Virus record (IMG/VR): IMGVR_UViG_3300025030_000070
Location: 1-64,000 of that record
Source of the DNA: a virus
Length of the DNA: 64,000 nucleotides
Reading direction: 5' to 3' (one strand)
The notes below the pieces were generated by a model. It was not told where the DNA came from, made no database searches, and worked only from the letters and a program-made list of their open reading frames with translations. The translations under genes and the position numbers were made by a program. Positions 1 to 64,000 of the stretch are shown here, piece after piece; within the stretch, counting starts at the first letter, position 1; each line of letters begins with the position of its first letter.

Positions 1-156
1 TGGTATGTTGAAGGAAAGCGATGTCATGCTGTCCTTTGCTTTCGCAAAGGACAAACAATAACAAAGAAACCTATTGAATCTAAAACAGAAGCATATAAAA
101 TGATGTGCGATAACCTATCAAAAGGAACTTGTTCATGGGTGGAGAAGTCGAGATGA
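1..156 (+). CDS. C-terminal end of a small phage protein (partial)
   Basis: An open frame runs from base 1 to a TGA at 154-156; the start lies outside the window. The last half (TEAYKMMCDNLSKGTCSWVEK) resembles the small protein at 25889-26137, which has SEAYKMMCLFLKNKKCSWIQK. The two are therefore probably paralogues. The function is not recognised. The stop overlaps the ATG of the next gene (ATGA), as expected for translational coupling. Confidence 0.6.
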   Translation, partial: WYVEGKRCHAVLCFRKGQTITKKPIESKTEAYKMMCDNLSKGTCSWVEKSR

Positions 157-704
157 CACTATATTCAATTGGTATGCTTATTGATACCCTAGACGAGAAA
201 ATTGGAATAGGTAGAATTTTAAACAAGCGAGATTGTCTTCCAACTGAGCCCATTGATTATTGGGGCAATCATACTAAAAAACAGCCAAAGCCATGTATAG
301 ATGGATATCTTACAACAACATATACATGTTCTTTTCCTAAGATAAAGGAAATTTTTGAATACGAAGAAGACTATTTGTTATATTGTCTAAAACAAAAACT
401 AATCAAAATATATAAGCAGGAAAATGATTCGCTTTGGAATGAAAGAAAAAAAATAAAACTTGGTGTAGGAGATTTGTTAATCATTGATGGAATGCCATTG
501 CTAATAACAAAAATTAACAATGATATGCTTCGTTGTTTAAATCAATATGATTGTGATTGTACGTTTTTTGCTCATTCATGTTCTAGGAAAATTAGTTTGA
601 GTTTTAGAAACATTGAAGAGTTGAAATATATGAAAGTTTTTGATTTCCCTAGCAGGGTGGACATTATCAAGAGAAAAAATATAAAATATGACTGTCAAAT
701 ATAA
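153..704 (+). CDS. Hypothetical protein, 183 aa
   Basis: The frame is open from 129, but ATG 153 overlaps the previous stop (ATGA) and is the better start. The C-terminal part has a KLGVGDLLIIDG stretch, like the VGD/EGD stretches of the next genes (688 and 2286). This suggests a family of small beta-rich proteins, but the function is unknown. The stop overlaps the next gene by 17 bases. Confidence 0.65.
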   Translation: MTLYSIGMLIDTLDEKIGIGRILNKRDCLPTEPIDYWGNHTKKQPKPCIDGYLTTTYTCSFPKIKEIFEYEEDYLLYCLKQKLIKIYKQENDSLWNERKKIKLGVGDLLIIDGMPLLITKINNDMLRCLNQYDCDCTFFAHSCSRKISLSFRNIEELKYMKVFDFPSRVDIIKRKNIKYDCQI

Positions 705-1035
705 CCCTCATTCAATGAGAACAATTTCTGCCTTCAATGAAGGGGATCTTATTTTTATAAAAAAAGATCCAGGTTTGGCATTATATTTTCCAGGACAATC
801 TCACTCAGACATTGTTATTTTGTTATGTTCGAAACGATATTTATCTAGGGAAGAGTTTGACAGAAAGAATATGATTCCTTATATTGAAACATGGATTTAT
901 ACATACAGAAACATAGGCCACACTTGGATTAAACTTCCTCTCAAAACTGGCAATATTGTTGAACAAGAATTACAAAGTATTTTAATCGAAAGAAACTATC
1001 GAGTAATATCTAAAAAGATTCCAAATAAATGTTAA
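688..1035 (+). CDS. Hypothetical protein, 115 aa
   Basis: The gene overlaps both neighbours in a tight + strand run. Near the N-terminus it carries an FNEGDLIFIKKDPG segment similar in style to the GD-containing small domains next to it. No catalytic motif or membrane segment is visible. The function is unknown. Confidence 0.6.
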   Translation: MTVKYNPHSMRTISAFNEGDLIFIKKDPGLALYFPGQSHSDIVILLCSKRYLSREEFDRKNMIPYIETWIYTYRNIGHTWIKLPLKTGNIVEQELQSILIERNYRVISKKIPNKC

Positions 1036-1277
1036 TTTCAGGACAAAAAAATTTCTTAGAAATAGGCGATATGTATGTTGACAATGTAGCAACAATAAAA
1101 GTTGTTGGATTTGTGAGTTCAACATATATGAATGGAGAAGATAACATCTTTGTTATTAAGCTTATCAACTCATCAAAAAAAGGAAAATACTGGCACATTT
1201 CTGAAAACAATATTAAGGATATGATAAAAAATGGTGAAGGAAAAATTTTCAAACAACATAAATGTAAAACGATTTAA
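1029..1277 (+). CDS. Hypothetical protein, 82 aa
   Basis: A short soluble protein whose ATG overlaps the preceding stop by a few bases. The alternating hydrophobic pattern suggests beta strands. It may belong to the same group of small GD-type proteins, but the similarity is weak. The following lipoprotein gene starts inside its 3' end. Confidence 0.55.
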   Translation: MLISGQKNFLEIGDMYVDNVATIKVVGFVSSTYMNGEDNIFVIKLINSSKKGKYWHISENNIKDMIKNGEGKIFKQHKCKTI

Positions 1278-2295
1278 TATAATTTTGATAGCTATATTGA
1301 ATTCTTGTTCAGATGATTCGAATCTGCACAAAGTGCCTGTTCCTTGTTTCCAAAATTCTGATTATACTTTGCTTGGAAAGCATTGCGATTGGAATGGAGC
1401 TGTTGCGAAAACATCTACTGGATCTTGTGATTTGGGCACCTTTGTATGTAAATCAGAAAATGTTATTTGTGTTGGAGCTGTTTATCCAACACTAGAAGCA
1501 TGTGATTATAGAGATAATGATTGTGATGGTAAAATAGATAATCTCGTCGATGCTCCTTTAGAACTTTGCTACGAAGGCATACCTGAAACAGCAATTCATC
1601 CACCATGCAGAGCCGGCATCAAGATGTGTAAGCGAGGACATTGGAAATGTGAAGGACAAATATTGCCTGGTTCACGTGATATATGTGCAGATCTTATTGA
1701 CAATGATTGTAATGGAATAATAGATGATTCGACGGAACCAGATGAAGATCGACGTTATGACATTATATTAATAGTTGACAGATCTGGATCGATGGGGCAA
1801 TATATGCTCGATATTAAAACAACATTACTTTCAGCTTCTGTTTTAGATACAAATTTCTACAAAATTTGGTTGTTTGATTTGCCTCTAACAAATGGAGATA
1901 TATATGGTCCCAACGTCAAGTGTCATGGATTAGATCCAACATATCCTTTGCGTTCTTGTGAATTTAATGATTTAATTCTTGCGGCAGATGAAATTGATGC
2001 GTCTCATGGAGCAACAGAATTGAGTTATGATATTCTTTATGATATTGCGACAAATAGAATTCAATTTGACTGGACAAAAGATGCCGCTAGATATGTTTTA
2101 TTGTTTGCTGATGAGGACGGACAAACACAAAATTCAATAACAGAATCTCAAGTGTCTTTACTGTATAAAGACATACATTTTATTGGTTTCGTAGTAGAGA
2201 GTAATGATTTTGATGACATTGGACAAATATTTGATTTAGAAGCAGTAGACATAAACGAGCAATTTGAAAAGAATGTGATTAATATATGTCGATGA
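1231..2295 (+). CDS. Predicted lipoprotein with MopE-like repeats and a von Willebrand factor A domain
   Basis: 354 aa. The N-terminus is basic, then has a hydrophobic stretch ending in a lipobox-like LNSC (about residue 25), so lipidation and export are likely. Two Cys/Asp-rich repeats follow, with DNDCDGKIDN near residue 96 and DNDCNGIIDD near 158; this pattern is known from MopE-type metal-binding repeats. From about residue 178 comes a vWA domain: IILIVDRSGSM gives the DxSxS of a MIDAS metal site. The vWA fold usually binds protein ligands through a divalent metal, so a role in adhesion or surface interaction is inferred. The start overlaps the previous gene by 47 bases; a later start would lose the signal sequence. 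Confidence 0.75.
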   Translation: MVKEKFSNNINVKRFNIILIAILNSCSDDSNLHKVPVPCFQNSDYTLLGKHCDWNGAVAKTSTGSCDLGTFVCKSENVICVGAVYPTLEACDYRDNDCDGKIDNLVDAPLELCYEGIPETAIHPPCRAGIKMCKRGHWKCEGQILPGSRDICADLIDNDCNGIIDDSTEPDEDRRYDIILIVDRSGSMGQYMLDIKTTLLSASVLDTNFYKIWLFDLPLTNGDIYGPNVKCHGLDPTYPLRSCEFNDLILAADEIDASHGATELSYDILYDIATNRIQFDWTKDAARYVLLFADEDGQTQNSITESQVSLLYKDIHFIGFVVESNDFDDIGQIFDLEAVDINEQFEKNVINICR

Positions 2296-2510
2296 CAGAA
2301 CAATGTGACTTCAGAGTTGGAGATTTATTTCGAAACATTCTGAATATTTATTTAATAGTTAAAATAAACAAAGAAGAATCCTCTTGTACGCTTTTTGTTC
2401 CGACATTTCGTGTAGGTAAAAAATATATTCAATTGCGATTCAAAAACTTAAAAAATTTCTTACAGTGTAACATGTGGGAGCGTATTCCTAGAAAAACACA
2501 CACAAGATAA
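2286..2510 (+). CDS. Hypothetical protein, 74 aa
   Basis: Two in-frame ATGs exist (2286 and 2292); the second makes an ATGA overlap with the preceding stop. It contains FRVGDLFRN, like the GD segments of the genes at 153 and 688. The C-terminus is basic. No function can be assigned. Confidence 0.55.
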   Translation: MSMTEQCDFRVGDLFRNILNIYLIVKINKEESSCTLFVPTFRVGKKYIQLRFKNLKNFLQCNMWERIPRKTHTR

Positions 2511-2521
2511 TGGTTTTCACG

Positions 2522-2579
2522 AAATCGACTGTTCAGTGTTTTGTTCAGTATTGTTATTTTTCTTGAGATATGAGATATT
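2522..2579 (+). promoter_or_regulatory. Candidate promoter with upstream motif
   Basis: TTGTTA at 2551-2556 is followed after 17 bases by GATATT (2574-2579), just upstream of the gene at 2586. An AAATCGAC block lies at 2522-2529. The same layout, with the same -35 and the same upstream block at nearly the same distance, recurs at 2786-2842. Confidence 0.45.
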
Positions 2580-2585
2580 AACAAT

Positions 2586-2774
2586 ATGAAGATGATTGAA
2601 TTCGATGAATTTGATTTCAACACTGAATATGATAATACGGGCGACATTGAGCCACATGTAGGTGTATGTAAAAAGACGGCACTTGACTATCCTGGCATTC
2701 GTATTGTTTTGGGTCGACCAATTAAAGGTGATCCAAAGTGCGAAGCTGAAACACTAGATATTGAACTATTGTAG
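2586..2774 (+). CDS. Hypothetical acidic protein, 62 aa
   Basis: A small acidic protein (EFDEFDFNTEYDNTGDIE near the start) preceded by a candidate promoter. It stands alone between two promoter-like spacers of similar design. The function is unknown. Confidence 0.5.
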   Translation: MKMIEFDEFDFNTEYDNTGDIEPHVGVCKKTALDYPGIRIVLGRPIKGDPKCEAETLDIELL

Positions 2775-2785
2775 GGTTTCCAAGG

Positions 2786-2842
2786 AAATCGACATGATTA
2801 GGGTTTCTGCTAATTGTTATTATTATTCAATTGTGAGATTAT
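2786..2842 (+). promoter_or_regulatory. Candidate promoter with upstream motif (second copy)
   Basis: TTGTTA at 2814-2819, 17 bases, then GATTAT at 2837-2842; AAATCGAC at 2786-2793. It sits directly upstream of the gene at 2849 and copies the arrangement seen at 2522-2579. Confidence 0.45.
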
Positions 2843-2848
2843 AGAAAC

Positions 2849-3124
2849 ATGTCAAGCACAATGACAATTGAAAACGGAGATAAAATGGAAAAAATGAAGA
2901 AAACGAAACAACAAGATGCTGTGGTTCGATACCTCTCTGGATATGAGTGTGCTCGAACCGACAAGGAACGATATGGATGGGCTTGGACAGACGATAATCT
3001 TTCAGAGCATCTTCGTCTTGGCGGTAGCAATAAGCATTGGATTGATGGATATAGTGATTGCCTCGAAGGCAATGAAATGAAGTATTCTTTCGAAGATGCG
3101 CTCGCAAGTGGTGCGATTGGATAA
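2849..3124 (+). CDS. Hypothetical protein, 91 aa
   Basis: A soluble charged protein with a central segment rich in Trp and Gly (YGWAWTDDNLSEHL). It follows a candidate promoter and is separated by 7 bases from the protease-like gene at 3132. The function is not recognised. Confidence 0.6.
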   Translation: MSSTMTIENGDKMEKMKKTKQQDAVVRYLSGYECARTDKERYGWAWTDDNLSEHLRLGGSNKHWIDGYSDCLEGNEMKYSFEDALASGAIG

Positions 3125-3131
3125 AGGAAAT

Positions 3132-3611
3132 ATGCCTCGCTACGTCATTCAGCCACATGAAACTACATGCGCGCCAACTGCCATCATTAATGCTGGTAAA
3201 TGGGCAGGCAAAAACCTTACAATCAGGCGCGATTATACTCGTATTGTTTTGGAGTCACGTTCTTCTGAAGAAGGTACTTCATATGGAAACATTGACAGAG
3301 TTTTGAGAGATAATCTTTCTGACTACTTGATCGTCAAAAAGCCAAGAAATCCTTGGCACTTTTCTGTCAGGGAACATATTAAGAAAGGCGGCGCGGCCTT
3401 AATCTCATATTCGTATGACACTCAAGATAAAACAAAAGGATGTTCTTATGAGGAACATATTGCTCTTTTCACAGAGATAAATAAGTCGCGATGGCTTGGA
3501 CACAATGTGTTTGAAAACGAATCTAATTCATGGTTAAAGGAAAAAGACATACTTGACATGTTCTATAAACATACAAAAGTTGTTGTTTGGCTTTTGACAA
3601 GGAGAAAATAA
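3132..3611 (+). CDS. C39-like / papain-like cysteine peptidase, 159 aa
   Basis: ATG 3132 is preceded by AAAGGAAA at good spacing and is preferred over the upstream in-frame start at 3096. The protein has a Cys in HETTCAPTAIINAGKW near the N-terminus, a His in EEHIALFTEI about two-thirds along, and an Asn in FENESNSW just after. This order fits the Cys-His-Asn/Asp triad of C39-type bacteriocin peptidases and related papain-like enzymes. It could process a phage or host peptide. It has no signal peptide and is therefore probably cytoplasmic. The assignment is from motifs only. Confidence 0.6.
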   Translation: MPRYVIQPHETTCAPTAIINAGKWAGKNLTIRRDYTRIVLESRSSEEGTSYGNIDRVLRDNLSDYLIVKKPRNPWHFSVREHIKKGGAALISYSYDTQDKTKGCSYEEHIALFTEINKSRWLGHNVFENESNSWLKEKDILDMFYKHTKVVVWLLTRRK

Positions 3612-3613
3612 AT

Positions 3614-4063
3614 ATGGTATCTGAATATCAAGACAGAATTATGAAGATGGGCAACATTCAATTTGAGGATATCCAAGATACTGATATTCTTACATTCGAG
3701 GCATGGGAGCAAGGTTTCGGTCAGCGATGTATGTATTATCTCTATTCTTCAAATGGAGATTTGAAGGACGTTGTTTGTGGGAAATTTATTCCTCTTTCTG
3801 AAAAGAAATTTGGGCGCCCGGACATAGGATGGAGAAAAAGACTTGTAGTAGATCCGGAACTTTATCCAAAGAAGGAAAAGTCTTCAAAAAAGAAGCTAGA
3901 ATTTTCTAAGAAAGAACAAATTCCTCTTTCTAACAAAGAGAAAACTCCATCTTCTGGGAAAAGACGCTATAATATGTCTCCAGAGGACGCTCTTCGAAGA
4001 AAAGAAAGAATGCGAGAAGTGGCGAAACGCTATTGGGCAAAGAAAAAGGGAATTGTTCTCTAA
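3614..4063 (+). CDS. Lysine-rich hypothetical protein, 149 aa
   Basis: ATG 3614 has AAGGAG 10 bases upstream and is chosen over an earlier frame start. A globular N-terminal part is followed by a strongly basic Lys/Ser linker and an end of the form RERMREVAKRYWAKKK. A similar basic YW-containing tail ends the protein at 19866-20228 (LRMQKYWEDKKK). Nucleic-acid binding is possible but not shown. Confidence 0.6.
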   Translation: MVSEYQDRIMKMGNIQFEDIQDTDILTFEAWEQGFGQRCMYYLYSSNGDLKDVVCGKFIPLSEKKFGRPDIGWRKRLVVDPELYPKKEKSSKKKLEFSKKEQIPLSNKEKTPSSGKRRYNMSPEDALRRKERMREVAKRYWAKKKGIVL

Positions 4064-4085
4064 TAATTTGAGGAGTAATTATACA

Positions 4086-4370
4086 ATGAGCGCCCGCAGA
4101 TTTGTTTTAGAACGAAAAGAAGATATACATGGGAACAGTGGAACTGGGACTGTTGCCGAGGGATGTGAATTTGAAAATGGATGGGTTGCTTTAACTTGGG
4201 CATCACAATATTCAAGCGGAACCTGGTTTCCTTCAATCCACAATCTAAAACATCTACATGGACACGAAGGGAGAACGAGGGTTCTTTGGATAGACCCTCC
4301 AGATAAAAATGATATTGAAGAAGTCAAAGAAAATCTTAAAAAAGATAACAAAGAAACTAACAATAGTTAG
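4086..4370 (+). CDS. Hypothetical protein, 94 aa
   Basis: ATG 4086 has an AGGAG site 16 bases upstream; the frame opens earlier without a good site. It contains a Gly/Trp-rich middle (WVALTWASQYSSGTWFPS) and a charged tail. No function can be assigned. Confidence 0.6.
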   Translation: MSARRFVLERKEDIHGNSGTGTVAEGCEFENGWVALTWASQYSSGTWFPSIHNLKHLHGHEGRTRVLWIDPPDKNDIEEVKENLKKDNKETNNS

Positions 4371-4446
4371 TTTAGCAATTATTCTTGCTCCAATCCCTCT
4401 CATTGGTGCGGGATTGATATGGATATGTTCTAAAAAAGGAGATTAA
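4309..4446 (+). CDS. Small basic single-pass membrane protein, 45 aa
   Basis: This frame overlaps the end of the preceding gene in another register. The peptide starts with about 17 residues rich in Lys, then a hydrophobic stretch (VSLAIILAPIPLIGAGLIWI) and a short CSKKGD end. Such a layout fits a small inner-membrane protein. The start has no strong Shine-Dalgarno and would depend on coupling. Holin or spanin roles cannot be claimed. Confidence 0.4.
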   Translation: MILKKSKKILKKITKKLTIVSLAIILAPIPLIGAGLIWICSKKGD

Positions 4447-4452
4447 TATATC

Positions 4453-4947
4453 TTGCCTATTAAATACTATTCTATGATAGAAAAATTCAAAATAAAGAGA
4501 AACGATAATCTTCCATTGATTGATGAATGTATACATCGAAGATTGTATAAAATTCGATGTAGAAATCTTAATTATGGTGTTTGGAACAACAAAGCAAAAG
4601 GATTTATTGGGATAAGGGAAAAATTTAAACAAGAATATCTTTTCACTGAATATCATTATGATGTCGATAAATCATATGGAACAGTGTTTGAAGCAATTGA
4701 TACTGGAATTGATGTTCCTGGCGAAATTGAATTACGAGAAAGATTTTCAACAGAAGATGAAATAACTGGACGATTGGTTTTATTTGATGAACCAATTGTT
4801 GACGGCGGAAGAGGATGGTATTTTGTAGATACCAATGAAGCTTCACAAGATATACACCCTGTCAGCAAAAGATATAAACCATTATTTGATTGGTTGACAG
4901 AGAAAGAAAAGGAATTAAATGTCAAATTGTTCAACAATAACAGGTGA
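4453..4947 (+). CDS. Hypothetical protein, 164 aa
   Basis: The TTG at 4453 has AAAAGGAG 11 bases upstream and gives the full frame. ATG 4474 is the alternative but lacks a ribosome binding site. The protein is mixed alpha/beta in character, with no motif recognised. Its 3' end overlaps rtcB by 29 bases, so the two are probably coupled. Confidence 0.6.
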   Translation: MPIKYYSMIEKFKIKRNDNLPLIDECIHRRLYKIRCRNLNYGVWNNKAKGFIGIREKFKQEYLFTEYHYDVDKSYGTVFEAIDTGIDVPGEIELRERFSTEDEITGRLVLFDEPIVDGGRGWYFVDTNEASQDIHPVSKRYKPLFDWLTEKEKELNVKLFNNNR

Positions 4948-6154
4948 AAAATCAAAAGTTCCGATCAAAATTTGGGATGGGAATGGTTCTGTACCAGTGG
5001 AAGATGGCGCAAAAGAACAACTTAAAATGATGTCAGAACTTCCATTTATTCATAAACACATTGCTGTAATGAGTGATTGCCATTGGGGAAATGGTGCCTG
5101 CGTAGGTTCTGTTATTCCAACTGTTGGAGCCATTATTCCTGCGGCTGTTGGTGTAGATTTGGGGTGTGGAATCACGGCAGTTCGTACATCATTACGAGCA
5201 TTAGATCTGCCAGATAATCTTAAGAATATTCGCTCTAGAGTCGAGAGCGAAATTCCACATGGACGCACAGCAGATGGAGGACGTGGGGATTGTGGAGCGT
5301 GGGGAAATCCACCTACTCGTGTACTTGCTATTTGGGGAAATGAACTTGGACCGAAATTTCAATCTATTGTTGAGAAGTATCCTCACATTGAGAAGTCAAA
5401 CAATATAGGACATCTTGGAACGCTCGGAACAGGAAATCATTTCATTGAGATTTGTCTTGACGAGAGTGATTATGTTTGGTTCATGCTTCATTCTGGTTCT
5501 CGTGGTGTTGGGGCAAGAATAGGTGATTTTTTTATCAACAAAGCAAAAGAAGAAATGGAGCGATGGTTTATTCATCTTCCAGACAAGAATCTTGCCTACC
5601 TGGCTGAAGGCTCTCAATACTTTGATGATTATGTTGAGGCAGTAGAGTGGGCTCAACATTTTGCTTCTTGGAATAGAAAAATAATGATGGAAAACGTTAT
5701 TAAATCAGTCCAAGAAGGATTAGGTGGGCATGAGTTTGAGTCAAAACTAGTGACAGTCGATTGTCATCATAACTATATTGCTAGAGAGAACCACTTTGGA
5801 CGCAATGTTTGGATAACCCGTAAAGGCGCTGTAAGAGCGCGCAAAGATGATTTAGGGATCATTCCAGGTTCAATGGGAGTGAAGTCTTTTATTGTGCGTG
5901 GACAGGGGAACAATGATTCATTTCACTCATGCTCTCATGGTGCCGGCCGCAAAATGTCACGAACTGCTGCTAAAGCAAAATTTACATTAGATGATCATAT
6001 CCAAGCAACGAAACATATAGAATGTCGTAAAGATAAAGAAGTTATTGATGAAACGCCTATGGCATACAAAGATATTGATGTTGTTATGACCGCTCAAAGT
6101 GATTTAGTAGAAATTGTACATAAATTGTCTCCTCTCCTTTGTGTTAAAGGATAA
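4919..6154 (+). CDS. rtcB: RNA-splicing ligase RtcB
   Basis: 411 aa, the usual length for RtcB. This GTP- and Mn2+-dependent enzyme joins RNA ends carrying 2',3'-cyclic phosphate or 3'-phosphate to 5'-OH ends. Visible family motifs are MSDCHWGNGACVGSV, GVDLGCGI with the metal Cys, LGTGNHFIE, DCHHNYIARE, GSMGVKSFIVRG, and SHGAGRKMSR carrying the His that is guanylylated. It lies 1.2 kb before a large tRNA array and 2.3 kb before a cREC-type gene. Repair of tRNAs cut by host anticodon nucleases is therefore the likely role (inference). The ATG overlaps the previous gene. Confidence 0.95.
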   Translation: MSNCSTITGEKSKVPIKIWDGNGSVPVEDGAKEQLKMMSELPFIHKHIAVMSDCHWGNGACVGSVIPTVGAIIPAAVGVDLGCGITAVRTSLRALDLPDNLKNIRSRVESEIPHGRTADGGRGDCGAWGNPPTRVLAIWGNELGPKFQSIVEKYPHIEKSNNIGHLGTLGTGNHFIEICLDESDYVWFMLHSGSRGVGARIGDFFINKAKEEMERWFIHLPDKNLAYLAEGSQYFDDYVEAVEWAQHFASWNRKIMMENVIKSVQEGLGGHEFESKLVTVDCHHNYIARENHFGRNVWITRKGAVRARKDDLGIIPGSMGVKSFIVRGQGNNDSFHSCSHGAGRKMSRTAAKAKFTLDDHIQATKHIECRKDKEVIDETPMAYKDIDVVMTAQSDLVEIVHKLSPLLCVKG

Positions 6155-6188
6155 TATGAAAATTATTCGAATAAAGGAAAAATGAAAT

Positions 6189-6407
6189 ATGATAACTCAA
6201 GAAAGAATAAACAAACTATTAGAACAAACTCTTTTCGAACTGGAAGAGAAGACGCCAAATTGGGCAATGATAAAAAGTAATGATAAATTGAGCAGTAGAT
6301 TTGCCAGATGTCTTCCTGTGGGATTACCTTATGAGGAGATTGCGGCAGTTATGAAAGAGTTTAATGAAAGGATATTGTATGAACTTAGACCAGAACCAAG
6401 AACTTGA
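6189..6407 (+). CDS. Hypothetical protein, 72 aa
   Basis: An acidic, mainly helical small protein with AAGGAAAA upstream of its ATG. Its last codons overlap the next gene. Nothing indicates a function. Confidence 0.55.
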   Translation: MITQERINKLLEQTLFELEEKTPNWAMIKSNDKLSSRFARCLPVGLPYEEIAAVMKEFNERILYELRPEPRT

Positions 6408-6603
6408 TTCCAAGACAGAAAAAAGTAAAATGTATCATGTTCGGTTTCTCGACAAAGAGGAAATGAAATGGTATACATTGACGGATGAGAAAGTCTCAAG
6501 AGAGGAAGCAGAGAAAATATATAACGAGCAAACATATCATGGTTCACTTTATTACGATCCAAAATCAGAAGATTCTCTCCTATTTGAAATAAATGAAGCA
6601 TAA
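6379..6603 (+). CDS. Hypothetical protein, 74 aa
   Basis: ATG 6379 has GAAAGGA upstream and overlaps the preceding gene. The protein is hydrophilic, rich in Glu and Lys, with a short KMYHVRFLDKEEMKWYTL beta-like stretch. The function is unknown. Confidence 0.55.
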   Translation: MNLDQNQELDSKTEKSKMYHVRFLDKEEMKWYTLTDEKVSREEAEKIYNEQTYHGSLYYDPKSEDSLLFEINEA

Positions 6604-6612
6604 TTATAGTTG

Positions 6613-7002
6613 ATGAAATTCATATCAACTGTATCAATCGACGCTCTTCTTGAATCACATCCAGCAATTTTCAAAGACGTTTGTTATCCAATTTTCATCA
6701 GTGAAGGTTGGTTCCAAATCATAAAAGATTTATGTTCGTGTCTCAATATTCACGTTATCGATCAAAATTTATCTTTTTCGATTCTAAATGTTGAAAATAA
6801 ATTCGGCACACTATATATAGCAAAAAAGGGAGGAGACTATTTCACTCACAAAGCAATTCATTTTGCCGAACAATTGAGTTACAGGACGTGTGAACAATGT
6901 GGGAATAGAGGCAGTCTTCACTCTTCAAATGTAACACAATTCACACGTTATGCGACATTGTGCGATGTGGACGCACTTAAGAGACTATATAGGAGAGTAT
7001 AA
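6613..7002 (+). CDS. Hypothetical protein with a short CxxC motif, 129 aa
   Basis: ATG 6613 is used rather than the TTG three bases earlier. The C-terminal third holds CEQCGNRGSLH followed by a single Cys near ATLCDV, which may make a partial zinc site. Phage proteins of this layout are common, but no role is known to me. Confidence 0.6.
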   Translation: MKFISTVSIDALLESHPAIFKDVCYPIFISEGWFQIIKDLCSCLNIHVIDQNLSFSILNVENKFGTLYIAKKGGDYFTHKAIHFAEQLSYRTCEQCGNRGSLHSSNVTQFTRYATLCDVDALKRLYRRV

Positions 7003-7005
7003 GAT

Positions 7006-7203
7006 ATGGATACCAATGTAGGACAAGTAGAAACCCTTATGACTTTATTCGCTCTAGGATGCGCTCTGGCACTCTATTTCGTTTCGATATCCTCTTCCAC
7101 ACTATGGCAATTGCAACGAACCCATGAGCCCTTTAAACGCATTAGCGATAGCCCATTGAATACTGGTCTTGAAGACAGATACCAACCCACCACATTAGGG
7201 TAA
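7006..7203 (+). CDS. Small membrane protein, 65 aa
   Basis: AGGAGAG lies upstream of the ATG. Residues about 10-30 (TLMTLFALGCALALYFVSI) form one clear transmembrane segment, followed by a polar tail. It is the last gene before the tRNA array. Confidence 0.6.
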   Translation: MDTNVGQVETLMTLFALGCALALYFVSISSSTLWQLQRTHEPFKRISDSPLNTGLEDRYQPTTLG

Positions 7204-7204
7204 A

Positions 7205-7240
7205 CCCTCGATCAAAAAAGTGAAAAAAGTTGATCGGGGG
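7205..7240. terminator. Inverted repeat between gene block and tRNA array
   Basis: An 11-bp stem (7205-7215 with 7230-7240, one G-T pair) encloses a 14-base A-rich loop. No T-run follows, so it is not a classical terminator. It could end the upstream transcript by another mechanism or insulate the promoter that begins 4 bases later. Confidence 0.4.
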
Positions 7241-7243
7241 GTG

Positions 7244-7272
7244 TTGACAAACTCTTGATGATGAGTTATTAT
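7244..7272 (+). promoter_or_regulatory. Sigma-70-type promoter for the tRNA array
   Basis: TTGACA (7244-7249), 17-base spacer, TATTAT (7267-7272). The -35 is perfect and the -10 differs from TATAAT by one base. It lies about 95 bases upstream of the first tRNA. Confidence 0.75.
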
Positions 7273-7364
7273 GTTTTTAGAAAATGAGAAAAGAGATCAA
7301 AAACGCTCTACCGGAGTTGACAAAGACAAAGAATAAGCGTAAAGTGAATGGACGATGAAAATAA

Positions 7365-7435
7365 CCGCCTGTGGGCCTAGTTGGTTCAGGAGTTCTTATA
7401 AAGCTCCCGGCATGGTGCGATTCCATGCAGGCGGA
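7365..7435 (+). tRNA. tRNA-Ile(UAU), probable
   Basis: A perfect 7-bp acceptor stem (CCGCCTG/CAGGCGG) and anticodon loop CTTATAA give anticodon UAU. The T-stem is CATGG/CCATG with loop TGCGATT, in which position 55 is G rather than T. The D-arm pairs poorly. No CCA is encoded. First gene of the array. Confidence 0.7.
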
Positions 7436-7590
7436 TTGAAAAGGCTCAAGCCTTTTCAACCTTAATCAATTGTGATTAGGGGAATGACAACTTAGCTGAC
7501 ACGGAGACGGTTTATCGTCTTGTGCCGAAAGGGTTGAGGCTTGGAAAATGGCCTTGGTAAAACAGCGGGTTTGTGTCTGTGACAATTGAA
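7436..7590 (+). ncRNA. Structured spacer RNA after tRNA-Ile
   Basis: Directly after the tRNA discriminator comes an 11-bp hairpin (7436-7459, two-base loop), then a 9-bp hairpin (7461-7482). A further paired region has AGACG/CGTCT at its core. A CAATTGT/ACAATTG pair could close the second half. No ORF is present. The role is unknown; it may guide 3' processing or be a separate RNA. Confidence 0.4.
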
Positions 7591-7602
7591 TAATTGCCAA
7601 AT

Positions 7603-7675
7603 GCAATGCTAGTGTTTAATGGTAGCATTTTAGGCTTCCAACCTAAAGGTAAGAGTTCGAGTCTCTTGCATTGCT
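7603..7675 (+). tRNA. tRNA-Gly(UCC)
   Basis: Acceptor GCAATGC/GCATTGC; anticodon stem TTAGG/CCTAA with loop CTTCCAA (UCC); T-arm AAGAG/CTCTT with normal loop TTCGAGT; discriminator T. Confidence 0.9.
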
Positions 7676-7700
7676 ATGTTTTGACGCGTTCAAAAATTAT

Positions 7701-7773
7701 GCCCTTATCAGCTAATGGCTAGGCTAAGAGTCTTTCACACTCTCAATCTCGGGTTCGATTCCCAGTAAGGGCA
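7701..7773 (+). tRNA. tRNA-Glu(UUC)
   Basis: Acceptor GCCCTTA/TAAGGGC; anticodon loop CTTTCAC in an AGAGT/ACTCT stem gives UUC. T-loop TTCGATT with one mismatch in the T-stem; discriminator A. Confidence 0.88.
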
Positions 7774-7826
7774 TCCCGCTTTATGTCGTAAGCTCTTTGG
7801 CGGATGATAAATTAAAGAGCTTCAAT
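7774..7826 (+). ncRNA. Structured spacer after tRNA-Glu
   Basis: A 9-bp stem AAGCTCTTT/AAAGAGCTT encloses a 15-base loop. The TATG..GTAAGCT..GGCGGA succession resembles part of the larger element at 11008-11180. It contains no ORF. Confidence 0.35.
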
Positions 7827-7899
7827 TGCCCTATGGTGTAATTGGCAAGCACGAAAGCCTTTGAAGCTTTTGGTCAAAGTTCGAGTCTTTGTGGGGCAA
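7827..7899 (+). tRNA. tRNA-Gln(UUG)
   Basis: Acceptor TGCCCTA/TGGGGCA (one G-T); anticodon stem AAAGC/GCTTT with loop CTTTGAA; T-arm CAAAG/CTTTG with loop TTCGAGT; discriminator A. Confidence 0.9.
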
Positions 7900-7952
7900 T
7901 TGCCGATGGATAGCTAATTGGCTTGCCATTCAAAACTGTCCATTTGGCAAAT
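7900..7952 (+). ncRNA. Structured spacer abutting tRNA-Gln
   Basis: It begins at the base after the tRNA-Gln discriminator. TTGCC at the 5' end pairs with GGCAA at the 3' end, and TGGA pairs with TCCA inside, giving a long closed stem. The middle (TAGCTAATTGGC) looks like a tRNA D-arm, so a degraded tRNA lacking a T-arm is one explanation. Confidence 0.35.
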
Positions 7953-7955
7953 TAC

Positions 7956-8030
7956 GGAATCGTAGCAAACGTTGGCATTGCAGCGGACTTTTAATCCGTC
8001 GAAACGAGAGTTCAATTCTCTCCGGTTCCA
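7956..8030 (+). tRNA. tRNA-Lys(UUU)
   Basis: Acceptor GGAATCG/CGGTTCC; anticodon loop CTTTTAA gives UUU; T-arm GAGAG/CTCTC with loop TTCAATT; discriminator A. A T-run follows directly. Confidence 0.9.
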
Positions 8031-8073
8031 TTTTTAATTGTGTTTAGATTTCGGATTCGAATATTTTATTTGA

Positions 8074-8147
8074 CTAGGTATGGTGAAGCTTGGTATCACG
8101 TTTGTTTTGGGAACAAAAGACCGCAAGTTCGAATCTTGCTACCTAGA
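8074..8147 (+). tRNA. tRNA-Pro(UGG)
   Basis: Acceptor CTAGGTA/TACCTAG with the C1-G72 pair usual for proline tRNAs; anticodon stem TTTGT/ACAAA with loop TTTGGGA; T-loop TTCGAAT; discriminator A. A 69-codon frame running through it is not a gene. Confidence 0.88.
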
Positions 8148-8260
8148 TTTTATAAATGTAAAAGGACAAAGTATTCAAAACTTGAAAAGGAATTCGAAAA
8201 ATGGATTGACATAAAGGTGACTATGATAGTATTTTATATTTATACTTAATTTGTTGTTAC

Positions 8261-8385
8261 GACACGAGAGCAAATCAATAATATTATTGTAAACCTTCTG
8301 ATGGGTATATGAAGGAAACGGCTGTATTGACAATACGAAATTATCCTAGCGTGGTTAAAGTAAAGATTTAACTGTTTGTCGTGTC
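8261..8385 (+). ncRNA. Multi-hairpin RNA closed by a 7-bp stem
   Basis: GACACGA (8261-8267) pairs with TCGTGTC (8379-8385). Between them lie at least three perfect hairpins: CCTTC/GAAGG (8294-8315), TATTG/CAATA (8325-8335) and GTTAAA/TTTAAC (8354-8372). No ORF is present. The loop of the first hairpin contains GATGGGTAT, also found in a hairpin loop of the element at 11008-11180. It sits 4 bases before tRNA-Asp. The function is unknown. Confidence 0.5.
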
Positions 8386-8389
8386 TTTT

Positions 8390-8461
8390 GCCTCATTGGT
8401 GAACTGGCTATCACATTATCCTGTCACGATAAAATAAGGAGATCGAAACTCCTATGAGGCG
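8390..8461 (+). tRNA. tRNA-Asp(GUC)
   Basis: Acceptor GCCTCAT/ATGAGGC; anticodon stem TTATC/GATAA with loop CTGTCAC; T-stem AGGAG/CTCCT with unusual loop ATCGAAA (position 54 is A); discriminator G. Confidence 0.85.
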
Positions 8462-8464
8462 CTT

Positions 8465-8911
8465 ATGATAAATATTTTAATTCTTGAAGATTCTGAAGAG
8501 AGAATAATTTTTCTGAAAAAGAAATTATCTCACTTCGGTTTGACTGAAAAAGTTAACATTATCTGGAAAACTCAAGTGAATGATTTCGAAATTTGGATGA
8601 ATGAAAACAAAAATAATCCTCCTGATATGATTGTGTTGGATCATGATTTAGATTATGATCATTATGTTTGCTCAGGACATCCAAGCTATGGAAAAACAAC
8701 ATATTCTGTTTATAAAAACGGATCTGATGCAGCTAAAAAGATAGAGTGGAAAGATGTTCCTGTCATTATATGGAGTATGAACCCAGTAGGGGCAGACAAT
8801 ATCCATTTGATTTTAGAAAAAAAAGACATTAAGTCGGTTAAACTTCTTTTCGGGACAAAAACTGTAAATTCAATTTGTAAAATGATTAATTCCTTGTTGG
8901 CTATAGGGTAA
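8465..8911 (+). CDS. Receiver-like protein (probable cREC, cyclic-phosphate processing receiver)
   Basis: 148 aa. The start NILILEDSEERI gives the acidic pocket of a receiver fold. MIVLDHDLDYDH near residue 57 holds the central Asp, and GSDAAKKIEWKDVPVIIWSMN forms the next helix and strand. The LDHDLD and GxDAAK pattern fits the cREC family, which has been proposed to act on cyclic phosphate ends in RNA repair. It stands inside the tRNA array and downstream of rtcB. A role in tRNA repair fits better than two-component signalling, since no kinase or output domain is present (inference). Confidence 0.7.
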   Translation: MINILILEDSEERIIFLKKKLSHFGLTEKVNIIWKTQVNDFEIWMNENKNNPPDMIVLDHDLDYDHYVCSGHPSYGKTTYSVYKNGSDAAKKIEWKDVPVIIWSMNPVGADNIHLILEKKDIKSVKLLFGTKTVNSICKMINSLLAIG

Positions 8912-8923
8912 AACCAACACTTT

Positions 8924-8995
8924 GCTTCTTAAATATAAAAAGTGATATGCCAGTCTTGTAAACTGGATAAGCCGGGGCAGTACCGGCAAGAAGCT
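8924..8995 (+). tRNA. tRNA-Thr(UGU) with aberrant D and T loops
   Basis: Acceptor GCTTCTT/AAGAAGC; anticodon stem CCAGT/ACTGG with loop CTTGTAA (UGU); T-stem GCCGG/CCGGC. The T-loop is GGCAGTA instead of TTCRAAT, and the D-loop AAAAAGTG lacks the GG pair. All four stems pair perfectly. Discriminator T. Confidence 0.75.
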
Positions 8996-9008
8996 TATTA
9001 TAAATTAT

Positions 9009-9082
9009 GTACCCTTGGCATGTCTGGAGATTGCGACAGTCTGTTAAACTGTACAAGAAAAGTTCGATTCTTTTAGGGTACG
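9009..9082 (+). tRNA. tRNA-Asn(GUU)
   Basis: Acceptor GTACCCT/AGGGTAC; anticodon stem ACAGT/ACTGT with loop CTGTTAA; T-arm AAAAG/CTTTT with loop TTCGATT; discriminator G. Confidence 0.9.
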
Positions 9083-9085
9083 TGA

Positions 9086-9159
9086 GCCTTTGTAGACCAA
9101 TTGGTAGAGTCATTTGTCTCAAAAACAAATTGTTATCAGTTCGAATCTGATCAAAGGTA
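9086..9159 (+). tRNA. tRNA-Leu(CAA) with short variable loop
   Basis: Acceptor GCCTTTG/CAAAGGT (one G-T); anticodon stem TTTGT/ACAAA with loop CTCAAAA gives CAA. The variable region is only TTGTT, although bacterial leucine tRNAs normally carry a long arm. T-arm ATCAG/CTGAT, loop TTCGAAT; discriminator A as expected for Leu. The D-arm is the same as in the Leu(UAG) gene at 9958. Confidence 0.8.
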
Positions 9160-9161
9160 TA

Positions 9162-9227
9162 GGATAAAGGAGTCGCTGGGATACGGTCAGACTCTTAAGT
9201 TGTGTGGTGTAAGCTAGCACGTTATCC
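9162..9227 (+). ncRNA. Structured spacer RNA (two hairpins, closing stem)
   Basis: GGATAA (9162-9167) pairs with TTATCC (9222-9227). Inside are GAGTC/GACTC with a GATACGGT-containing loop, and a second hairpin holding TGGTGTAAGCTAGCAC. A 17-base block at 9203-9219 matches 13 of 17 bases in the element at 12704. It begins 2 bases after tRNA-Leu. Confidence 0.45.
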
Positions 9228-9234
9228 GATTTAA

Positions 9235-9307
9235 CAGGGTGAAGGGTTGATAGAAACCTGCGTCATTCGGAGTGATGAGATTGTGAGTGCGACTCTCACC
9301 ACCCTGA
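9235..9307 (+). tRNA. tRNA-Pro(CGG)
   Basis: Acceptor CAGGGTG/CACCCTG with C1-G72; anticodon stem CGTCA/TGATG with loop TTCGGAG (CGG); T-stem GTGAG/CTCAC with loop TGCGACT (G at position 55); discriminator A. Confidence 0.75.
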
Positions 9308-9321
9308 TTAAAAATTACTTA

Positions 9322-9350
9322 TTGACAGAATCAATAATAACTGGTAATAT
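9322..9350 (+). promoter_or_regulatory. Sigma-70-type promoter inside the tRNA array
   Basis: TTGACA (9322-9327), 17 bases, TAATAT (9345-9350), about 23 bases before tRNA-Leu(UAA). The -35 is perfect and the -10 differs from TATAAT in two bases. Confidence 0.75.
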
Positions 9351-9372
9351 AGAATTGTAAGTTAAATAAAAT

Positions 9373-9456
9373 GCAGGTATGGCGTAATTGGCAGCCGCAG
9401 AAGCCTTAAGAGCTTCCGCCCGTGAGGGCGTGGGGGTTCGAGTCCCTCTACCTGCA
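9373..9456 (+). tRNA. tRNA-Leu(UAA), class II
   Basis: Acceptor GCAGGTA/TACCTGC; anticodon stem GAAGC/GCTTC with loop CTTAAGA; a normal long variable arm (CGCCCGTGAGGGCG); T-loop TTCGAGT; discriminator A. Confidence 0.92.
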
Positions 9457-9458
9457 CT

Positions 9459-9527
9459 ATGGATATAAAATACATTCCAATTGTAATAACAACTTTTTTT
9501 CTTGTTGTTTTTGTTGTGATGAGTTAA
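9459..9527 (+). CDS. Possible 22-residue hydrophobic peptide
   Basis: ATG 9459 opens a short frame, MDIKYIPIVI then TTFFLVVFVV, ending TAA: one membrane segment. There is no Shine-Dalgarno, and the region also contains an AACAAC/GTTGTT inverted repeat followed by Ts. It may be only a terminator. Confidence 0.2.
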   Translation: MDIKYIPIVITTFFLVVFVVMS

Positions 9528-9558
9528 ATGAAAAGTAAATATTATTTATTATTGCTAT

Positions 9559-9632
9559 GTTGTATGAACGCAAAATAGTTAGCGGACAGCCTGTGAAGCT
9601 GTTGTTAGTGAGTGCAATTCTCATCATACAAC
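9559..9632 (+). tRNA. tRNA-His(GUG)
   Basis: The extra G(-1) at 9559 faces C73, the histidine identity pair. Acceptor TTGTATG/CATACAA; anticodon stem ACAGC/GCTGT with loop CTGTGAA; T-loop TGCAATT (G at position 55). Confidence 0.85.
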
Positions 9633-9637
9633 CTTTT

Positions 9638-9710
9638 GCTCCCGTAGTGTAAAAGAATAGCATAAGGCGCTTCTAACGCTTTGGTATGGGTTTGAGTCCT
9701 ATCGGGAGTG
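9638..9710 (+). tRNA. tRNA-Arg(UCU)
   Basis: Acceptor GCTCCCG/CGGGAGT; anticodon loop CTTCTAA gives UCU; T-stem ATGGG/CCTAT with loop TTTGAGT; discriminator G. Confidence 0.85.
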
Positions 9711-9721
9711 CTAATTAATTT

Positions 9722-9967
9722 ATGGAAGAAAAACGATTCCAATATTGTTCTTGGTATGTTAAACTATGGAGAAGAAGATATTATTTTCTCGTTCCTTATG
9801 AAGCGATTAAATTTTATTTCTTGAATAGTCTTTATGCTAGAAAAAGCGATGATCTTTTAGATTTCAGAACTTGCTGTCACATTACTTTGGGACTTGCTTG
9901 TTGTAAAATGAAGTGGTATTATACACATGAAGAAGTTAGAGAAAGAATGAAAAAAAAGCTCACATAG
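9722..9967 (+). CDS. Hypothetical protein, 81 aa
   Basis: Rich in aromatic and basic residues (WYVKLWRRRYYFLVPYEAIKF at the N-terminus). It starts 12 bases after tRNA-Arg, and its stop lies inside the following tRNA-Leu(UAG). The function is unknown. Confidence 0.55.
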   Translation: MEEKRFQYCSWYVKLWRRRYYFLVPYEAIKFYFLNSLYARKSDDLLDFRTCCHITLGLACCKMKWYYTHEEVRERMKKKLT

Positions 9968-10031
9968 ACCAATTGGTAGAGTCAACACGTTTAGACCGTG
10001 TGCGTTGGGAGTTCGAATCTCTCTGTGAGCA
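9958..10031 (+). tRNA. tRNA-Leu(UAG) with short variable loop
   Basis: Acceptor GCTCACA/TGTGAGC; anticodon stem ACACG/CGTGT with loop TTTAGAC (UAG). The variable region is 5 bases (GCGTT), not a long arm. T-loop TTCGAAT; discriminator A. The D-arm GACCAATTGGTAGAGTC is the same as in Leu(CAA). Confidence 0.8.
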
Positions 10032-10044
10032 TGGTAATATTATT

Positions 10045-10338
10045 ATGAATAAAGAAGCTTTTAATGAACTCAAAAATATAATCTCGCAGTTCTCAGAACG
10101 TGAAACTTGCGCTGGATGGTGTGGATATATCGAATATAGAGTTTGGGAAGATATTAACGGCTCTGAACATTTATCAGATCTGACTGGTCGAGAAAGATTT
10201 AGAATTAATGAATTGGTTAAAGAACTTCAGGGTTGGATTATGTGGGATGATAATAAACATACAGAAGTTTTCATTCCTTTATTTGAGTGGATAGAAATGT
10301 ATGACGAACAGAAAAGAAGAAAAAACAACAATATATAG
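10045..10338 (+). CDS. Hypothetical protein, 97 aa
   Basis: ATG 10045 is the first start outside tRNA-Leu(UAG); the longer frame would run through the tRNA. The protein is acidic with a WCGYIEYRVWED segment. The stop overlaps the first bases of tRNA-Met. No function is recognised. Confidence 0.6.
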   Translation: MNKEAFNELKNIISQFSERETCAGWCGYIEYRVWEDINGSEHLSDLTGRERFRINELVKELQGWIMWDDNKHTEVFIPLFEWIEMYDEQKRRKNNNI

Positions 10339-10410
10339 CGGGTGGGTGAAACGGATAATCATTCAAGGCTCATAACCTTCGAGATAACAAGTTCGACTCT
10401 TGTACCCGCA
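10337..10410 (+). tRNA. tRNA-Met(CAU)
   Basis: Acceptor GCGGGTG/TACCCGC; anticodon loop CTCATAA in an AAGG/CCTT stem; T-loop TTCGACT; discriminator A. A lysidine-modified Ile tRNA cannot be excluded. Confidence 0.85.
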
Positions 10411-10430
10411 ATTTATCTTTGATAATTAAT

Positions 10431-10679
10431 ATGATCTATAAAATAAGAAATCAAGAAGGTTTATTTTCGAAAGGCGGAAGTAAGCCAAGATTTTCTGAAA
10501 AAGGAAAGACATGGAACGGAGAGGGACAATTGAAATTACATCTTGTTTTTATTGTCAAAAGTGGAAATCCACTTGTATACAAGGATTGTGAGATTGTAGA
10601 ATATGAAGTAATTGAGAAAAAATGTATAGATATTTCAATTGAACTTCATGAAATAGAAATGAGAAAAAAGAGAAAATAA
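10431..10679 (+). CDS. Conserved-looking phage protein, 82 aa
   Basis: ATG 10431 is preferred to the TTG upstream. The N-terminal IRNQEGLFSKGGSKPRFSEK followed by GKTWNGEGQLKLHL is a pattern I associate with small phage proteins of unknown role. The stop is directly followed by the next tRNA. Confidence 0.6.
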   Translation: MIYKIRNQEGLFSKGGSKPRFSEKGKTWNGEGQLKLHLVFIVKSGNPLVYKDCEIVEYEVIEKKCIDISIELHEIEMRKKRK

Positions 10680-10750
10680 CGCGATTTGGTGAAATGGAAT
10701 CACATAATTCTCATAAAATTAATTTACCAGTTCGATTCTGGTAATCGCGA
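10680..10750 (+). tRNA. Second tRNA with CAU anticodon (Met or Ile2)
   Basis: Acceptor CGCGATT/AATCGCG with a C1-G72 pair; anticodon stem TAATT/AATTA with loop CTCATAA; T-arm ACCAG/CTGGT with loop TTCGATT. It lacks the three G-C pairs of an initiator anticodon stem, so initiator function is unlikely. An Ile2 (AUA) role after lysidine modification is possible. Confidence 0.85.
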
Positions 10751-10825
10751 TCCACTTTATCTGTGCGTCCCTCCATTGTAGAGAGGATTGACAAGAAGTT
10801 CAGTTCGCTAGTATACCGAAGTGGA
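10751..10825 (+). ncRNA. Structured spacer RNA abutting the CAU tRNA
   Basis: TCCACTT (10751-10757) pairs with AAGTGGA (10819-10825), a 7-bp closing stem starting at the base after the tRNA discriminator. A CCTC/GAGG hairpin is inside. The size is tRNA-like, but there is no T-arm consensus. A GTATAC pair at the 3' side offers an alternative fold. Confidence 0.4.
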
Positions 10826-10838
10826 ATGTATACTAAAC

Positions 10839-10931
10839 GGTGAGTTAATCGCACTTGTCTGTAAAACAAGTCCGCGTTAACAAATAGCGATACTGGTTTG
10901 CGGTAGCGGGGTTCGAATCCCTGACTCCCCA
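10839..10931 (+). tRNA. tRNA-Tyr(GUA) with very long variable arm
   Basis: Anticodon stem ACTTGT/ACAAGT with loop CTGTAAA. The variable region is over 30 bases, closed by CCGC/GCGG, much longer than usual for tyrosine. T-loop TTCGAAT. The acceptor stem has one T-C mismatch at pair 3-70; discriminator A. Confidence 0.85.
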
Positions 10932-10935
10932 ATGG

Positions 10936-11007
10936 GCGAATATGATGAAATGGTTATCATAAAAGTCTGATAAACTTTTTTTCCAAGTTCGATTCTTGGT
11001 ATTCGCA
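10936..11007 (+). tRNA. tRNA-Ile(GAU)
   Basis: Acceptor GCGAATA/TATTCGC; anticodon stem AAAGT/ACTTT with loop CTGATAA; T-arm CCAAG/CTTGG with loop TTCGATT; discriminator A. Confidence 0.9.
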
Positions 11008-11180
11008 TCTAATAGAACCTCCTTAGGAGGTAATCAGTTGAAGGAGAACTTGTTCGGTGTAGTGATACGGTGCGGACAAGACCAGCCAGATGGGTATGGT
11101 AAGCTGGCGGACAAGATGTAAAACGAGGCGTTACTCATATCACGCCTATCCTCAACGCAGTGGAAATCTGCTCTATTAGA
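11008..11180 (+). ncRNA. Large structured RNA (about 173 nt) abutting tRNA-Ile(GAU)
   Basis: TCTAATAGA (11008-11016) pairs perfectly with TCTATTAGA (11172-11180). Inside are hairpins CCTCC/GGAGG, CTTGT/ACAAG (loop with GATACGGT), CCAGC/GCTGG (loop with GATGGGTAT) and AGGCGT/ACGCCT. It starts at the base after the tRNA discriminator and ends 5 bases before tRNA-Arg. No ORF or known RNA family is recognised. Short blocks are shared with the elements at 8261, 9162 and 7774. Confidence 0.55.
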
Positions 11181-11185
11181 ATTAT

Positions 11186-11259
11186 ACCCCTATAGTGAAA
11201 CTGAATATCACACAAAGCTACGAACTTTGAGTTGGTGGGTTTAAATCCTCCTAGGGGTG
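11186..11259 (+). tRNA. tRNA-Arg(ACG)
   Basis: Acceptor ACCCCTA/TAGGGGT; anticodon stem CAAAG/CTTTG with loop CTACGAA; T-loop TTTAAAT with an imperfect T-stem; discriminator G. Confidence 0.8.
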
Positions 11260-11261
11260 CT

Positions 11262-11281
11262 TTTAGATGAATTCATCTAAA
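11262..11281. repeat. Perfect 20-base palindrome between tRNAs
   Basis: TTTAGATGAA pairs with its own inverted copy TTCATCTAAA, forming a hairpin or dyad centred on an EcoRI-like GAATTC. It may be a processing or termination signal; no T-run follows. Confidence 0.5.
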
Positions 11282-11286
11282 TTATA

Positions 11287-11363
11287 TTGTGGTAGATTAA
11301 ACCGAATCGGATTCGGGTAACCCTCCAAAAGTTATTTCAAGGCGTTCGACTCGTCACCACAAT
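11287..11363 (+). tRNA. Probable tRNA-Trp(CCA), irregular
   Basis: Acceptor TTGTGGT/ACCACAA and T-arm GGCG/CGTC with loop TTCGACT are clear. The loop CTCCAAA between TAAC and GTTA gives CCA, with a mismatch at the loop end of the anticodon stem. The D-arm region is about 5 bases longer than normal and contains a repeated GAATC/GATTC. It is the only tryptophan candidate in the array. Confidence 0.55.
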
Positions 11364-11366
11364 GTT

Positions 11367-11576
11367 ATGAAAAAAGAAATAAGTAGAGTTGTTAAAGGTA
11401 AAGTAACTTGGGAACAAATGGACGGAGATAATGAATTAGAAAAGAAGGTAAATTGTTATCTTACAAAACAATTCATTTTGTCTTCCAATGTACCCGCTGA
11501 CGAATGTTTATCTGAGGCAAAGCACATAATTGCGTTAGTGATGTTATCTTTATGTGAAAAGAAAGCAATTAAATGA
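11367..11576 (+). CDS. Hypothetical protein, 69 aa
   Basis: It starts 3 bases after the tRNA-Trp candidate and ends 5 bases before tRNA-Cys. The C-terminal half is helical and amphipathic. The function is unknown. Confidence 0.55.
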   Translation: MKKEISRVVKGKVTWEQMDGDNELEKKVNCYLTKQFILSSNVPADECLSEAKHIIALVMLSLCEKKAIK

Positions 11577-11581
11577 TTTGT

Positions 11582-11655
11582 GGATAGGAAGCTGAAGTAG
11601 TCGAGGCATTCGTCTGCAAAACGAATTTTAGTGGGCGCAAGTCCCTCCCTATCCT
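11582..11655 (+). tRNA. tRNA-Cys(GCA)
   Basis: Acceptor GGATAGG/CCTATCC; anticodon stem TTCGT/ACGAA with loop CTGCAAA; discriminator T, the cysteine identity base. The T-loop CGCAAGT is unusual (C54, G55). Confidence 0.88.
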
Positions 11656-11673
11656 CTTAATGTGTGAATAAAT

Positions 11674-11991
11674 ATGAATAATTCTGAATTGATCGCAAGA
11701 AATATAATTGAAAATACAAATTTATCAGATGATTTACAATTAGATTATATGTTTGATATGATGCATAATTTAATGAACAGGAATAGGTTTGATATCATTG
11801 ATAAAATTCTTGAGTTGATAGATGTTGAGAAAATAACCTCGCATCATGCGTTGTTTGGAATTTTAACGTCAACATTCCCAGCAAAAACAAGACTCAAGAA
11901 TAGAAAAAAGATTTTAGAAAGAATAAGATTAATCTTTTATCAAACAAGAGATAAGGAAGAAGTTGATAGAATGCTTAAAAATCATGATTAA
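11674..11991 (+). CDS. Hypothetical protein, 105 aa
   Basis: A helical protein rich in Ile, Leu and Arg, with a repeat-like succession of short helices. It starts 18 bases after tRNA-Cys. No motif is recognised. Confidence 0.6.
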   Translation: MNNSELIARNIIENTNLSDDLQLDYMFDMMHNLMNRNRFDIIDKILELIDVEKITSHHALFGILTSTFPAKTRLKNRKKILERIRLIFYQTRDKEEVDRMLKNHD

Positions 11992-12014
11992 TTCTTATCA
12001 TTCATAATTGCGAA

Positions 12015-12032
12015 TGTCAAATCTATTTGACA
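12015..12032. terminator. 8-bp perfect inverted repeat before the tmRNA-like gene
   Basis: TGTCAAAT and ATTTGACA are separated by CT. Flanking bases add partial pairing. No clear T-run follows; it may insulate or process the next RNA. Confidence 0.3.
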
Positions 12033-12063
12033 AATGATGAATAGTTATTTATAGTAAAAATAT

Positions 12064-12141
12064 GGGGCGCTAATGGTTTCGACGAAAGATAATCCAACAA
12101 ATGGAGTTTTTCGGAAAGGGGTTCGACTCCCCTGCGCTCCA
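12064..12141 (+). ncRNA. Minimal tmRNA-like RNA (tRNA-like domain without tag region)
   Basis: The 5' end GGGGCGC pairs with GCGCTCC at the 3' end, leaving a G3-T70 wobble and A73: the alanine identity used by tRNA-Ala and tmRNA. The 5' segment GGTTTCGACG matches the tmRNA signature GGxTTCGACG, which replaces a normal D-arm. The T-arm is canonical (AGGGG/CCCCT, loop TTCGACT). Between them only a P2-like helix occurs (CGAAA/TTTCG capped by TCCA/TGGA), with no tag reading frame and no pseudoknots. The total is 78 nt, against roughly 350 for a full tmRNA. It lies in the phage tRNA array. Confidence 0.7.
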
Positions 12142-12160
12142 CTTAAAAAGGAAAAGAATT

Positions 12161-12703
12161 ATGGATGTGAACGCAAAAACGCTAGTGCTCGATACTTCAT
12201 ATCAACCACTAGGAATTATTAGCTGGCAACGTGCTTTTTGTCTTTATATGATGGATAAGGTTGAAATTGTAGAAGAATATGCTGACTTATGGGTTCGCTC
12301 AGCTCATCAAGCATTCAAAGTTCCTTCCATTATCAGATTTGTCAAAAACGTTTTCAAAAAAGTGAGAAGAGTAAAATTCTCAAGAGATAATGTTTATGCA
12401 AGAGATAAAGGAAAATGCCAATATTGTGGAACTCATTGTACGACAGAAGAGTTTACACTAGATCACATTGTTCCAAGGGCATTAGGTGGGATAACGGAAT
12501 GGAAAAATGTTGTCGTTTGTTGTGTAGATTGTAATAGACGAAAACAAGATAAACCTCTTCATAAATCTGGAATGACTTTGTTATCTATTCCAAGTAAACC
12601 AAAGAACATCTTCCAAACTATATTTTGGAATAAAGGTGCTCCAGATTCATGGAGAGACTATATGGCAACATGCTTATATTGGCATGGAGAATTATCCGAT
12701 TAA
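12161..12703 (+). CDS. HNH endonuclease
   Basis: 180 aa. ATG 12161 has AAGGAAAAG upstream; the longer frame would include the tmRNA-like gene. An N-terminal region (NAKTLVLDTSYQPLGIISWQ then RAFCLY) is typical of a widespread HNH family. CQYCG near residue 87, TLDHIVPRALGG and VVCCVDCNRRKQ form the zinc-supported HNH site. It may be a mobile nuclease or act in phage DNA handling. It sits between the tmRNA-like RNA and tRNA-Ala. Confidence 0.88.
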   Translation: MDVNAKTLVLDTSYQPLGIISWQRAFCLYMMDKVEIVEEYADLWVRSAHQAFKVPSIIRFVKNVFKKVRRVKFSRDNVYARDKGKCQYCGTHCTTEEFTLDHIVPRALGGITEWKNVVVCCVDCNRRKQDKPLHKSGMTLLSIPSKPKNIFQTIFWNKGAPDSWRDYMATCLYWHGELSD

Positions 12704-12915
12704 GATCACGTAACGAGAGGGTGATAGTGCGGCGTGAGCTATCATAAAAAACCTTCTTAGCAAATGTTCGCGTGCGTGCGATGATTGATTTGTGTGTAAT
12801 ACAATGATACAATGTTGTTTACAAATGGAACGAGGAAACTATGACTTCCAAATGATAATAAACTATCTACGCGCGATTACAAGTTGAGAGATGGATTGAC
12901 TGAACGAAAATCGAT
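12704..12915 (+). ncRNA. Structured non-coding stretch before tRNA-Ala
   Basis: About 210 bases without an ORF. TGATAG/CTATCA forms a 6-bp hairpin; TCGCGTG can pair with a distant CGCGCGA; GGAA/TTCC forms another hairpin. Positions 12728-12744 match 9203-9219 in 13 of 17 bases (consensus TGYGGYGTRAGCTAKCA). The function is unknown. Confidence 0.4.
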
Positions 12916-12921
12916 CATATT

Positions 12922-12995
12922 GGGGTGTAAGTGTTAATGGGTTTGCACGAAAGATTTGCATTCTTTAAGAATCGGTTCGATTCCGATACATTCCA
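12922..12995 (+). tRNA. tRNA-Ala(UGC)
   Basis: Acceptor GGGGTGT/ACATTCC with the G3-T70 alanine identity pair; anticodon stem AAAGA/TCTTT with loop TTTGCAT; T-arm ATCGG/CCGAT with loop TTCGATT; discriminator A. Confidence 0.88.
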
Positions 12996-13003
12996 ATCAA
13001 TAT

Positions 13004-13147
13004 ATGGATTATAGAATAGAAATACAGCGTCTTAAAAATGAAGTTATCAAGTTACAACTTGACAAGCGTAAACTTGACAAAGAAAATAAGAAACTCAAAG
13101 ATTTAATTAGAAAACTTAAAATTAAATTCATTAAACAGTTTTCTTAA
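13004..13147 (+). CDS. Short coiled-coil protein, 47 aa
   Basis: ATG 13004 lies just after tRNA-Ala. The sequence repeats Leu/Ile at heptad spacing in a Lys/Glu-rich helix (LKNEVIKLQLDKRKLDKENK). It is probably a dimerising coiled coil of unknown role. Confidence 0.5.
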   Translation: MDYRIEIQRLKNEVIKLQLDKRKLDKENKKLKDLIRKLKIKFIKQFS

Positions 13148-13177
13148 TGTTACTGTCAATGGGAACATAATTACTTT

Positions 13178-13438
13178 ATGAGCAGATCAATCCGTAAAAC
13201 AAAAATATTCGGAAACGTTGGATCTCTTTGTCACGCATCTGAAAAAAAAGATAAAAAATTATTTCATAAGATGTATCGTTCTCTTGAAAGAGAAATTGTT
13301 CGAAAAATTGAACAAGGAGCTGTAGATTCAGAAAACGTAGTCTTTTTTAATGAAGAAGAAACGATGGATGTTTGGTCGATGGATAAAGATGGTAAACATT
13401 ATTGGGAAGATGTTGAAGAGAAAGATATGAGGAAGTAA
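13178..13438 (+). CDS. Conserved-type phage protein, 86 aa
   Basis: The start MSRSIRKTKIFGNVG is a pattern seen at the beginning of many small phage proteins of unknown function. A basic helix and an acidic C-terminus follow. Its stop is directly followed by the next ATG. Confidence 0.6.
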   Translation: MSRSIRKTKIFGNVGSLCHASEKKDKKLFHKMYRSLEREIVRKIEQGAVDSENVVFFNEEETMDVWSMDKDGKHYWEDVEEKDMRK

Positions 13439-13702
13439 ATGGTTTTTGGAACAAAAGAAGAAATTGCTGAAGCTAAAAAGAATCCACAATTCAAATATGT
13501 TGAACTGGAAGTGTGGGATAAACACACTGGAAATGATGGCGGATTTATTCTTAATTGGGGTGTTGAACATCTTGGTTTTGGACAAATTGCTTTCTATAAA
13601 AAAGGAAGTAAAATAATCTGCGATACAGAATGTATGGGTAAAGAGTTTGTTGAAAAAACAATTAAACATTTCCTTTCTATTGTGGAGTTCAAAGAACAAT
13701 GA
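13439..13702 (+). CDS. Hypothetical protein, 87 aa
   Basis: It starts at the base after the previous stop. Mixed alpha/beta, with WGVEHLGFGQIAFYKKG in the middle. It overlaps the next gene by 4 bases (ATGA). Confidence 0.6.
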   Translation: MVFGTKEEIAEAKKNPQFKYVELEVWDKHTGNDGGFILNWGVEHLGFGQIAFYKKGSKIICDTECMGKEFVEKTIKHFLSIVEFKEQ

Positions 13703-13917
13703 ACTCTTGCTCCGTTTTCGATAATATTGAGCTAAAAGCAAGAGTGTTAAGAACGAAAATATTACTTGCTTCAACTATAGGAACAATTGAATATGAATTC
13801 TCTAAATTTCTGGAGGAGAATAATGTTTGTGTCAGCAACTATATTGATATTAAGCTATTTAGATTAGGAAACATATATCAATTAATTTTTGTATATGCTA
13901 AAGTTGTTGAGGATTAA
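13699..13917 (+). CDS. Hypothetical protein, 72 aa
   Basis: Coupled to the upstream gene through ATGA. No motif is recognised. Confidence 0.5.
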   Translation: MNSCSVFDNIELKARVLRTKILLASTIGTIEYEFSKFLEENNVCVSNYIDIKLFRLGNIYQLIFVYAKVVED

Positions 13918-14004
13918 AACATAATTTATGGATGACCCTGGTGGAGAAAAATCTATTAAACAAAATATGGGAGAACCCATTCAGACGTTACACGTTACCT
14001 GTTT

Positions 14005-14241
14005 GTGACGATATTAAGCGCGATCGCAGATTTTTGGATCTCTTTATATTCTTATTCTGTCGCTCATGGATGGATTATAACTCAAGCGATCACTGGTTTC
14101 ATTCTCCCTTTCGTTAATATGATTTTGTATATGTGGTTTATCGATACAAAAGACTTTATGGAAAGGCTTCGTCTTACTTTTTTTTCTGCTTTTGGGTTCA
14201 TAATTGGTTCCACGACAATGCTTCTTTTGGTAAGAAAATAA
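14005..14241 (+). CDS. Membrane protein, 78 aa (GTG start uncertain)
   Basis: Two hydrophobic segments (AHGWIITQAITGFILPFVNM and LTFFSAFGFIIGSTTMLLL) flank a charged loop, suggesting two transmembrane helices. The only usual start in this frame is GTG 14005. It overlaps the stop of a 26-codon frame from ATG 13928 (GTGA). The frame stays open upstream to 13960, so the N-terminus may reach further through a frameshift or an unusual start. Confidence 0.5.
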   Translation: MTILSAIADFWISLYSYSVAHGWIITQAITGFILPFVNMILYMWFIDTKDFMERLRLTFFSAFGFIIGSTTMLLLVRK

Positions 14242-14263
14242 TATTAATTAGATTGGAGATATA

Positions 14264-14539
14264 ATGGATACAGAACATTTTGAATGCCAATGTTATTCAG
14301 ATGAACATACATTGAAATTTAACATTGATGATGAAGATGGATATATCTACGCTTCTGTATTTTTGAATCAATGGAATAGTTGGTATAAAAGAATTTGGAT
14401 TGCTTTAAAATATGTTTTTGGATACAAATGTAAATATGGACATTTTGATTCGTTTATGCTAAGGTTAGAAGATCATGATCGGTTTAGGCTGATATTAAAA
14501 AAGTCCGAAGAGTATAGTGTTAATGCTGTGGAAGATTGA
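14264..14539 (+). CDS. Conserved-type phage protein, 91 aa
   Basis: It carries ECQCYSDEHTLKF, then WYKRIWIALKYVFGYKCKYG and HFDSFML, a pattern I know from small conserved phage proteins without a known role. GGAG is upstream of the ATG. The stop TGA lies inside the following tRNA-Ser. Confidence 0.65.
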   Translation: MDTEHFECQCYSDEHTLKFNIDDEDGYIYASVFLNQWNSWYKRIWIALKYVFGYKCKYGHFDSFMLRLEDHDRFRLILKKSEEYSVNAVED

Positions 14540-14617
14540 CCGAGTTGGAAAGGTTCCAGTCTTGAAAACTGGTGTCACGTAATCAGTCGTGCAGGGGTTC
14601 GAATCCTCTATCTTCCG
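14530..14617 (+). tRNA. tRNA-Ser(UGA), class II
   Basis: Acceptor GGAAGAT/ATCTTCC; anticodon stem CCAGT/ACTGG with loop CTTGAAA; a normal long variable arm; T-loop TTCGAAT; discriminator G as expected for serine. Confidence 0.92.
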
Positions 14618-14618
14618 T

Positions 14619-14822
14619 ATGAACAAAGAAATATCTTGGGCTGAAGAAATAACATTACTAATGAAAGAATGTGAAGTTTACGATGAGGATGTCTCAGAGA
14701 TGTTCGATTGTTCACGTCCATCAATTAAAAGATGGCGAGAAGGAAAATCTGAACCAACACCAGTTCTAAAAGAAATTATTAGAAAAGAACTTAAAAAATA
14801 TAAACATAACGTTATTGATTAG
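14619..14822 (+). CDS. Small helix-turn-helix protein, 67 aa
   Basis: ATG 14619 lies 2 bases after tRNA-Ser. VYDEDVSEMFDCSRPSIKRW then REGKSEPTPVLKE matches the helix-turn-helix and following linker of XRE-type DNA-binding proteins. It may be a regulator. The stop TAG shares its G with the first base of the next tRNA. Confidence 0.65.
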   Translation: MNKEISWAEEITLLMKECEVYDEDVSEMFDCSRPSIKRWREGKSEPTPVLKEIIRKELKKYKHNVID

Positions 14823-14910
14823 GAGTGTTGGCTGAGTTTGGAAAAGCACCTGTTTCGAAAGCAGAGGTTGAGATCATAAGCTCACAGAAGTTCGATTCTT
14901 CTACACTCCG
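14822..14910 (+). tRNA. tRNA-Ser(CGA), class II
   Basis: Acceptor GGAGTGT/ACACTCC; anticodon loop TTCGAAA gives CGA; long variable arm; T-arm AGAAG/CTTCT with loop TTCGATT; discriminator G. Confidence 0.88.
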
Positions 14911-14911
14911 C

Positions 14912-14982
14912 TGCCCCATAGTTTAATGGCAAAATAAAAGTCTCTGAAATTTTTGTTCTAAGTTCGAATCTTAGTGGGGCAA
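14912..14982 (+). tRNA. tRNA-Gln(CUG)
   Basis: Acceptor TGCCCCA/TGGGGCA; anticodon stem AAAGT/ATTTT with loop CTCTGAA; T-arm CTAAG/CTTAG with loop TTCGAAT; discriminator A. Confidence 0.87.
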
Positions 14983-14986
14983 CACC

Positions 14987-15241
14987 ACAATTATAGTGAG
15001 TATATTTGGTCAACAAATCTGAGAAAACGATTATTAGATGAAAATATTTTAGAAGAAAAATGTTAACATATGTAAAATGGAACCGATGTGGAATGGAAAA
15101 TCAATTACTTTACAATTAGACCACACAAATGGAATACGAACAGACAATAGATTGGAAAATCTACGATTGTTGTGTCCTAATTGTCATAGTCAAACAATCA
15201 CATTTTCTGGAAGAAACAAAAAGAAAAATAGACTGGGTTGA
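14987..15241 (+). pseudogene. Frameshifted HNH endonuclease
   Basis: One frame encodes YIWSTNLRKRLLDENILEEK and then a Cys. A second, shifted by one base, continues ICKMEPMWNGKSITLQLDHT, NGIRTDNRLENLRLLCPNCH and SQTITFSGR. Together these make a standard phage HNH domain. Removing one T at 15063-15064 restores CNIC (the CxxC) and joins the two. No good ATG starts the first part. The 3' end overlaps tRNA-Val. Confidence 0.75.
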
Positions 15242-15302
15242 TGTAAAAGTAGCATGAAGGTGTTACATACCTTTCGCAGGAGTGCAAATCCCCTACCCAG
15301 TA
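15232..15302 (+). tRNA. tRNA-Val(UAC)
   Basis: Acceptor ACTGGGT/ACCCAGT; anticodon stem AAGGT/ACCTT with loop GTTACAT; T-loop TGCAAAT (G at position 55) in an imperfect T-stem; discriminator A. Confidence 0.8.
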
Positions 15303-15349
15303 TAATTTATGAGGAAAATATAATAACGATAATAAAATGGAGAAATTTA

Positions 15350-15940
15350 ATGGTTAAACAAAAAATCAAGCATGCTGTATTAGACGCATTAAGGGATATT
15401 AAGCGTCCCTTTCATGATATTTGGTATTGGATTAGATGTCACACCATCAACCGATATCATATGTTAGACCTTCGAACCAAAGAATATCGATATGGATGGA
15501 TGGATCAAGATTGGAGAATGTTCCATGCTTGTTTTAATTGTCTTGTAGAATTTGTTGAAAAAGAAGATGGTTTAGGTATGCTTAAGCGCCAAATTGGTTG
15601 TTTTGATGAATTAAGCGAAGAAGAACACTCAACAGAAAATAAAAAGAAACACAATGAGGAAGCAACTAGAGTTTATGAGGAAATATTTAAACTTTATCAT
15701 TGGTGGAAAGAAGACAGAGAAAAAGAGTATGATGAAATACATCATATTTGTGATGGCATGGATTTATCGATAAAATTCAAAGAATCTCCAGAACATCCAG
15801 GATGTAGAATATGGGATACTTCTCATTTTTTCGAAAATCCCAAATGGGAAGAATTTTCTAAAAAGAAAGAAGAGTTTGAGAGAAAAGATGACGATAATCT
15901 TGATAAGCTCATAAAATTAAGAAAATATTTATGGACCTGA
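15350..15940 (+). CDS. Conserved-type phage protein, 196 aa
   Basis: ATG 15350 has GGAG upstream; the earlier frame start lies within tRNA-Val. The N-terminal DIKRPFHDIWYWIRCHTINR segment followed by YGWMDQDWRMFHACFNCLVE is familiar from large myophages as a protein of unknown function. The rest is Glu/Lys-rich and helical. Confidence 0.65.
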   Translation: MVKQKIKHAVLDALRDIKRPFHDIWYWIRCHTINRYHMLDLRTKEYRYGWMDQDWRMFHACFNCLVEFVEKEDGLGMLKRQIGCFDELSEEEHSTENKKKHNEEATRVYEEIFKLYHWWKEDREKEYDEIHHICDGMDLSIKFKESPEHPGCRIWDTSHFFENPKWEEFSKKKEEFERKDDDNLDKLIKLRKYLWT

Positions 15941-15950
15941 TTTAAATATT

Positions 15951-16026
15951 GGACACGTAGCCAAGCGGGACGGCATCCGGGAGAGAAATCAGTCGGACAG
16001 CAAAGGTTCGAATCCTTTCGTGTTCA
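15951..16026 (+). tRNA. tRNA-like gene with enlarged anticodon loop (isotype unclear)
   Basis: Acceptor GGACACG/CGTGTTC, D-arm GCC/GGC, T-arm AAAGG/CCTTT with loop TTCGAAT and discriminator A are all normal. The anticodon stem TCCGG/TCGGA encloses a 12-base loop (GAGAGAAATCAG) instead of 7, with no U33-anticodon pattern. The isotype is not assigned. Confidence 0.55.
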
Positions 16027-16038
16027 TGGAGAGTGGTT

Positions 16039-16407
16039 ATGTTAATAACAAAAGAATACCTTCGAAAAAACCCTAATACAATTTTTGTATATGGAGACAA
16101 TCGGTTAAGAAAAGGTTTTGCTGGCGCAGCGATGTTTCGAAGTGAACCAAATACATATGGATTTATCACAAAGAAATATCCAAATAACAACGATGATAGT
16201 TTTTATAAACCAGAAGAATACAGAAAAGTATTTGAAAAAGAATTATCTAAACTTGAATTTGAAATAAGGAAATCACCTAATACGCTTTGGCTAATTTCCC
16301 AATTAGGTTCTGGATTGGCAAACAAATTCAACATATGGGAAGAAGTGATAAAGAAAGAATTATCTAAGATTTCTGATAGACATCATAATGTTCGTTTACT
16401 TTTCTAA
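16039..16407 (+). CDS. Protein of a widespread uncharacterised family (GDN..GxGGAA type), 122 aa
   Basis: ATG 16039 has GGAGAG upstream. TIFVYGDNRLRKGFAGAAMF followed by RSEPNTYGFITKK is the signature of a phage and bacterial family I recall as DUF-type with a macro-like nucleotide-binding look. LWLISQLGSGLANKF later in the chain fits a Rossmann-like strand and loop. Substrate and role are unknown. Confidence 0.6.
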   Translation: MLITKEYLRKNPNTIFVYGDNRLRKGFAGAAMFRSEPNTYGFITKKYPNNNDDSFYKPEEYRKVFEKELSKLEFEIRKSPNTLWLISQLGSGLANKFNIWEEVIKKELSKISDRHHNVRLLF

Positions 16408-16411
16408 TAGA

Positions 16412-16483
16412 GCTGACATAGTATAATTAGAAGTATTATTGCCCCGTAAGTAATAGGTAGAAGTGCGAATCTTCTTGTCAGCA
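16412..16483 (+). tRNA. tRNA-Thr(CGU), atypical
   Basis: Acceptor GCTGACA/TGTCAGC; anticodon stem ATTGC/GTAAT with loop CCCGTAA (C at position 33); D-loop without GG; T-loop TGCGAAT (G at position 55); discriminator A. Confidence 0.7.
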
Positions 16484-16484
16484 A

Positions 16485-17147
16485 ATGAAATTTGAATTCA
16501 ATGAAGTGTATCCAAAAATATTTGTTTTATCGTTTGATAGCGAATATGATCTAGCAATGCACTTCTTGAGATTTCAAGAATATTATGAATCACCTAATCC
16601 ATCTTTCAGAAATAATGTTTTTTCTCTTATAGATTATATGGAATGGTATTCTAAATCATTTGGTAGAGGTTGTTTTACATATCCTAACGACTGGGGCGGA
16701 TTTAATATTTCTGGATGTGTAATTCATGATGTTTTTAAAAAAGGAATTCCAGATATTAACAAATATGATCTTTTCATGAAAAAATTATTCAATACAATGA
16801 GAAAAAGATATGGAAAAGAATTTTATTTAATAGGAATCAAAAAAGGCGATGAAAGCACTTATAAGCATGAATTATCACATGCTTTTTGGAATATGATACC
16901 AGAATATAAAGAAGAAATGAAAACACTTCTCAAATCAATTCCTAAAGAATTAAACAAAGCGATAAGAAAATTTCTTTATGACAATATGTATGATGAAAGT
17001 GTTTTGGATGACGAAATACATGCTTATTTAAGCACTGGACTGAATTCTGGGTTAAAAGATTATCTCAAAGATCACAAAAATGAATTAAAAGAAACAATGA
17101 AATTATTTGAAAAAGTGTTTGACAAGTATTTTGCCTGTATAGTATAG
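16485..17147 (+). CDS. Putative zinc-peptidase-like phage protein, 220 aa
   Basis: It contains STYKHELSHAFW near residue 125, an HExxH zinc motif, and DDEIHAYLSTGL about 45 residues later, which may supply the third ligand. Similar proteins are common in large phages without proven activity. There is no signal peptide. The stop lies inside tRNA-Thr(GGU). Confidence 0.6.
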   Translation: MKFEFNEVYPKIFVLSFDSEYDLAMHFLRFQEYYESPNPSFRNNVFSLIDYMEWYSKSFGRGCFTYPNDWGGFNISGCVIHDVFKKGIPDINKYDLFMKKLFNTMRKRYGKEFYLIGIKKGDESTYKHELSHAFWNMIPEYKEEMKTLLKSIPKELNKAIRKFLYDNMYDESVLDDEIHAYLSTGLNSGLKDYLKDHKNELKETMKLFEKVFDKYFACIV

Positions 17148-17203
17148 TGATAATACACAACTTTGGTAAAGTTGAAACTAGGGTTTAATTCCCTATATAG
17201 GCT
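17133..17203 (+). tRNA. tRNA-Thr(GGU)
   Basis: Acceptor GCCTGTA/TATAGGC; anticodon stem CAACT/AGTTG with loop TTGGTAA; T-arm TAGGG/CCCTA with loop TTTAATT; discriminator T. Confidence 0.85.
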
Positions 17204-17221
17204 TGAGATTTTATGCTAAAT

Positions 17222-17294
17222 GTCTCTGTAGTTCATAAGGAAGAACGCATTTCCCCTAAAAATGAGGTAGCAGGTTCGAACCCTGCCAGAGACG
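17222..17294 (+). tRNA. tRNA-Arg(CCU)
   Basis: Acceptor GTCTCTG/CAGAGAC; anticodon stem CATTT/AAATG with loop CCCCTAA (C at position 33); T-arm GCAGG/CCTGC with loop TTCGAAC; discriminator G. Confidence 0.85.
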
Positions 17295-17295
17295 T

Positions 17296-17343
17296 AGGAA
17301 AAGAAATTTTCCTATTGACACAGCAAACAAAATGCTGTAAAGT
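17296..17343 (+). promoter_or_regulatory. Hairpin and sigma-70-type promoter
   Basis: A perfect 7-bp hairpin with a GAAA loop (17296-17313) is followed by TTGACA (17315-17320), a 17-base spacer and TAAAGT (17338-17343). The promoter faces the gene at 17397. Confidence 0.65.
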
Positions 17344-17396
17344 AAAGATACTCAATGAAATATTGAGATTTAAAAACAAAGAGGTAATAATTAATA

Positions 17397-17630
17397 ATGA
17401 AAAATCATAGGCTATATGAAGTTCGCTCGGATAGAAATATTGGTGGCTGGAAGGTAGTCACTGGAAAGGGTACTTGCGTTAAGCGAACGGAGACCCGGCG
17501 TGAAGCGGAACAAGAGGGGCGAAGGCGAGCTCGTCTTGCTGCTTCTGACTTTGGTATCAATACCACACTTCGCGTGCGCAATGCTGATGGTTCTGTCTCG
17601 ACAGAGCAAACCTACGACGCTAGTTTCTAA
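17397..17630 (+). CDS. DUF2188-like protein, 77 aa
   Basis: GGWKVVTGKGTCVKRTETRR, then EAEQEGRRRARLAA and LRVRNADGSV, matches the WxV ... T..EA...AR ... DG layout of DUF2188-type proteins. The codons are clearly richer in G and C than those of all neighbours, which suggests recent transfer or high expression. It has its own promoter and a terminator-like hairpin downstream. Confidence 0.6.
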   Translation: MKNHRLYEVRSDRNIGGWKVVTGKGTCVKRTETRREAEQEGRRRARLAASDFGINTTLRVRNADGSVSTEQTYDASF

Positions 17631-17688
17631 TTTCGAAACCTAACAATTAGAAAATTCTTAAATAAATAAGACATTTATGTCGTAACAT

Positions 17689-17710
17689 AAGCCTTGTAAT
17701 GGGGCTTTTT
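17689..17710 (+). terminator. Rho-independent terminator
   Basis: AAGCC and GGCTT form a stem with a 9-base loop, followed by a T-run up to the first base of tRNA-Phe. It ends the DUF2188-like transcription unit. Confidence 0.65.
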
Positions 17711-17784
17711 GTTTCGGTAGCTCCAATTGGTAGAGCGCCACGTTGAAGGCGTGGGCGATGGTGGTTCGAATCCACCCCGAAACA
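17711..17784 (+). tRNA. tRNA-Phe(GAA)
   Basis: Acceptor GTTTCGG/CCGAAAC; anticodon stem CCACG/CGTGG with loop TTGAAGG; T-arm GGTGG/CCACC with loop TTCGAAT; discriminator A. Confidence 0.92.
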
Positions 17785-17788
17785 TTTT

Positions 17789-17856
17789 GGAAAGTCTACT
17801 TGGAGAGACGGAAATTTGCTAAATTTCCTGAGTGAGTTCGATTCTCACACTTTCCG
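17789..17856 (+). tRNA. tRNA-Ser(GCU), compact
   Basis: Acceptor GGAAAGT/ACTTTCC; anticodon stem GAAAT/ATTTC with loop TTGCTAA (GCU); T-arm GTGAG/CTCAC with loop TTCGATT; discriminator G as for serine. It is only 68 nt: the variable region is about 3-4 bases and the D-arm is shortened, unlike the class II serine tRNAs at 14530 and 14822. Confidence 0.8.
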
Positions 17857-17873
17857 TTAACACTACTTATTAT

Positions 17874-18677
17874 GTGTGGCAACTATTCAGTTATATTTTG
17901 TTACTGCTAACAGTAGGTTGTGCGGAAACATTCCGCATGACTTATTCAGTTTACATTCCCCCATCTCCAATTCGTTTGGAAAATAGATTAAAGCTTCTCG
18001 GCGCTAACGAAGATAAAGCACAGCATCATTATGCTGTTTTGATTGCTGGCAATTCTGAAGATAGACATAGGAATAATCTTTCACTAGCATACCAGGTGCT
18101 CATAGAACAAGGATATAATAGAAGGGATATATTCATTTTTGACTCGGAGGGTGGGAACCCGGCGGTATTCCCAATCACAGACTCAACCAATGAAAAATCA
18201 ATTTTGATTATGTTTGGATGGCTTAAAACACATGTAACGGAAAATGATTCTTTGCTTATTTATATGACTGGACATGGAAATAAAGTTGGAAATATAAGAA
18301 AGTCAGCTTTTGCTCTCAATAAAGTAGAAAATCTCACTAAGGAAATGTTTATAGAAATATTATCAACAATAAATCCACGTATTGGTATTGTATTTACTGA
18401 TTTCTGTTATTGGGGAACCATTGAAGATGAGGAACGGCTATCTGAATACATTTTTATTTCTGCTACAGACGACGATCATGTTTCGTATGGAACAACATTC
18501 GGAAGGGCATTTTGGAATTCATTTAGAACATACGACAAAACAATAACATTACTAGAATCTTATATGAATGCTTACGTTACCGACCCAATGACTTTTAAAA
18601 AGAATGCGAATCGTCCCAATATTACTTGGTCAAAAAATCGTCCTGAATTCTTTAATATTCTTGGTGAAAATATGTAA
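17874..18677 (+). CDS. Caspase-like (C13/C14-type) cysteine peptidase, predicted lipoprotein
   Basis: 267 aa from GTG 17874; longer frames would run into tRNA-Ser. Residues 5-16 are hydrophobic and end in LTVGC, a lipobox, so export and lipidation are predicted. The domain begins HHYAVLIAGN, has NLSLAYQVLIEQGYNRRDIF, then LLIYMTGHGNK with the catalytic His (about 132) and IVFTDFCYWG with the catalytic Cys (about 175). ISATDDDHVSYGTTFGRAFW follows. This order fits the caspase/legumain fold. A lipid-anchored protease facing the periplasm could act on host or rival-phage proteins (inference). Confidence 0.8.
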   Translation: MWQLFSYILLLLTVGCAETFRMTYSVYIPPSPIRLENRLKLLGANEDKAQHHYAVLIAGNSEDRHRNNLSLAYQVLIEQGYNRRDIFIFDSEGGNPAVFPITDSTNEKSILIMFGWLKTHVTENDSLLIYMTGHGNKVGNIRKSAFALNKVENLTKEMFIEILSTINPRIGIVFTDFCYWGTIEDEERLSEYIFISATDDDHVSYGTTFGRAFWNSFRTYDKTITLLESYMNAYVTDPMTFKKNANRPNITWSKNRPEFFNILGENM

Positions 18678-18904
18678 TGAAAATGAGCATAAGTGGTTCT
18701 GTTAATCACATAGAATATGACATAAACATATATTCTTCGGCAAGGAGATGGAAAGATATTCAGTCTTTAATGAATAGAATCAAAGAACTCAAAAGTGAAA
18801 TTTATGCTTTAAAAGCAGAAAATATCAAATTGAGAGTAAACGAATTAAATAAACGATTAGAGGAATATTCTAAACAATTAAATTCAATTAAAAAAGACAC
18901 ATAG
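18677..18904 (+). CDS. Coiled-coil protein, 75 aa
   Basis: It overlaps the previous stop by one base. YSSARRWKDIQSLMNRIKEL leads into a long Glu/Lys/Leu heptad helix. The same YxSARRWKDxxxLMxxIK block occurs in the next gene (18939), so the two are paralogues. Confidence 0.6.
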   Translation: MKMSISGSVNHIEYDINIYSSARRWKDIQSLMNRIKELKSEIYALKAENIKLRVNELNKRLEEYSKQLNSIKKDT

Positions 18905-18938
18905 GTTGACTTTGTTTGGATTTATGATAGTATAAGAC

Positions 18939-19280
18939 ATGTCCAAACCTAAAATAGAGCCTTTGAAATTGCCACAATTTCATTCCGTTTCCGCTACATC
19001 TAATAAAATTATAATTAAAGGGCTTAATGGGCAATTTCATGATGAAGCTTGGTTCAATCAAATTCAGAATATTGAAGAATTTCCTCCTGAAATATATAAT
19101 TCTGCACGTAGATGGAAAGACGTAAAAGCTCTAATGGAGCATATTAAAATTCAAAAAAAAGAAATAGAAAATTTCAAAAAAGAAAATTTGAGATTACAAA
19201 TGGAGATAGAAGTTCTCTTTAAAGAGAAATTGTTCGAAAAATTGAACAAGGAGGAAGTTCTCCGAAAGGATAGTAAATGA
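18939..19280 (+). CDS. Coiled-coil protein, 113 aa
   Basis: A Pro-rich N-terminus is followed by YNSARRWKDVKALMEHIKIQ and a long coiled coil. It is a longer paralogue of the gene at 18677. It shares ATGA with the exonuclease gene that follows. A TTGACT element at 18906 may serve as its promoter. Confidence 0.6.
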   Translation: MSKPKIEPLKLPQFHSVSATSNKIIIKGLNGQFHDEAWFNQIQNIEEFPPEIYNSARRWKDVKALMEHIKIQKKEIENFKKENLRLQMEIEVLFKEKLFEKLNKEEVLRKDSK

Positions 19281-19873
19281 CAAACAAGATATTGGTTATC
19301 GATACTGAAACTGGTGGATTGGATTCTTCTGAACATAGTTTATTGAGTATTGCTGGAGTTGCTTTAGATATTAAAAATTCTACAGTTCATGAAATATTTA
19401 ATATTCTTGTAAGAGAGCCGTATCTATGTGTTCAAAAAGAAGCTATGGAAGTGAATAAAATAAATCTAAACGAAATTATCCAAAACGGAATTTCTCCTAC
19501 TCAAGCGGTTGAGGAAATAGTAAATTCAATAAATAAAGAATTTCCATTTGGAAAACCAGTTGTTCTTGGGGGACATAACGTAAGTTTCGATGTTTCTTTT
19601 CTGAAAAGATTGTTTAGATTGGCCTCTCATTCATATAATATTAAACAGATTTTTTCTCATAGAACCGTCGATACAGCATCAATAGTTCAATTTCTCCAAA
19701 TGTCTGAGTCGGCTGACAAAGAGAGATCACCAAATTTAGATTTTCTCCTTCAAATTGCTAGAGTTCCATATGAACAAAATATTAGACATACTGCTATTGG
19801 AGATGCTAAATTGACAGCATATGCTCTTTTGAATCTTACCAAACGAGCACGATGGGGTATTTTTAATGACTAA
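19277..19873 (+). CDS. DEDDh 3'-5' exonuclease (DnaQ/RNase T-like)
   Basis: 198 aa. VIDTETGGLD gives the Exo I motif, GGHNVSFDVSFL the Exo II Asp, and IRHTAIGDAKLTA the His and Asp of Exo III. The length fits the bare exonuclease domain. It could proofread, trim RNA or degrade DNA; a polymerase partner is not in this window. Confidence 0.88.
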   Translation: MTNKILVIDTETGGLDSSEHSLLSIAGVALDIKNSTVHEIFNILVREPYLCVQKEAMEVNKINLNEIIQNGISPTQAVEEIVNSINKEFPFGKPVVLGGHNVSFDVSFLKRLFRLASHSYNIKQIFSHRTVDTASIVQFLQMSESADKERSPNLDFLLQIARVPYEQNIRHTAIGDAKLTAYALLNLTKRARWGIFND

Positions 19874-20228
19874 AAAACTTGATACACTTGAAGCTATAAA
19901 AACTGCCTTTAAAGGCAAGGGAGGCGTTAATCCTGAGTCCGAAAGTATTCTTCTCGACAATGGCGCCGAAAAAGCAGATGGATATGTGTCACTTTGGACA
20001 AATCGATCGGACGCATCAAAAATAATTGAGAAATGTGGAAGTTCAATTATAAAGTTCAAAGCTACTGAAGAAGGTGTTCAATTTCACATTGATAGAAAGG
20101 CTTTTCGTGGGATTCATGGAGCTTTTAGAAAGGTATCTTCTACGAAGAAGGAAAAGAGTTCTGTAAAATCTGAAGCAGCAAAATTGAGGATGCAAAAATA
20201 TTGGGAAGATAAAAAGAAAAATTCATAA
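19866..20228 (+). CDS. Hypothetical protein, 120 aa
   Basis: It overlaps the exonuclease gene by 8 bases. The C-terminus is basic and ends in LRMQKYWEDKKK, like the tail of the protein at 3614. It is the last gene before the transposable element; the function is unknown. Confidence 0.55.
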   Translation: MTKKLDTLEAIKTAFKGKGGVNPESESILLDNGAEKADGYVSLWTNRSDASKIIEKCGSSIIKFKATEEGVQFHIDRKAFRGIHGAFRKVSSTKKEKSSVKSEAAKLRMQKYWEDKKKNS

Positions 20229-20251
20229 TCTTCCAAGTTTTTTATTAAAAC

Positions 20252-21606
20252 GTGCCGTAAAACCCATTTATTGCTTTAGCGTGGATGGGATGTAAGGCAC
20301 AAATATAGTAAATTAACCTTGTGAAAGAATATTTGTACAAAAAATGTAGCGGTTATGCGAAAAAGATGTATTTTTGTAAAAAAATAGACTATTTACTAAT
20401 AGATGAAAACAATATTTCGGACATATAAATTCGAATTACAACCAACACAAGAGCAAAAGATGTTGTTGGAAAAGCACTTTGGGTGTACCCGATTTGTGTA
20501 TAATCATTTTCTAAATGAGCGAAAAGAGCAGTATCAAGCAGACAAAAAATCAGATAATTACTATGCACAGGCAGCAACACTAACTGAATTAAAGAAAAAA
20601 GAGGAAACTGTTTGGCTTAAAGAAGTTAACAGCCAATCATTACAATTTGCTTTAAGATGTTTGGATACTGCCTATGTAAACTTCTTTCGTGGTAATGCTA
20701 AGTTTCCACGATTTAAGTCAAGGAAAAAGAAAAATACATTTACTGTTCCTCAATTCGCAAAACTTGAAGCAGATAGGTTTTATGCCCCGAAGTTTAAAGA
20801 AGGAATTAAGGTTAATGTTCACCGAGAAGTAAAAGGTGAAATTGGGAAATGTACTTTAAGCAAAACGCCAACAGGAAAATACTTTGTATCAATTCTATCA
20901 GAAGAACAATATCAGCCAAAAGAAAAGACAGGTGCGGTTTGTGGAATAGACTTGGGATTAAAAGACTTTGCTATTACTTCTGATGGAATTAAATTTAAGA
21001 ATAACAAATACACAAAACAATATGAAAGAAAGTTAGCGGAAGCTCAAAAACATCTTTCTCGTAAAACAAAAGGAAGCTTTTCGTTTGAAAAACAAAGACG
21101 AAAAACAGCCTTAATCCACGAGAAGATAACCAACTCACGAATGGATAATTTACACAAAGTATCCCGTCAATTAGTATCAGATTATGATATAATTGCATTA
21201 GAAGATTTGAATGTAAAGGGAATGGTTAAAAACCACAAACTTGCAAAACACATATCAGATGCCAGTTGGGGAACGTTTGTAAGATTGCTTGAATACAAAG
21301 CAGATTGGAATGATAAACAAATCGTTAAAATCAATCGCTGGTATCCATCGTCAAAAACCTGCTGTGAGTGTGGCTATATAAATCAAGACTTAAATCTTTC
21401 TATAAGAAAATGGACTTGCAAGAATGGACACGTATTAGACCGTGATTTAAATGCTGCAAGGAACATACTTAAAGAAGGATTGAAAATATATGGGCATGGA
21501 CTGCCCATTACAAGGGTGGAGAGGAAATCAGACTTTGGCAACAAAGCACACTCTGTGAAACCCGAAGCCCATCCCATTGCCGTTGGCGTGTGTGGGTAGT
21601 TCACTT
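20252..21606 (+). mobile_element. IS200/IS605-type element with tnpB only
   Basis: The left end is a hairpin (GTGCC/GGCAC outside, CCCAT/ATGGG inside, 20252-20300). The right end is a CCCATCCCATTGCC ... GGCGTGTGTGGGTAG hairpin overlapping the end of tnpB, followed by TTCAC. Only tnpB lies between; no TnpA (Y1 transposase) is seen. A solitary related end occurs at 48626-48671. Exact borders are estimated. Confidence 0.8.
20403..21599 (+). CDS. tnpB: TnpB, RNA-guided nuclease of IS605-type elements
   Basis: 398 aa. TnpB proteins use an RNA from the element's right end to cut DNA. RuvC residues are visible: CGIDLGLKDFAI (Asp, about 181), IIALEDLNVKGM (Glu, about 265) and HVLDRDLNAARN (Asp, about 346). 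A zinc-finger region (KTCCECGYINQDLNL ... WTCKNGH) lies between. The N-terminus FRTYKFELQPTQEQK is typical. All catalytic residues are intact. The C-terminal codons form part of the right-end hairpin. Confidence 0.93.
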   Translation: MKTIFRTYKFELQPTQEQKMLLEKHFGCTRFVYNHFLNERKEQYQADKKSDNYYAQAATLTELKKKEETVWLKEVNSQSLQFALRCLDTAYVNFFRGNAKFPRFKSRKKKNTFTVPQFAKLEADRFYAPKFKEGIKVNVHREVKGEIGKCTLSKTPTGKYFVSILSEEQYQPKEKTGAVCGIDLGLKDFAITSDGIKFKNNKYTKQYERKLAEAQKHLSRKTKGSFSFEKQRRKTALIHEKITNSRMDNLHKVSRQLVSDYDIIALEDLNVKGMVKNHKLAKHISDASWGTFVRLLEYKADWNDKQIVKINRWYPSSKTCCECGYINQDLNLSIRKWTCKNGHVLDRDLNAARNILKEGLKIYGHGLPITRVERKSDFGNKAHSVKPEAHPIAVGVCG

Positions 21607-21614
21607 AGGAAAAT

Positions 21615-22991
21615 ATGGCATTTACACAAGCAATAAATGTTTCTGGTTCTGATGCCTTTCTTACAACTTTAAAGAATGCTTTAACATCTTCTGGATGGCA
21701 AGTATTAGAAATAAACACTTCTAGTGTAAGTCCACCAAATATGTTAAATGGAATTGTTGGAAGAGAAATAATTTTCAGATCAACAGGAAGTGTTTCCGAT
21801 CCAACACGATTTTATATTTCTGCCTATAGACACACATATTCTTCAAATAGCACTAATAGGATTGGATTCATAACTTTTACAGGAGCAAAAAACTTTGACA
21901 ATCCGGTTTCAATATCATCCTTGTCGAGATCATCGGGTGGAAGTCTTATATTCGCTACATCCAACGAACCACATAATTTAGAAGTTGGAGACACTATAAT
22001 AATAAATGGAGCCGATCGACCTGAAATGAATGAAGGTTGGTCACCAAACACTAGTCATGGACCAATACAGGGAGCAAAAGTATTTAGCGTAGCTACAACT
22101 TCATCATTTACATATTTTTCAAATTACACAACCGCAAACACAGCTTCAGGTGGAAATGTATTAGCTGTGTATAATGTAGGCGGAGATCGATCTACAGCAG
22201 CAGGACAAGGAATAGATTTAATTTTAACTGGATCAATTTCAATACATATGTATCATGATGCTTTCAGAGCATGTGGTATTGTAAGTCAAAGCAATGCGCT
22301 TCAGACATTCTATATTGGAGAAACTTCCCGCGATCACATTCCTCTGGACTTTAGAGGCAGGGCATATATATCTACCAATATTGGTTCAGGATCCGTAACA
22401 GCAAGTTTAGATAGAAATGTAGAAAATATAAGAGTAGGGCAAAAAATATGCTTTATCTGCCCGAGTGGATCAGCAGGGACCGGCTCCTTCGAAAGAACTA
22501 CAATAACTTCGAAACCAACTAGTTCTTCGTTCGGATGTGTCTTAGCGAATTCATATCCTTCTGGAACTCTTGTTGGAGAGGATCCAGTTCCGTCGATGGT
22601 TTTAGGTGTATTAGGGGGAAATCCGTCAAGTAATTTGTCACTCAATCAAAGAGATATAAACTTTATATTTTATAATAATTGTACTAGAGATGAATTAAAC
22701 CCTAGAAATAAACAAATATATTTTGCGAATCAACCTACTGGTTTGACTGAAGCCGATATTGATCCTGACGCTATGGATTATCTTAACGGAAGATATATAT
22801 TTGTTCGAAGCTCTACTGCTCCAACAGGGATTAGAAGATTGGTTGGTTTTGTTACTTTTCCAATCGGTCCACAATCAAATAAAGATATAATTACAACTGG
22901 AGCATCAGGGTCTGGCGATTATCAATCTTGGCCAAGTTCAACAACTATGGGTGGATCATTTTCTTTAGCTATAGGACCTATGAGTTCGTAA
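21615..22991 (+). CDS. Virion-type structural protein, 458 aa (copy 1)
   Basis: Rich in Ser, Thr, Gly and Asn with a beta pattern typical of tail or baseplate proteins. It is paralogous to the protein at 23314. Both start MA[FY]TQS/A with ALTSxGW soon after, and share a long block around residues 255-325 (VTASLDR, NIRxGQ, PSGSAGTGSFER, TSKPTSSSFGCVL, YPSGTLVGEDP). It begins a few bases after the TnpB element. Confidence 0.65.
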   Translation: MAFTQAINVSGSDAFLTTLKNALTSSGWQVLEINTSSVSPPNMLNGIVGREIIFRSTGSVSDPTRFYISAYRHTYSSNSTNRIGFITFTGAKNFDNPVSISSLSRSSGGSLIFATSNEPHNLEVGDTIIINGADRPEMNEGWSPNTSHGPIQGAKVFSVATTSSFTYFSNYTTANTASGGNVLAVYNVGGDRSTAAGQGIDLILTGSISIHMYHDAFRACGIVSQSNALQTFYIGETSRDHIPLDFRGRAYISTNIGSGSVTASLDRNVENIRVGQKICFICPSGSAGTGSFERTTITSKPTSSSFGCVLANSYPSGTLVGEDPVPSMVLGVLGGNPSSNLSLNQRDINFIFYNNCTRDELNPRNKQIYFANQPTGLTEADIDPDAMDYLNGRYIFVRSSTAPTGIRRLVGFVTFPIGPQSNKDIITTGASGSGDYQSWPSSTTMGGSFSLAIGPMSS

Positions 22992-23033
22992 TATTTAGAA
23001 AATAAGAACTATTTATGACTAGAGATTAATTTT

Positions 23034-23291
23034 ATGGCAAGAAAAAAAATAGCAACTTCTGTGGAAGAACTTGAAAATATTGTCAATATTGATAATGCTA
23101 TGATAGCTAGTCATCCAAAAATTGGTAGAAGAAATGCTGTGGCAACTATTTTAAGATCAATTGCCGACTCCATTGAAAATGGAGATGTTAATTCGCTTCC
23201 ATCCATTCAGTGGAGCGGAACTAACAGTTGTTCCGGAACGATAAATTTCTTTGACTCAGGAATAGAAAATTTTAACTTTGAAATGAGTTAG
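23034..23291 (+). CDS. Hypothetical protein, 85 aa
   Basis: Lies between the two paralogous structural genes. The N-terminal half is helical (VEELENIVNIDNAMIASH); the end is beta-like. It may be a chaperone or small virion part, but nothing proves this. Confidence 0.5.
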   Translation: MARKKIATSVEELENIVNIDNAMIASHPKIGRRNAVATILRSIADSIENGDVNSLPSIQWSGTNSCSGTINFFDSGIENFNFEMS

Positions 23292-23313
23292 AGTTAGTTA
23301 GGAAAGAAGATAA

Positions 23314-24705
23314 ATGGCATATACTCAATCGGCCGGAATCGCAAACATTGATGCGTTAATGACTTTCTTCAAAAATGCGTTGACATCTAATGGGTGGACA
23401 CATTTTGCGATGAACACATCTTCTTTACATCCAAATACTGATTTAATTGGGCGACAAGATGTTTTTAGAATAAATGGCACAACAGCAGATCCAACTAAGG
23501 GATATGTTACAATTTATAGAGATACTCAAAGCAATTGTTGTGATGATAGAATAAAATTTATTAGTTTTTCTGGTGAAAAGGGTTTTTCAAATCCAATCAT
23601 TATATCGCAAATATCACGTTCTACTGGTGCAAGCACAATTATCCAAGTAACCTGCTCGGCTCCTCATAATTTAGTTTCTGGAGATCATGTTATTATTAAT
23701 GGGACACCACATTCTTCTTCTTTTCATGAAGGATGGATCACTTCCACTAATATCGGTCCAGGAAACGGCGGGTTTATTATTACAACTACTAGTTCGGCTC
23801 CGTCAACAAATACATTCACATATTTATCGTTACCTACCTTGTCGACTCCGGCTGATTCTGTTTCTGGTGGATATGTTTTAGCTGTCTATAATCCAACAAG
23901 TGATTATAATTCTGGAGTTAATAATGGAGTTGGTCTGACATTAAATGATGCTAATATGGCATGTTTTATGTATTATGATGAGTGGAGAATGTGTGGACTT
24001 GTTAATCAAGGTGGAACGTATCAAACATTTTATCTAGGCGAAGTTGGCAGAGATCATGTTCCTCAAGATTTTAATGGAAGAGCATTTTTATTGACAAACA
24101 TTACAGCGGGTGCTGTAACGGCAAGTTTAGATAGAGATGTTGCGAATATAAGGACAGGACAAAGAATATCTTTTGTTCATCCTAGTGGTTCTGCCGGTAC
24201 AGGATCTTTCGAAAGAGTGTTGGTAACGTCAAAACCAACGAGCTCTTCATTTGGGTGCGTTTTATCTAATTCATATCCGTCAGGAACTCTTGTTGGAGAA
24301 GATCCGTTACCATTACTAATTTTTGGTGGGTTAGGAACTTCTCCATCCGACACCTTCTCGTCGCGCACGGCGAGATTTATATTTCATTTAGATATGACTA
24401 GAGATCCAACAAGTCCAGCTACTGCGCAAACAATGACACAAATATTAGATACTGGAATAACTGAATCTTATATAGATCCAGATTCAACGGATTATCATCA
24501 AGGAAGAGACATTTTCTTACAGCGCGGGACCGCCCCAACAGGAATAAGAGGACGTATGGTAGGATTTGTAGCATTTCCAATAAGTGTTCAAAATGATCAA
24601 GATATTATGAGAACAGGTGGTGATGCCATAACTGACGATTATAAGGCTTTTGTAAGTTTATCATTCTCAAGTTTCTTGATAGGAATAGGTCCAGGCGCTA
24701 CTTAA
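23314..24705 (+). CDS. Virion-type structural protein, 463 aa (copy 2)
   Basis: A tandem paralogue of the 21615 gene. The central block (VTASLDRDVANIRTGQ, PSGSAGTGSFERVLVTSKPT, SSSFGCVLSNSYPSGTLVG) is nearly unchanged, while the N- and C-terminal parts have diverged. This pattern suggests a shared fold with different surfaces. Confidence 0.65.
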   Translation: MAYTQSAGIANIDALMTFFKNALTSNGWTHFAMNTSSLHPNTDLIGRQDVFRINGTTADPTKGYVTIYRDTQSNCCDDRIKFISFSGEKGFSNPIIISQISRSTGASTIIQVTCSAPHNLVSGDHVIINGTPHSSSFHEGWITSTNIGPGNGGFIITTTSSAPSTNTFTYLSLPTLSTPADSVSGGYVLAVYNPTSDYNSGVNNGVGLTLNDANMACFMYYDEWRMCGLVNQGGTYQTFYLGEVGRDHVPQDFNGRAFLLTNITAGAVTASLDRDVANIRTGQRISFVHPSGSAGTGSFERVLVTSKPTSSSFGCVLSNSYPSGTLVGEDPLPLLIFGGLGTSPSDTFSSRTARFIFHLDMTRDPTSPATAQTMTQILDTGITESYIDPDSTDYHQGRDIFLQRGTAPTGIRGRMVGFVAFPISVQNDQDIMRTGGDAITDDYKAFVSLSFSSFLIGIGPGAT

Positions 24706-24710
24706 TGTAA

Positions 24711-25184
24711 ATGGCAACTTTTTCTGGATCGTTACCGATACCTAACTTTTATCCAGCATTAAATATTTTTAATACTTCTCCGGAAATAAATTCTATTTCC
24801 TTTAGAGCTGCAGCCATTAACACAGCAACTGGAAGCGCTTCGAATACATATCCTGCTTTATTGGTTTCGCGAGTTGCGGTTTCAACAGATATTTCAGTAT
24901 ATTTAGCAGTTCAGCCACCATTTGATAGAGTGTCAATATGTGATGAACCGTTATCAATTACAGTAACGGCACTATCAAATACAGAAGTTAAGGTTTTGTT
25001 TTCTTTTCCTGTTATTAACAATTTTGCTTTAACAAATCCACAAAATTATATTTTTACTCCATCTTTAACTGTTGAATCGGTTGTTCCAAATTCAGTTAAT
25101 GATCCCAATTATGTAATATTAACAGTAAGCAGCATGCTACAACAAACTTATTCATTGAATATTTTAACAATTGAACCTGTTTAG
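24711..25184 (+). CDS. Ig-like structural protein, 157 aa
   Basis: Begins 5 bases after the copy 2 stop. The second half (TVTALSNTEVKVLFSFPVIN, NFALTNPQNYIF) resembles an Ig-like sandwich with the LTNPxNY motif seen in bacterial surface and phage tail proteins. It is probably a small virion protein. Confidence 0.55.
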   Translation: MATFSGSLPIPNFYPALNIFNTSPEINSISFRAAAINTATGSASNTYPALLVSRVAVSTDISVYLAVQPPFDRVSICDEPLSITVTALSNTEVKVLFSFPVINNFALTNPQNYIFTPSLTVESVVPNSVNDPNYVILTVSSMLQQTYSLNILTIEPV

Positions 25185-25196
25185 CATCAAATTATC

Positions 25197-25225
25197 TTGA
25201 CAACGTTTTATTGTAATGCTAAGAT
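25197..25225 (+). promoter_or_regulatory. Sigma-70-type promoter
   Basis: TTGACA (25197-25202), 17 bases, TAAGAT (25220-25225), 15 bases before the gene at 25241. Confidence 0.7.
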
Positions 25226-25240
25226 AAGAATAGGATACCT

Positions 25241-25654
25241 ATGTTTTCTGAAAGAAAAATTGAATTGGGTATTAAAAAATTAACTCGTTGGGCTTCGAAG
25301 CTAGGTTATAAAATATATTTTGGATTTCTTTATGATGATGAAATCAATTTTATTGAAAAAACAATAACAATATGTACGAGATATAAAAAAGAATCTCAAT
25401 TATATGCTCTCGTTCATGAATGTGGACATGTTGTTATCAATAAAAAACTTGATTCTTTTAAAAAACGATATATAGAACATTCTAAAATCTACCAAATAGA
25501 TGCTATTGCTGAAGAGATAGATGCTTGGCGGCGCGGCCAAGAATTAGCTACACGTCTCAAAATTACTATTAATGGAGATAATTATAATAAGGAGATGGCT
25601 AAATGGGTATATACATATGTTGAAGAAGCATGCGAACGCTTTAAAAAACAATGA
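25241..25654 (+). CDS. ImmA/IrrE-like zinc metallopeptidase, 137 aa
   Basis: YALVHECGHVVI near residue 65 holds the HExxH zinc site, and DAIAEEIDAWRRGQEL about 27 residues later gives the third ligand region. Such small peptidases often cut repressors. It is led by its own promoter and coupled to the next gene by ATGA. Confidence 0.7.
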   Translation: MFSERKIELGIKKLTRWASKLGYKIYFGFLYDDEINFIEKTITICTRYKKESQLYALVHECGHVVINKKLDSFKKRYIEHSKIYQIDAIAEEIDAWRRGQELATRLKITINGDNYNKEMAKWVYTYVEEACERFKKQ

Positions 25655-25923
25655 TTACAAACGAACCCAATATATTTGGTTTTAATTATCTCAAGAATTT
25701 TGATAAAGGTGATTGTGTATCGTTTACTGAATTGGGTGGTGAAAAAAGTTATGGTATAATAGTTGATATTTATACTAAGGAAATAGGCATAAATAGACAA
25801 TGCGTAATAGCACAAATTAGAACTATGAGGGGAATTACAATTAAAACACCATTGGCTGTTATAAAATTAGAAGCGAAGGTTAAACGTCATGAAAAAAAAG
25901 GAAGAAAAATGGGAAAAGATTGA
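25651..25923 (+). CDS. Hypothetical protein, 90 aa
   Basis: The middle FDKGDCVSFTELGGEKSYGI suggests a small SH3-like barrel, similar in type to the genes near the left edge of the window. The C-terminus is basic. It overlaps both neighbours. Confidence 0.55.
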   Translation: MITNEPNIFGFNYLKNFDKGDCVSFTELGGEKSYGIIVDIYTKEIGINRQCVIAQIRTMRGITIKTPLAVIKLEAKVKRHEKKGRKMGKD

Positions 25924-26137
25924 ATGTCCTTCTAAAGCTTTTCCAAAGATATTTATTACATGGCGTGTTTATTGGATAAGTAAATATTATTGTAAAATAA
26001 AACATTTTGAATTTGCTTCTCATTCAGAAGCATATAAGATGATGTGTCTGTTTTTGAAAAATAAAAAATGTTCATGGATTCAAAAAAATGAAAAGGTTTT
26101 CTTTATATCCTGTAATCATCCCATGTGGGATCCGTGA
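25889..26137 (+). CDS. Hypothetical protein, 82 aa (paralogue of the left-edge gene)
   Basis: SEAYKMMCLFLKNKKCSWIQ near residue 50 matches the C-terminal part of the truncated gene at 1-156. The N-terminus is basic. Its end overlaps the membrane-protein gene at 26088 by 50 bases. Confidence 0.55.
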   Translation: MKKKEEKWEKIECPSKAFPKIFITWRVYWISKYYCKIKHFEFASHSEAYKMMCLFLKNKKCSWIQKNEKVFFISCNHPMWDP

Positions 26138-26435
26138 AAATACCATTAGAATACTTAAAATCCTTCTCTTATTTACACTAATAACAAATTTTATAGATGC
26201 TATTTTGTCTTTAAAATTTATAAATTTTCCAACACTTAGTGATTACAATCCTCTAATGTATTATCTTTTAGAGCATTCGAGAGTATCTTTTATTTTCATT
26301 AAAGGATTGTTAATTCCTTTCTTTATTCTTACTATTTTCAAATATGTTACAACTCCCATAGGTATAATTGGAACATTTATTGTAAGTATTTCTTATATGA
26401 TAGTATTGTATGCTTGGGTTCAAGTTATGTTTTGA
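26088..26435 (+). CDS. Membrane protein, 115 aa
   Basis: Three hydrophobic segments can be seen (ILLLFTLITNFIDAILSL, FIFIKGLLIPFFILTIF and IIGTFIVSISYMIVLYAW). FIDAILSLKF followed by NPLMYYLLEH resembles small DUF5658-like membrane proteins. The start is inside the previous gene; no later ATG precedes the first helix. Confidence 0.55.
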   Translation: MKRFSLYPVIIPCGIRENTIRILKILLLFTLITNFIDAILSLKFINFPTLSDYNPLMYYLLEHSRVSFIFIKGLLIPFFILTIFKYVTTPIGIIGTFIVSISYMIVLYAWVQVMF

Positions 26436-26455
26436 ACTATTTACATAACAAACGT

Positions 26456-26872
26456 ATGAATAAGAATGTAAAAATCATTTCAGAATACCAAGACTTAATT
26501 AGAGGATTATATGGATATGCGAAAGAGTGTCTTCAATTTGATGAAGATGCTAAAATTTCTTTCATTCATAGTAGTAAAAATGCTAGTAATCCTCTAGGAA
26601 AAACAGCTTTCTACGATCCAGAACAAAAGAAAATTTCTATATTCATAACTGGAAGGCATATAAAAGATGTTTGTAGGAGTCTAACCCACGAAATTGTGCA
26701 TCATGCTCAGAATTGCCGAGGAGATCTTCAAGGACATTCTACTGATGAAGGATACGCACAGGAAAATTCTCATTTGAGACGAATGGAAGAAGAAGCATAT
26801 CTAGCAGGCAATCTAATTTTTCGTGATTACGAAGACAAAATTAAAAAGGAGAATAATAATGAAAGGTACTAA
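26456..26872 (+). CDS. HExxH metallopeptidase-like phage protein, 138 aa
   Basis: ATG 26456 is the natural start. RSLTHEIVHHAQNCRGDLQG carries HExxH, and a Glu-rich segment MEEEAYLAGNLIFRDYED follows, as in a conserved family in T4-like and other large phages. Biological activity is unproven. The last codons (KKENNNE) also form the ribosome binding site of the next gene. Confidence 0.65.
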   Translation: MNKNVKIISEYQDLIRGLYGYAKECLQFDEDAKISFIHSSKNASNPLGKTAFYDPEQKKISIFITGRHIKDVCRSLTHEIVHHAQNCRGDLQGHSTDEGYAQENSHLRRMEEEAYLAGNLIFRDYEDKIKKENNNERY

Positions 26873-27131
26873 AAGACTAAATAGCATAAAATATGACAAT
26901 CCTGTCGATGAAGCTGAAGAAGAAACAGTTAATGATGCTGCAGAAACTACTAAAAAAACAATTAAAGAAAGTTATTTTGAGAAATTAGCTAGAAAAAATG
27001 AAACATCTGCTGAAAAAATAATGCCAGAAGATAAGGAACATTTAACGAAAAATAAAATTCGTTTAAATGAAGAGCTTATGCGTCGTTGGATTAAAGTAGA
27101 AAAAAAGGAGAATAATAATGAATCCACGTAG
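26859..27131 (+). CDS. Hypothetical acidic protein, 90 aa
   Basis: ATG 26859 follows AAAAAGGAG at ideal spacing. Rich in Glu and Lys; ends IRLNEELMRRWIKVEKKENN, like the prohead-core or scaffold-linked small proteins of large phages. The 20-base segment covering its ribosome binding site is repeated before the next gene. Confidence 0.55.
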   Translation: MKGTKRLNSIKYDNPVDEAEEETVNDAAETTKKTIKESYFEKLARKNETSAEKIMPEDKEHLTKNKIRLNEELMRRWIKVEKKENNNEST

Positions 27132-27303
27132 AAGACGACAGAAAAAAATGATTGAAAGAAATCTTCAGGTCGGAAATGTTCAAGTTCCAGTTGAAGTTAC
27201 ATCTCCGGTTGTAGTTTCAGAATCGGCAATAGTGGTTGAATCAATTCAAGAAGTGGAAGAAGAGTCTTTTGTAAGTGTTGTTGAAGAAAAGGTTGAAGAG
27301 TAA
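27118..27303 (+). CDS. Hypothetical protein, 61 aa
   Basis: The start is basic (MNPRRRRQKKMIERN), followed by a Val/Glu-rich tail. It is preceded by a strong AAAAAAGGAG site that is part of the upstream coding region. Confidence 0.5.
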   Translation: MNPRRRRQKKMIERNLQVGNVQVPVEVTSPVVVSESAIVVESIQEVEEESFVSVVEEKVEE

Positions 27304-27304
27304 A

Positions 27305-27568
27305 ATGAAATCAAGAGATTTTCTCAATATCTTACAGAGAGATTTTTTACTAAATGAAGGAGTAGCTGGAATAAACAGTTATATTCAATCATTGACGGAT
27401 GTATTGTCAACATTTACCCCCAGAACAGTAGGAGACTCAAGAAGATTAGAAGTGGCAAGAGAAAATCTCTTAAACGTAAAAAGGCATGTTAAGCGCCTGG
27501 AAGAAAAAATTTCTATACTTGAGGAAGAGAATACTGTACTCAAGGAAAAGAAAATTAGGAAAAGATAA
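27305..27568 (+). CDS. Coiled-coil protein, 87 aa
   Basis: ATG 27305 lies just after the previous stop. The C-terminal half (VKRHVKRLEEKISILEEENT) is a coiled coil. Its last base overlaps the GIY-YIG remnant. The function is unknown. Confidence 0.55.
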   Translation: MKSRDFLNILQRDFLLNEGVAGINSYIQSLTDVLSTFTPRTVGDSRRLEVARENLLNVKRHVKRLEEKISILEEENTVLKEKKIRKR

Positions 27569-27873
27569 TGAGCGGCATTTACCAAATAAAAAATCTTGTC
27601 AATGGTAAGGTTTGTGTGGGAAGCACTATTTCGTTTCGTAAAAGATTTTTAGAACATAAAAAAGATTTGTTAAGAAATGAACACGATAATGATCATTTGC
27701 AAAAGACTTGGAATAAAGTTAACCTAATACGAAAAAAATGGAAACAAAATGAAAATACACAAGTTGGATTAGCAAAAGAGTTTAATGTTTCTAGAGGATG
27801 TATAAGAGCGATTTTAAAAAATAGAACTTGGATAAGTGAAAATCAATCAGGCTTTTCACAAAATGGTGAATAA
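27568..27873 (+). CDS. GIY-YIG homing endonuclease, internally shortened
   Basis: 101 aa. SGIYQIKNLVNGKVCVGSTI then FRKRFLEHKKDLL begins a GIY-YIG domain in which the second motif reads VCVGS. The domain breaks off after HLQKTWNK and continues straight into a helix-turn-helix (NTQVGLAKEFNVSRGCIRAI). In intact enzymes the catalytic Glu and a linker lie between, so this is probably an inactive remnant with an internal deletion. The following gene starts inside its 3' end. Confidence 0.7.
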   Translation: MSGIYQIKNLVNGKVCVGSTISFRKRFLEHKKDLLRNEHDNDHLQKTWNKVNLIRKKWKQNENTQVGLAKEFNVSRGCIRAILKNRTWISENQSGFSQNGE

Positions 27874-30613
27874 TATCGGTGGTTTAGCAGGACACCTTGC
27901 CCATCTCTATGACAACCCAAATTTAACTTTTGGACAAATTAAAGATGTCTTGAAACAAGCTTCTGGAGGTAAATTACTAGGAACAGAAAAAACTGATGGA
28001 ATCAATCTATTTTTATCTTTTTCAAATAAAGATGGTAAAGCTAAAGCAGCCAGAAATAAAAGTAACATAAAGAGTGGAGGATTAGATGCTAATGGGTTGA
28101 TTAAAAAATTCTCCGATAGACCCAACATGTCAGAGTCGTTCAAAGAGGCTATGAGTTCTTGGGAACAAGCTATTTCTCAACTTCATCCATCAGCGCGACA
28201 AAAGATTTTTGGTAATGACGCAGAAATTTATTACAATGTAGAAATATTAGATCCTGGCATGCCAAATGTTATCCAATATGATAATAAAAATCTGCTAATT
28301 CATCAAACAGGACATGCGTTCTTTGATAGAGAAACTGGACATGTAAAAGATGTTGATATATTGGAAAATTATAATGTTCTAAAAACTGCCATAGATAAAA
28401 TTCAGACAATTGGACAACCTGGTAATTTTAATGTTGTAAATGATGCTGTTCGAACTTTGAAAATGTTGGACAGTAAAAAACCACTTCACATAGCATTATC
28501 ACGCCTATCCCAATTACAAGAAGAAACAAAGATTTCTGACAAACAAACTGTTGGAGAATATATATCTTTGAGAGTTGCTAAGTTTCTCAAAAAAGAAATT
28601 CCAGGGTTAACTCCAGCTATAATTCGTGATTTAACTAATAAAATACTCGGAACTTCAGGGTTGAGAATTGATAAAATTCTTGAAAGAACTCCGGATGAAC
28701 AAAAACAAAAAGTTAAAGCAATTGCTGATAATCCAGCATTTATCCTCAAAAAAGCTATAGCTCCACTAGAAGATATAATTCACGATTTTTCCGTTGAAGC
28801 TCTCAAGGGTTTGGAAAGCGCTTTTATATTAGACAATGATAAAGAAGTGAAACGTCTTCGTGGAGAAATTACTCAAGCAGTTGCCACAATCGAACGTTCT
28901 GGACAGGATGAGGCAATTTCCATATTAAAACGTCAATTAGAAAAACTCAAAACTGCTGAAAACATATTCACGGCATCAGAAGGATTTGTATTTGTATATG
29001 ATGGAATAACATATAAATTTACTGGTAATTTTGCTCCTATAAATCAAATTTTAGGAATGTTTAAATATGGACGGGGAAAAATACCTCCCCTCAAGGACAT
29101 AATAAAAGAAAGTGATAAAAATAGAATTATTAGTCTAGTTCCTGGAGGATTTAAACCACCACATATTGGGCATTATCTTGGTGTCAAATATTTATCTGAT
29201 TTTCCGAACATAGACGAAGTAAGAGTTGTTATTTCTCCCAAATCGAGGTTTGATTCTTTACGTCAAATTGAAATAACGGAACAAAAATCTGCTAAGATAT
29301 GGAAAATATTCACTCAAAATGATCCAAAAGTAAAAATATTAATTTCCAAAGTTACTTCACCAGTAAGAGACGTATATGATATGATGTCTGAAATGAATCC
29401 TGGCGATACTTTAGTGTTGGCTCTTGGAGAAAAAGATTTAGATGACACTAGATTTTCTAGGGCACAAGAATGGTCTGATAAAAATAATCTTGGCGTTAAA
29501 ATAAAAACGATAACAACAAATGTTGGCAAATATTCAAATATAAGCGCTACAAAAATAAGAGATTTAATCGCAAACAATGATAAACAAAATTTTTTTAAAC
29601 TAATGCCAACTCATTTATCCACACAAGAAAAAGAACAAGTCTGGATGATACTTATTGATAAGACTATGAAGAAAGACAATAAACAGTTAGATGAAATGTC
29701 AGCAATGGGAGCAACAGCAGGTTCTATTGAAGGTTCTATTGAAAGAACGCCAACGAATTTTAGCAAGAAAAGAATTAAAGGTCCGTGGAATGAAATGGAT
29801 GAAACAGTTTTTATCGATCGCCGAAAAATAATGGCTGAGATGATGCTAAGAAATATTGTTAAAAATTTTATAAAAGAATCTTTATGTGAAACACTATCTT
29901 CACGAGAACGAGCCACAAATATATTGAGAGAACAATTCAGAAGGGTATTAGTTGAAGCCAAGTCTGAAGTTCCTGACACTGTTCATCCTTCCACTGGGAT
30001 AAATATTTTAGAAGAATTACTCAAAAAGATAATTTCACAACTAGAACAAGATTATAAAACATTAACCTCAAGTAAAGAACAGAGGCTATCTTTTAGAGCA
30101 CATATTTTGAATGCTGTTAACAAAACATTAACAACCGCCGATATTAATCAAAATGCTGGAGGGATGATAAAAACTCCAGAAGATTCTATGGAACAACAGG
30201 TAGATGAAATATCTGTTAATGTTGGAGATGAACAAGATTCAATTCCAGACGCATCCTCAAAATTTATAGATGTTGATGGAAATACGAAAAAATTTCAAAA
30301 GTTATTAAAGAAAAATCAAAATTTTTCCATTCCTGGAAAGAACGAAACAGGAAGAAATATGGCAATGACGACATATGATAAATTGGAGAAAAATATACTT
30401 GACAGTTACAATATACTGAGCGACAATGAAGACCAGAAAGTTTTTTATGATTATCTCATGGTAAATTTACGTATGTATTTTGATAAGTTTGAAGGCGAGT
30501 TGACTTCTCAAATAGAAGAACCTAACGCTGGTAGCGACATTACTAATTCATTTGAAGATTCCGAAAGTGAATTTGATAATATAAATTCTGAAAAGAAAGA
30601 ACAGACTATTTAA
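27863..30613 (+). CDS. Two-domain nucleotidyltransferase fusion, 916 aa
   Basis: ATG 27863 is preferred to GTG 27836. Near residue 40, GTEKTDGINLFLSF has the KxDG motif of the covalent nucleotidyltransferase (DNA/RNA ligase) fold. Near residue 427, LVPGGFKPPHIGHYLGVKYL has the HxGH motif of cytidylyl/NMN-adenylyltransferases, and near 560 ISATKIRDLI supplies the matching ISxxxxR motif. The last 300 residues are charged and helical. Large cyanophages and T4-like phages have KxDG proteins of the DUF6267 type; the combination seen here suggests nucleotide or NAD-related chemistry or RNA end modification (inference). Confidence 0.7.
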   Translation: MVNNIGGLAGHLAHLYDNPNLTFGQIKDVLKQASGGKLLGTEKTDGINLFLSFSNKDGKAKAARNKSNIKSGGLDANGLIKKFSDRPNMSESFKEAMSSWEQAISQLHPSARQKIFGNDAEIYYNVEILDPGMPNVIQYDNKNLLIHQTGHAFFDRETGHVKDVDILENYNVLKTAIDKIQTIGQPGNFNVVNDAVRTLKMLDSKKPLHIALSRLSQLQEETKISDKQTVGEYISLRVAKFLKKEIPGLTPAIIRDLTNKILGTSGLRIDKILERTPDEQKQKVKAIADNPAFILKKAIAPLEDIIHDFSVEALKGLESAFILDNDKEVKRLRGEITQAVATIERSGQDEAISILKRQLEKLKTAENIFTASEGFVFVYDGITYKFTGNFAPINQILGMFKYGRGKIPPLKDIIKESDKNRIISLVPGGFKPPHIGHYLGVKYLSDFPNIDEVRVVISPKSRFDSLRQIEITEQKSAKIWKIFTQNDPKVKILISKVTSPVRDVYDMMSEMNPGDTLVLALGEKDLDDTRFSRAQEWSDKNNLGVKIKTITTNVGKYSNISATKIRDLIANNDKQNFFKLMPTHLSTQEKEQVWMILIDKTMKKDNKQLDEMSAMGATAGSIEGSIERTPTNFSKKRIKGPWNEMDETVFIDRRKIMAEMMLRNIVKNFIKESLCETLSSRERATNILREQFRRVLVEAKSEVPDTVHPSTGINILEELLKKIISQLEQDYKTLTSSKEQRLSFRAHILNAVNKTLTTADINQNAGGMIKTPEDSMEQQVDEISVNVGDEQDSIPDASSKFIDVDGNTKKFQKLLKKNQNFSIPGKNETGRNMAMTTYDKLEKNILDSYNILSDNEDQKVFYDYLMVNLRMYFDKFEGELTSQIEEPNAGSDITNSFEDSESEFDNINSEKKEQTI

Positions 30614-31056
30614 TGGCTTTGAAAAATAAAACAACCAAATCAAAACAAATTCAAATAGATTTAAATAATTCTGGTGTAAAATTCGATCAAGAAAAACCTA
30701 AAATGTCTTTAGTGCCAAATTTGGCATTAGAAGAGGTCGCTAAAGTTATGACATATGGCGCGAAGAAATATGCTTCATATAATTGGATGTCAGGATTTGA
30801 TTGGACTCGTTTATCTGATGCGGCAATGAGGCATATTAATGCTTTTAACGCGGGAAAAGACATTGATCCTGAATCTGGACTTTCACACTTAGCTCATGCG
30901 GCATGTTGCGTTATGATGCTATTTGATACAACAAAATTATACCCAGAAAGGGATAACAGGTGGTATGGCTGGAAAGAATTTAATGAGAGAGCGCTTCTTC
31001 GCAAAAAAGATGTATTGGTTAAACAGAAGAAAGCAAGGAAGATTAAAAACAGTTGA
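30613..31056 (+). CDS. dATP/dGTP pyrophosphohydrolase-like protein (DUF5664 type)
   Basis: 147 aa. GVKFDQEKPKMSLVPNLALE, EVAKVMTYGAKKYASYNW, RLSDAAMRHINAFNAGKDID and SGLSHLAHAACCVMML follow the known order of this MazG-like family. Such enzymes hydrolyse dNTPs and adjust nucleotide pools in phages. The start codon overlaps the preceding stop (TAATG). Confidence 0.8.
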   Translation: MALKNKTTKSKQIQIDLNNSGVKFDQEKPKMSLVPNLALEEVAKVMTYGAKKYASYNWMSGFDWTRLSDAAMRHINAFNAGKDIDPESGLSHLAHAACCVMMLFDTTKLYPERDNRWYGWKEFNERALLRKKDVLVKQKKARKIKNS

Positions 31057-31405
31057 GGCAATATCAATTAAACTTCGTTCTCAAGGTAAATCTAGTGAAG
31101 ATTTCGAAATAATGTTGAGCCATTTAACTCTTGAAGAAGTAATTCAATTAAAATTAGAAGTAACAACAAGGATGCTAGCTAATAACAAGTTTTACGGATT
31201 TCCACTTTGGGCACTTATGCCAAATATAACAAGGGAAGCTTTATTGGGATTTGCGTTGAGTAATACCTTTTCCAGGAAAGATACAGCAAGTTTTCTAGGC
31301 ATAACGGAAAGAAATTTAAAGGATATAATTAAGAGATTTAAACCTTTCTCCGAATCATATGGAGATAATGTTTTGTCAGAACCGGAACACGATAATCAAG
31401 ATTAA
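30965..31405 (+). CDS. Conserved-type phage protein with HTH-like C-terminus, 146 aa
   Basis: It starts inside the previous gene at ATG 30965 (30983 is an alternative). FYGFPLWALMPNITREALLG, FALSNTFSRKDTASFLGITE and RNLKDII form a helix-turn-helix-like end known from large phages. The role may be transcriptional or in DNA binding. Confidence 0.55.
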   Translation: MAGKNLMRERFFAKKMYWLNRRKQGRLKTVEAISIKLRSQGKSSEDFEIMLSHLTLEEVIQLKLEVTTRMLANNKFYGFPLWALMPNITREALLGFALSNTFSRKDTASFLGITERNLKDIIKRFKPFSESYGDNVLSEPEHDNQD

Positions 31406-31420
31406 AAAATTTAATTTTTT
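31403..31420. terminator. A/T-rich dyad between convergent genes
   Basis: AAAAAATT and AATTTTTT form a short symmetric hairpin between the + strand gene ending at 31405 and the - strand gene ending at 31411. It could act as a weak two-way terminator. Confidence 0.35.
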
Positions 31421-32298
31421 GGATATAAAGATTTATCCAATTCTAAACAAAGAGAGTCGTAAAATTGTTTATCAGAAAAATAATTCGATTCTGCTAAATC
31501 AAATATTTGTCTAACTTGATCGATTGTTGCTCCGAAGGATATGTCATTAAAGTTAGATAAATATGAATGAATAATGCCGATAACTTCTCCGTTAATGTTT
31601 ATAACTGGTCCACCAGATATTCCCGGAGAAGCGGGTATAGTATAAAATGCGTTAATATCTTTTGAGTTTATACCCAAATCAATAGTTCCTGTGTAAAATC
31701 CAGAAAAAACGGGAACAAAATTTATCTCCCACAATCCAGTTGGGAATCCAAGTGTATATGCCCTTTGCGATTGTCTAGGTGCCGTTTCAGAAATTTTTAA
31801 TGGTTGTTTTGGAATTTTAGTCGATAACAAGATACACGTATCTGACTCTTCTATTGTTGAAATATTAGTAGCGGCATGTTTTATTCCATCGATATCTTGG
31901 ATAAGATATTCACTTTTTGTTCTAATCGTGTGTTGTTCTGGTTTGTAATATGGAAAGTAAAGCATAATTCGTTTGAGTCCGCTAACTTCGCATATGTGTG
32001 AAGCGGTCAAAATAAATGTTCCCGTAGTTGTTTGTTTAATTATTGATCCAGATCCACTGTATACAGATATTTCTTTGGATATTGTAGTTGTAGTAGTAGT
32101 ATCTATAATAGTTAATTCCGTAATAGTCGTTATTTTAACTACTGATTTTTTAACAGCATTGAGTATATTTTCTTCTTTAGAAAAAGTCACATCTACATTA
32201 TCATTGAATAGATGATTAGAACTACAGCAGCTAACGATAGTTAAAGAGGTAATAAGTATGACTATATTCTTGAGATTTGTGATACTATTCAAAGTCAT
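31411..32298 (-). CDS. Trypsin-like serine peptidase, predicted lipoprotein
   Basis: 295 aa, the only minus-strand gene. The N-terminal IVILITSLTIVSCC has an IVSC lipobox. Catalytic residues are visible: His in FILTASHICEV, Asp in EESDTCILL, and Ser in ASPGISGGPVIN. INGEVIGIIHS follows as in S1-family enzymes. A short Thr-rich stretch precedes the domain. Export and lipid anchoring are predicted; the substrate may be a host envelope or rival-phage protein. It is flanked by + strand genes and probably has its own regulation. Confidence 0.85.
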   Translation of the reverse strand: MTLNSITNLKNIVILITSLTIVSCCSSNHLFNDNVDVTFSKEENILNAVKKSVVKITTITELTIIDTTTTTTISKEISVYSGSGSIIKQTTTGTFILTASHICEVSGLKRIMLYFPYYKPEQHTIRTKSEYLIQDIDGIKHAATNISTIEESDTCILLSTKIPKQPLKISETAPRQSQRAYTLGFPTGLWEINFVPVFSGFYTGTIDLGINSKDINAFYTIPASPGISGGPVININGEVIGIIHSYLSNFNDISFGATIDQVRQIFDLAESNYFSDKQFYDSLCLELDKSLYPKN

Positions 32299-32353
32299 AT
32301 AATGTTAACTACTACTACTATTTACAAAAAGAGGTAACCAAATAGGTTTTTAG

Positions 32354-34948
32354 ATGAAAAAAACATACATTTTAGACACATCCGTATATCTTTCTGATTT
32401 TCGTTCAATATTTTCATATGGCTCAAACAACATTGTCATTCCTTTAATAGTTTTAGAAGAAATTGATAATCATAAAAAGCGCGTGGATAGCGTCGGCACA
32501 AATGCACGTGGAATCATTAGGATATTAGATTCATTAAGGGAGAAAGGATCTCTGCAAACTGGTGTTAGAGTAAAAAAGAATAGTGGCTTTGTATTAGCAA
32601 AAAATTTTGATTTTGGTGTTTTACCAATTGGTTTTGATTCATCTATTCCGGACCACCAAATTATTGCTACTGCCATAACAGAACAAAAAAATAATCCAAA
32701 TACTAAAGTTGTCGTTGTCTCATGCGACATAAATATGAGAGTTAAATGCGACTCTATAGGTATAAAAGCAGAAGACTATACTCCAAATCGCGCAATAAAA
32801 GAAAAATCACAAATCTACACTGGCTTCTCAACTTTTTTAGTTGATGATCAATTGATTGACAGATTTTATTCTGGTGAAAACATTTATATTTCTAAACAAG
32901 ATGCTATTAAACAAAAAAATCGATTTCACTGTAATCAATTTATAATGTTAGTGTCAAGCGCAAATGAGAAGAAAACAGCAATTGCGCGCTATATGGATGA
33001 AAATACTCCTCTTCGTAAAGTAAAAGAGAGTGAAAATCTTTGGGGCATTTCTCCAAAAAACAAAGAACAAAGTTTTGCCATAGATATTTTATTGGATCCT
33101 AACATTCCAGTTGTAAGTTTAATTGGAAAAGCAGGAAGTGGAAAGAGTTTATTGGCTGTAGCTGCTGGTTTACAACAATTAATGTCATCACCACTAAAAA
33201 ATGGAAATGGAAAAAACGGAGATAAAGAAAAAGAACACAAATATAGTAGATTGATTATATCAAGGCCTGTACAGCCGATGGGTCGAGATATAGGGTTTTT
33301 GCCTGGCCCACAACCTTTAGATGCTAAGATATTAACTCCCAATGGATGGACTACCATGGGTGATATTGAAATTGGAAATTATATTATTGCTAAAAATGGA
33401 AAACCTTCGAAAGTTATTGGTACGTTTCCAAAAGGAAAAAAATCAGTTTTTGAAATTATAACTACTGATAATAGAAAAACAGAATGTTGTGATGATCATT
33501 TGTGGTATACCCAGACATCCGAGGAAAGAAAAAGAAATAAAAAAGGAAAAATACGCAGTACTAATGAAATTAGAACAACATTAAAAATAGGAGACAAAAT
33601 TAATCATTCAATACCAAGAAACGAACCTATACAATTTAATAAACAATTATTACCAATTCCTCCTTATGTATTAGGCGCAATATTGGGTGATGGATCAATA
33701 TCAAATAGTATTGGTATATCTAATATAGATAACGAACTTATTGATAGAGTAAGAAAAGAATTGGAAATGATGGATTGTATTTTAGGTGATCCTGGCAAAT
33801 CAATTTTTTATAATATAAAAAGAAAATATCAAACAAATAATAAACCATCTAGAAAAATAAAAATAACTAATTCTATAACAAAAGAAGAAATAGAATTTTC
33901 TTCAATAGGAAAAGCATTAGAAAAATTAGATATTAATCGTTCTACTTTGCAAAGTAGATGTGATAAAAAACTTATTATTGATAATTTTAAATATGAATTT
34001 CTAGATTGTGAAAACAAATGGAGCAATCCAATAAAAGAAGAATTATTTAAATTAGGTTTAGAAGGCAGAAAATGTAATGATAAATTTATTCCTAATATTT
34101 ATAAATTTTCTTCTATAGAAGATAGAATTGCAATACTGCAAGGATTAATGGACACAGATGGCACAATAAAAGAAAAAGGAGAAGCCGGTTTTATAACAAC
34201 TAGCAAACAATTGGCATTAGATGTTATTGAATTAGTTTATTCATTAGGAGGTAAATCAATTTTAAGAAAAAGAGAAATTCGTAAAGAAAATGACAATACA
34301 AAAATAAATAATAGAATTGTTAAATCTAATTTTTGTACATATGAATTTACAATAAGTCTTCCAGAAACAATTAATCCATTTTTTATTTCTAGAAAATCAA
34401 ATAGACATAAAGCAAAATATTTACATTTTAGTAAAATAAAAGAAATTAATTATATTGGAGAAAAAGAAGTTAAATGCATTCTAATTGATGATCCTGAGCA
34501 TTTATATATAACTGATGATTATATTGTTACACATAATACTGTAGCTGAAAAGATGTTACCATGGCTTTCTCCAATTCAAGACAATCTAAGGTTTTTGTTT
34601 TCCAATGATCATTTAATGTTATCTCAATATATGGAGAAGGGAATAATTGAAATTGAAGCTCTAACATACATTAGAGGTAGATCTATTCAAAATGCTTATA
34701 TAATAATTGACGAATGCCAGTCATTGACTAAGCATGAAATGAAAACCATCCTAACAAGAGTTGGAAATGACAGTAAAATAGTTTTGACTGGAGATGTAGA
34801 ACAGATCGATAACGTACATGTCGATGATACTTCTAATGGACTAACTCATGTAGTAGAAAAATTCAAAGAATTTGATTTTGCTGGACATGTAACGTTAACA
34901 AAAGGCGAGCGTAGTCGCGTAGCTACCATAGCATCGCAGGTATTGTAA
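32354..34948 (+). CDS. phoH: PhoH family ATPase with N-terminal PIN domain, interrupted by an intein
   Basis: 864 aa precursor. The N-terminal PIN domain (TYILDTSVYLSDF, IVIPLIVLEEID, IPDHQIIATA) is a ribonuclease-type fold. The PhoH ATPase follows: VVSLIGKAGSGKSLLAVAAG (Walker A, about 258), RPVQPMGRDIGFLPG, then, after the intein, TVAEKMLPWLSPI, IRGRSIQNAYIIIDECQSLT (Walker B) and KIVLTGDVEQID. After removal of the 410-residue intein the protein is about 454 aa, the normal length. PIN-PhoH proteins are thought to act on RNA. Confidence 0.92.
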   Translation: MKKTYILDTSVYLSDFRSIFSYGSNNIVIPLIVLEEIDNHKKRVDSVGTNARGIIRILDSLREKGSLQTGVRVKKNSGFVLAKNFDFGVLPIGFDSSIPDHQIIATAITEQKNNPNTKVVVVSCDINMRVKCDSIGIKAEDYTPNRAIKEKSQIYTGFSTFLVDDQLIDRFYSGENIYISKQDAIKQKNRFHCNQFIMLVSSANEKKTAIARYMDENTPLRKVKESENLWGISPKNKEQSFAIDILLDPNIPVVSLIGKAGSGKSLLAVAAGLQQLMSSPLKNGNGKNGDKEKEHKYSRLIISRPVQPMGRDIGFLPGPQPLDAKILTPNGWTTMGDIEIGNYIIAKNGKPSKVIGTFPKGKKSVFEIITTDNRKTECCDDHLWYTQTSEERKRNKKGKIRSTNEIRTTLKIGDKINHSIPRNEPIQFNKQLLPIPPYVLGAILGDGSISNSIGISNIDNELIDRVRKELEMMDCILGDPGKSIFYNIKRKYQTNNKPSRKIKITNSITKEEIEFSSIGKALEKLDINRSTLQSRCDKKLIIDNFKYEFLDCENKWSNPIKEELFKLGLEGRKCNDKFIPNIYKFSSIEDRIAILQGLMDTDGTIKEKGEAGFITTSKQLALDVIELVYSLGGKSILRKREIRKENDNTKINNRIVKSNFCTYEFTISLPETINPFFISRKSNRHKAKYLHFSKIKEINYIGEKEVKCILIDDPEHLYITDDYIVTHNTVAEKMLPWLSPIQDNLRFLFSNDHLMLSQYMEKGIIEIEALTYIRGRSIQNAYIIIDECQSLTKHEMKTILTRVGNDSKIVLTGDVEQIDNVHVDDTSNGLTHVVEKFKEFDFAGHVTLTKGERSRVATIASQVL
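33308..34537 (+). mobile_element. Probable class 3 intein in PhoH, with LAGLIDADG endonuclease
   Basis: The extein sequence is interrupted between FLPG and TVAEK. The insert begins PQPLDAKILTPNGW (no Cys or Ser at position 1) and ends IVTHN before Thr. DHLW in block B, KCILID in block F and the +1 Thr form the W-C-T set known for class 3 inteins. YVLGAILGDGSIS and ILQGLMDTDGTIK are the two LAGLIDADG motifs; a NUMOD1-like segment lies between. Confidence 0.75.
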
Positions 34949-34968
34949 AAAATATATTCTGAAAAAAC

Positions 34969-34997
34969 TTGAAAAGTGTCTAAAAGTGTGATATTTA
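34969..34997 (+). promoter_or_regulatory. Candidate sigma-70-type promoter
   Basis: TTGAAA (34969-34974), 17 bases, TATTTA (34992-34997), 34 bases before the gene at 35032. Confidence 0.5.
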
Positions 34998-35031
34998 AAT
35001 TACTAATTTAGCTAAATTAATGTGATGACTC

Positions 35032-35727
35032 ATGAATATTAATTCTATTAGAAATAAATTAAAAGAATCTAAGAGAATGATTATTTTTAATAGAATACCT
35101 GTAACAGTAATTGGTACTATATCACCTAATATAGATCTTAATAAGATATTAAGACAGATAGAGAGAACTTTAATTAGCAAAAAGTTTTTTTATAATATAG
35201 AGGAAATATATTTTGGTAATTTTAACTTCTTAAAAGGAAGACAAATACAATCACTATATTCTGATGGCTGTATATATGTTTCTGGTTTTAATAATGATCA
35301 AGATATTACTGAAACTATAATAATAAAAGACATAATTCATGAAATAGGACATTCATTAGAAACGGATTATGGGATGGACATATATGGAGATGGAGAATTA
35401 GAATTAGAATTCTATGCGAAAAAGAAAAAACTTCTTTTCACACTTAAAAATAGTGGTTACAATTTTCCAGGAAAAGAGTTTCTTTCAAATTCTGAATATT
35501 CTATAGAACTAGATAAATTTCTATATAGAGATGTTGGATATACCATCTTGGGACCTATGATTGTAGGATTATTCACTTCTCCATATTCAGCAACATCATT
35601 AAGTGAATATTATGCTAATGGATTTGAATATTTTTATACAATAGGAGATAGAAAATATCTTCAGCAGATTTGTCCAATTCTATTTAATAAAATAAAAGAA
35701 CTTGACAAAATTATTAAAATGAATTAG
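35032..35727 (+). CDS. Zinc metallopeptidase-like phage protein, 231 aa
   Basis: IIKDIIHEIGHSLETDYG near residue 103 carries HExxH with the following Glu-containing helix; SLSEYYANGFEYF later could give the third ligand. Similar proteins occur in T4-like phages without a proven role. It has its own promoter-like sequence. Confidence 0.65.
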   Translation: MNINSIRNKLKESKRMIIFNRIPVTVIGTISPNIDLNKILRQIERTLISKKFFYNIEEIYFGNFNFLKGRQIQSLYSDGCIYVSGFNNDQDITETIIIKDIIHEIGHSLETDYGMDIYGDGELELEFYAKKKKLLFTLKNSGYNFPGKEFLSNSEYSIELDKFLYRDVGYTILGPMIVGLFTSPYSATSLSEYYANGFEYFYTIGDRKYLQQICPILFNKIKELDKIIKMN

Positions 35728-35736
35728 AGGTAATAT

Positions 35737-36165
35737 ATGGAAAAGATTAATGGACAAAATGTGAGTGGCATTTTAATAATGAATCTTAAAGATAAAAATC
35801 TTATAAGTATAGATGTGACAGTCGATCCGATTCAAGATAAAGAAAAAGAGGTTAGAATCACAACCAAAGATATTACTAGATTTCTCATTGAAGAAAAAAA
35901 TCTGAACATTACACAATGTGTTAAATCATCAGTCGTTACAAATACAGGTGACGATACTTTACATGGCACATGGATTTTTCAATTAATGAATCAAGAAACT
36001 AATCATTTAAAACAGATTGAAAAAGAAACTAATTCAATTCTTGACATCGATATTACATCCGATGTACCTTTGAAGGAAGACTCCCAAAAACGAAAGCGCG
36101 CTAGGAAATTATCTTCTATTATAGAGATAGACGAAGGAAAGGGAGATCCTGAATCGAGTGTTTAA
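35737..36165 (+). CDS. Hypothetical protein, 142 aa
   Basis: GAGG precedes the start. The N-terminal half is beta-rich; the C-terminal half is charged (KEDSQKRKRARKLSSIIEID). It shares one base with the Cas4-like gene that follows and may be its partner. No motif is recognised. Confidence 0.6.
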   Translation: MEKINGQNVSGILIMNLKDKNLISIDVTVDPIQDKEKEVRITTKDITRFLIEEKNLNITQCVKSSVVTNTGDDTLHGTWIFQLMNQETNHLKQIEKETNSILDIDITSDVPLKEDSQKRKRARKLSSIIEIDEGKGDPESSV

Positions 36166-36956
36166 TGTATATTTCTTATTCTTCTTTATCTGATTGGTCA
36201 AAATGTCCTTTTTATTTTAAGCTAAAATATATAGATAAAATTCCTCATGATAAAGGCAGCATACATACAGCTTTTGGCAATGCCGTTCATGCCACTAACC
36301 AATCAATTCTTGTAGATAATATCTCAGATATAGAAAATGTGTTTAAAACAAACTTTAAGAGATCTCTTAAAGAACTTTCTGGAAATATTAAACAAAATAT
36401 TTTCTCTGATAAAAGTCTCAAAAAATTAGCTAAGGAAATGATGGAAGTTGGACCATCCCTTTGCAAAAAGTCAATTGAGGAACTTCATAAACAGTTTCCT
36501 GGTTTTGTGATTATTTCTACAGAAAGTAAAATAATAGAACCAATTATAAGTTATATGAAAAAGAATTTTGAATTCAAAGGTATTTTAGATGTTGTTATTC
36601 ATACACCATCAGATGATACAATTCATATACTAGACTGGAAAACAACAAGCTGGGGTTGGGATGCTAAAAAAAGAAATGACAAGATGACAACATATCAGCT
36701 TACATATTATAAACATTTTCTTTCTCAGCAAGAAGACATAGAATTAAATAAAATCAAAACTCATTTTGGATTAATTAAACGCACTGCCAAGAAAGATAAT
36801 ATTGAAATATTCGAGACAAAAATAGGAAAGAAAAAAATAGACAATGCTCTTAAACTTTTAAATACCATGGTATACAATGTTGACAATGAAAAGTTTCCAA
36901 AGAATAGATTATCATGTAAATATTGTCCGTTTTTAAAAACAGAATTCTGTCCGTGA
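36165..36956 (+). CDS. RecB/Cas4-like PD-(D/E)XK nuclease
   Basis: 263 aa. YISYSSLSDWSKCPFYFKLK starts the fold and provides the first Cys. HTAFGNAVHATNQS is the conserved His region. FKGILDVVIHT and IHILDWKTTSW supply the D and D-x-K residues; YQLTYYKHFL is the QxxxY motif. CKYCPFLKTEFCP gives three more Cys, so an iron-sulfur cluster is likely as in Cas4 and AddB. It may act in recombination or DNA end processing. Confidence 0.85.
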   Translation: MYISYSSLSDWSKCPFYFKLKYIDKIPHDKGSIHTAFGNAVHATNQSILVDNISDIENVFKTNFKRSLKELSGNIKQNIFSDKSLKKLAKEMMEVGPSLCKKSIEELHKQFPGFVIISTESKIIEPIISYMKKNFEFKGILDVVIHTPSDDTIHILDWKTTSWGWDAKKRNDKMTTYQLTYYKHFLSQQEDIELNKIKTHFGLIKRTAKKDNIEIFETKIGKKKIDNALKLLNTMVYNVDNEKFPKNRLSCKYCPFLKTEFCP

Positions 36957-36980
36957 AGAATAAAAAATAAAGTTTAGGCT

Positions 36981-37853
36981 ATGTTGAGGAAGTGCATTAT
37001 ATGTGAGAATGAGTTTGAAGGAACGTGGGCGTCCAAAACATGTTCAAAAGAATGTCGCGTGAGACACAATAACGACAGAACTAAAAAAAATCGATTACAA
37101 CATTTATCAATTTTTAATTGTAAAGAATGTCAAAAAGAGGTTATAAGGTATAGGAAGGGTGGTGGATTTTGTAGCAACAGTTGCGCTTCGAAATTTTACA
37201 TAGAAAATGGTGCGTATAATAAATGGCGTTATCGAGCTAATGATAAAAAAGGAATATACAAAAATTGTATTATATGTGATAAACCATTTTACGCAAAACC
37301 TTCTGAAGTAGAAAACAAGAAGTTGTGTGGTAATAAAATTTGTCATCAAAAATATATGTCTAATTTATTTTTTGGTGAAAATAATCCAATGTTTGGTAAA
37401 AAACTTACAAATGAACAAAAGTTGAAACAAAAAAATACTTTACAAAAAAATCATGGCGTTAATAACGCTTATGAACTTTCTAAGCGTCATGCTCAGAGTA
37501 AGCCAAACAAAGAAATCTTAGATTTTTTACAAAAAGAACTTAAAGAATTTGGGTTTAAAGCTGAACAATACATTTCTGGATTTTATGCTGACGTTTTTAG
37601 CAAAAAGCATTCTATAATTGTTGAATTTAACGGTGGTTATTGGCACTGCGACCCTAGAGATTATGATAAAAAATATTTCAACAAAAAAAAGAACATGTAT
37701 GCCAATGAAATATGGGAAAAGGATGAAAAAAGGTTAAACTTTTTAAAAGGATTAGGATATAAAGTTTATATTATTTGGGAAAAAGATTTTAACGAAAATA
37801 AAAAATTAGTTTTAGAAAGGTTAAGGAAAGAAATAAGTGACAAAAAAGATTAA
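36981..37853 (+). CDS. Vsr-like homing endonuclease with zinc fingers
   Basis: 290 aa. Several CxxC modules (RKCIICENEFEG, FNCKECQKEV, KNCIICDKPFYA) and a NUMOD-like GENNPMFGKK element precede a C-terminal nuclease: GFYADVFSKKHSIIVEFNGG, YWHCDP, KDEKRLNFLKGLGYKVYIIW. This resembles the Vsr/EDxHD homing nucleases found with phage introns. Its 3' end overlaps the first exon of the intron-split glycosyltransferase gene. Confidence 0.82.
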   Translation: MLRKCIICENEFEGTWASKTCSKECRVRHNNDRTKKNRLQHLSIFNCKECQKEVIRYRKGGGFCSNSCASKFYIENGAYNKWRYRANDKKGIYKNCIICDKPFYAKPSEVENKKLCGNKICHQKYMSNLFFGENNPMFGKKLTNEQKLKQKNTLQKNHGVNNAYELSKRHAQSKPNKEILDFLQKELKEFGFKAEQYISGFYADVFSKKHSIIVEFNGGYWHCDPRDYDKKYFNKKKNMYANEIWEKDEKRLNFLKGLGYKVYIIWEKDFNENKKLVLERLRKEISDKKD

Positions 37854-39421
37854 AATACTAACAATTTCCGATCATCCGTCGACTGACAAGGTTTAGCGGA
37901 TGTAAAATCGGGTGAATTGCTGGAAAATTCTTAAAAACATTGTTCTACAGCGTAGTTGGAAACGACATGCGCGAAAGAAAAAAAATAATGTAATTGAACA
38001 ATCAGCAGCCAAGCTCCTGTCTGGAAACGGTGGAGAAGGTTCAGAGACTACGGTTAGCCTAAATTGCTATAGCAACATGGTAATGATCCGACAGCGCCCG
38101 ACATGTTTTTGTAACATGGTGATATAGTCCAATAATCGTAAGCCCGTCTGGGGTTGGATCGCAAACTAAATACATGTGTGAAGCACTCCTTAAAACAGGA
38201 AAATATCAGATTATTACTTTAGGTGGCGCATTAGTTCACAGTGATCGACGCATTGTTAAATTCCATGAATTTGGAGATGATTGGATCATTTATCCAGTTG
38301 ATGGGTATGCCAATCAAGAAATTGTTCGTTCAGTCGTTAGAAATCATAGACCTGATATTCTTTGGTTTATGACCGATCCAAGATTCTATATTTGGCTTTG
38401 GGAAATTGAACACGAAATACGTTCCTTGGTACCGATGGTTTATTACCACGTTTGGGATAATTACCCATATCCAAGCTTCAATAAAGTATTATATGATTCA
38501 ACAGATTTCATTGCTACCATTTCAAAACTTACATCAGACATTGTAAAGACTGTTTCTCCAAACGTAGAAGAAACATATTTTCCGCATTCTGTGAATACAT
38601 CCGTTTTTACTAAATTACCAGATGACAAAATCATTTCTTTAAGAAGAGAGAATTTTCCCAATGCTACAGATAAAATGTTGTTTTTCTGGAATAGCAGAAA
38701 TGCTAGAAGAAAGCAAAGTGGAACTCTTATTTGGTGGTTTAAAGAATTTTTAGACATTATAGGGCACGATAAAGCAATGCTGCTTATGCACACTGAGCCA
38801 AAAGATGAAAATGGACAAGATTTATATGCCATAATTAAAGAACTTGGTTTAGATAAAGAGCAAAGTGTTTTTATATCTAAAGATAAATTAACATCAGAAA
38901 ATATGGCAGGAATTTATAATATGGCGGATGCTACTCTATCAATTTCGGATGCAGAGGGTTTTGGACTTTCTGTTTTTGAAAGCCTTGCTTGTGAAACTCC
39001 AATTATAGTCAGTATGACAGGTGGTTTACAAGAACAAGTAATGGATATGACAAATATTCAAATGTCTTGTGAATTTGTCGAAAAAAGAAATAATGAGATA
39101 TCTGATAAAATAAAAATATGTGAACATGGAATTGGAATAATTCCGGCGTCAAGCGTTGTAATTGGATCACAAACAGTGCCATATATTTTTGAGGACAGAA
39201 TTTCAAAACCGGATTTTCTCAAGGCAATGGTTATGTTTTATAATATGACAAAAGAAGAACGCATATTGATGGGTAAAAAGGGAAGAGAACATGTTATCAA
39301 AAATTATAATTTTGAATCATTCAACAAGCGTTGGGATGAAGTTTTAACTCATGTTCACGAAAAGCATGGTAGTTGGGAAAATAGAAAATGTTACAGAGCG
39401 TGGGAATTGAGAACTTTATAA
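37837..39421 (+). CDS. Glycosyltransferase split by a group I intron (join 37837-37884, 38147-39421)
   Basis: Exon 1 starts at GTG 37837 and encodes TKKIKILTISDHPST. Exon 2 resumes in frame at 38147 with SGVGSQTKYMCEALLKTGKY. The joined N-terminus SDHPST-SGVGSQ fits the usual start of phage GT4-type enzymes. Later motifs include RPDILWFMTDPRFYIWLWEI, VYYHVWDNYPYPSF and SISDAEGFGLSVFESLACET, the donor-binding E-x-G loop. The spliced product is about 440 aa. Without splicing, translation stops soon after the exon 1 end. Confidence 0.85.
37885..38146 (+). ncRNA. Group I intron (262 nt)
   Basis: The 5' splice site follows T37884. GACT at the exon end pairs with GGTT, giving the T-G pair of P1, extended by ATCCG/CGGAT. 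P7 is GACTA (38046-38050) with TAGTC (38125-38129). The intron ends in G (38146). Core segments CAGCCAAGCTCC and AGACTACGG are typical. It has no ORF of its own; a homing endonuclease gene ends just upstream of exon 1's splice site. Confidence 0.85.
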
Positions 39422-39440
39422 AAAAGTGTAAGGGGTAAAT

Positions 39441-39761
39441 ATGGTGAAAAATATTATTTATAATTTATTGAAAACGATGGAGTATATGTTTTTTCTAATT
39501 GAGAGATTATTATATACTTTGCGACGCCGGGTGGAAAAAAAGTCAATTAAGTTTTCACCACATAATATTTGTTTTGATAATAAAGAATGTTTTAATAACA
39601 GTATAAAAAGTTTTTTTAAAAATTCACTTCGTGGACAAAAACTAAAAGAAGTCGCACTAAAAAAAAGATTATTATATCCTAGGCATATAGATAATGTATC
39701 TTTATCTTCGCGTGTATGCGATCCAAAAACTAATGAAATAAAAATTAAAAATATATTATAG
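39441..39761 (+). CDS. Hypothetical basic protein, 106 aa
   Basis: AAGGGG lies upstream of the ATG. The N-terminus has an amphipathic, partly hydrophobic helix (YNLLKTMEYMFFLIERLLYT); the rest is basic. It sits between two glycosyltransferase genes; no function can be given. Confidence 0.5.
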   Translation: MVKNIIYNLLKTMEYMFFLIERLLYTLRRRVEKKSIKFSPHNICFDNKECFNNSIKSFFKNSLRGQKLKEVALKKRLLYPRHIDNVSLSSRVCDPKTNEIKIKNIL

Positions 39762-39769
39762 GAAGCACA

Positions 39770-42280
39770 ATGACTAAAAAAATCATAATGAGGGGACCTT
39801 TTTTGAGCCAAAGCGGTTATGGTGTTCAGAGTCGTTTTGCTCTTTCCGCTCTTCGAAAGTTTCCAGAACGATTTGACATATATCTCATTAATACCCCTTG
39901 GGGTAGAACAAGTTGGACATGGGAAGATACAGAAGAGCGCCGCTGGATTGATCAAATTCTTCAAAAAACTCTTGTTTATCAACAACAAGGTGGACAGTTT
40001 GATATATCATTACAAGTTTGTATCCCAAATGAGTGGAAAAAAATGGCTCCAATTAATATTGGATATACTGCTGGAATTGAAACAACTAAAATTTCACCTC
40101 AATGGTTTCAGGGATGTTTCAATGTAAACAAAATTCTATTAACATCTAATCATTCTAAATTTGGTTTTACCAATGCGCAGTTTCCAGCGACAGATAATGT
40201 TACAGGAAGACAATTTGTTGCCAAACTTGAGATGCCAATGGAAGTTGTTCCTTATCCGGTTAGAATTGTAGAACCAAAACCAATTAATGTTGATTTTAAG
40301 TATGATTTTAATTTTCTAACTGTAGCTCAATGGGGACCACGAAAGAATGTTGAAAATACAATTAAATGGTTCGTTGAAGAGTTTATGAATAAAGAAGTTG
40401 GATTAATATTGAAAGTCAATTCCGTTAATCAATCATTAATGGATAGAGAAATGACTCAAAATAGAGTTAATGATGTTTTATCTCAATTTAATGGAAAAGA
40501 ACGAAAATGTGCTATACATCTTTTACATGGAGATTTAAGAGAGGAAGAAATGACTTTTCTTTATAGACATCCAAAAATTAAAGCTTTCATTAGTTTAACG
40601 CACGGAGAAGGTTTCTGCGGATTGGACTATACTCCAATTATTACAGACAAAGGACTTAAGAAATTGATCGATATTAAATCTGGAGATTTAGTATTGACTC
40701 ATAGAAATCGATATCGAAAAGTTATAACTCCTATGTCTCGTGAATATTCTGGCGAGATGATTAAAATTGTTCCATATTGTGCAGTACCTATGGAACCAAT
40801 TGTTTTAACGCCGAATCACAATGTTTACATTTATGATAATAAAAATAAAGAATTCTTGTGGAAAAGAAGCGATGAATTAAAACAAAATGACTATTTGGTT
40901 TTGCCAAAAATGTCAAAAAAAGAAAATATCATTAACAATATTGATATATTTGAACACGTAAAAAATGAAAAAAATTTAGTACTAAACGATGAAGATATTT
41001 TTTATATGCATTCAAATAAACTTGGCCTAAAAATAAAAAATAATATCAATATTGATAAAAAATTTGGTAGATTGTGTGGATGGTTTTTAGCCGAAGGATG
41101 TGTATCTGATGATAGAATTATTGCTTTTTCTCTTCATGATAAAGAAATTGATTCTTTTGGAAAAGAAATTATCAATTGCATGAAAGATATATTCGGGATA
41201 GAACATTTTAGGATAGAAAAAAGAAAAAATAAAAAATGTTCTGTTATTGTATTTCACAATAAAATTGTGGCTTTATTTTTCAAATCTTTATTGGGAAATA
41301 AATCAAAAAATAAAGTTATTAGTGATTGCGTTTTCTCGTTTCCTAATGAATTTAAAGAGGGAATGATTACTGCTTTATTTGAAGGAGATGGATATATTAA
41401 TACTAAAAATTACAAGAATCCATCTATAGAGGTACAACTTGTCAATAAAACATTATTGAGACAAATTAGAATATTATTATTAGAACAAGGAATATTATGT
41501 TCCTATAAAATGTGCACCCGAGAAGGAATTATTAAAGAAAAATGGAATTACAAGAGTGAAATTCATTCGTTAGTTATTGGAAAAAAAGAAAGTATTAATA
41601 AATTTGTAACCATGTTAAATAAACATACTTCTAATACTGTAATATACGACACACTGCAGTTGGCAGATTCGTTTAATGAAAAACAATCTGGAAGAACTAA
41701 AGAAAAAGAAGATTGTTTTTTGCTGAGAATAAAAAATATTACTAAATTTCAGCACGCTGGTAAAGTATTCAACCTTTCTGTTGAAGAAGACGAAACTTAT
41801 TGTACTGAAAATTTTATGGTGCACAACTGTCTTCCAATGTTTGAATCAGCATATAATGGATTGCCGATAGTTGCCCCCGCATGGAGTGGACAAAATGATT
41901 TTATTTATATGCCAATAAAAGATAAGAAAAAGAATAAAATCAAAAATACATGTATGATTTCTAACGTAGCGTACGATATTAAAAATGTTCAACCAGAAGC
42001 AGTTTGGGATGGAATAATTATTCCTGATGCACAATGGTGCTTTCCTAGAGAAATTGATGCTAAACAACAAATGAGGGAAGTTTACAAAAATTATGGTTCT
42101 TGTAAATCGCGAGCAAACAAACTTCAAGAATATGTGTTAGACAAATTTGATTCCGATAAGATGTTGACACATTTCGCCGATTGTGTAGATGAATATTATC
42201 CAATTGTAGATATTGCGGATTTTCTGAAAGAAGAAAAAGAAGTTAATCCCTTATTGAAAGAAGTTATTGCGTATGATTAA
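39770..42280 (+). CDS. Glycosyltransferase (GT4-like) interrupted by an intein
   Basis: 836 aa precursor, about 432 aa after splicing. The N-terminus IIMRGPFLSQSGYGVQSRFA resembles the preceding enzyme's start. VAQWGPRKNVENTIKWF and ISLTHGEGF-CLPMFESAYNG are the central and donor-binding motifs; the intein splits the latter. The C-terminal part continues with IVAPAWSGQNDFI. It probably transfers a sugar in capsular, O-antigen-like or virion glycan synthesis. Confidence 0.88.
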   Translation: MTKKIIMRGPFLSQSGYGVQSRFALSALRKFPERFDIYLINTPWGRTSWTWEDTEERRWIDQILQKTLVYQQQGGQFDISLQVCIPNEWKKMAPINIGYTAGIETTKISPQWFQGCFNVNKILLTSNHSKFGFTNAQFPATDNVTGRQFVAKLEMPMEVVPYPVRIVEPKPINVDFKYDFNFLTVAQWGPRKNVENTIKWFVEEFMNKEVGLILKVNSVNQSLMDREMTQNRVNDVLSQFNGKERKCAIHLLHGDLREEEMTFLYRHPKIKAFISLTHGEGFCGLDYTPIITDKGLKKLIDIKSGDLVLTHRNRYRKVITPMSREYSGEMIKIVPYCAVPMEPIVLTPNHNVYIYDNKNKEFLWKRSDELKQNDYLVLPKMSKKENIINNIDIFEHVKNEKNLVLNDEDIFYMHSNKLGLKIKNNINIDKKFGRLCGWFLAEGCVSDDRIIAFSLHDKEIDSFGKEIINCMKDIFGIEHFRIEKRKNKKCSVIVFHNKIVALFFKSLLGNKSKNKVISDCVFSFPNEFKEGMITALFEGDGYINTKNYKNPSIEVQLVNKTLLRQIRILLLEQGILCSYKMCTREGIIKEKWNYKSEIHSLVIGKKESINKFVTMLNKHTSNTVIYDTLQLADSFNEKQSGRTKEKEDCFLLRIKNITKFQHAGKVFNLSVEEDETYCTENFMVHNCLPMFESAYNGLPIVAPAWSGQNDFIYMPIKDKKKNKIKNTCMISNVAYDIKNVQPEAVWDGIIIPDAQWCFPREIDAKQQMREVYKNYGSCKSRANKLQEYVLDKFDSDKMLTHFADCVDEYYPIVDIADFLKEEKEVNPLLKEVIAYD
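40616..41827 (+). mobile_element. Class 1 intein with LAGLIDADG endonuclease
   Basis: 404 aa. It starts with Cys (CGLDYTPIITDKGLKKL), has the block B-like IVLTPNHNVY, and ends ENFMVHN before a Cys, as canonical class 1 inteins do. LCGWFLAEGCVS and ITALFEGDGYIN are the two LAGLIDADG motifs. It interrupts the conserved HGEGF[C]LPMFES donor-site motif. Confidence 0.9.
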
Positions 42281-43937
42281 TACTAAAAAAGTTGTTTATG
42301 TTGCTGACTATTTTGCTAATGAAATCTGTGGCGGTGCCGAGTTGTGCGCAGAAGAACAAATAAAGTCTCTGCAGAAACGTGGATTCGAATTAGAAAAACT
42401 TAAAAGTGTTGAATGTACTTCTAACTTGCTAAAAGACAATAAAGATTGTTTTTGGATAATATCAAATTTTATGCTATTACCAGAAGATAGTAAACAAACA
42501 CTGATTAATGAAAAAATAAATTATTTGATAGTTGAAAATGATTGGAAGGCATTCAAATCAAATAACCCAGCATTATTTCCAAATCTTGTTGTTCCTGAAG
42601 ATCAAATACAGAATAAACAATTTTTTAAATCAGCGAAAGCAGTTTTTTGTCAAAGCAAGATGCATGCTGAAATAATGGAGAAAAATCTTCTTCTCAAAAA
42701 TATTGTCAATATTGGATGTAATATATGGTCTGATGAAGCAGTTGAAGTCCTTCGCAACAATATTGGAAAAAAGAAGAATAGAAAAGTTGGTATTATCCAA
42801 TCCAATAATAAAAATAAAGGCATGCCCGAAGCAATACAATATTGTAAAAAGAATAAAATAAATTATGAATTAATTCCATTTTGTGATCAAGATAGATTTT
42901 TTGATGAACTTGCCAAAACAGAAACGTTGGTGTTTTTTCCTACATGGATTGAAACATTTTGTAGGGTCGCGATTGAAGCTAGAATTCTAGGTTGTAAATT
43001 AATAACAAACAAAGCTTTAGGATGCGCATCAGAAGATTTTTTCAAATTAAAGGGCGAAGAGTTATTAGAATATATTGCCGGAAGAAAAGAAAAAACAATT
43101 GATTTGTTTGAGAAAGTAATCAAAGATAAAGAAGTGGAAAAATTTAATTCAGTAAAACTTCCCAAAGTTTCAGTTATTACGACAATCTATAAAGCAAAGG
43201 AACATATTAAAGGTTTTATGGATTCGTTTGTAGCACAAACAATATCAGACGATTCTGAATTAATCATTATCGATGCCAATTCTCCAGATGATGAAGTCTC
43301 AATAATTTCGAAATATATACAAGTGCATACAGACAATATTAAATATATTAGAAAAAACACCCAAATAACTCCAATGGAAGCATTTAATGAAGCAACGAAA
43401 CTTGCGTCCGGGGAATTTATAGCATGTGTGTTGGCTGATGATAGGATGGCGAACGATCATTTAGAAACACTAGCAAAACACTTAATGTTGAATCCAGAAA
43501 TCGATTTGGTATATGGGGATTGTCTTCAAACGACAAAACCTAATGAAACAGTTGAACAAAATTCTTCAAAAGGAAGATTGTATGAACACTCTCGAATGGA
43601 TTTTTCCAGAGAAAATATGATCAAATGTCTTCCCGGACCCCTACCTCTATATCGTAAATCTATTCACGATAAAGCGGGACTATGGGATGAAAAACTCAAA
43701 CACGCTGGAGATTGGGAGTTATGGTTGCGAGCTGTTAGAGCTGGTTCTCTTTTTAAGAAGGTTAATAAAATATTGGGACTTTATTATTATAATCCAGACG
43801 GATTAAGCACAAGTTCCGATCCAGACAAAATGCTTCGTCGAAGGCGCGAAGAACGTGATGTTTTCCATGAATTTAAAGATGTTATAGGAGAGTCAAATTA
43901 TAATACCTTTAAAGAATACTTTGACAGTGTTGAATAA
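42273..43937 (+). CDS. Two-domain glycosyltransferase (GT4-like plus GT2), 554 aa
   Basis: ATG 42273 overlaps the previous stop. The N-terminal part (VYVADYFANEICGGAELCAE ... VFFPTWIETFCRVAIEAR) resembles a GT4 enzyme. From about residue 300, KVSVITTIYKAKEHIKGFMD, CVLADDRM (DxD-like) and AGDWELWLRAV form a GT2 domain. One polypeptide could add two sugars in a row. Confidence 0.8.
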   Translation: MINTKKVVYVADYFANEICGGAELCAEEQIKSLQKRGFELEKLKSVECTSNLLKDNKDCFWIISNFMLLPEDSKQTLINEKINYLIVENDWKAFKSNNPALFPNLVVPEDQIQNKQFFKSAKAVFCQSKMHAEIMEKNLLLKNIVNIGCNIWSDEAVEVLRNNIGKKKNRKVGIIQSNNKNKGMPEAIQYCKKNKINYELIPFCDQDRFFDELAKTETLVFFPTWIETFCRVAIEARILGCKLITNKALGCASEDFFKLKGEELLEYIAGRKEKTIDLFEKVIKDKEVEKFNSVKLPKVSVITTIYKAKEHIKGFMDSFVAQTISDDSELIIIDANSPDDEVSIISKYIQVHTDNIKYIRKNTQITPMEAFNEATKLASGEFIACVLADDRMANDHLETLAKHLMLNPEIDLVYGDCLQTTKPNETVEQNSSKGRLYEHSRMDFSRENMIKCLPGPLPLYRKSIHDKAGLWDEKLKHAGDWELWLRAVRAGSLFKKVNKILGLYYYNPDGLSTSSDPDKMLRRRREERDVFHEFKDVIGESNYNTFKEYFDSVE

Positions 43938-44011
43938 AAATGTTACACAATTATTGTTCTATTCATATGGGATATGTGTGTTGTAGTTGTAATGGGAATC
44001 GAGGAGAAAAA

Positions 44012-44434
44012 ATGACAGAGAAGAAAAGGAGATATTTGCCATCGCTATCAGACTTGATAGATAGGATGTCGATAGATCAGTTGAAAGAAGTTAGAATTCC
44101 TGAACATAAAGCAGCGTACGCGCAAGAAATAAAGGACATAATGTATGATATTGATCTATTTTTAGATGAAATTCCAGTAGCGCTCAATGCTGACATCATT
44201 CGTAATATCATTATCCTTGCGCACTATAACAATCATATCTGGTATAATGAAAGTGAAGCAAGAAAAGGCAATAAAGACGGAAGTAAGCTTTTATTGTCAC
44301 ATTCTTTGAATGGAGTAAGAAATAGAGCTAAAAATAATATTGAATATCAAGTCAAAGGAAGAATTGATCATAAAGTTGATTGCTTGGCATCAGAATATTC
44401 TGATTGGGAACCAAGCTGGAATAGTGAGGAATAA
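44012..44434 (+). CDS. Conserved-type phage protein, 140 aa
   Basis: ATG 44012 has GAGGAG 7 bases upstream; the frame from 43940 is less likely. YLPSLSDLIDRMSIDQLKEV followed by RIPEHKAAYAQEIKDI is a known phage pattern of unknown function. It lies inside the sugar gene cluster and directly before an epimerase. Confidence 0.65.
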   Translation: MTEKKRRYLPSLSDLIDRMSIDQLKEVRIPEHKAAYAQEIKDIMYDIDLFLDEIPVALNADIIRNIIILAHYNNHIWYNESEARKGNKDGSKLLLSHSLNGVRNRAKNNIEYQVKGRIDHKVDCLASEYSDWEPSWNSEE

Positions 44435-44437
44435 AAT

Positions 44438-45382
44438 ATGAGATATCTTATATCCGGAGCAGCGGGATATATTGGTTCTAATCTAGTTGGCAAAATTTTA
44501 GAACAGGACTATCCATTCGGTGAAGTTACAGCACTAGACTCACTTCTTTACGATAAAACTTCTCTTCTTCAGTACGCAAATGATGATAGATTCAATTTTG
44601 TTAAAGGTGATGTACGAGATAAAGAGTTGCTTGGTTTTTTATTAAAAAATCATGATGTTATTATTTCTCTCGCTGCTTTAGTCGGCGCTCCATTATGTGA
44701 TAAACGTCCACAAGAAGCGTGGGACATTCATCACGGAGCTAATGAATTCCTTGCCAATAACAAATCAAAAGATCAATTACTTTTGGTTCCAAATTCGAAT
44801 TCTGGTTATGGAACTACTGATGGGACTTCAACGATAACAGAAAAAGATCCACTTAATCCGATATCTGTTTATGGAAAATCAAAATGCGCTGGCGAAGAAG
44901 CAATTCGGCAAGTCGAGAACCATTGTTCGATGAGACTTGCTACAGTGTTTGGTCCATCGTCAAGGATGCGAACTGATTTGCTTGTGAACAATCTTGTGTT
45001 AAAGGCAATGAGAGAAAAAGTTCTTATTGTATATGAAGGCTCATACATGCGTAATTATATACATATTGATGATGCGTGTAATGCTTTTATATTCGCCATA
45101 AATAATTGGGATAAGTGTAAAAATGAAGTATTTAACGTTGGAAATGATAAACTCAATATGAGTAAACTTCAGCTTTGTCAAAAAATTTCTGAACATATTC
45201 CATTGGAAATTATTGAAGCACAAATAACAAAGGATCCTGATTGTCGGAATTATATTATTAGTAGTCAAAAATTCTATGATAAAGGATTTAGTTGCCGTAC
45301 TGATCTAGATGAAGGCATTATACAACTCAAAACTGTGTACGAAATGTTAAATGATGATTTTATAATCTATGCCAACTATTGA
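44438..45382 (+). CDS. NAD-dependent epimerase/dehydratase (SDR)
   Basis: 314 aa. LISGAAGYIGSNLVGKI is the GxxGxxG nucleotide site; VYGKSKCAGEEA is the YxxxK catalytic pair; YIHIDDAC is typical of nucleotide-sugar SDRs. It probably modifies a sugar nucleotide for the nearby glycosyltransferases. The end overlaps the flavoprotein gene. Confidence 0.85.
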   Translation: MRYLISGAAGYIGSNLVGKILEQDYPFGEVTALDSLLYDKTSLLQYANDDRFNFVKGDVRDKELLGFLLKNHDVIISLAALVGAPLCDKRPQEAWDIHHGANEFLANNKSKDQLLLVPNSNSGYGTTDGTSTITEKDPLNPISVYGKSKCAGEEAIRQVENHCSMRLATVFGPSSRMRTDLLVNNLVLKAMREKVLIVYEGSYMRNYIHIDDACNAFIFAINNWDKCKNEVFNVGNDKLNMSKLQLCQKISEHIPLEIIEAQITKDPDCRNYIISSQKFYDKGFSCRTDLDEGIIQLKTVYEMLNDDFIIYANY

Positions 45383-46448
45383 TGCCGAAATTATTGTTAT
45401 TGGTGCTGGAGTAATTGGTCTTGCTATAGCTGAACGCTTATCTCGTTCTGGGAAACAAGTAATCATTGTTGAAAAAGAAAACAGTTTTGGTCAACATACT
45501 TCAAGTAGAAATAGTGAAGTAATTCATTCTGGTATTTATTACCAAGCAAATAGTCTAAAATCAAAATTGTGTATTGAAGGCAATAAAATGCTTTATGATT
45601 TTGCTCATGAGCACAATATTCATCATAAGAAATGCGGAAAATTTATCATATGCCAAAAAGGAGAGGAAGGTTATTTAATTGATATCCTTTCCAACGGAAA
45701 GAGAAATGGCATTGAAGGGTTAACAATAGCGAAAGATAATATTCCTGATACTATAAAGTATAATACCGCTGTATGGGTGCCGTCTACTGGCATAATCGAC
45801 TCTCATGCTTTAATGTATGAATTGAATAGACAGATAGGACAGAGAAACAACGTATATGTTGGATTCGGATGTAATGTTCGGAGCATTCAATACGATCGCT
45901 ATGAAGGTGGCACTTTTCGAGTTGGAATAGATGATTTTCATTTAACATCTAAAATTCTAATTAATTGTGCTGGGCTCTGGGCAGATAAAATAGCAAATTT
46001 GCTTTTTCCAAACCAATATAGATTGGAATTCTGGAAAGGCGATTATTATAAAACAAATAAAATTAAAAATCTTAATCATTTAATTTATCCATTGCCTCGT
46101 TTTGATAGTTTGGGAATACATACTCGAATTAATTTAGATGGTTCTGTTTCTTTTGGACCAAACGCTTATAGAGTATACGATGTTGATTACAATATTGATG
46201 AAAGATTTAAAGAAAGTTTTCTTTCATCTATCAATGAATATATTGAATTAGGCGATGAAGATATATTTCCTGATTATAGTGGAATTCGTCCAAGACTTTC
46301 TGGTAATGAGGGCAATAAAAAAGATTTTATAATCAAGAATGAAATTGACAATGGTTTCCGCAATATGATAAACTTGATTGGAATAGAATCACCTGGGCTT
46401 ACTTGCTGTTTATCGATAGCAAAATACGTTGAAGGAATAATAGTATAA
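45369..46448 (+). CDS. FAD-dependent oxidoreductase, LhgO-like
   Basis: 359 aa. IIVIGAGVIGLAIAERLSRS is the FAD dinucleotide site, VIIVEKE the ribose-binding acid, SRNSEVIHSGIYY and NLIGIESPGLTCCLSIAKYV match L-2-hydroxyglutarate oxidase and related DAO-family enzymes. It is unusual in a phage and may oxidise a sugar or hydroxy-acid in this cluster. Substrate unknown. Confidence 0.82.
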   Translation: MPTIDAEIIVIGAGVIGLAIAERLSRSGKQVIIVEKENSFGQHTSSRNSEVIHSGIYYQANSLKSKLCIEGNKMLYDFAHEHNIHHKKCGKFIICQKGEEGYLIDILSNGKRNGIEGLTIAKDNIPDTIKYNTAVWVPSTGIIDSHALMYELNRQIGQRNNVYVGFGCNVRSIQYDRYEGGTFRVGIDDFHLTSKILINCAGLWADKIANLLFPNQYRLEFWKGDYYKTNKIKNLNHLIYPLPRFDSLGIHTRINLDGSVSFGPNAYRVYDVDYNIDERFKESFLSSINEYIELGDEDIFPDYSGIRPRLSGNEGNKKDFIIKNEIDNGFRNMINLIGIESPGLTCCLSIAKYVEGIIV

Positions 46449-46483
46449 AATGGTTTCTGTAAAATATAAAAATAGGAGAGAAA

Positions 46484-47215
46484 ATGAAATTTATTTTTAG
46501 TTTTTTGTTTGTAGTGCTTTTGTCGTCTTGTAATTTTGAAGCGGATTATAATAATTCTATTTCCGGACTTCATTCTTGGAATGGATATCATTGGGCAAGA
46601 ACGTCAAATCCTTTCACTTTGAATTTACGAGATAATGTATCAACTACGTGGGATCCATATTTAAATGAAGCCTCATACGATTGGAGTTTGTCTTCCGTAT
46701 TGGATACAACTGTAATGCTATTTAATGGAAGATCTTGTAGGATTTCTGCTGGTTCTATTTTGATTTGTAATTCAAAGTATGGAAAAACAGGATGGCTTGG
46801 AATTGCCCAAATTTGGATTAGCGGTGAACATATTACGCAAGGCATTGTAAAAATGAATGACACTTATTTTAATATGCAGCAGTACAATACACCTGAACTT
46901 AGAAGACTTGTTATGTGTCAAGAGATAGGACATACGCTAGGATTAAGTCATCAAGATGAGGATTTTTATAATATTCCTTTAGGAAGCTGTATGGATTATT
47001 CAAGCAATCCAGTTTTGAATCAACATCCAAATTTTCATGATTATGAAGAATTGGAATTGATTTATGAACACCTAGACACAACTACGACTGTTATTTCATC
47101 TACTTTAGATGGCAACAATTGGGGAAATATCGTTTCTTCCGGTGAAAAATCTAGGATTCATATTTTGTGTGAAGATAGGGAGTGTTTGATAACTCACGTA
47201 TTTGAGGTAGAATAA
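46484..47215 (+). CDS. Matrixin-like zinc peptidase, predicted lipoprotein
   Basis: 243 aa. AGGAGAG precedes the ATG. The signal KFIFSFLFVVLLSSC ends in an LSSC lipobox. MCQEIGHTLGLSHQDEDF near residue 143 matches the long zincin motif HExxHxxGxxH, except that the first His is Gln. SCMDYSSNP supplies the Met-turn. Export is predicted. Whether the Gln form binds zinc is uncertain. Confidence 0.75.
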   Translation: MKFIFSFLFVVLLSSCNFEADYNNSISGLHSWNGYHWARTSNPFTLNLRDNVSTTWDPYLNEASYDWSLSSVLDTTVMLFNGRSCRISAGSILICNSKYGKTGWLGIAQIWISGEHITQGIVKMNDTYFNMQQYNTPELRRLVMCQEIGHTLGLSHQDEDFYNIPLGSCMDYSSNPVLNQHPNFHDYEELELIYEHLDTTTTVISSTLDGNNWGNIVSSGEKSRIHILCEDRECLITHVFEVE

Positions 47216-47261
47216 TTTGAGCTATAGTGAAAAAATAATAGGTGGAGAAGAAAGAAGAAAA

Positions 47262-47615
47262 ATGGATAATTCTGAAGAAAAACAACCATTGCAAATAACA
47301 GAAGCGGCAAAGGTAGAGTTTGTAAAATATCTTGAAGAAAAAGAAGAGAGAGGACAATATATTCGTGTTGGAGTGATAGCAGGAGGTTGTTCGGGATATC
47401 GTTATCTTCTTGAAGATGGAACGTTAGAAGAAGGCGACCATGTTATTCCGATAGATGAAAGCAGAAAAGCTGTTTTAGTAGACCCAAAAAGTTTTATATT
47501 TCTTCAAAATGTTGTGTTAGATTATAGAGAAGGATTAATGGGATCAGGGTTTAAGTTTATCAACCAAAGCGCATCTCGTTGTTGTGGATGCGGCGAAAGT
47601 TTCTCATGTGGTTAG
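47262..47615 (+). CDS. A-type iron-sulfur carrier (IscA/ErpA/HesB family)
   Basis: 117 aa from ATG 47262 (GGAG upstream). ITEAAKVEFVKYLEEK, VIAGGCSGYRY and RCCGCGESF hold the three conserved Cys. Such proteins deliver Fe-S clusters. It lies 1.1 kb before the radical-SAM gene and could help mature that enzyme (inference). Confidence 0.9.
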   Translation: MDNSEEKQPLQITEAAKVEFVKYLEEKEERGQYIRVGVIAGGCSGYRYLLEDGTLEEGDHVIPIDESRKAVLVDPKSFIFLQNVVLDYREGLMGSGFKFINQSASRCCGCGESFSCG

Positions 47616-47635
47616 ATATTTTTGGAAGGAATGAA

Positions 47636-47743
47636 ATGAGTAAAAAAGCACTTATCATTTTAATATTAGATTTGGACTATAGAGCGAAGTATTATGAACA
47701 AGAAACAAAAAGTTGGCTTGACAGAATGATGGAAGGCGAGTAG
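47636..47743 (+). pseudogene. 35-residue fragment duplicated from the gene at 52272
   Basis: After a short start, LILDLDYRAKYYEQETKSWL is almost the same as the C-terminus of the 66-aa protein at 52272-52472. The DNA match spans 63 bases (47659-47721 against 52397-52459) with few differences. GGAATG before the ATG may allow expression. Confidence 0.6.
47659..47721 (+). repeat. 63-base direct repeat, copy 1
   Basis: Nearly identical to 52397-52459, 4.7 kb away. It covers the LDLDYRAKYYEQETKSW coding stretch in both places. Confidence 0.85.
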
Positions 47744-47753
47744 GGTCTTAGGT

Positions 47754-47966
47754 ATGCACGAAATTATTGATATTGGTTGGGATATGGATGTTCCGTTTTC
47801 TATTGATAAAGCTGCTGATTATTGGTTTAATGTTTATTGTCAATGTATAGAGTGTGGCGATTTTGTTCATCTCGAACAGGCAAGAATCAAGCTTGAACAG
47901 ATATCAAAACTTCTTGGATATGACACTTTAGATATTTTTTTAAAAAAAGAATATGGAAATCATTAA
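47754..47966 (+). CDS. Hypothetical protein, 70 aa
   Basis: A helical protein with CQCIECGDF in the middle. It overlaps the next gene by 14 bases. The function is not recognised. Confidence 0.55.
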   Translation: MHEIIDIGWDMDVPFSIDKAADYWFNVYCQCIECGDFVHLEQARIKLEQISKLLGYDTLDIFLKKEYGNH

Positions 47967-48552
47967 TTACATTAATCAAAATATTCCAATATGGTGTATT
48001 TTGAAGGGAGATCATGCATGTCAGGATGTTGAGAAATTTCTTTCTGCGTCTATTATTAAATCTCCCAATTTTATTGATAATAAAGAAAACGAATTGCGAA
48101 AAATCTTTTTAAAAGAGACTAAAAATCGTAAATGGTTATTTGATTTTATTGAAAATAAATCATTCGCGCTAGTAAAATTGGAAAAAAAAGACATTGTAAA
48201 TGTATTATCAGTGTGGAATAACGTACCACTGTATAGACTTGCTAAAGAATACAAACGAGCATTTCTTAACAATAAGAAGGTCAAAATCAAAGGAGTGGTG
48301 AAAGATAAAGGTTCAGTGCGTGAAGTAAATCGTAGAATGAAAACATTACCAAGCGTTTCTTTAGACACGAATTGGATGATTGATTTTAATCCTAGTATAG
48401 ATTATCATCGATGTATTTGGATGAAACGTAAAGATGGACAATATCAAATAGTTGATGGAACACACAGAACTGTTGCAACAATATGGAAATATTTTTTAAA
48501 AAATAAAAAAACGAAAATGCCACCGTGGTATGCAATAATGTTCGAAGAATAA
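47953..48552 (+). CDS. ParB-like-fold hypothetical protein, 199 aa
   Basis: The C-terminal YQIVDGTHRTVATIWKYFL resembles the GxHRxxA segment of ParB/sulfiredoxin-like domains. The N-terminal part is helical. The position within the sugar cluster gives no clear hint. Confidence 0.5.
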   Translation: MEIINYINQNIPIWCILKGDHACQDVEKFLSASIIKSPNFIDNKENELRKIFLKETKNRKWLFDFIENKSFALVKLEKKDIVNVLSVWNNVPLYRLAKEYKRAFLNNKKVKIKGVVKDKGSVREVNRRMKTLPSVSLDTNWMIDFNPSIDYHRCIWMKRKDGQYQIVDGTHRTVATIWKYFLKNKKTKMPPWYAIMFEE

Positions 48553-48625
48553 AAAATTTCTCTAAATAAAATTATTGATATTGGACGTTTTATGCAGCAA
48601 GAGTTTTTAGAATTCTTTATAGGAT

Positions 48626-48671
48626 GTGCCGTAAAACCCATTCATCGCTTTGGCGTGGGTGGGTAGTTCAC
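48626..48671. mobile_element. Solitary IS605-type end (palindromic mini-element)
   Basis: It starts GTGCCGTAAAACCCATT as the left end at 20252 does and ends GGCGTGGGTGGGTAGTTCAC like the right end near 21580-21602. The two ends are thus fused with no gene between. It lies in a 200-base gap without an ORF. Confidence 0.7.
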
Positions 48672-48763
48672 TAAAGAATGTATGTCTGAAACAGAAGACA
48701 GAGCACTACTAGAAATACAGTTTCTAGAATAGTAAGAAATATAACATGGAAGGAAAATCAAAG

Positions 48764-50284
48764 ATGAGTAAAAATTTAGACATACTTTTTGTGCACAGTA
48801 ATAGTTTGGAAATCAATTATCAAGAACTTGCTAATGAACATAGCGCAATAGAGCCTAATATTTGGGCTGGTATGTTAGCAAACAGTTGCAAAAGTAAAGG
48901 TTTTTCTTCACAAATATTAGATTGCGAAGCAGAACATTTAACAACTAACAATTCTGCAAAAGAAATTGTTTCTAGAAATTCCCGTTTAATTTGCTTTGTT
49001 GTTTTTGGTGCCAATCCTAATGCTTCTACTCAATCAATGGAAGGAAATATTGCAACTGCAAAAAAAGTCAAAGAGCTTAATCCTAATTCAAAAATTATTT
49101 TTGTAGGTCCACATGTTTCAGCCGTTCCTAGGGAAACTCTTAATGAAGGTTGCGTTGATATTGTGTGCACGAATGAAGGTGTTTATGCTCTTCATAATTT
49201 ATTGAAATGCAATGTTGACGATAATCACGATCTTCTAAAAATAAAAGGTATTGGTTTTAAAACAAAAGAAGGATTATCAATAATAAACGAACCAGAAAGA
49301 ATTGTTCCAAAAGATTTTCTCGCGAGAGATTTGCCAGGAATTGCTTGGGATTTAATGCCAAATATTAAATATTTTAAAACCTCAGGCTGGCACAGTTGGT
49401 CAAATAACACAATAAAAACTCCATTTGCATCTCTTTATACTTCTCTTGGTTGCCCATATAAATGTAGCTATTGTATGATAAATATTCTGAATAGGACTGA
49501 CAATGCACTTCATATTTCAGCCGCTGATAGCAATATTTTTCGCTATTGGGATCCAGAGTTCATTATTAAACAGTTTGATATTATCGCGCAAATGGGCGTA
49601 AAGAATGTTAAAATAGCAGATGAACTTTTTGTCTATAATCCAAAGCACTTTCTGAAAATATGTGATTTGATAATAGAGCGAAAATATGACTTCAATATTT
49701 GGTGTTATTCTAGGGTTGATACTTGCAAGCCTGAATATCTTGATAGAATGAAAAAAGCAGGAATAAACTGGTTAGGAATAGGCGTTGAGAATCCAAATCA
49801 AGTTCTCCGTAAAGAAGTTCATAAGGGAGGATTCAAAGAAGTAAAAATAGATAACTTATTTAGTATGATGAGAAATGCCGGAATAAATATAGGAGCAAAC
49901 TACATTTTTGGACTTCCAAAAGACACAAAAGAAAGTATCCAAAATACTGTTGAGTTTATGATGAATAATCTAACAGAGTTTATGAATATCTATTCGGCAA
50001 TGGCACTTCCTGGAAGTCCATTATATTTAGAAGCAAGAAAAAATAAAGTTATATTGCCTGATCGGTATGCTGGTTATTCACAACATTCATATTACACTCA
50101 AAATCTTCCAACTGATACATTATCAGCAGCAGAAATTCTGCAAGCCCGTGATGATTGTTGGACTAGATATTTTACAAATTCTGTTTACCTTCAAATGATG
50201 GAAAAGAAGTTTGGGAAAGTTTGCACCGACAACATTAAAGCATCAACACAGATAAAACTAAAAAGGCGTTTGCTTGGAGATTAA
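48764..50284 (+). CDS. B12-binding radical SAM enzyme, 506 aa
   Basis: ATG 48764 has AAGGA at suitable spacing. The N-terminal part (LILFVHSN-type start, IIFVGPHVSAVPRETLNEG) fits a cobalamin-binding domain. SLGCPYKCSYCMINI near residue 233 is the CxxxCxxC cluster motif, and WLGIGVENPNQVLRK is the SAM-binding strand. Such enzymes perform methylations or carbon-skeleton steps; in this cluster a role in sugar modification is likely. Confidence 0.87.
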   Translation: MSKNLDILFVHSNSLEINYQELANEHSAIEPNIWAGMLANSCKSKGFSSQILDCEAEHLTTNNSAKEIVSRNSRLICFVVFGANPNASTQSMEGNIATAKKVKELNPNSKIIFVGPHVSAVPRETLNEGCVDIVCTNEGVYALHNLLKCNVDDNHDLLKIKGIGFKTKEGLSIINEPERIVPKDFLARDLPGIAWDLMPNIKYFKTSGWHSWSNNTIKTPFASLYTSLGCPYKCSYCMINILNRTDNALHISAADSNIFRYWDPEFIIKQFDIIAQMGVKNVKIADELFVYNPKHFLKICDLIIERKYDFNIWCYSRVDTCKPEYLDRMKKAGINWLGIGVENPNQVLRKEVHKGGFKEVKIDNLFSMMRNAGINIGANYIFGLPKDTKESIQNTVEFMMNNLTEFMNIYSAMALPGSPLYLEARKNKVILPDRYAGYSQHSYYTQNLPTDTLSAAEILQARDDCWTRYFTNSVYLQMMEKKFGKVCTDNIKASTQIKLKRRLLGD

Positions 50285-50938
50285 ATGAAAAACTTAATGA
50301 CAGCCGAACAGTTAATTGCTTTTGAAGAAGACATAGCTCAATGTTTCAATAACAAAATGATTAGAGCGCCCATACATCTTCAGTCAAATAATTTTGAGAT
50401 ATTGATAAAGATGTTTGAAGAAATAAACGAAGAAGATTGGGTTTGTGGAACTTGGCGTTTTCATGCAGAAACGCTATTGAAAGGTGTTCCACCTGAAAAA
50501 GCAAAACAAGATATTCTTGACGGACGGTCAATCGAGTTGTGTAATAAAGAGCATAAAGTTTTTACATCTGCCATAGTAGCAGGCATTTTTCCTATTGCGC
50601 TAGGAATAGCGTTAGATATAAAAAGAAGGGGTGATAATAATAAAGTTTATTGTTTCGCAGGAGAAATGTCTGCTACTTGTGGTGGGTTTTATGAAGCATA
50701 TACTTATGCGAAAAATCATTTTTTGCCTATTGTATTTGTGATAAGCGACAATGGTAAAAGTGTTTGCACTGACACCAGGGAGGTATGGAATACTCACAAA
50801 CTTCCATTCGAACCAGATGAAATAAATCAAGGAATGATAGAAGAAAATGAGTTTTACAAGAGCAAATATTTGTGGTATTATAAATATCGCTTGGATTATC
50901 CTCACGCCGGCCCGGGCGGAAAAAGGATACAATTTTAG
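50285..50938 (+). CDS. TPP-dependent E1 alpha-like subunit, 217 aa
   Basis: Begins one base after the previous stop. GTWRFHAETLLKGVPPEKAK, CNKEHKVFTSAIVAGIFPIA and VYCFAGEMSATCGGFYEAY with FVISDN correspond to the alpha part of 2-oxoacid dehydrogenase E1 enzymes; the GDG of the TPP site reads GEM here. It is shorter than cellular E1 alpha. The beta-like subunit follows at 51743, separated by an HNH gene. Confidence 0.72.
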   Translation: MKNLMTAEQLIAFEEDIAQCFNNKMIRAPIHLQSNNFEILIKMFEEINEEDWVCGTWRFHAETLLKGVPPEKAKQDILDGRSIELCNKEHKVFTSAIVAGIFPIALGIALDIKRRGDNNKVYCFAGEMSATCGGFYEAYTYAKNHFLPIVFVISDNGKSVCTDTREVWNTHKLPFEPDEINQGMIEENEFYKSKYLWYYKYRLDYPHAGPGGKRIQF

Positions 50939-50940
50939 TT

Positions 50941-51750
50941 ATGAAGAAATGTAGTAAATGTGGTCTTGAAAAAGAGTTGAGTGAGTTTAGTAATAATAAA
51001 AACAATAAAGACAATAAGCATGCATGGTGTAAAAATTGTAATAAACGATATAAAAAACAATTCTTTATAAATAACAAAGAAACTATTTTGGAAAAATATA
51101 AACAATATTATTTATATAATAAAGAAAATATTTTAGAACAGAAAAAACAATATTATTTATATAATAAAGAAAATATTTTGGAAAAATATAAACAATATTA
51201 TTTATATAATAAAGAAAATATTTTAGAACAGAAAAAACAATATTATTTATATAATAAAGAAAATATTTTGGAAAAATGTAAACAATATCGAAAAAATAAT
51301 ATAGAAAAAATATTGAAACGAGATAGGAAACGAGATAGACAATATCGCCAATCTCCAAAAGCAAAAGAACTAAGAAAGAAAAAGTTCAAACAACGCATCA
51401 AAAATGATCCATGCTTTAGATGTCATCGTGTTATTTCTTCCTCGATTCGCAAAACCCTCAAATCTCAAGGTGGCATCAAAAATGCTCCCATTTTTTCTAA
51501 ACTACCTTATACGCCAGAAGAGTTAGTAAAACACATAGAAAGTTTATGGGAACCGTGGATGAACTGGGACAACCATGGTAGACTTTCTTTCACTAAACAA
51601 ACTTGGCAAATAGATCACATAATACCTCAAAGCAAGTTGCCTTATGATTCAATGGAACATGAAAACTTTTTGAAATGTTGGACACTTGAAAACCTCCGAC
51701 CATTAGAATCAATAGAAAACATAAGAAAGGGAGATAAAATAGATGGGTAA
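50941..51750 (+). CDS. HNH endonuclease with 15-residue repeats
   Basis: 269 aa. KKCSKCGLEKELSEFSNN and HAWCKNCNKRYKK form an N-terminal zinc region. Then come four 15-residue repeats of the type KQYYLYNKENILExx. The C-terminal part (KQTWQIDHIIPQSKLPYDSM, LENLRPLESIEN) is the HNH site. It sits exactly between the two E1 subunit genes and overlaps the second by 8 bases, which points to insertion as a free-standing mobile gene. Confidence 0.85.
   Translation: MKKCSKCGLEKELSEFSNNKNNKDNKHAWCKNCNKRYKKQFFINNKETILEKYKQYYLYNKENILEQKKQYYLYNKENILEKYKQYYLYNKENILEQKKQYYLYNKENILEKCKQYRKNNIEKILKRDRKRDRQYRQSPKAKELRKKKFKQRIKNDPCFRCHRVISSSIRKTLKSQGGIKNAPIFSKLPYTPEELVKHIESLWEPWMNWDNHGRLSFTKQTWQIDHIIPQSKLPYDSMEHENFLKCWTLENLRPLESIENIRKGDKIDG
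51103..51282 (+). repeat. Four tandem 45-bp repeats inside the HNH gene
   Basis: Units begin at 51103, 51148, 51193 and 51238 with the same CAATATTATTTATATAATAA start; alternate units end differently, so the higher-order period is 90 bp. They encode a helical spacer. Confidence 0.85.
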
Positions 51751-52282
51751 GTACTTTGAAGAAATGAAAAAAACAATGACTTGGCTCGGTGAGCAGCAAG
51801 ACACTTTCTTTCTAGGACAATCAGTAGGAAAAGAAGGAACAGCAATGTTTGCGACATTGAAAGATGTTCCATTGTCTAAACGACTTGAAATGCCTGTTAT
51901 TGAGAACACGCAACTTGGAATGTCAATTGGGATGGCAATCAACGGAACTATACCAATTTCCATTTTTCCTCGATGGAATTTTTTGATTTGTGCTTCCGAT
52001 CAACTGGTCAACCATCTGGATAAAATCAAACAATATTCGCATGATGAATTTATTCCAAAAGTCATAATCCGAGTTGGTGTGGGTTCCGAACGTCCGCTTC
52101 ATCCACAAGCGCAACATGTTGGCAATTTTTCATCAGCATTTAGAGAAATGCTTACCAATATAGAAATTATAGAATTAAATGAACCAAAAGATATTTTTCC
52201 TGCCTACAAACATGCTTATGAAAGAACAGATGGAAAATCAACAATTTTAGTTGAATTTGGGGACTATTATAATGAAAAATAA
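51743..52282 (+). CDS. TPP-dependent E1 beta-like subunit, 179 aa
   Basis: LEMPVIENTQLGMSIGMAIN, GTIPISIFPRWNFLICASDQ and LVNHLDKIKQYS follow the beta subunit of 2-oxoacid dehydrogenase E1 enzymes, including the catalytic Glu region. The C-terminal domain is short. With the alpha-like gene it could transfer a two- or three-carbon unit to a sugar (inference). Confidence 0.72.
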   Translation: MGKYFEEMKKTMTWLGEQQDTFFLGQSVGKEGTAMFATLKDVPLSKRLEMPVIENTQLGMSIGMAINGTIPISIFPRWNFLICASDQLVNHLDKIKQYSHDEFIPKVIIRVGVGSERPLHPQAQHVGNFSSAFREMLTNIEIIELNEPKDIFPAYKHAYERTDGKSTILVEFGDYYNEK

Positions 52283-52472
52283 AGAAATACAAAGAATAGA
52301 AGACTATTTGCATTCATTCTTGGATGATGAACAGTTTGAATTTATCAAAGAAGACCCATTGGGGCATTTGATTAAATCCCACTCTCGTCAAAGATGTTTA
52401 ATATTAGATTTGGACTATAGAGCGAAGTATTATGAACAAGAAACTAAAAGTTGGTTTGATAAAATAAAATAA
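52272..52472 (+). CDS. Hypothetical protein, 66 aa
   Basis: ATG 52272 overlaps the E1 beta end. The C-terminal LDLDYRAKYYEQETKSWF is duplicated at 47636-47743. The function is unknown. Confidence 0.6.
   Translation: MKNKEIQRIEDYLHSFLDDEQFEFIKEDPLGHLIKSHSRQRCLILDLDYRAKYYEQETKSWFDKIK
52397..52459 (+). repeat. 63-base direct repeat, copy 2
   Basis: Partner of 47659-47721. It lies in the 3' half of the intact gene, so it is probably the source copy. Confidence 0.85.
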
Positions 52473-52505
52473 AAGATGACAGGATTAAAAATATAGGATA
52501 AAGCG

Positions 52506-53465
52506 ATGAATAAACCAAAGCTGCTTTTTTGTACTGAGAAATGGGTTGACGGACGCCCAGATATGGGTTTAACAAATAATTACCATAATTTATTTGGCTC
52601 TCTCAAACATTCAATGCCTGAGATTATATTTGACATTATACATTTAGATGAGGCTGTTGTTTCTCATAAAACACATATGGATGTTATTCTTCCAAAAGTG
52701 TGTTCTTCAATAAAGCCAGATATATGTATTTTTTCTTTGTTGGGAAAGTCTTCTGCCAACCCCAATCCTCCAACGTTTGAAATTATTAAAAATATGGGAA
52801 TTAAAAATGTTGTAATGTGGCCAGACGTTGGCATTGATTGGGGATATCCACAAATTCTTGGTTTGGGATCTTTGGTAGATTTACATATTGGTTGGGATCG
52901 CGCTGACAGTGATTTCCACAGAACTAGGCAATTACCATCTAACTTTCAACAAATGTGGGTGCCTCAAGACGATAAATTATATTTCAAACAAGAAGGTCAG
53001 GATATTCCTATTAGTTTTATCGGAAGTCCTCGCTACCAAGATAGACAAATTTTCCTTAAACATGCCGTTCAATCGAATGCTCCAATTCTTATTAGAGGAG
53101 GACAAAGAGAAGAAAAACTTTCTCCAGAACAATACGCATCTTATATTCGTAGGAGCAAAATAGGGGTTAATTTTTCATGGTCTCCTGGTTCATTTCATCA
53201 ATGTAAGGGACGGGTGTATGAAATCTTAGCATCTCATTCAATGCTTTTGGAAAGTGCGAATAATGCTACAAAAGAATTATTTGTGCCCGGTATTGAATAT
53301 GTTGAATTTACCGATCCAAATGATTTTGTTCAGAAAATTCATTATTACTTAAACAATGAAGCAGAGAGAGTTAAAATAGCGGAAAATGGTTATAAAGTAT
53401 ATAATGAAAAATATAATTCAAAAATATTCTGGACAACAGTTTTAGAGAAAGTAATGAATGATTGA
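52506..53465 (+). CDS. CgeB-like glycosyltransferase, 319 aa
   Basis: The chain ends with the layout of CgeB/GT4-like C-terminal domains: ISFIGSPRYQDRQIFLKHA, SWSPGSFHQCKGRVYEILAS and LFVPGIEYVEFTDPNDFVQK. The N-terminal half is Rossmann-like. It overlaps the next gene by 8 bases. Confidence 0.75.
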   Translation: MNKPKLLFCTEKWVDGRPDMGLTNNYHNLFGSLKHSMPEIIFDIIHLDEAVVSHKTHMDVILPKVCSSIKPDICIFSLLGKSSANPNPPTFEIIKNMGIKNVVMWPDVGIDWGYPQILGLGSLVDLHIGWDRADSDFHRTRQLPSNFQQMWVPQDDKLYFKQEGQDIPISFIGSPRYQDRQIFLKHAVQSNAPILIRGGQREEKLSPEQYASYIRRSKIGVNFSWSPGSFHQCKGRVYEILASHSMLLESANNATKELFVPGIEYVEFTDPNDFVQKIHYYLNNEAERVKIAENGYKVYNEKYNSKIFWTTVLEKVMND

Positions 53466-54255
53466 TTTAAGTATTTTTTGTCCTGCGATTCGTATACCAA
53501 ATTGGGATCGTATGTATGATTCCATTGTTCAATCTTGTAAAAAATATTCTTGGGAACTCGTAATGTGTGGACCGTTTGAATTAACTGAATATTTGAAAAC
53601 AAAAAACAATGTTAATATGATAAAAGATTTAGGATCTCCAAGTAGATGTGCCCAGCTTGCTTCTTTTGAATGTAATGGAAGGCTTCTCTATCATGTTGTT
53701 GATGATGCTTTGATGCTAGAAAACAGTATTGATGAATCAATTGATTTTTATAATTCAATTTGTGGACATAAAGACGTAGTTAATATGCGATATAAGGAAG
53801 GTGCTGGATATTCTGGTGCTTCAATGCCAATTGTATATTGGACCGCTCAGTATCATGGAGATTTACGACTTGCTGGCATTCCTCAAGATTCAAAAATTTC
53901 TCTTCATCATTTAATAAATATAGAATATTTTAGAGAACTTGGCGGTTATGATTGTGAATTTGAATATCAAAACTTCAATTTACACGATATAATGCTGCGC
54001 GTTCAAGCTGATGGTGGAAAATTATATGACTCTCCTATTGATGTAACCACATGTAATCACGGTCAAAATGATCATAACGCTATCGAAAAAGCACACCATG
54101 AACACGACCTTCCTCTTTTTCAAAAAATATATTCCAATCCAGATGCGCTAAAAACTAGAATAAAAATAGACATCAACAATTGGACGCAACAACCTTCTGT
54201 TTGGACAAGACGATTTAAAACTATTCCAAAAAATTATGAGGATTTGTTAAAATGA
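53458..54255 (+). CDS. GT2-like glycosyltransferase, 265 aa (copy A)
   Basis: DLSIFCPAIRIPNWDRMYDS, MCGPFELTEYLKTKN and LGSPSRCAQLASFECNGRLL begin a GT-A fold; VVDDALML replaces the DxD. FRELGGYDCEFEYQNFNLHD and a final NNWTQQPSVWTRRF follow. The same framework occurs at 59035 and 60119. Confidence 0.78.
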   Translation: MIDLSIFCPAIRIPNWDRMYDSIVQSCKKYSWELVMCGPFELTEYLKTKNNVNMIKDLGSPSRCAQLASFECNGRLLYHVVDDALMLENSIDESIDFYNSICGHKDVVNMRYKEGAGYSGASMPIVYWTAQYHGDLRLAGIPQDSKISLHHLINIEYFRELGGYDCEFEYQNFNLHDIMLRVQADGGKLYDSPIDVTTCNHGQNDHNAIEKAHHEHDLPLFQKIYSNPDALKTRIKIDINNWTQQPSVWTRRFKTIPKNYEDLLK

Positions 54256-54800
54256 AGCTGCATCTTGGTTGTGGGAAAAAACAAATTCACGGATTTATAA
54301 ATATTGATGGAGACTCATCTTGTAATCCAGATGTTGTTATGGATGTATCAAAAATAAGTGAAAAATATCAAAATGTAGAATTAATATTGGCAGTTCATTT
54401 GTTGGAACATTTTCCTCGCAAACCATTTCAAGGACAAGAAAAAACTTATTTGGATGTTTTGAAAGATTGGTTTAAAGCATTAAATCCTGGCGGTATACTT
54501 CGTTTGTCTGTACCTGATTTTTTTGCCATATGTGAGCATTATTCAAAATTTGGAAATATAGAAAAGATTTATGGACTTTTATTGGGTGGTCAAAGAAATC
54601 ATTTCGACATTCATTATCATATTTTTGATTTTAATAGTTTAGAAAGAGATTTGCGATCGGTTGGATTTAAAGAAGTTCGCATGTACGATAGATTTTCAAC
54701 GACGCACGCATTTGTTGATGATTACTCTGCAGCAACACTAGAACCTCCATTTAGTAGAACAGCAAAATTAGTAAGTTTGAATATTGAGGCAGTAAAATAA
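54252..54800 (+). CDS. SAM-dependent methyltransferase, 182 aa
   Basis: LHLGCGKKQIHGFINIDGD is the SAM-binding motif I, LILAVHLLEHFPR the motif II region, and LNPGGILRLSVPD the following strand. This small family is often found with glycan genes. It shares ATGA with the GT2-like gene. Confidence 0.85.
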   Translation: MKLHLGCGKKQIHGFINIDGDSSCNPDVVMDVSKISEKYQNVELILAVHLLEHFPRKPFQGQEKTYLDVLKDWFKALNPGGILRLSVPDFFAICEHYSKFGNIEKIYGLLLGGQRNHFDIHYHIFDFNSLERDLRSVGFKEVRMYDRFSTTHAFVDDYSAATLEPPFSRTAKLVSLNIEAVK

Positions 54801-55027
54801 TGGCATTCGGTGGAACAGTTTGTAAGGTTTGTGGAGAGAAATATCATATTTGTTCTAGCTGTGGAGTCGAAGAATGGTATTATGACTATTGTTCTTTTAA
54901 GTGTTTAGAAAAAGATGGAAAAATTATTTGTCCTATTTGTAGGGGATGGAGTTACGGACACGAGGACAATGATCCTGAAGATCTGTTAGATTTACCATCC
55001 TGTACAGGATATGTAGAAAAACAATGA
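54800..55027 (+). CDS. Small zinc-ribbon protein, 75 aa
   Basis: Four Cys pairs can be seen: CKVCGEKYHICSSCG, YCSFKCLE and CPICRG. It probably binds two zinc ions. No signal peptide. Overlaps its neighbours by 1 and 4 bases. Confidence 0.65.
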   Translation: MAFGGTVCKVCGEKYHICSSCGVEEWYYDYCSFKCLEKDGKIICPICRGWSYGHEDNDPEDLLDLPSCTGYVEKQ

Positions 55028-55431
55028 ACGAAGAGTTACAACAGGAAATCGAACGGTATAAAGAGACTAACAGGCGTCTCAATAGGAGATGTCAGAAATT
55101 AGAAAAGCGTGTTTCTAAATATCGTCGTCGTTATGTTGCTGTTATGAAACCAGCCAAAGAATGGCATGACAGAATTAAATGGGATTATCAGCAAATACAT
55201 GCCATGCGAAATGAATTGTGGGATCAATTGAGTCTTCGTAAATTTTATTTGTCTTGGTTTAAAGGGACACTTAGAATAATAAATGAAACAATTAATACAT
55301 TTTTTCAACGACTTTTAACATTAATACGTACAGGACATTTTTTTCCTGAAAAGATTTGGAAACAAAATAATCGATTAGCAGAATTGGAAAGGAAGGTAAA
55401 AGAATATGAAGCTAGGAATAATCGGATCTGA
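55024..55431 (+). CDS. Coiled-coil protein, 135 aa
   Basis: Strong heptads at both ends (IERYKETNRRLNRRCQKLEK and RLAELERKVKEYEARNN) with a Trp-rich middle. Its end overlaps the truncated dehydrogenase fragment that follows. Confidence 0.6.
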   Translation: MNEELQQEIERYKETNRRLNRRCQKLEKRVSKYRRRYVAVMKPAKEWHDRIKWDYQQIHAMRNELWDQLSLRKFYLSWFKGTLRIINETINTFFQRLLTLIRTGHFFPEKIWKQNNRLAELERKVKEYEARNNRI

Positions 55432-55537
55432 AGGTGTTGTCGGCGCTGCTTGCAAGTTCGGATTCGGGTTAATTGGGAAAGAAGTAAAAGAAAATCTGGA
55501 TAAAAAACTTGGTCTGGGTTCTCTAGAAGATCTCTAG
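55406..55537 (+). pseudogene. Truncated copy of a sugar-nucleotide dehydrogenase N-terminus
   Basis: 43 codons: KLGIIGSEGVVGAACKFGF is almost the same as the start of the 56696 gene (RLGIVGSEGVVGSACKFGF). After it come an unrelated short tail and a stop. It is a broken duplicate, 1.3 kb from the full gene. Confidence 0.7.
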
Positions 55538-55553
55538 AAGAGAAGGTAGAAGA

Positions 55554-56507
55554 ATGATGAAGATTTTAGTTTGTGGCGCGACAGGATTTGTTGGTAGAAA
55601 TATATTTGAAAGTTTCAGTGGTAGACAAGGGTATGAGACGTTTGGACTTGTGCTAAATAGATCGTTGAATTACAGTAGGATCTACGGATTTGATTTAACA
55701 TTAACAAACAATAAAGAGATTGATTCTTTTTTTTCTAAAAATAAGTTTGATGTAGTAATACAGTGCGCTGCCGCGTCGTCGGGCATCGATGACACTATTA
55801 ATAAACCTTATTTACACGTTACTGATAATGCTGTAATGAATTCTCTTTTGTTGAAAAAATGTTTTGAAAATAATGTAAGGCACTTTATATTTCCAAGTTG
55901 TGGTGTGATGTATAATCCAGCCAAAAGTCCAGTTTCAGAAGAAGATTTTAACGAAAGCGATGGTATTGTTCCAACTTATTTTGGTGTTGGATGGACGAAA
56001 GTTTATATAGAGAAAATGTGTGAGTTTTATTCTCGACTTGGTAGAACGAAACATACAGTAATGCGACTTAGTAATACTTACGGTCCATATGATAAATTTG
56101 ATTTGGAACGTTCACATTTTATGGGTGCCAACATAACAAAGGTTATGAAAGCAAACGAAGGCGATGATATTGTTGTATGCGGCGACGGATCAACTGAAAG
56201 AGATTTAATTTACATCGATGATGTTGTTGATTTTATTGACGATGTAATTCAAAGACAAACTAAATTGTTTGATATTTTTAATGTAAGTTATGGTAAGTCA
56301 TTTTCTGTTTCTGAAATAGTTCAAAAAATAATCGATTATTCTGGAAAAAATTTGAAAATCAAGTATGATATTTCAAAGCCTTTTGTTGCAACAAAATTAG
56401 CAATGAAAAATGATAAAGCTTTTAATGACATTGATTGGCAACCCAAAATTTCTATAGATAAAGGCATAAAAGAAACTTTGAGATGGTATAAGAAAAATGT
56501 ATTTTGA
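55554..56507 (+). CDS. NAD-dependent epimerase (GDP-fucose-synthase-like), 317 aa
   Basis: ILVCGATGFVGRNIFESF is the cofactor site; FGVGWTKVYIEKMCEFY carries a K in the usual helix, though the YxxxK tyrosine is less clear; RDLIYIDDVVDFI and an R-loop follow. It probably reduces or epimerises a GDP- or UDP-sugar. Confidence 0.8.
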   Translation: MMKILVCGATGFVGRNIFESFSGRQGYETFGLVLNRSLNYSRIYGFDLTLTNNKEIDSFFSKNKFDVVIQCAAASSGIDDTINKPYLHVTDNAVMNSLLLKKCFENNVRHFIFPSCGVMYNPAKSPVSEEDFNESDGIVPTYFGVGWTKVYIEKMCEFYSRLGRTKHTVMRLSNTYGPYDKFDLERSHFMGANITKVMKANEGDDIVVCGDGSTERDLIYIDDVVDFIDDVIQRQTKLFDIFNVSYGKSFSVSEIVQKIIDYSGKNLKIKYDISKPFVATKLAMKNDKAFNDIDWQPKISIDKGIKETLRWYKKNVF

Positions 56508-56679
56508 AAACAAAAATGTGCTAATAAGCGGCGGAACAGGAATGATTGGTCGCCATCTTGTGAATCTTTTGCTAAACAAGAATTGCAAAACTATAACAAT
56601 AACATCCTTAGATGAGCCAAACAACCTTCCAGAAAATGTTCTCTTTATTTACAACCACTTGAAGCAAAAGAAAATATAA
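56497..56679 (+). pseudogene. Truncated SDR epimerase, 60 aa
   Basis: NVLISGGTGMIGRHLVNLLL is the start of an SDR nucleotide-sugar enzyme, but the frame ends after LPENVLFIYNHLKQKKI. No continuation is visible in the next frames. It overlaps the previous gene by 11 bases. Confidence 0.65.
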
Positions 56680-56695
56680 GAAAAGGAAACAAAAT

Positions 56696-57514
56696 ATGCG
56701 TTTAGGGATTGTTGGAAGCGAAGGCGTTGTTGGATCAGCTTGTAAATTCGGTTTCCAGAAGTTAGGGCATGAAGTAAAATGCCATGATTTAAAACTAAAA
56801 ACAAACATTGCCGATGTTATTGATTCTGATATCATTTTTATTACAGTTCCAACGCCTATGGAATCTGATGGTTCGTGTTATACAGGCTTTGTAGAAGACG
56901 TTGTTGAGGATATTATTGCGCACACGCAAGCAATGATGCTTCCAAGGCGTTTGCGCCCTATTATTGCAATCAAATCTACAGTTGCAATCGGAACCACAAA
57001 AAAGATTCAAGAAAGGCATTCAGATTTTGATATTTGTTTTGTACCAGAGTTTCTCAAGGAGCGTTCTGCAATTATAGATTTCTCCGAAAGACAAGATTTA
57101 TGTGTTATTGGAACTGATTGTGACATGGTCTATGAAAAAATCAAAGAAGCGCATGGAAGATTGCCGAAGAAGTTTGTAAAGGTAAGTCCAACTGAAGCAG
57201 AGCTTTGCAAATATTTTCTGAATTCTTTTAACGCTATGCGTGTTGTGTTTGCGAATTCGTTTCATGAACTTTCGAAAAAATATGGAGCAGATTACGATAA
57301 CATTAAAAATGCGATGACGAATATTCCACATATTCCGCCTGACTATTTGCTTGTGAATTCAAATTGGAGAGGATATTGCGGGCCCTGTTTTAGCAAAGAT
57401 TTACCAGCACTTAATAAAATGTGTTCCGGAACAAAAGTAGAATTCTTCAAATATATTATTGAAGAAAATGAGAAATATATCAAGACAGTTCCAGATGGAA
57501 TGAGAATGAAATGA
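56696..57514 (+). CDS. UDP-glucose/GDP-mannose dehydrogenase-like, 272 aa
   Basis: LGIVGSEGVVGSACKFGFQK is the NAD site; FITVPTPM, IKSTVAIGTT, FVPEFLKERSAI and CKYFLNSFNAMRVVFANSFH follow; GYCGPCFSKDLPAL carries the catalytic Cys. The usual third (substrate) domain is missing, as in some phage forms. It probably makes an acidic sugar nucleotide or a related product. Confidence 0.82.
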   Translation: MRLGIVGSEGVVGSACKFGFQKLGHEVKCHDLKLKTNIADVIDSDIIFITVPTPMESDGSCYTGFVEDVVEDIIAHTQAMMLPRRLRPIIAIKSTVAIGTTKKIQERHSDFDICFVPEFLKERSAIIDFSERQDLCVIGTDCDMVYEKIKEAHGRLPKKFVKVSPTEAELCKYFLNSFNAMRVVFANSFHELSKKYGADYDNIKNAMTNIPHIPPDYLLVNSNWRGYCGPCFSKDLPALNKMCSGTKVEFFKYIIEENEKYIKTVPDGMRMK

Positions 57515-57825
57515 AGACTTTTGATGGAAAATTGTTGGCTTATGTAGCAACTGGGACAGAGGGTATCATCTGGTGTATGCAGACAGACCATGATAAGGAG
57601 CAGTGCTCATATGAGAATCTACATCCTCTAACGGATGGAGATAGATTGATTGTTTGGGATGAATGCGGCAAGAATATGTTTGATGATGCTATTGACATAG
57701 ATACTAGTCGTACAGAAATTAAGGGTTACTGGTGTCGTGGAGTTCAAAAAAATGTCGACGACGATATCTGGTTCAATCTTTTTGATAAAAGATATTATGC
57801 TAAATTGATACGTGAGCAGAGATAG
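57511..57825 (+). CDS. Conserved-type phage protein, 104 aa
   Basis: GKLLAYVATGTEGIIWCMQT and LTDGDRLIVWDECGK resemble small phage proteins of unknown function. It shares ATGA with the dehydrogenase gene and is followed directly by the next start. Confidence 0.6.
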   Translation: MKTFDGKLLAYVATGTEGIIWCMQTDHDKEQCSYENLHPLTDGDRLIVWDECGKNMFDDAIDIDTSRTEIKGYWCRGVQKNVDDDIWFNLFDKRYYAKLIREQR

Positions 57826-58035
57826 ATGAAAGTTTATGTCGTTACGAAGAGTATGATAGAAAGATTTCAACTTCTTGACAAAGAACTTGTTGCGGTATTT
57901 TTTGATAAAAACGAAGCAGAAGCTTATGCGGCTATTAGAAATCTAAACCGTGTCTTTAGAGAAGAATTTGAAGTAGAGAGCTGCCCACTAATTGCATCAG
58001 TAGAGTCTGGTGCGAAAGAAGACGAACAAGAATGA
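57826..58035 (+). CDS. Hypothetical protein, 69 aa
   Basis: It begins at the base after the previous stop. VYVVTKSMIERFQLLDKELV followed by AVFFDKNEAEAYA suggests a small alpha/beta domain. The function is unknown. Confidence 0.55.
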   Translation: MKVYVVTKSMIERFQLLDKELVAVFFDKNEAEAYAAIRNLNRVFREEFEVESCPLIASVESGAKEDEQE

Positions 58036-59042
58036 ATAAGACGACGGTACTGGTAACTGGTGGCCAAGGCTTCATCGGAAGTGCGGTTTGCCAAGAGTTT
58101 CTTGATAATGATTATCATGTCATATCTATAGATAATTATTCAAAATATGGTTACATCGAAAGGCCACACGATAATCATCCAAATTTTCAATTGATTAAAG
58201 AAGATGCTAAAAAATTAAACGAGTGGTGTACGTGCGATAATGTTGAAGTTTTTAGTGGTCTACATAAAGTAGATTACATTGTTCACTGCGCAGCTTCCAT
58301 AGGTGGCATATCTTTTTTTCATGCAAATGCATTTGATTTGCTAGCTGAAAATATGAGACTAGATGCTTCCGTGTTTGATTGTGCTATAGATTTATTTCAA
58401 AACCATCAACTTAAAAGAATTGTAGCGTTAGCTAGTTCAATGATTATGGATATGACAGATACATTTCCAACATCTGAGTCGGATATACCTAACATACCAC
58501 CTCCACCTTCTTCATATGGATTTTCCAAATTAGGAACAATGTATTTTGCGAAAGCAGCTTGTGAACAATATAAATTGCCATATACTATTATAAATCCTTG
58601 GAATGCGTGCGGGATTGGAGAGGAAGATTTTCGCAAAGGAGAAAGTTCACATGTCATTCCAGATTTAATAATGAAAACTTTATCTGGACAAAAACCGTTA
58701 AAGATATTGGGTGATGGAAATCAAATAAGAACTTTTACGTCTGTACGAGATATTGCTAAAGGTATTAGACTTTCATTAGAAAGCAATCTTGCTGAGAATG
58801 AAATTTTTAATATCGCAAATCCAAATCCAATAAAGATAAAAGAATTAGCAGAAATTATTTGGAACAAATTACGACCCAATGAAGCATTTGAATTCAAAAT
58901 GGAGCAACCATTCAAGTATGATACTCTTCGAAGAGAGCCCGACGTATCAAAGGCAAAAGAATTGCTTGGGTTTGAAGCTAAAATAACACTCGACGAAAGC
59001 ATCGACGAAGTAATAGAATATATTGGGAGTTGCAATGTCTAA
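58032..59042 (+). CDS. UDP-glucose 4-epimerase-like SDR, 336 aa
   Basis: VLVTGGQGFIGSAVCQEFLD is the GxxGxxG site; YIVHCAASIGG, then LASSMIMDM and SSYGFSKLGTMYFAKAA (YxxxK) are the catalytic parts; IRTFTSVRDIAKGI and the ending DVSKAKELLGFEAKITLDES are typical of extended SDRs. Confidence 0.87.
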   Translation: MNKTTVLVTGGQGFIGSAVCQEFLDNDYHVISIDNYSKYGYIERPHDNHPNFQLIKEDAKKLNEWCTCDNVEVFSGLHKVDYIVHCAASIGGISFFHANAFDLLAENMRLDASVFDCAIDLFQNHQLKRIVALASSMIMDMTDTFPTSESDIPNIPPPPSSYGFSKLGTMYFAKAACEQYKLPYTIINPWNACGIGEEDFRKGESSHVIPDLIMKTLSGQKPLKILGDGNQIRTFTSVRDIAKGIRLSLESNLAENEIFNIANPNPIKIKELAEIIWNKLRPNEAFEFKMEQPFKYDTLRREPDVSKAKELLGFEAKITLDESIDEVIEYIGSCNV

Positions 59043-59808
59043 ACCAGAAATATCGATAGTCCTTCCAGGCATTCGTCAACAAAATTGGGATGCCGTATAT
59101 GATTCAATTGTTGCTTCTACAAAAAAAACTTTTGAATTAATCATATGTGGTCCATTTCCTCTTACTCCACAATTAGAAGTTATTAATTGTGTTAAATATG
59201 TCAAAGATTATGGTTCTCCTGTGAGAGCTTCTCAAATTGCTGCTTCTATGTGTGAAGGAGAATTAGTGACTTGGATTGCCGATGATGGAATTCTCCTTCC
59301 AGATTCATTAGATAAAAATATAGATCTACTTCGTTCTATGGGAGACAATAATAAAAATGTTGTTGTGACAAAATATTATGAAGGAAAAAATGGTACAGAG
59401 AAGCCTCTTCAACCAGATAATTATTTCAAATTAAACGGATCAGATTGGACTTCATCGCCATTTATTTCAAAAGAGTGGTGGCTCTTTAATGTTGCTATAA
59501 TACATCGGACTTTTTTCGAAGAACTTGGAGGATGGGATTCCTTGTATGAAGGAACTTTTTACTCACACGCTGACATGGCAGTTCGGGCTCAATATCTAGG
59601 CGCCAATGTCAAGATGTCTGATTTTCCTTTGCTAAATTGTGATCATGAGCAACTTGATCATGCTCCGATCGAATCTGCTCAAATTATACACGATAAGCCT
59701 TTATTTCAATCTCGATATAGAAATCCTTCGTGGACCATGGGAGAAATGAGACTGGACATTAATAATTGGAAAGATTCATCAGCAGTATGGAAAAGGAGGT
59801 TTGGATGA
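59035..59808 (+). CDS. GT2-like glycosyltransferase, 257 aa (copy B)
   Basis: ATG 59035 has GGGAG upstream. SIVLPGIRQQNWDAVYDSIV, ICGPFPLTPQL and YGSPVRASQIAASMCEGELV match copies A and C; WIADDGILLP gives the DD. FFEELGGWDSLYEG, INNWKDSSAVWKRRFG at the end. Confidence 0.78.
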   Translation: MSKPEISIVLPGIRQQNWDAVYDSIVASTKKTFELIICGPFPLTPQLEVINCVKYVKDYGSPVRASQIAASMCEGELVTWIADDGILLPDSLDKNIDLLRSMGDNNKNVVVTKYYEGKNGTEKPLQPDNYFKLNGSDWTSSPFISKEWWLFNVAIIHRTFFEELGGWDSLYEGTFYSHADMAVRAQYLGANVKMSDFPLLNCDHEQLDHAPIESAQIIHDKPLFQSRYRNPSWTMGEMRLDINNWKDSSAVWKRRFG

Positions 59809-60122
59809 ATTCTAATAAGATTAAAAATATGGATATTAAAGAATTTCTTGAATTTGGTTTCCTTCAAGAAGCCAATCGTCTCTTCTTTCATCCATTGGGA
59901 CTTGCTTTAGAAGTAGCGATAAATGATGATGGTTCATACGAACTAGGTCGCATATTGGATTATAGAGATGAACCTGAAGGCATTGCTTTTGGTAATGTCA
60001 CTGCAGAAAAATTTCAAGAGAGAATTGATAAGAAAAATAGAGTTGAACAATTGGCTTTTGAAAAAGGAATTTCTCGTAAACAACTTTTAGGATATGTTAT
60101 CCAGAATTTGGAGATTAAATGA
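59805..60122 (+). CDS. Conserved-type protein, 105 aa
   Basis: ATG 59805 is preceded by AAAAGGAGG inside the previous gene. EFGFLQEANRLFFHPLGLAL and RDEPEGIAFGNV are familiar from small proteins in phages and bacteria, without known activity. Overlaps the next gene by ATGA. Confidence 0.65.
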   Translation: MNSNKIKNMDIKEFLEFGFLQEANRLFFHPLGLALEVAINDDGSYELGRILDYRDEPEGIAFGNVTAEKFQERIDKKNRVEQLAFEKGISRKQLLGYVIQNLEIK

Positions 60123-60877
60123 AATTTGATATTTCCGTGATTATACCTTCTATTCGAGTCCAAAATTTATTGAAAATTCAATTCATGCTCGACCGAGCAA
60201 TTGAGCCATATTCTCACGAGATAATTGTTGTCAGTCCATATGATGTTCCAATTGATGGAGTTAAAGTAATAAGAGATTTTGGATCTCCATCTAGATGCGT
60301 GCAAATGGGAAGTTGTCTAGCGGAGGGAAAACTTTTAATGTGGTTATCGGACGACTGCACATTTATAACTCCTCGATCTTTAGCTCAATGTATTCAATTA
60401 TTTGAAAGCGGACAAGCAACAGAAAAAGATGGAATAACATTACGTTATTTTGAAGGAGAAGGCAATGGAGAGTTTCCTTTAGATTATTGGAGAGGGAAAC
60501 ATCATGGTGATATGCAGAAATTAGCTGGTATCCCAGATGACTATAAAATAGCTCCACTAGGAATGTATAATACAAATTATTTTAGAGAATTGGGTGGTTT
60601 AGATTGCCGGTTTCTCCACATAAATATGAATACACACGATCTTTCGTTTAGAATTCAGAATAATGGTGGTAAAATAATTCTATCGCATCAATCGTGTGCT
60701 AATTTTTACTGGTCTTGGGTAACAACGGACGCTAAACCTATACAAAGAGCATATTTTGAAAATGATAAAAAACTTTTTGAAGAAATATGGGACAAAGATC
60801 AAACACAGAGAATAAAAATCGATTATTATAATTGGACAGATGCTGAAAGCAAATGGAATATGCGTTTTGGGCGATAG
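60119..60877 (+). CDS. GT2-like glycosyltransferase, 252 aa (copy C)
   Basis: ISVIIPSIRVQNLLKIQFML, FGSPSRCVQMGSCLAEGKLL, WLSDDCTFITP, FRELGGLDCRFLHINMNTHD and NWTDAESKWNMRFG follow the same plan as copies A and B. It probably adds a further sugar to the same glycan. Confidence 0.78.
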   Translation: MKFDISVIIPSIRVQNLLKIQFMLDRAIEPYSHEIIVVSPYDVPIDGVKVIRDFGSPSRCVQMGSCLAEGKLLMWLSDDCTFITPRSLAQCIQLFESGQATEKDGITLRYFEGEGNGEFPLDYWRGKHHGDMQKLAGIPDDYKIAPLGMYNTNYFRELGGLDCRFLHINMNTHDLSFRIQNNGGKIILSHQSCANFYWSWVTTDAKPIQRAYFENDKKLFEEIWDKDQTQRIKIDYYNWTDAESKWNMRFGR

Positions 60878-60899
60878 CTAGCGTGTTATAATGACTAAT

Positions 60900-61061
60900 A
60901 TGATAAAAGCGTGCTCTAAATGTGGTATTGAAAAAGAGTTAGAATATTTTCTTGTTTATTTAAAAGATAAAATTGATTACGACGAAGTTATTTTAAATGA
61001 TTTGAAGAAATTTCAATTGTTTTGTTACAAAAAATGGCAAATTTCTATAGGGGATATATAA
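60900..61061 (+). pseudogene. Remnant of an HNH endonuclease N-terminus
   Basis: 53 codons beginning IKACSKCGIEKELEYF, which matches the first zinc motif of the 50941 HNH gene (KKCSKCGLEKELSEF). The rest has no HNH site. It fills the gap before the fucose-synthase-like gene and ends one base before its start. Confidence 0.55.
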
Positions 61062-62030
61062 ATGGATAAACCATGTCGCGCGCTTGTTACGGGGGGGGAC
61101 GGTCTTGTAGGTAATGCCATTAAAACTATTTCCTTTGACCATCCTGAATTAGATTTCATATTTGTTGGACGCAAGAATGCCGATTTGACAAAGGAGTCAG
61201 AAGTAGAAAGACTTTTTAGACTGTATAAGCCTGAATACATAATTCATTGCGCTGCTAGAGTTGGAGGGATCGGAAGGAATCTAAATAGCCCAGTACAGCA
61301 ATTTAATGATAATATTTTGATGAATACAAACATCATCAAACAAGCACACTTACATAAAATTGAAAAATTAATTGCCTTTTCGTCTGTATGTGTTTTTCCT
61401 TCTAATACAGAAGTTTTAAGAGAAAACAATATGCACGATGGTCCTCCATTTCCTGCTCACTGGAGCTATGCTATGGCAAAGCGCATGGTTGATGTGCAGA
61501 TTGGAGCATATCGAGATCAATACGATGTAAACTATTGCTCAATTATTCCTACTAACATTTTTGGGATTAAAGACAATTATGATTTAGAAGACGGACATGT
61601 TGTTCCTTCTCTCATCCATAAGTTTTATAATGCTCTTGCGACAGAAACCAATATTGAATGTTGGGGCGATGGCAGTCCAAAAAGAGAATTTATTTATGCT
61701 CAAGATTTAGCAAAAGTTTGTGTTGAGTTGTTGAAAAAGAATGAACTAATGCCTCAAAGATTGATTGTTCCTGGTCAAGAATTTTCTATTAAAGAAATTG
61801 TCGAAAAGATTGATTTGTCTTTTTTGAGTGTTTATTCACAACTAGGTACGAGTTATCCCGATATTGTTTGGAACAAAGATAAACCAAATGGACAAATGCG
61901 CAGAAAAACAGAGTCGCAATATTTTGATAAACTGTTTCCCAATTTTAAATACACAGGCATTGATGTAGCATTGAAAGAAAGTGTGAAATGGTTTACGACG
62001 AATTATCCAAACTGTAGGGGTGTGAAATGA
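61062..62030 (+). CDS. GDP-L-fucose synthase / GDP-colitose synthase-like SDR, 322 aa
   Basis: ALVTGGDGLVGNAIKTI, DLTKESEVERLFRLYKPEYI, AARVGGIGRNLNSPVQQFND and SSVCVFPSNT match GDP-fucose synthase (Fcl/WcaG). HWSYAMAKRMVDVQ gives YxxxK. Next to gmd it would complete GDP-fucose. With the ColD-like gene downstream, its close relative GDP-colitose synthase (ColC) is equally possible. A run of eight G lies in the cofactor-site codons. Confidence 0.85.
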   Translation: MDKPCRALVTGGDGLVGNAIKTISFDHPELDFIFVGRKNADLTKESEVERLFRLYKPEYIIHCAARVGGIGRNLNSPVQQFNDNILMNTNIIKQAHLHKIEKLIAFSSVCVFPSNTEVLRENNMHDGPPFPAHWSYAMAKRMVDVQIGAYRDQYDVNYCSIIPTNIFGIKDNYDLEDGHVVPSLIHKFYNALATETNIECWGDGSPKREFIYAQDLAKVCVELLKKNELMPQRLIVPGQEFSIKEIVEKIDLSFLSVYSQLGTSYPDIVWNKDKPNGQMRRKTESQYFDKLFPNFKYTGIDVALKESVKWFTTNYPNCRGVK

Positions 62031-63007
62031 AAATTGCTGCAATTAGCGGTATTACTGGGCAGATTGGAAGTTATCTAGCAGAACTCTTATTAGATAAGGG
62101 ATATTATGTTGTTGGATTAAAAAGAAGAACTTCTACAATCAATTCTACAACCAGAATAAATCATATTCTATTAAGTCCAAATTTGAAATTGGAGTATTTT
62201 GATTTTAACGATCCAATTTCAATTGTAAATATTTTTACAAAATATAAAATAGATGAATTCTATAATTTGGGATGTATGAGCCATGTTAGAGTTTCTTTTG
62301 ACATGCCCGAAGAAGCATTTAATACAGTTGCTATAGGGACTCTTAGGATACTTGAATGTATTCATAGGTTGAGTCCAGAAACAAAGTTATATCAAGCTTC
62401 TTCTAGTGAGCAGTTTGGATTTAATCCTGATGTTCCATTTAATGAATTGTCTAGATTTATGCCTGCTAGTCCGTATGCTTGCTCAAAAGTAGCAGCGCAC
62501 AATCTAGTTGTAAATTATCGTAATGCTTATAATCTGCACACGAGTTGTGGAATAGTTTTTAACACCGAGTCTAGTCGACGCGGAGAAAACTTCGTTACTA
62601 GAAAAATAACATTAGGTGCGGCAAGAATAAAAGCTGGAATACAAAAAGAATTAGTTTTAGGTAATCTAAAATCATTTAGAGATTGGAGTTATGCTCCTGA
62701 AATTTGTGAAGGAATATGGAAAATTCTTCAACAAAAACATCCAGGCGATTACGTACTGTGTTCAGAAGAAATGCATTCTGTTGAAGAATTTTTAAAAGAA
62801 ACATTTGAATATGCCGGTTTGGGTAATTATGAAAAATGTGTTCGTATAGATCCAATCTATTATAGAGCGCAAGAAGTTCCAATGTTACTAGGTGATTGTT
62901 CGAAAGCCAAAGCAGTTCTCAAATTCGAATCGAAAACGAAATTTAAACAGCTTGTTAAAATAATGTACGATGCTGATGAAGAATTGGTGAAAAACGAAAG
63001 GAAATAG
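62027..63007 (+). CDS. gmd: GDP-mannose 4,6-dehydratase
   Basis: 326 aa. AISGITGQIGSYLAELLLDK, GLKRRTST, LEYFDFNDP, CMSHVRVSFDMPEE, YQASSSEQFG, SPYACSKVAAHNLVVNYR and ESSRRGENFVTRKI correspond to Gmd. The enzyme makes GDP-4-keto-6-deoxymannose, the branch point for GDP-fucose, GDP-perosamine and GDP-colitose. It shares ATGA with the preceding gene. Confidence 0.92.
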   Translation: MKIAAISGITGQIGSYLAELLLDKGYYVVGLKRRTSTINSTTRINHILLSPNLKLEYFDFNDPISIVNIFTKYKIDEFYNLGCMSHVRVSFDMPEEAFNTVAIGTLRILECIHRLSPETKLYQASSSEQFGFNPDVPFNELSRFMPASPYACSKVAAHNLVVNYRNAYNLHTSCGIVFNTESSRRGENFVTRKITLGAARIKAGIQKELVLGNLKSFRDWSYAPEICEGIWKILQQKHPGDYVLCSEEMHSVEEFLKETFEYAGLGNYEKCVRIDPIYYRAQEVPMLLGDCSKAKAVLKFESKTKFKQLVKIMYDADEELVKNERK

Positions 63008-63008
63008 A

Positions 63009-64000
63009 ATGATAGATATTAAATTTCCACTTGCTAAAGATACGTTTGATCGATCAGATATTGAGGCATTGTGTGAATGGATGCTACAAAATCCAACACC
63101 AAAACTTACAATGGGTGAGTTGACAAAGGAATTTGAAAAGAAGATTGCTGAATGGGTTGGAAGAAAATATGCTGTTCTTTGTAATAGTGGTTCATCTGCA
63201 AATTTATTAGCAATATACGCTTTGAAAATAATTGGAAAATTAAAAAACAATAAATGTGTCGTTCCATCTGTTGCGTGGGCAACTTCAATTGCTCCATTTA
63301 TAAATTTTGGATTTGATAAACCCATAATGGTTGGAGCGGATAAAAATAACTTTGGGATGGATTTGGATGAATTAGAAATTATATGTGAAAGAGAAAATCC
63401 TGCGGTAGTATTGTTTGTTCAGCCGCTCGGGGTTTTATGTGATAAAAATCGATTACTTCAACTTAAAAATAAATATGGTTTTTATTTGATTGAGGATGGG
63501 TGTGCGGCAGTAACATCACATTATGTCGATGGCACAAAATCAGGTGCAGTAGGTGATATATCTACATGGAGTTTATTTTTTGGGCATCAAGTTTCGACAG
63601 TTCCTCCGGAGGGTGGAGTTGTTTTTACTGATGATAAAGAAATTTATAATCACCTATTGATGTTACGTTCTCATGGATTTATAAGAGATTTAGATGATGA
63701 TTCAAAAAAAGAAATGGTGGAAAAATATAATATTTCGAAGATTTATGAACAGTTTTCTTTCATTGTTCCAGGCATGAATCTTCGTCCTACCGATTTAATG
63801 GCATTTGTTGGTTTAAGACAAATTTCGAAATTGGACAGCATAGGAAAGAAAAGACACGAAAATCATATTTTTTATAAAAAACAATTTGAAGGAAGTTCTA
63901 TGTTTCAAGTTCAAGAAGTGGAACAAAATAATGTCGCTTCTATATCATTTGCTGTTCTTGCTAGTTCGGAAGAACACAGAAAAATTATTGTAAGAAATTT
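63009..64000 (+). CDS. ColD/E1-like PLP-dependent 3-dehydratase (partial)
   Basis: The frame is open to the window end (330 codons). KFPLAKDTFDRSDIEAL, LTMGELTKEFEKKIAEWVGR, LCNSGSSANLLAIYALK and LIEDGCAAVTSHY are sugar-aminotransferase-fold motifs. At the PLP Lys position the sequence reads SLFFGHQVSTVPPEGGVVF: His instead of Lys. That change defines GDP-4-keto-6-deoxymannose 3-dehydratase (ColD) and the CDP-sugar E1 enzymes, which remove the 3-OH instead of adding an amine. Placed next to gmd it fits ColD best. Confidence 0.85.
   Translation, partial: MIDIKFPLAKDTFDRSDIEALCEWMLQNPTPKLTMGELTKEFEKKIAEWVGRKYAVLCNSGSSANLLAIYALKIIGKLKNNKCVVPSVAWATSIAPFINFGFDKPIMVGADKNNFGMDLDELEIICERENPAVVLFVQPLGVLCDKNRLLQLKNKYGFYLIEDGCAAVTSHYVDGTKSGAVGDISTWSLFFGHQVSTVPPEGGVVFTDDKEIYNHLLMLRSHGFIRDLDDDSKKEMVEKYNISKIYEQFSFIVPGMNLRPTDLMAFVGLRQISKLDSIGKKRHENHIFYKKQFEGSSMFQVQEVEQNNVASISFAVLASSEEHRKIIVRN

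Follow-up and report, generated by a model that had tools for sequence, protein, structure and literature searches.

The closest described counterpart of the gene reported here is the tmRNA of mycobacteriophage DS6A (tmID 11587), entered as “TLD only” by Hudson et al. (2014; PMC4131195): it too is phage-encoded, contains little beyond the tRNA-like domain (TLD) and has no tag coding sequence, although the present phage is unrelated to DS6A and the two RNAs were compared by description only. The passage of Hudson et al. that deals with such molecules, citing Mao et al. (2009), describes a DS6A-like RNA, chargeable or not, as a strong inhibitor of tmRNA, perhaps through SmpB titration, and the corresponding passage of the 2025 tmRNA database paper (PMC11915505) has the DS6A-type form inhibiting endogenous tmRNA in E. 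coli. That database holds 97,179 tmRNAs, 79 of them from phages, with nine classified as “standard, no CDS”; the phage case that it names is DS6A. Crystal structures show SmpB bound to isolated fragments of the TLD, where it completes the tRNA shape (reviewed in PMC3985003). In E. coli, lambda-immP22 is not supported by a tmRNA whose resume codon is a stop or that lacks alanylation (PMC2862035).

Organelles also possess tmRNAs without a tag frame. The CDS-less mitochondrial tmRNAs of jakobids and oomycetes (RF02544) are likewise TLDs for which SmpB, with which they co-occur (PMC11915505), is encoded elsewhere, but they usually derive from permuted organelle genes, whereas the phage gene is in one piece and in standard order. 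The CDS-less plastid tmRNAs of Mallomonadaceae (about 65 bp, PMC11915505) are of comparable size; they comprise two sequences, both from plastids, whereas the RNAs of the large phage family possess a longer P2 with an inner hairpin. Full-length phage tmRNAs (Bxz1, Wildcat, Phabba, Stenotrophomonas phages) share the TLD signature, the position of P2 and the T-arm, but contain pseudoknots and a tag frame in addition, and ARAGORN, which misses the short forms, calls those on which it was tried. An earlier, sequence-only reading of the present locus had assumed that known phage tmRNAs are full length, which the published descriptions of DS6A (PMC4131195, PMC11915505) contradict. The TLD-only kind is already known, the gene at 12064-12141 is new, and the novelty appears to lie in scale: our literature search, outside which most subscription journals lay, yielded no description of a TLD-only family this large.

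Anatomy of the 78-nt gene

The window, that is, the whole 64,000-nt stretch of viral DNA analysed, contains at 12064-12141 a tmRNA TLD with nothing else. Its parts and immediate neighbours are as follows.

12027..12055, + strand: promoter-like site TTGACA-17-TATAGT (11/12 consensus matches)
12064..12141, + strand: TLD-only tmRNA gene, 78 nt (RF00023 54.5 bits; model R1 50.8 bits; fold z -3.25)
12064..12070, + strand: 5′ acceptor strand GGGGCGC, pairing with 12134-12140, with a G3-T70 wobble (sequence, fold)
12071..12074, + strand: linker TAAT (sequence)
12075..12083, + strand: tmRNA D-loop signature GGTTTCGAC, replacing the D-arm (sequence, RF00023 alignment)
12084..12090, + strand: 5′ strand of P2, GAAAGAT (fold; P2 covariation across the TLD-only family)
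12091..12105, + strand: short closing hairpin CCA-ACAAA-TGG with A/T flanks, replacing the entire messenger and pseudoknot domain (sequence, fold)
12106..12112, + strand: 3′ strand of P2, GTTTTTC (fold)
12113..12116, + strand: junction GGAA, which is GGAC in most relatives (comparison with relatives)
12117..12133, + strand: T-arm AGGGG TTCGACT CCCCT (RF00023 alignment, fold)
12134..12140, + strand: 3′ acceptor strand GCGCTCC (RF00023 alignment, fold)
12141, + strand: discriminator A73; CCA is not encoded, CTT coming next (sequence)
12161..12703, + strand: HNH endonuclease gene directly downstream (PF14279 55.5 bits, phrog_16726)

Written out in full, the plus strand of 12064-12141 is GGGGCGC TAAT GGTTTCGAC GAAAGAT AATCCAACAAATGGA GTTTTTC GGAA AGGGG TTCGACT CCCCT GCGCTCC A. 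The elements by which a tmRNA TLD is recognized are all present, namely a tRNA-Ala-like acceptor (G3-U70, A73), a GGNTTCGAC D-loop, a T-arm and P2; G3-U70 is the identity element of alanyl-tRNA synthetase. When the whole window was searched with the Rfam tmRNA model RF00023, positions 12064-12144 scored 54.5 bits (E 1.2e-18), above the gathering cut-off of 47 bits; the alignment takes in both ends of the model (1 and 374), and some 306 positions between them are condensed to 13 nt. The MFE and centroid folds agree on an acceptor of 7 bp, a P2 of 7 bp closed by the small inner hairpin, and a T-stem of 5 bp, and the folding energy of -30.7 kcal/mol was matched in none of 200 shuffles. The 29 nt from the D-loop signature to GGAA are all accounted for by P2 and the small hairpin, leaving no mRNA-like domain (resume codon, tag frame, stop), and pseudoknots PK1-PK4 are likewise absent by the RF00023 alignment. 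The two TLD halves are adjacent and in standard order, which distinguishes the gene from permuted or two-piece tmRNAs, and none of the permuted tmRNA families in Rfam scored above cut-off anywhere in the 64-kb window; as a one-piece phage gene in standard order with a TLD and no CDS, it is of the DS6A type. A model, R1, built from 18 relatives to the exclusion of the window copy, recognized 12064-12141 as its sole match across the 87.8-kb record.

The RF00023 match, the fold and the sequence thus bear out the coordinates and anatomy given in the sequence-only reading, and its view of the gene as a tmRNA without messenger domain and pseudoknots is upheld by RF00023, the fold and the absence of an RF00005 match. 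It had held that a tRNA model returning a standard isotype would speak against it; RF00005, which recovers 22 tRNAs above cut-off elsewhere in the record, gave no match at 12064-12141 at E<=10. Of the scorings that it had proposed, that with the Rfam tmRNA model supports it, and ARAGORN calls neither a tRNA nor a tmRNA at 12064-12141.

The -10 element of the promoter-like site stops 8 nt short of G1, so that transcription from it would begin at or beside the mature 5′ end. The two strands of the 64 kb contain three sites of 11/12 quality (expectation 1.5), and with so few of them we estimate the chance of one being placed within a few bases of the right spot at about 1e-4 or less. As CCA is not encoded, it would be added by the host. 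No terminator was found between the 78-nt RNA and the start of the HNH gene at 12161, and a co-transcript of the two is possible; a functional link between them was considered and rejected, since HNH relatives in other phages have no adjoining tmRNA.

The phage and its gene content

The gene sits in an array of about 28 tRNAs (ARAGORN). Within the same part of the window, 11580-11656 is a tRNA-Cys-like sequence with GCA in an anticodon-like loop, on which ARAGORN and Rfam are silent and for which a plain fold of 11588-11658 is unremarkable. An RtcB RNA ligase gene (4919-6154) lies upstream of the array and fits cleaved-tRNA repair, and a 42-bp repeat, 97.6% identical and in the same orientation, occurs 6 kb apart at 13278-13319 and 19212-19253. 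Elsewhere, we noted a TnpB/IS605 OrfB-type transposase gene (20403-21599; OrfB_IS605 and Cas12f1-like TNB domains), a PhoH-like gene (32354-34948; PIN and PhoH domains) in which a LAGLIDADG-bearing insert, most likely an intein, splits two PhoH halves, and a large sugar-modification region (44438-63007) with at least five phrog_540 nucleotide-sugar epimerase genes and glycosyltransferase genes just upstream.

The terminase (TerL) of this virus, as found in a 201-kb sister record, is closest to those of Flavobacterium phage immuto and Microcystis phage Mel-JY01, at about 41-42%. The only close relative of the window copy is in that sister record (L091), which is 100% identical over 11.8 kb and so cannot serve as an independent check on how this gene has evolved; beyond this identical record, no syntenic relatives were found via the neighbouring proteins.

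Short tmRNAs in other phages

The pattern GGTTTCGACN{24,54}GGTTCGANTCC, with the acceptor left free, retrieved at least 120 stretches from IMG/VR, nearly all of them short tmRNAs; acceptor-extended patterns retrieved 107 and 75 stretches, and a GGATTCGAC variant 16. Only 15 stretches matched a similar pattern in 257 Gb of bacterial and archaeal sequence (84,980 genomes), and several of these are chance matches or other RNAs. The short form that the sequence-only reading had suggested seeking in related phages is thereby found at no fewer than 227 loci, with at least 157 distinct sequences in which the acceptor is fully paired, nearly all on viral contigs; among the matches listed, 143 of the 157 are 75-82 nt long. 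These counts rest on exact motifs and miss diverged members such as that of Streptomyces phage Riptide, in which TTCGAC is lost. Further phage-collection searches using other family members gave no matches.

Streptomyces phages LuckySocke, GiJojo, pSt2308, Alone3 and BRock carry the short form, and none annotates the RNA as such; in LuckySocke it is located inside the phage's own tRNA array. In the DNA fetched around the 157 loci, a tRNA lies within 1 kb at 32 or more (a lower bound, many contigs being short), and the gene is therefore not confined to tRNA arrays. No SmpB gene was found in any of 48 whole records carrying the short form, while the control search was positive in 10/10 bacterial genomes, and none of the 48 contains a second tmRNA above cut-off.

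Several variants and false matches were encountered. The diverged Riptide RNA (L165, 1472-1548) keeps G3-T70, P2 and the T-arm, has GGTTAGAT in place of GGTTTCGAC, and is undetected by Rfam and ARAGORN. In four loci (L064, L103, L113, L142) the RNA is 65-69 nt long, the inner hairpin being gone and P2 closed directly by a small loop. ARAGORN calls full tmRNAs with an odd tag at L059 5905-6228 and L151 5493-5835, the former overlapping a complete short form (5908-5987) and probably being a false full-length call. Chance or tRNA matches (L016, L042, L050, L094, L112, L116, L123 and others) were dropped from the family. BLAST matches in Gordonia phage Asapag and mycobacteriophage Bobi cover the T-arm and acceptor only, lie near integrase genes and are probable attP cores, and those in Pseudomonas and Stenotrophomonas phages are full-length or permuted tmRNAs.

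We excluded the search motifs as evidence of conservation. Among the matches listed, the T-stem is paired at 5/5 positions in all 157 distinct sequences, and G3-T70 and A73 are present in all 84 distinct sequences from an acceptor-unconstrained scan whose acceptor pairs at 7/7 positions. P2, counted over 76 sequences with similarities below 88%, is paired in 464 of 532 cells, as compared with 230 +/- 11 with shuffled partners. Of the cells in an alignment of 18 sequences, 95% are paired and 104 are changed on both sides, a covariation equalled by 0/500 shuffles, with slid registers also far lower. Since a MAFFT alignment of 67 sequences misregistered the acceptor, so that RNAalifold recovered the T-stem only, the structure-anchored count and a gap-free subset were used instead. 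A -10-like TANNNT lies 5-9 nt upstream of G1 in 39 of 153 sequences, versus 11 in shuffles (maximum 22 in 500 shuffles), with a sharp peak 6 nt before G1. Taken together, the covariation, the invariance of G3-T70 and A73 and the excess of TANNNT indicate that the short tmRNAs are probably selected as structured, alanine-type TLDs, and in a good share of phages are probably transcribed separately.

Possible modes of action

We consider it probable that the 78-nt RNA can be charged with alanine and competes with host tmRNA for SmpB and stalled ribosomes. It would be transcribed from its own promoter-like site and receive CCA from the host, and, judging from G3-U70 and A73, would be charged with alanine by AlaRS; it could then bind host SmpB and EF-Tu instead of the full tmRNA, thus competing with it. 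At a stalled ribosome it may take the nascent chain, supplying no resume codon, tag or stop. Trans-translation would thereby be dampened, with truncated phage proteins left untagged and SmpB and stalled ribosomes diverted. Charging, SmpB binding, tmRNA inhibition and benefit to the phage are all inferred here, and host tmRNA-SmpB is assumed as the target. Given that E. coli tmRNA fails in the lambda-immP22 test when its resume codon is a stop or it is not alanylated (PMC2862035), a bare TLD would be expected to compete with the host molecule and not to carry rescue through to the end. A decoy or regulator of ribosome rescue had been one of two suggestions of the sequence-only reading, and it fits the DS6A precedent.

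The best surviving alternative, although we regard it as improbable, is a minimal rescue RNA, whereby alanyl-TLD and SmpB would free stalled ribosomes untagged, as proposed for the CDS-less mitochondrial tmRNAs, and peptidyl-TLD would drop off or be hydrolysed by other factors. It would account for the invariance of G3-U70 and A73, which pure titration does not need, and SmpB does co-occur with the mitochondrial RNAs (PMC11915505); the lambda-immP22 result, however, predicts that rescue would not be completed by an RNA that lacks a resume codon, and the relevant passage of PMC4131195 has a similar TLD inhibiting tmRNA.

The other suggestion of the sequence-only reading was that the tRNA array has retained the gene as a remnant, a non-functional leftover of a full-length tmRNA acquired together with the array. 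The gene does lie in such an array, and the window copy departs from the family consensus (GGAA rather than GGAC, TAAT linker) and has one of the lower R1 scores. Every stem is nevertheless intact and the fold unusually stable (z -3.25), and we disfavour a remnant, which seems unlikely, because at least 157 relatives, narrow in length, keep paired and strongly covarying stems, the DNA fetched around most of them shows no tRNA at a distance of 1 kb or less, and the copy here has its own promoter-like site. Slightly more doubtful still is a charged decoy acting outside ribosome rescue, by regulating or sequestering AlaRS, EF-Tu or alanine: the invariant alanine identity and the absence of cis-encoded SmpB agree with it, but the tmRNA D-loop signature and P2 are also kept, and neither is needed for binding AlaRS or EF-Tu alone, the pairing of P2 being independent evidence of conservation and the signature, as part of the search pattern, not. 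An ordinary tRNA with an odd anticodon arm is suggested by the neighbouring tRNA genes, but can hardly be reconciled with a sequence that the tRNA model RF00005 does not match at E<=10 and ARAGORN does not call, that has no D-arm, and whose stem-loop has a 5-nt loop without U33.

For the competitor of host tmRNA, the invariant alanine identity is a direct puzzle as to its mode of action, as inhibition is, in the passage cited above, alanylation-independent; SmpB titration alone thus fails to explain the conservation. The invariance of G3-U70 suggests that the charged form matters, either to a competitor that engages the ribosome or to rescue without tagging. We tentatively propose, as a possibility short of an even chance, that TLD-only tmRNAs are widespread phage-specific charged anti-trans-translation RNAs in which alanylation is kept for entry into stalled ribosomes with EF-Tu and SmpB, where they may accept the nascent chain and trap it or leave it untagged, beyond soaking up SmpB.

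The family has largely escaped annotation, as ARAGORN is blind to the short form and copies in LuckySocke, pSt2308, Alone3 and BRock are unannotated, and its scale may be judged from the nine “standard, no CDS” entries in the current tmRNA database (PMC11915505) versus at least 157 distinct sequences from pattern scans. More than 150 distinct viral relatives suggest a common, almost unannotated phage means of interfering with host rescue of stalled ribosomes. Should a tmRNA without a message prove to be routine in phages, interference with ribosome rescue, by blocking or by redirection, would be a common strategy overlooked by annotation.
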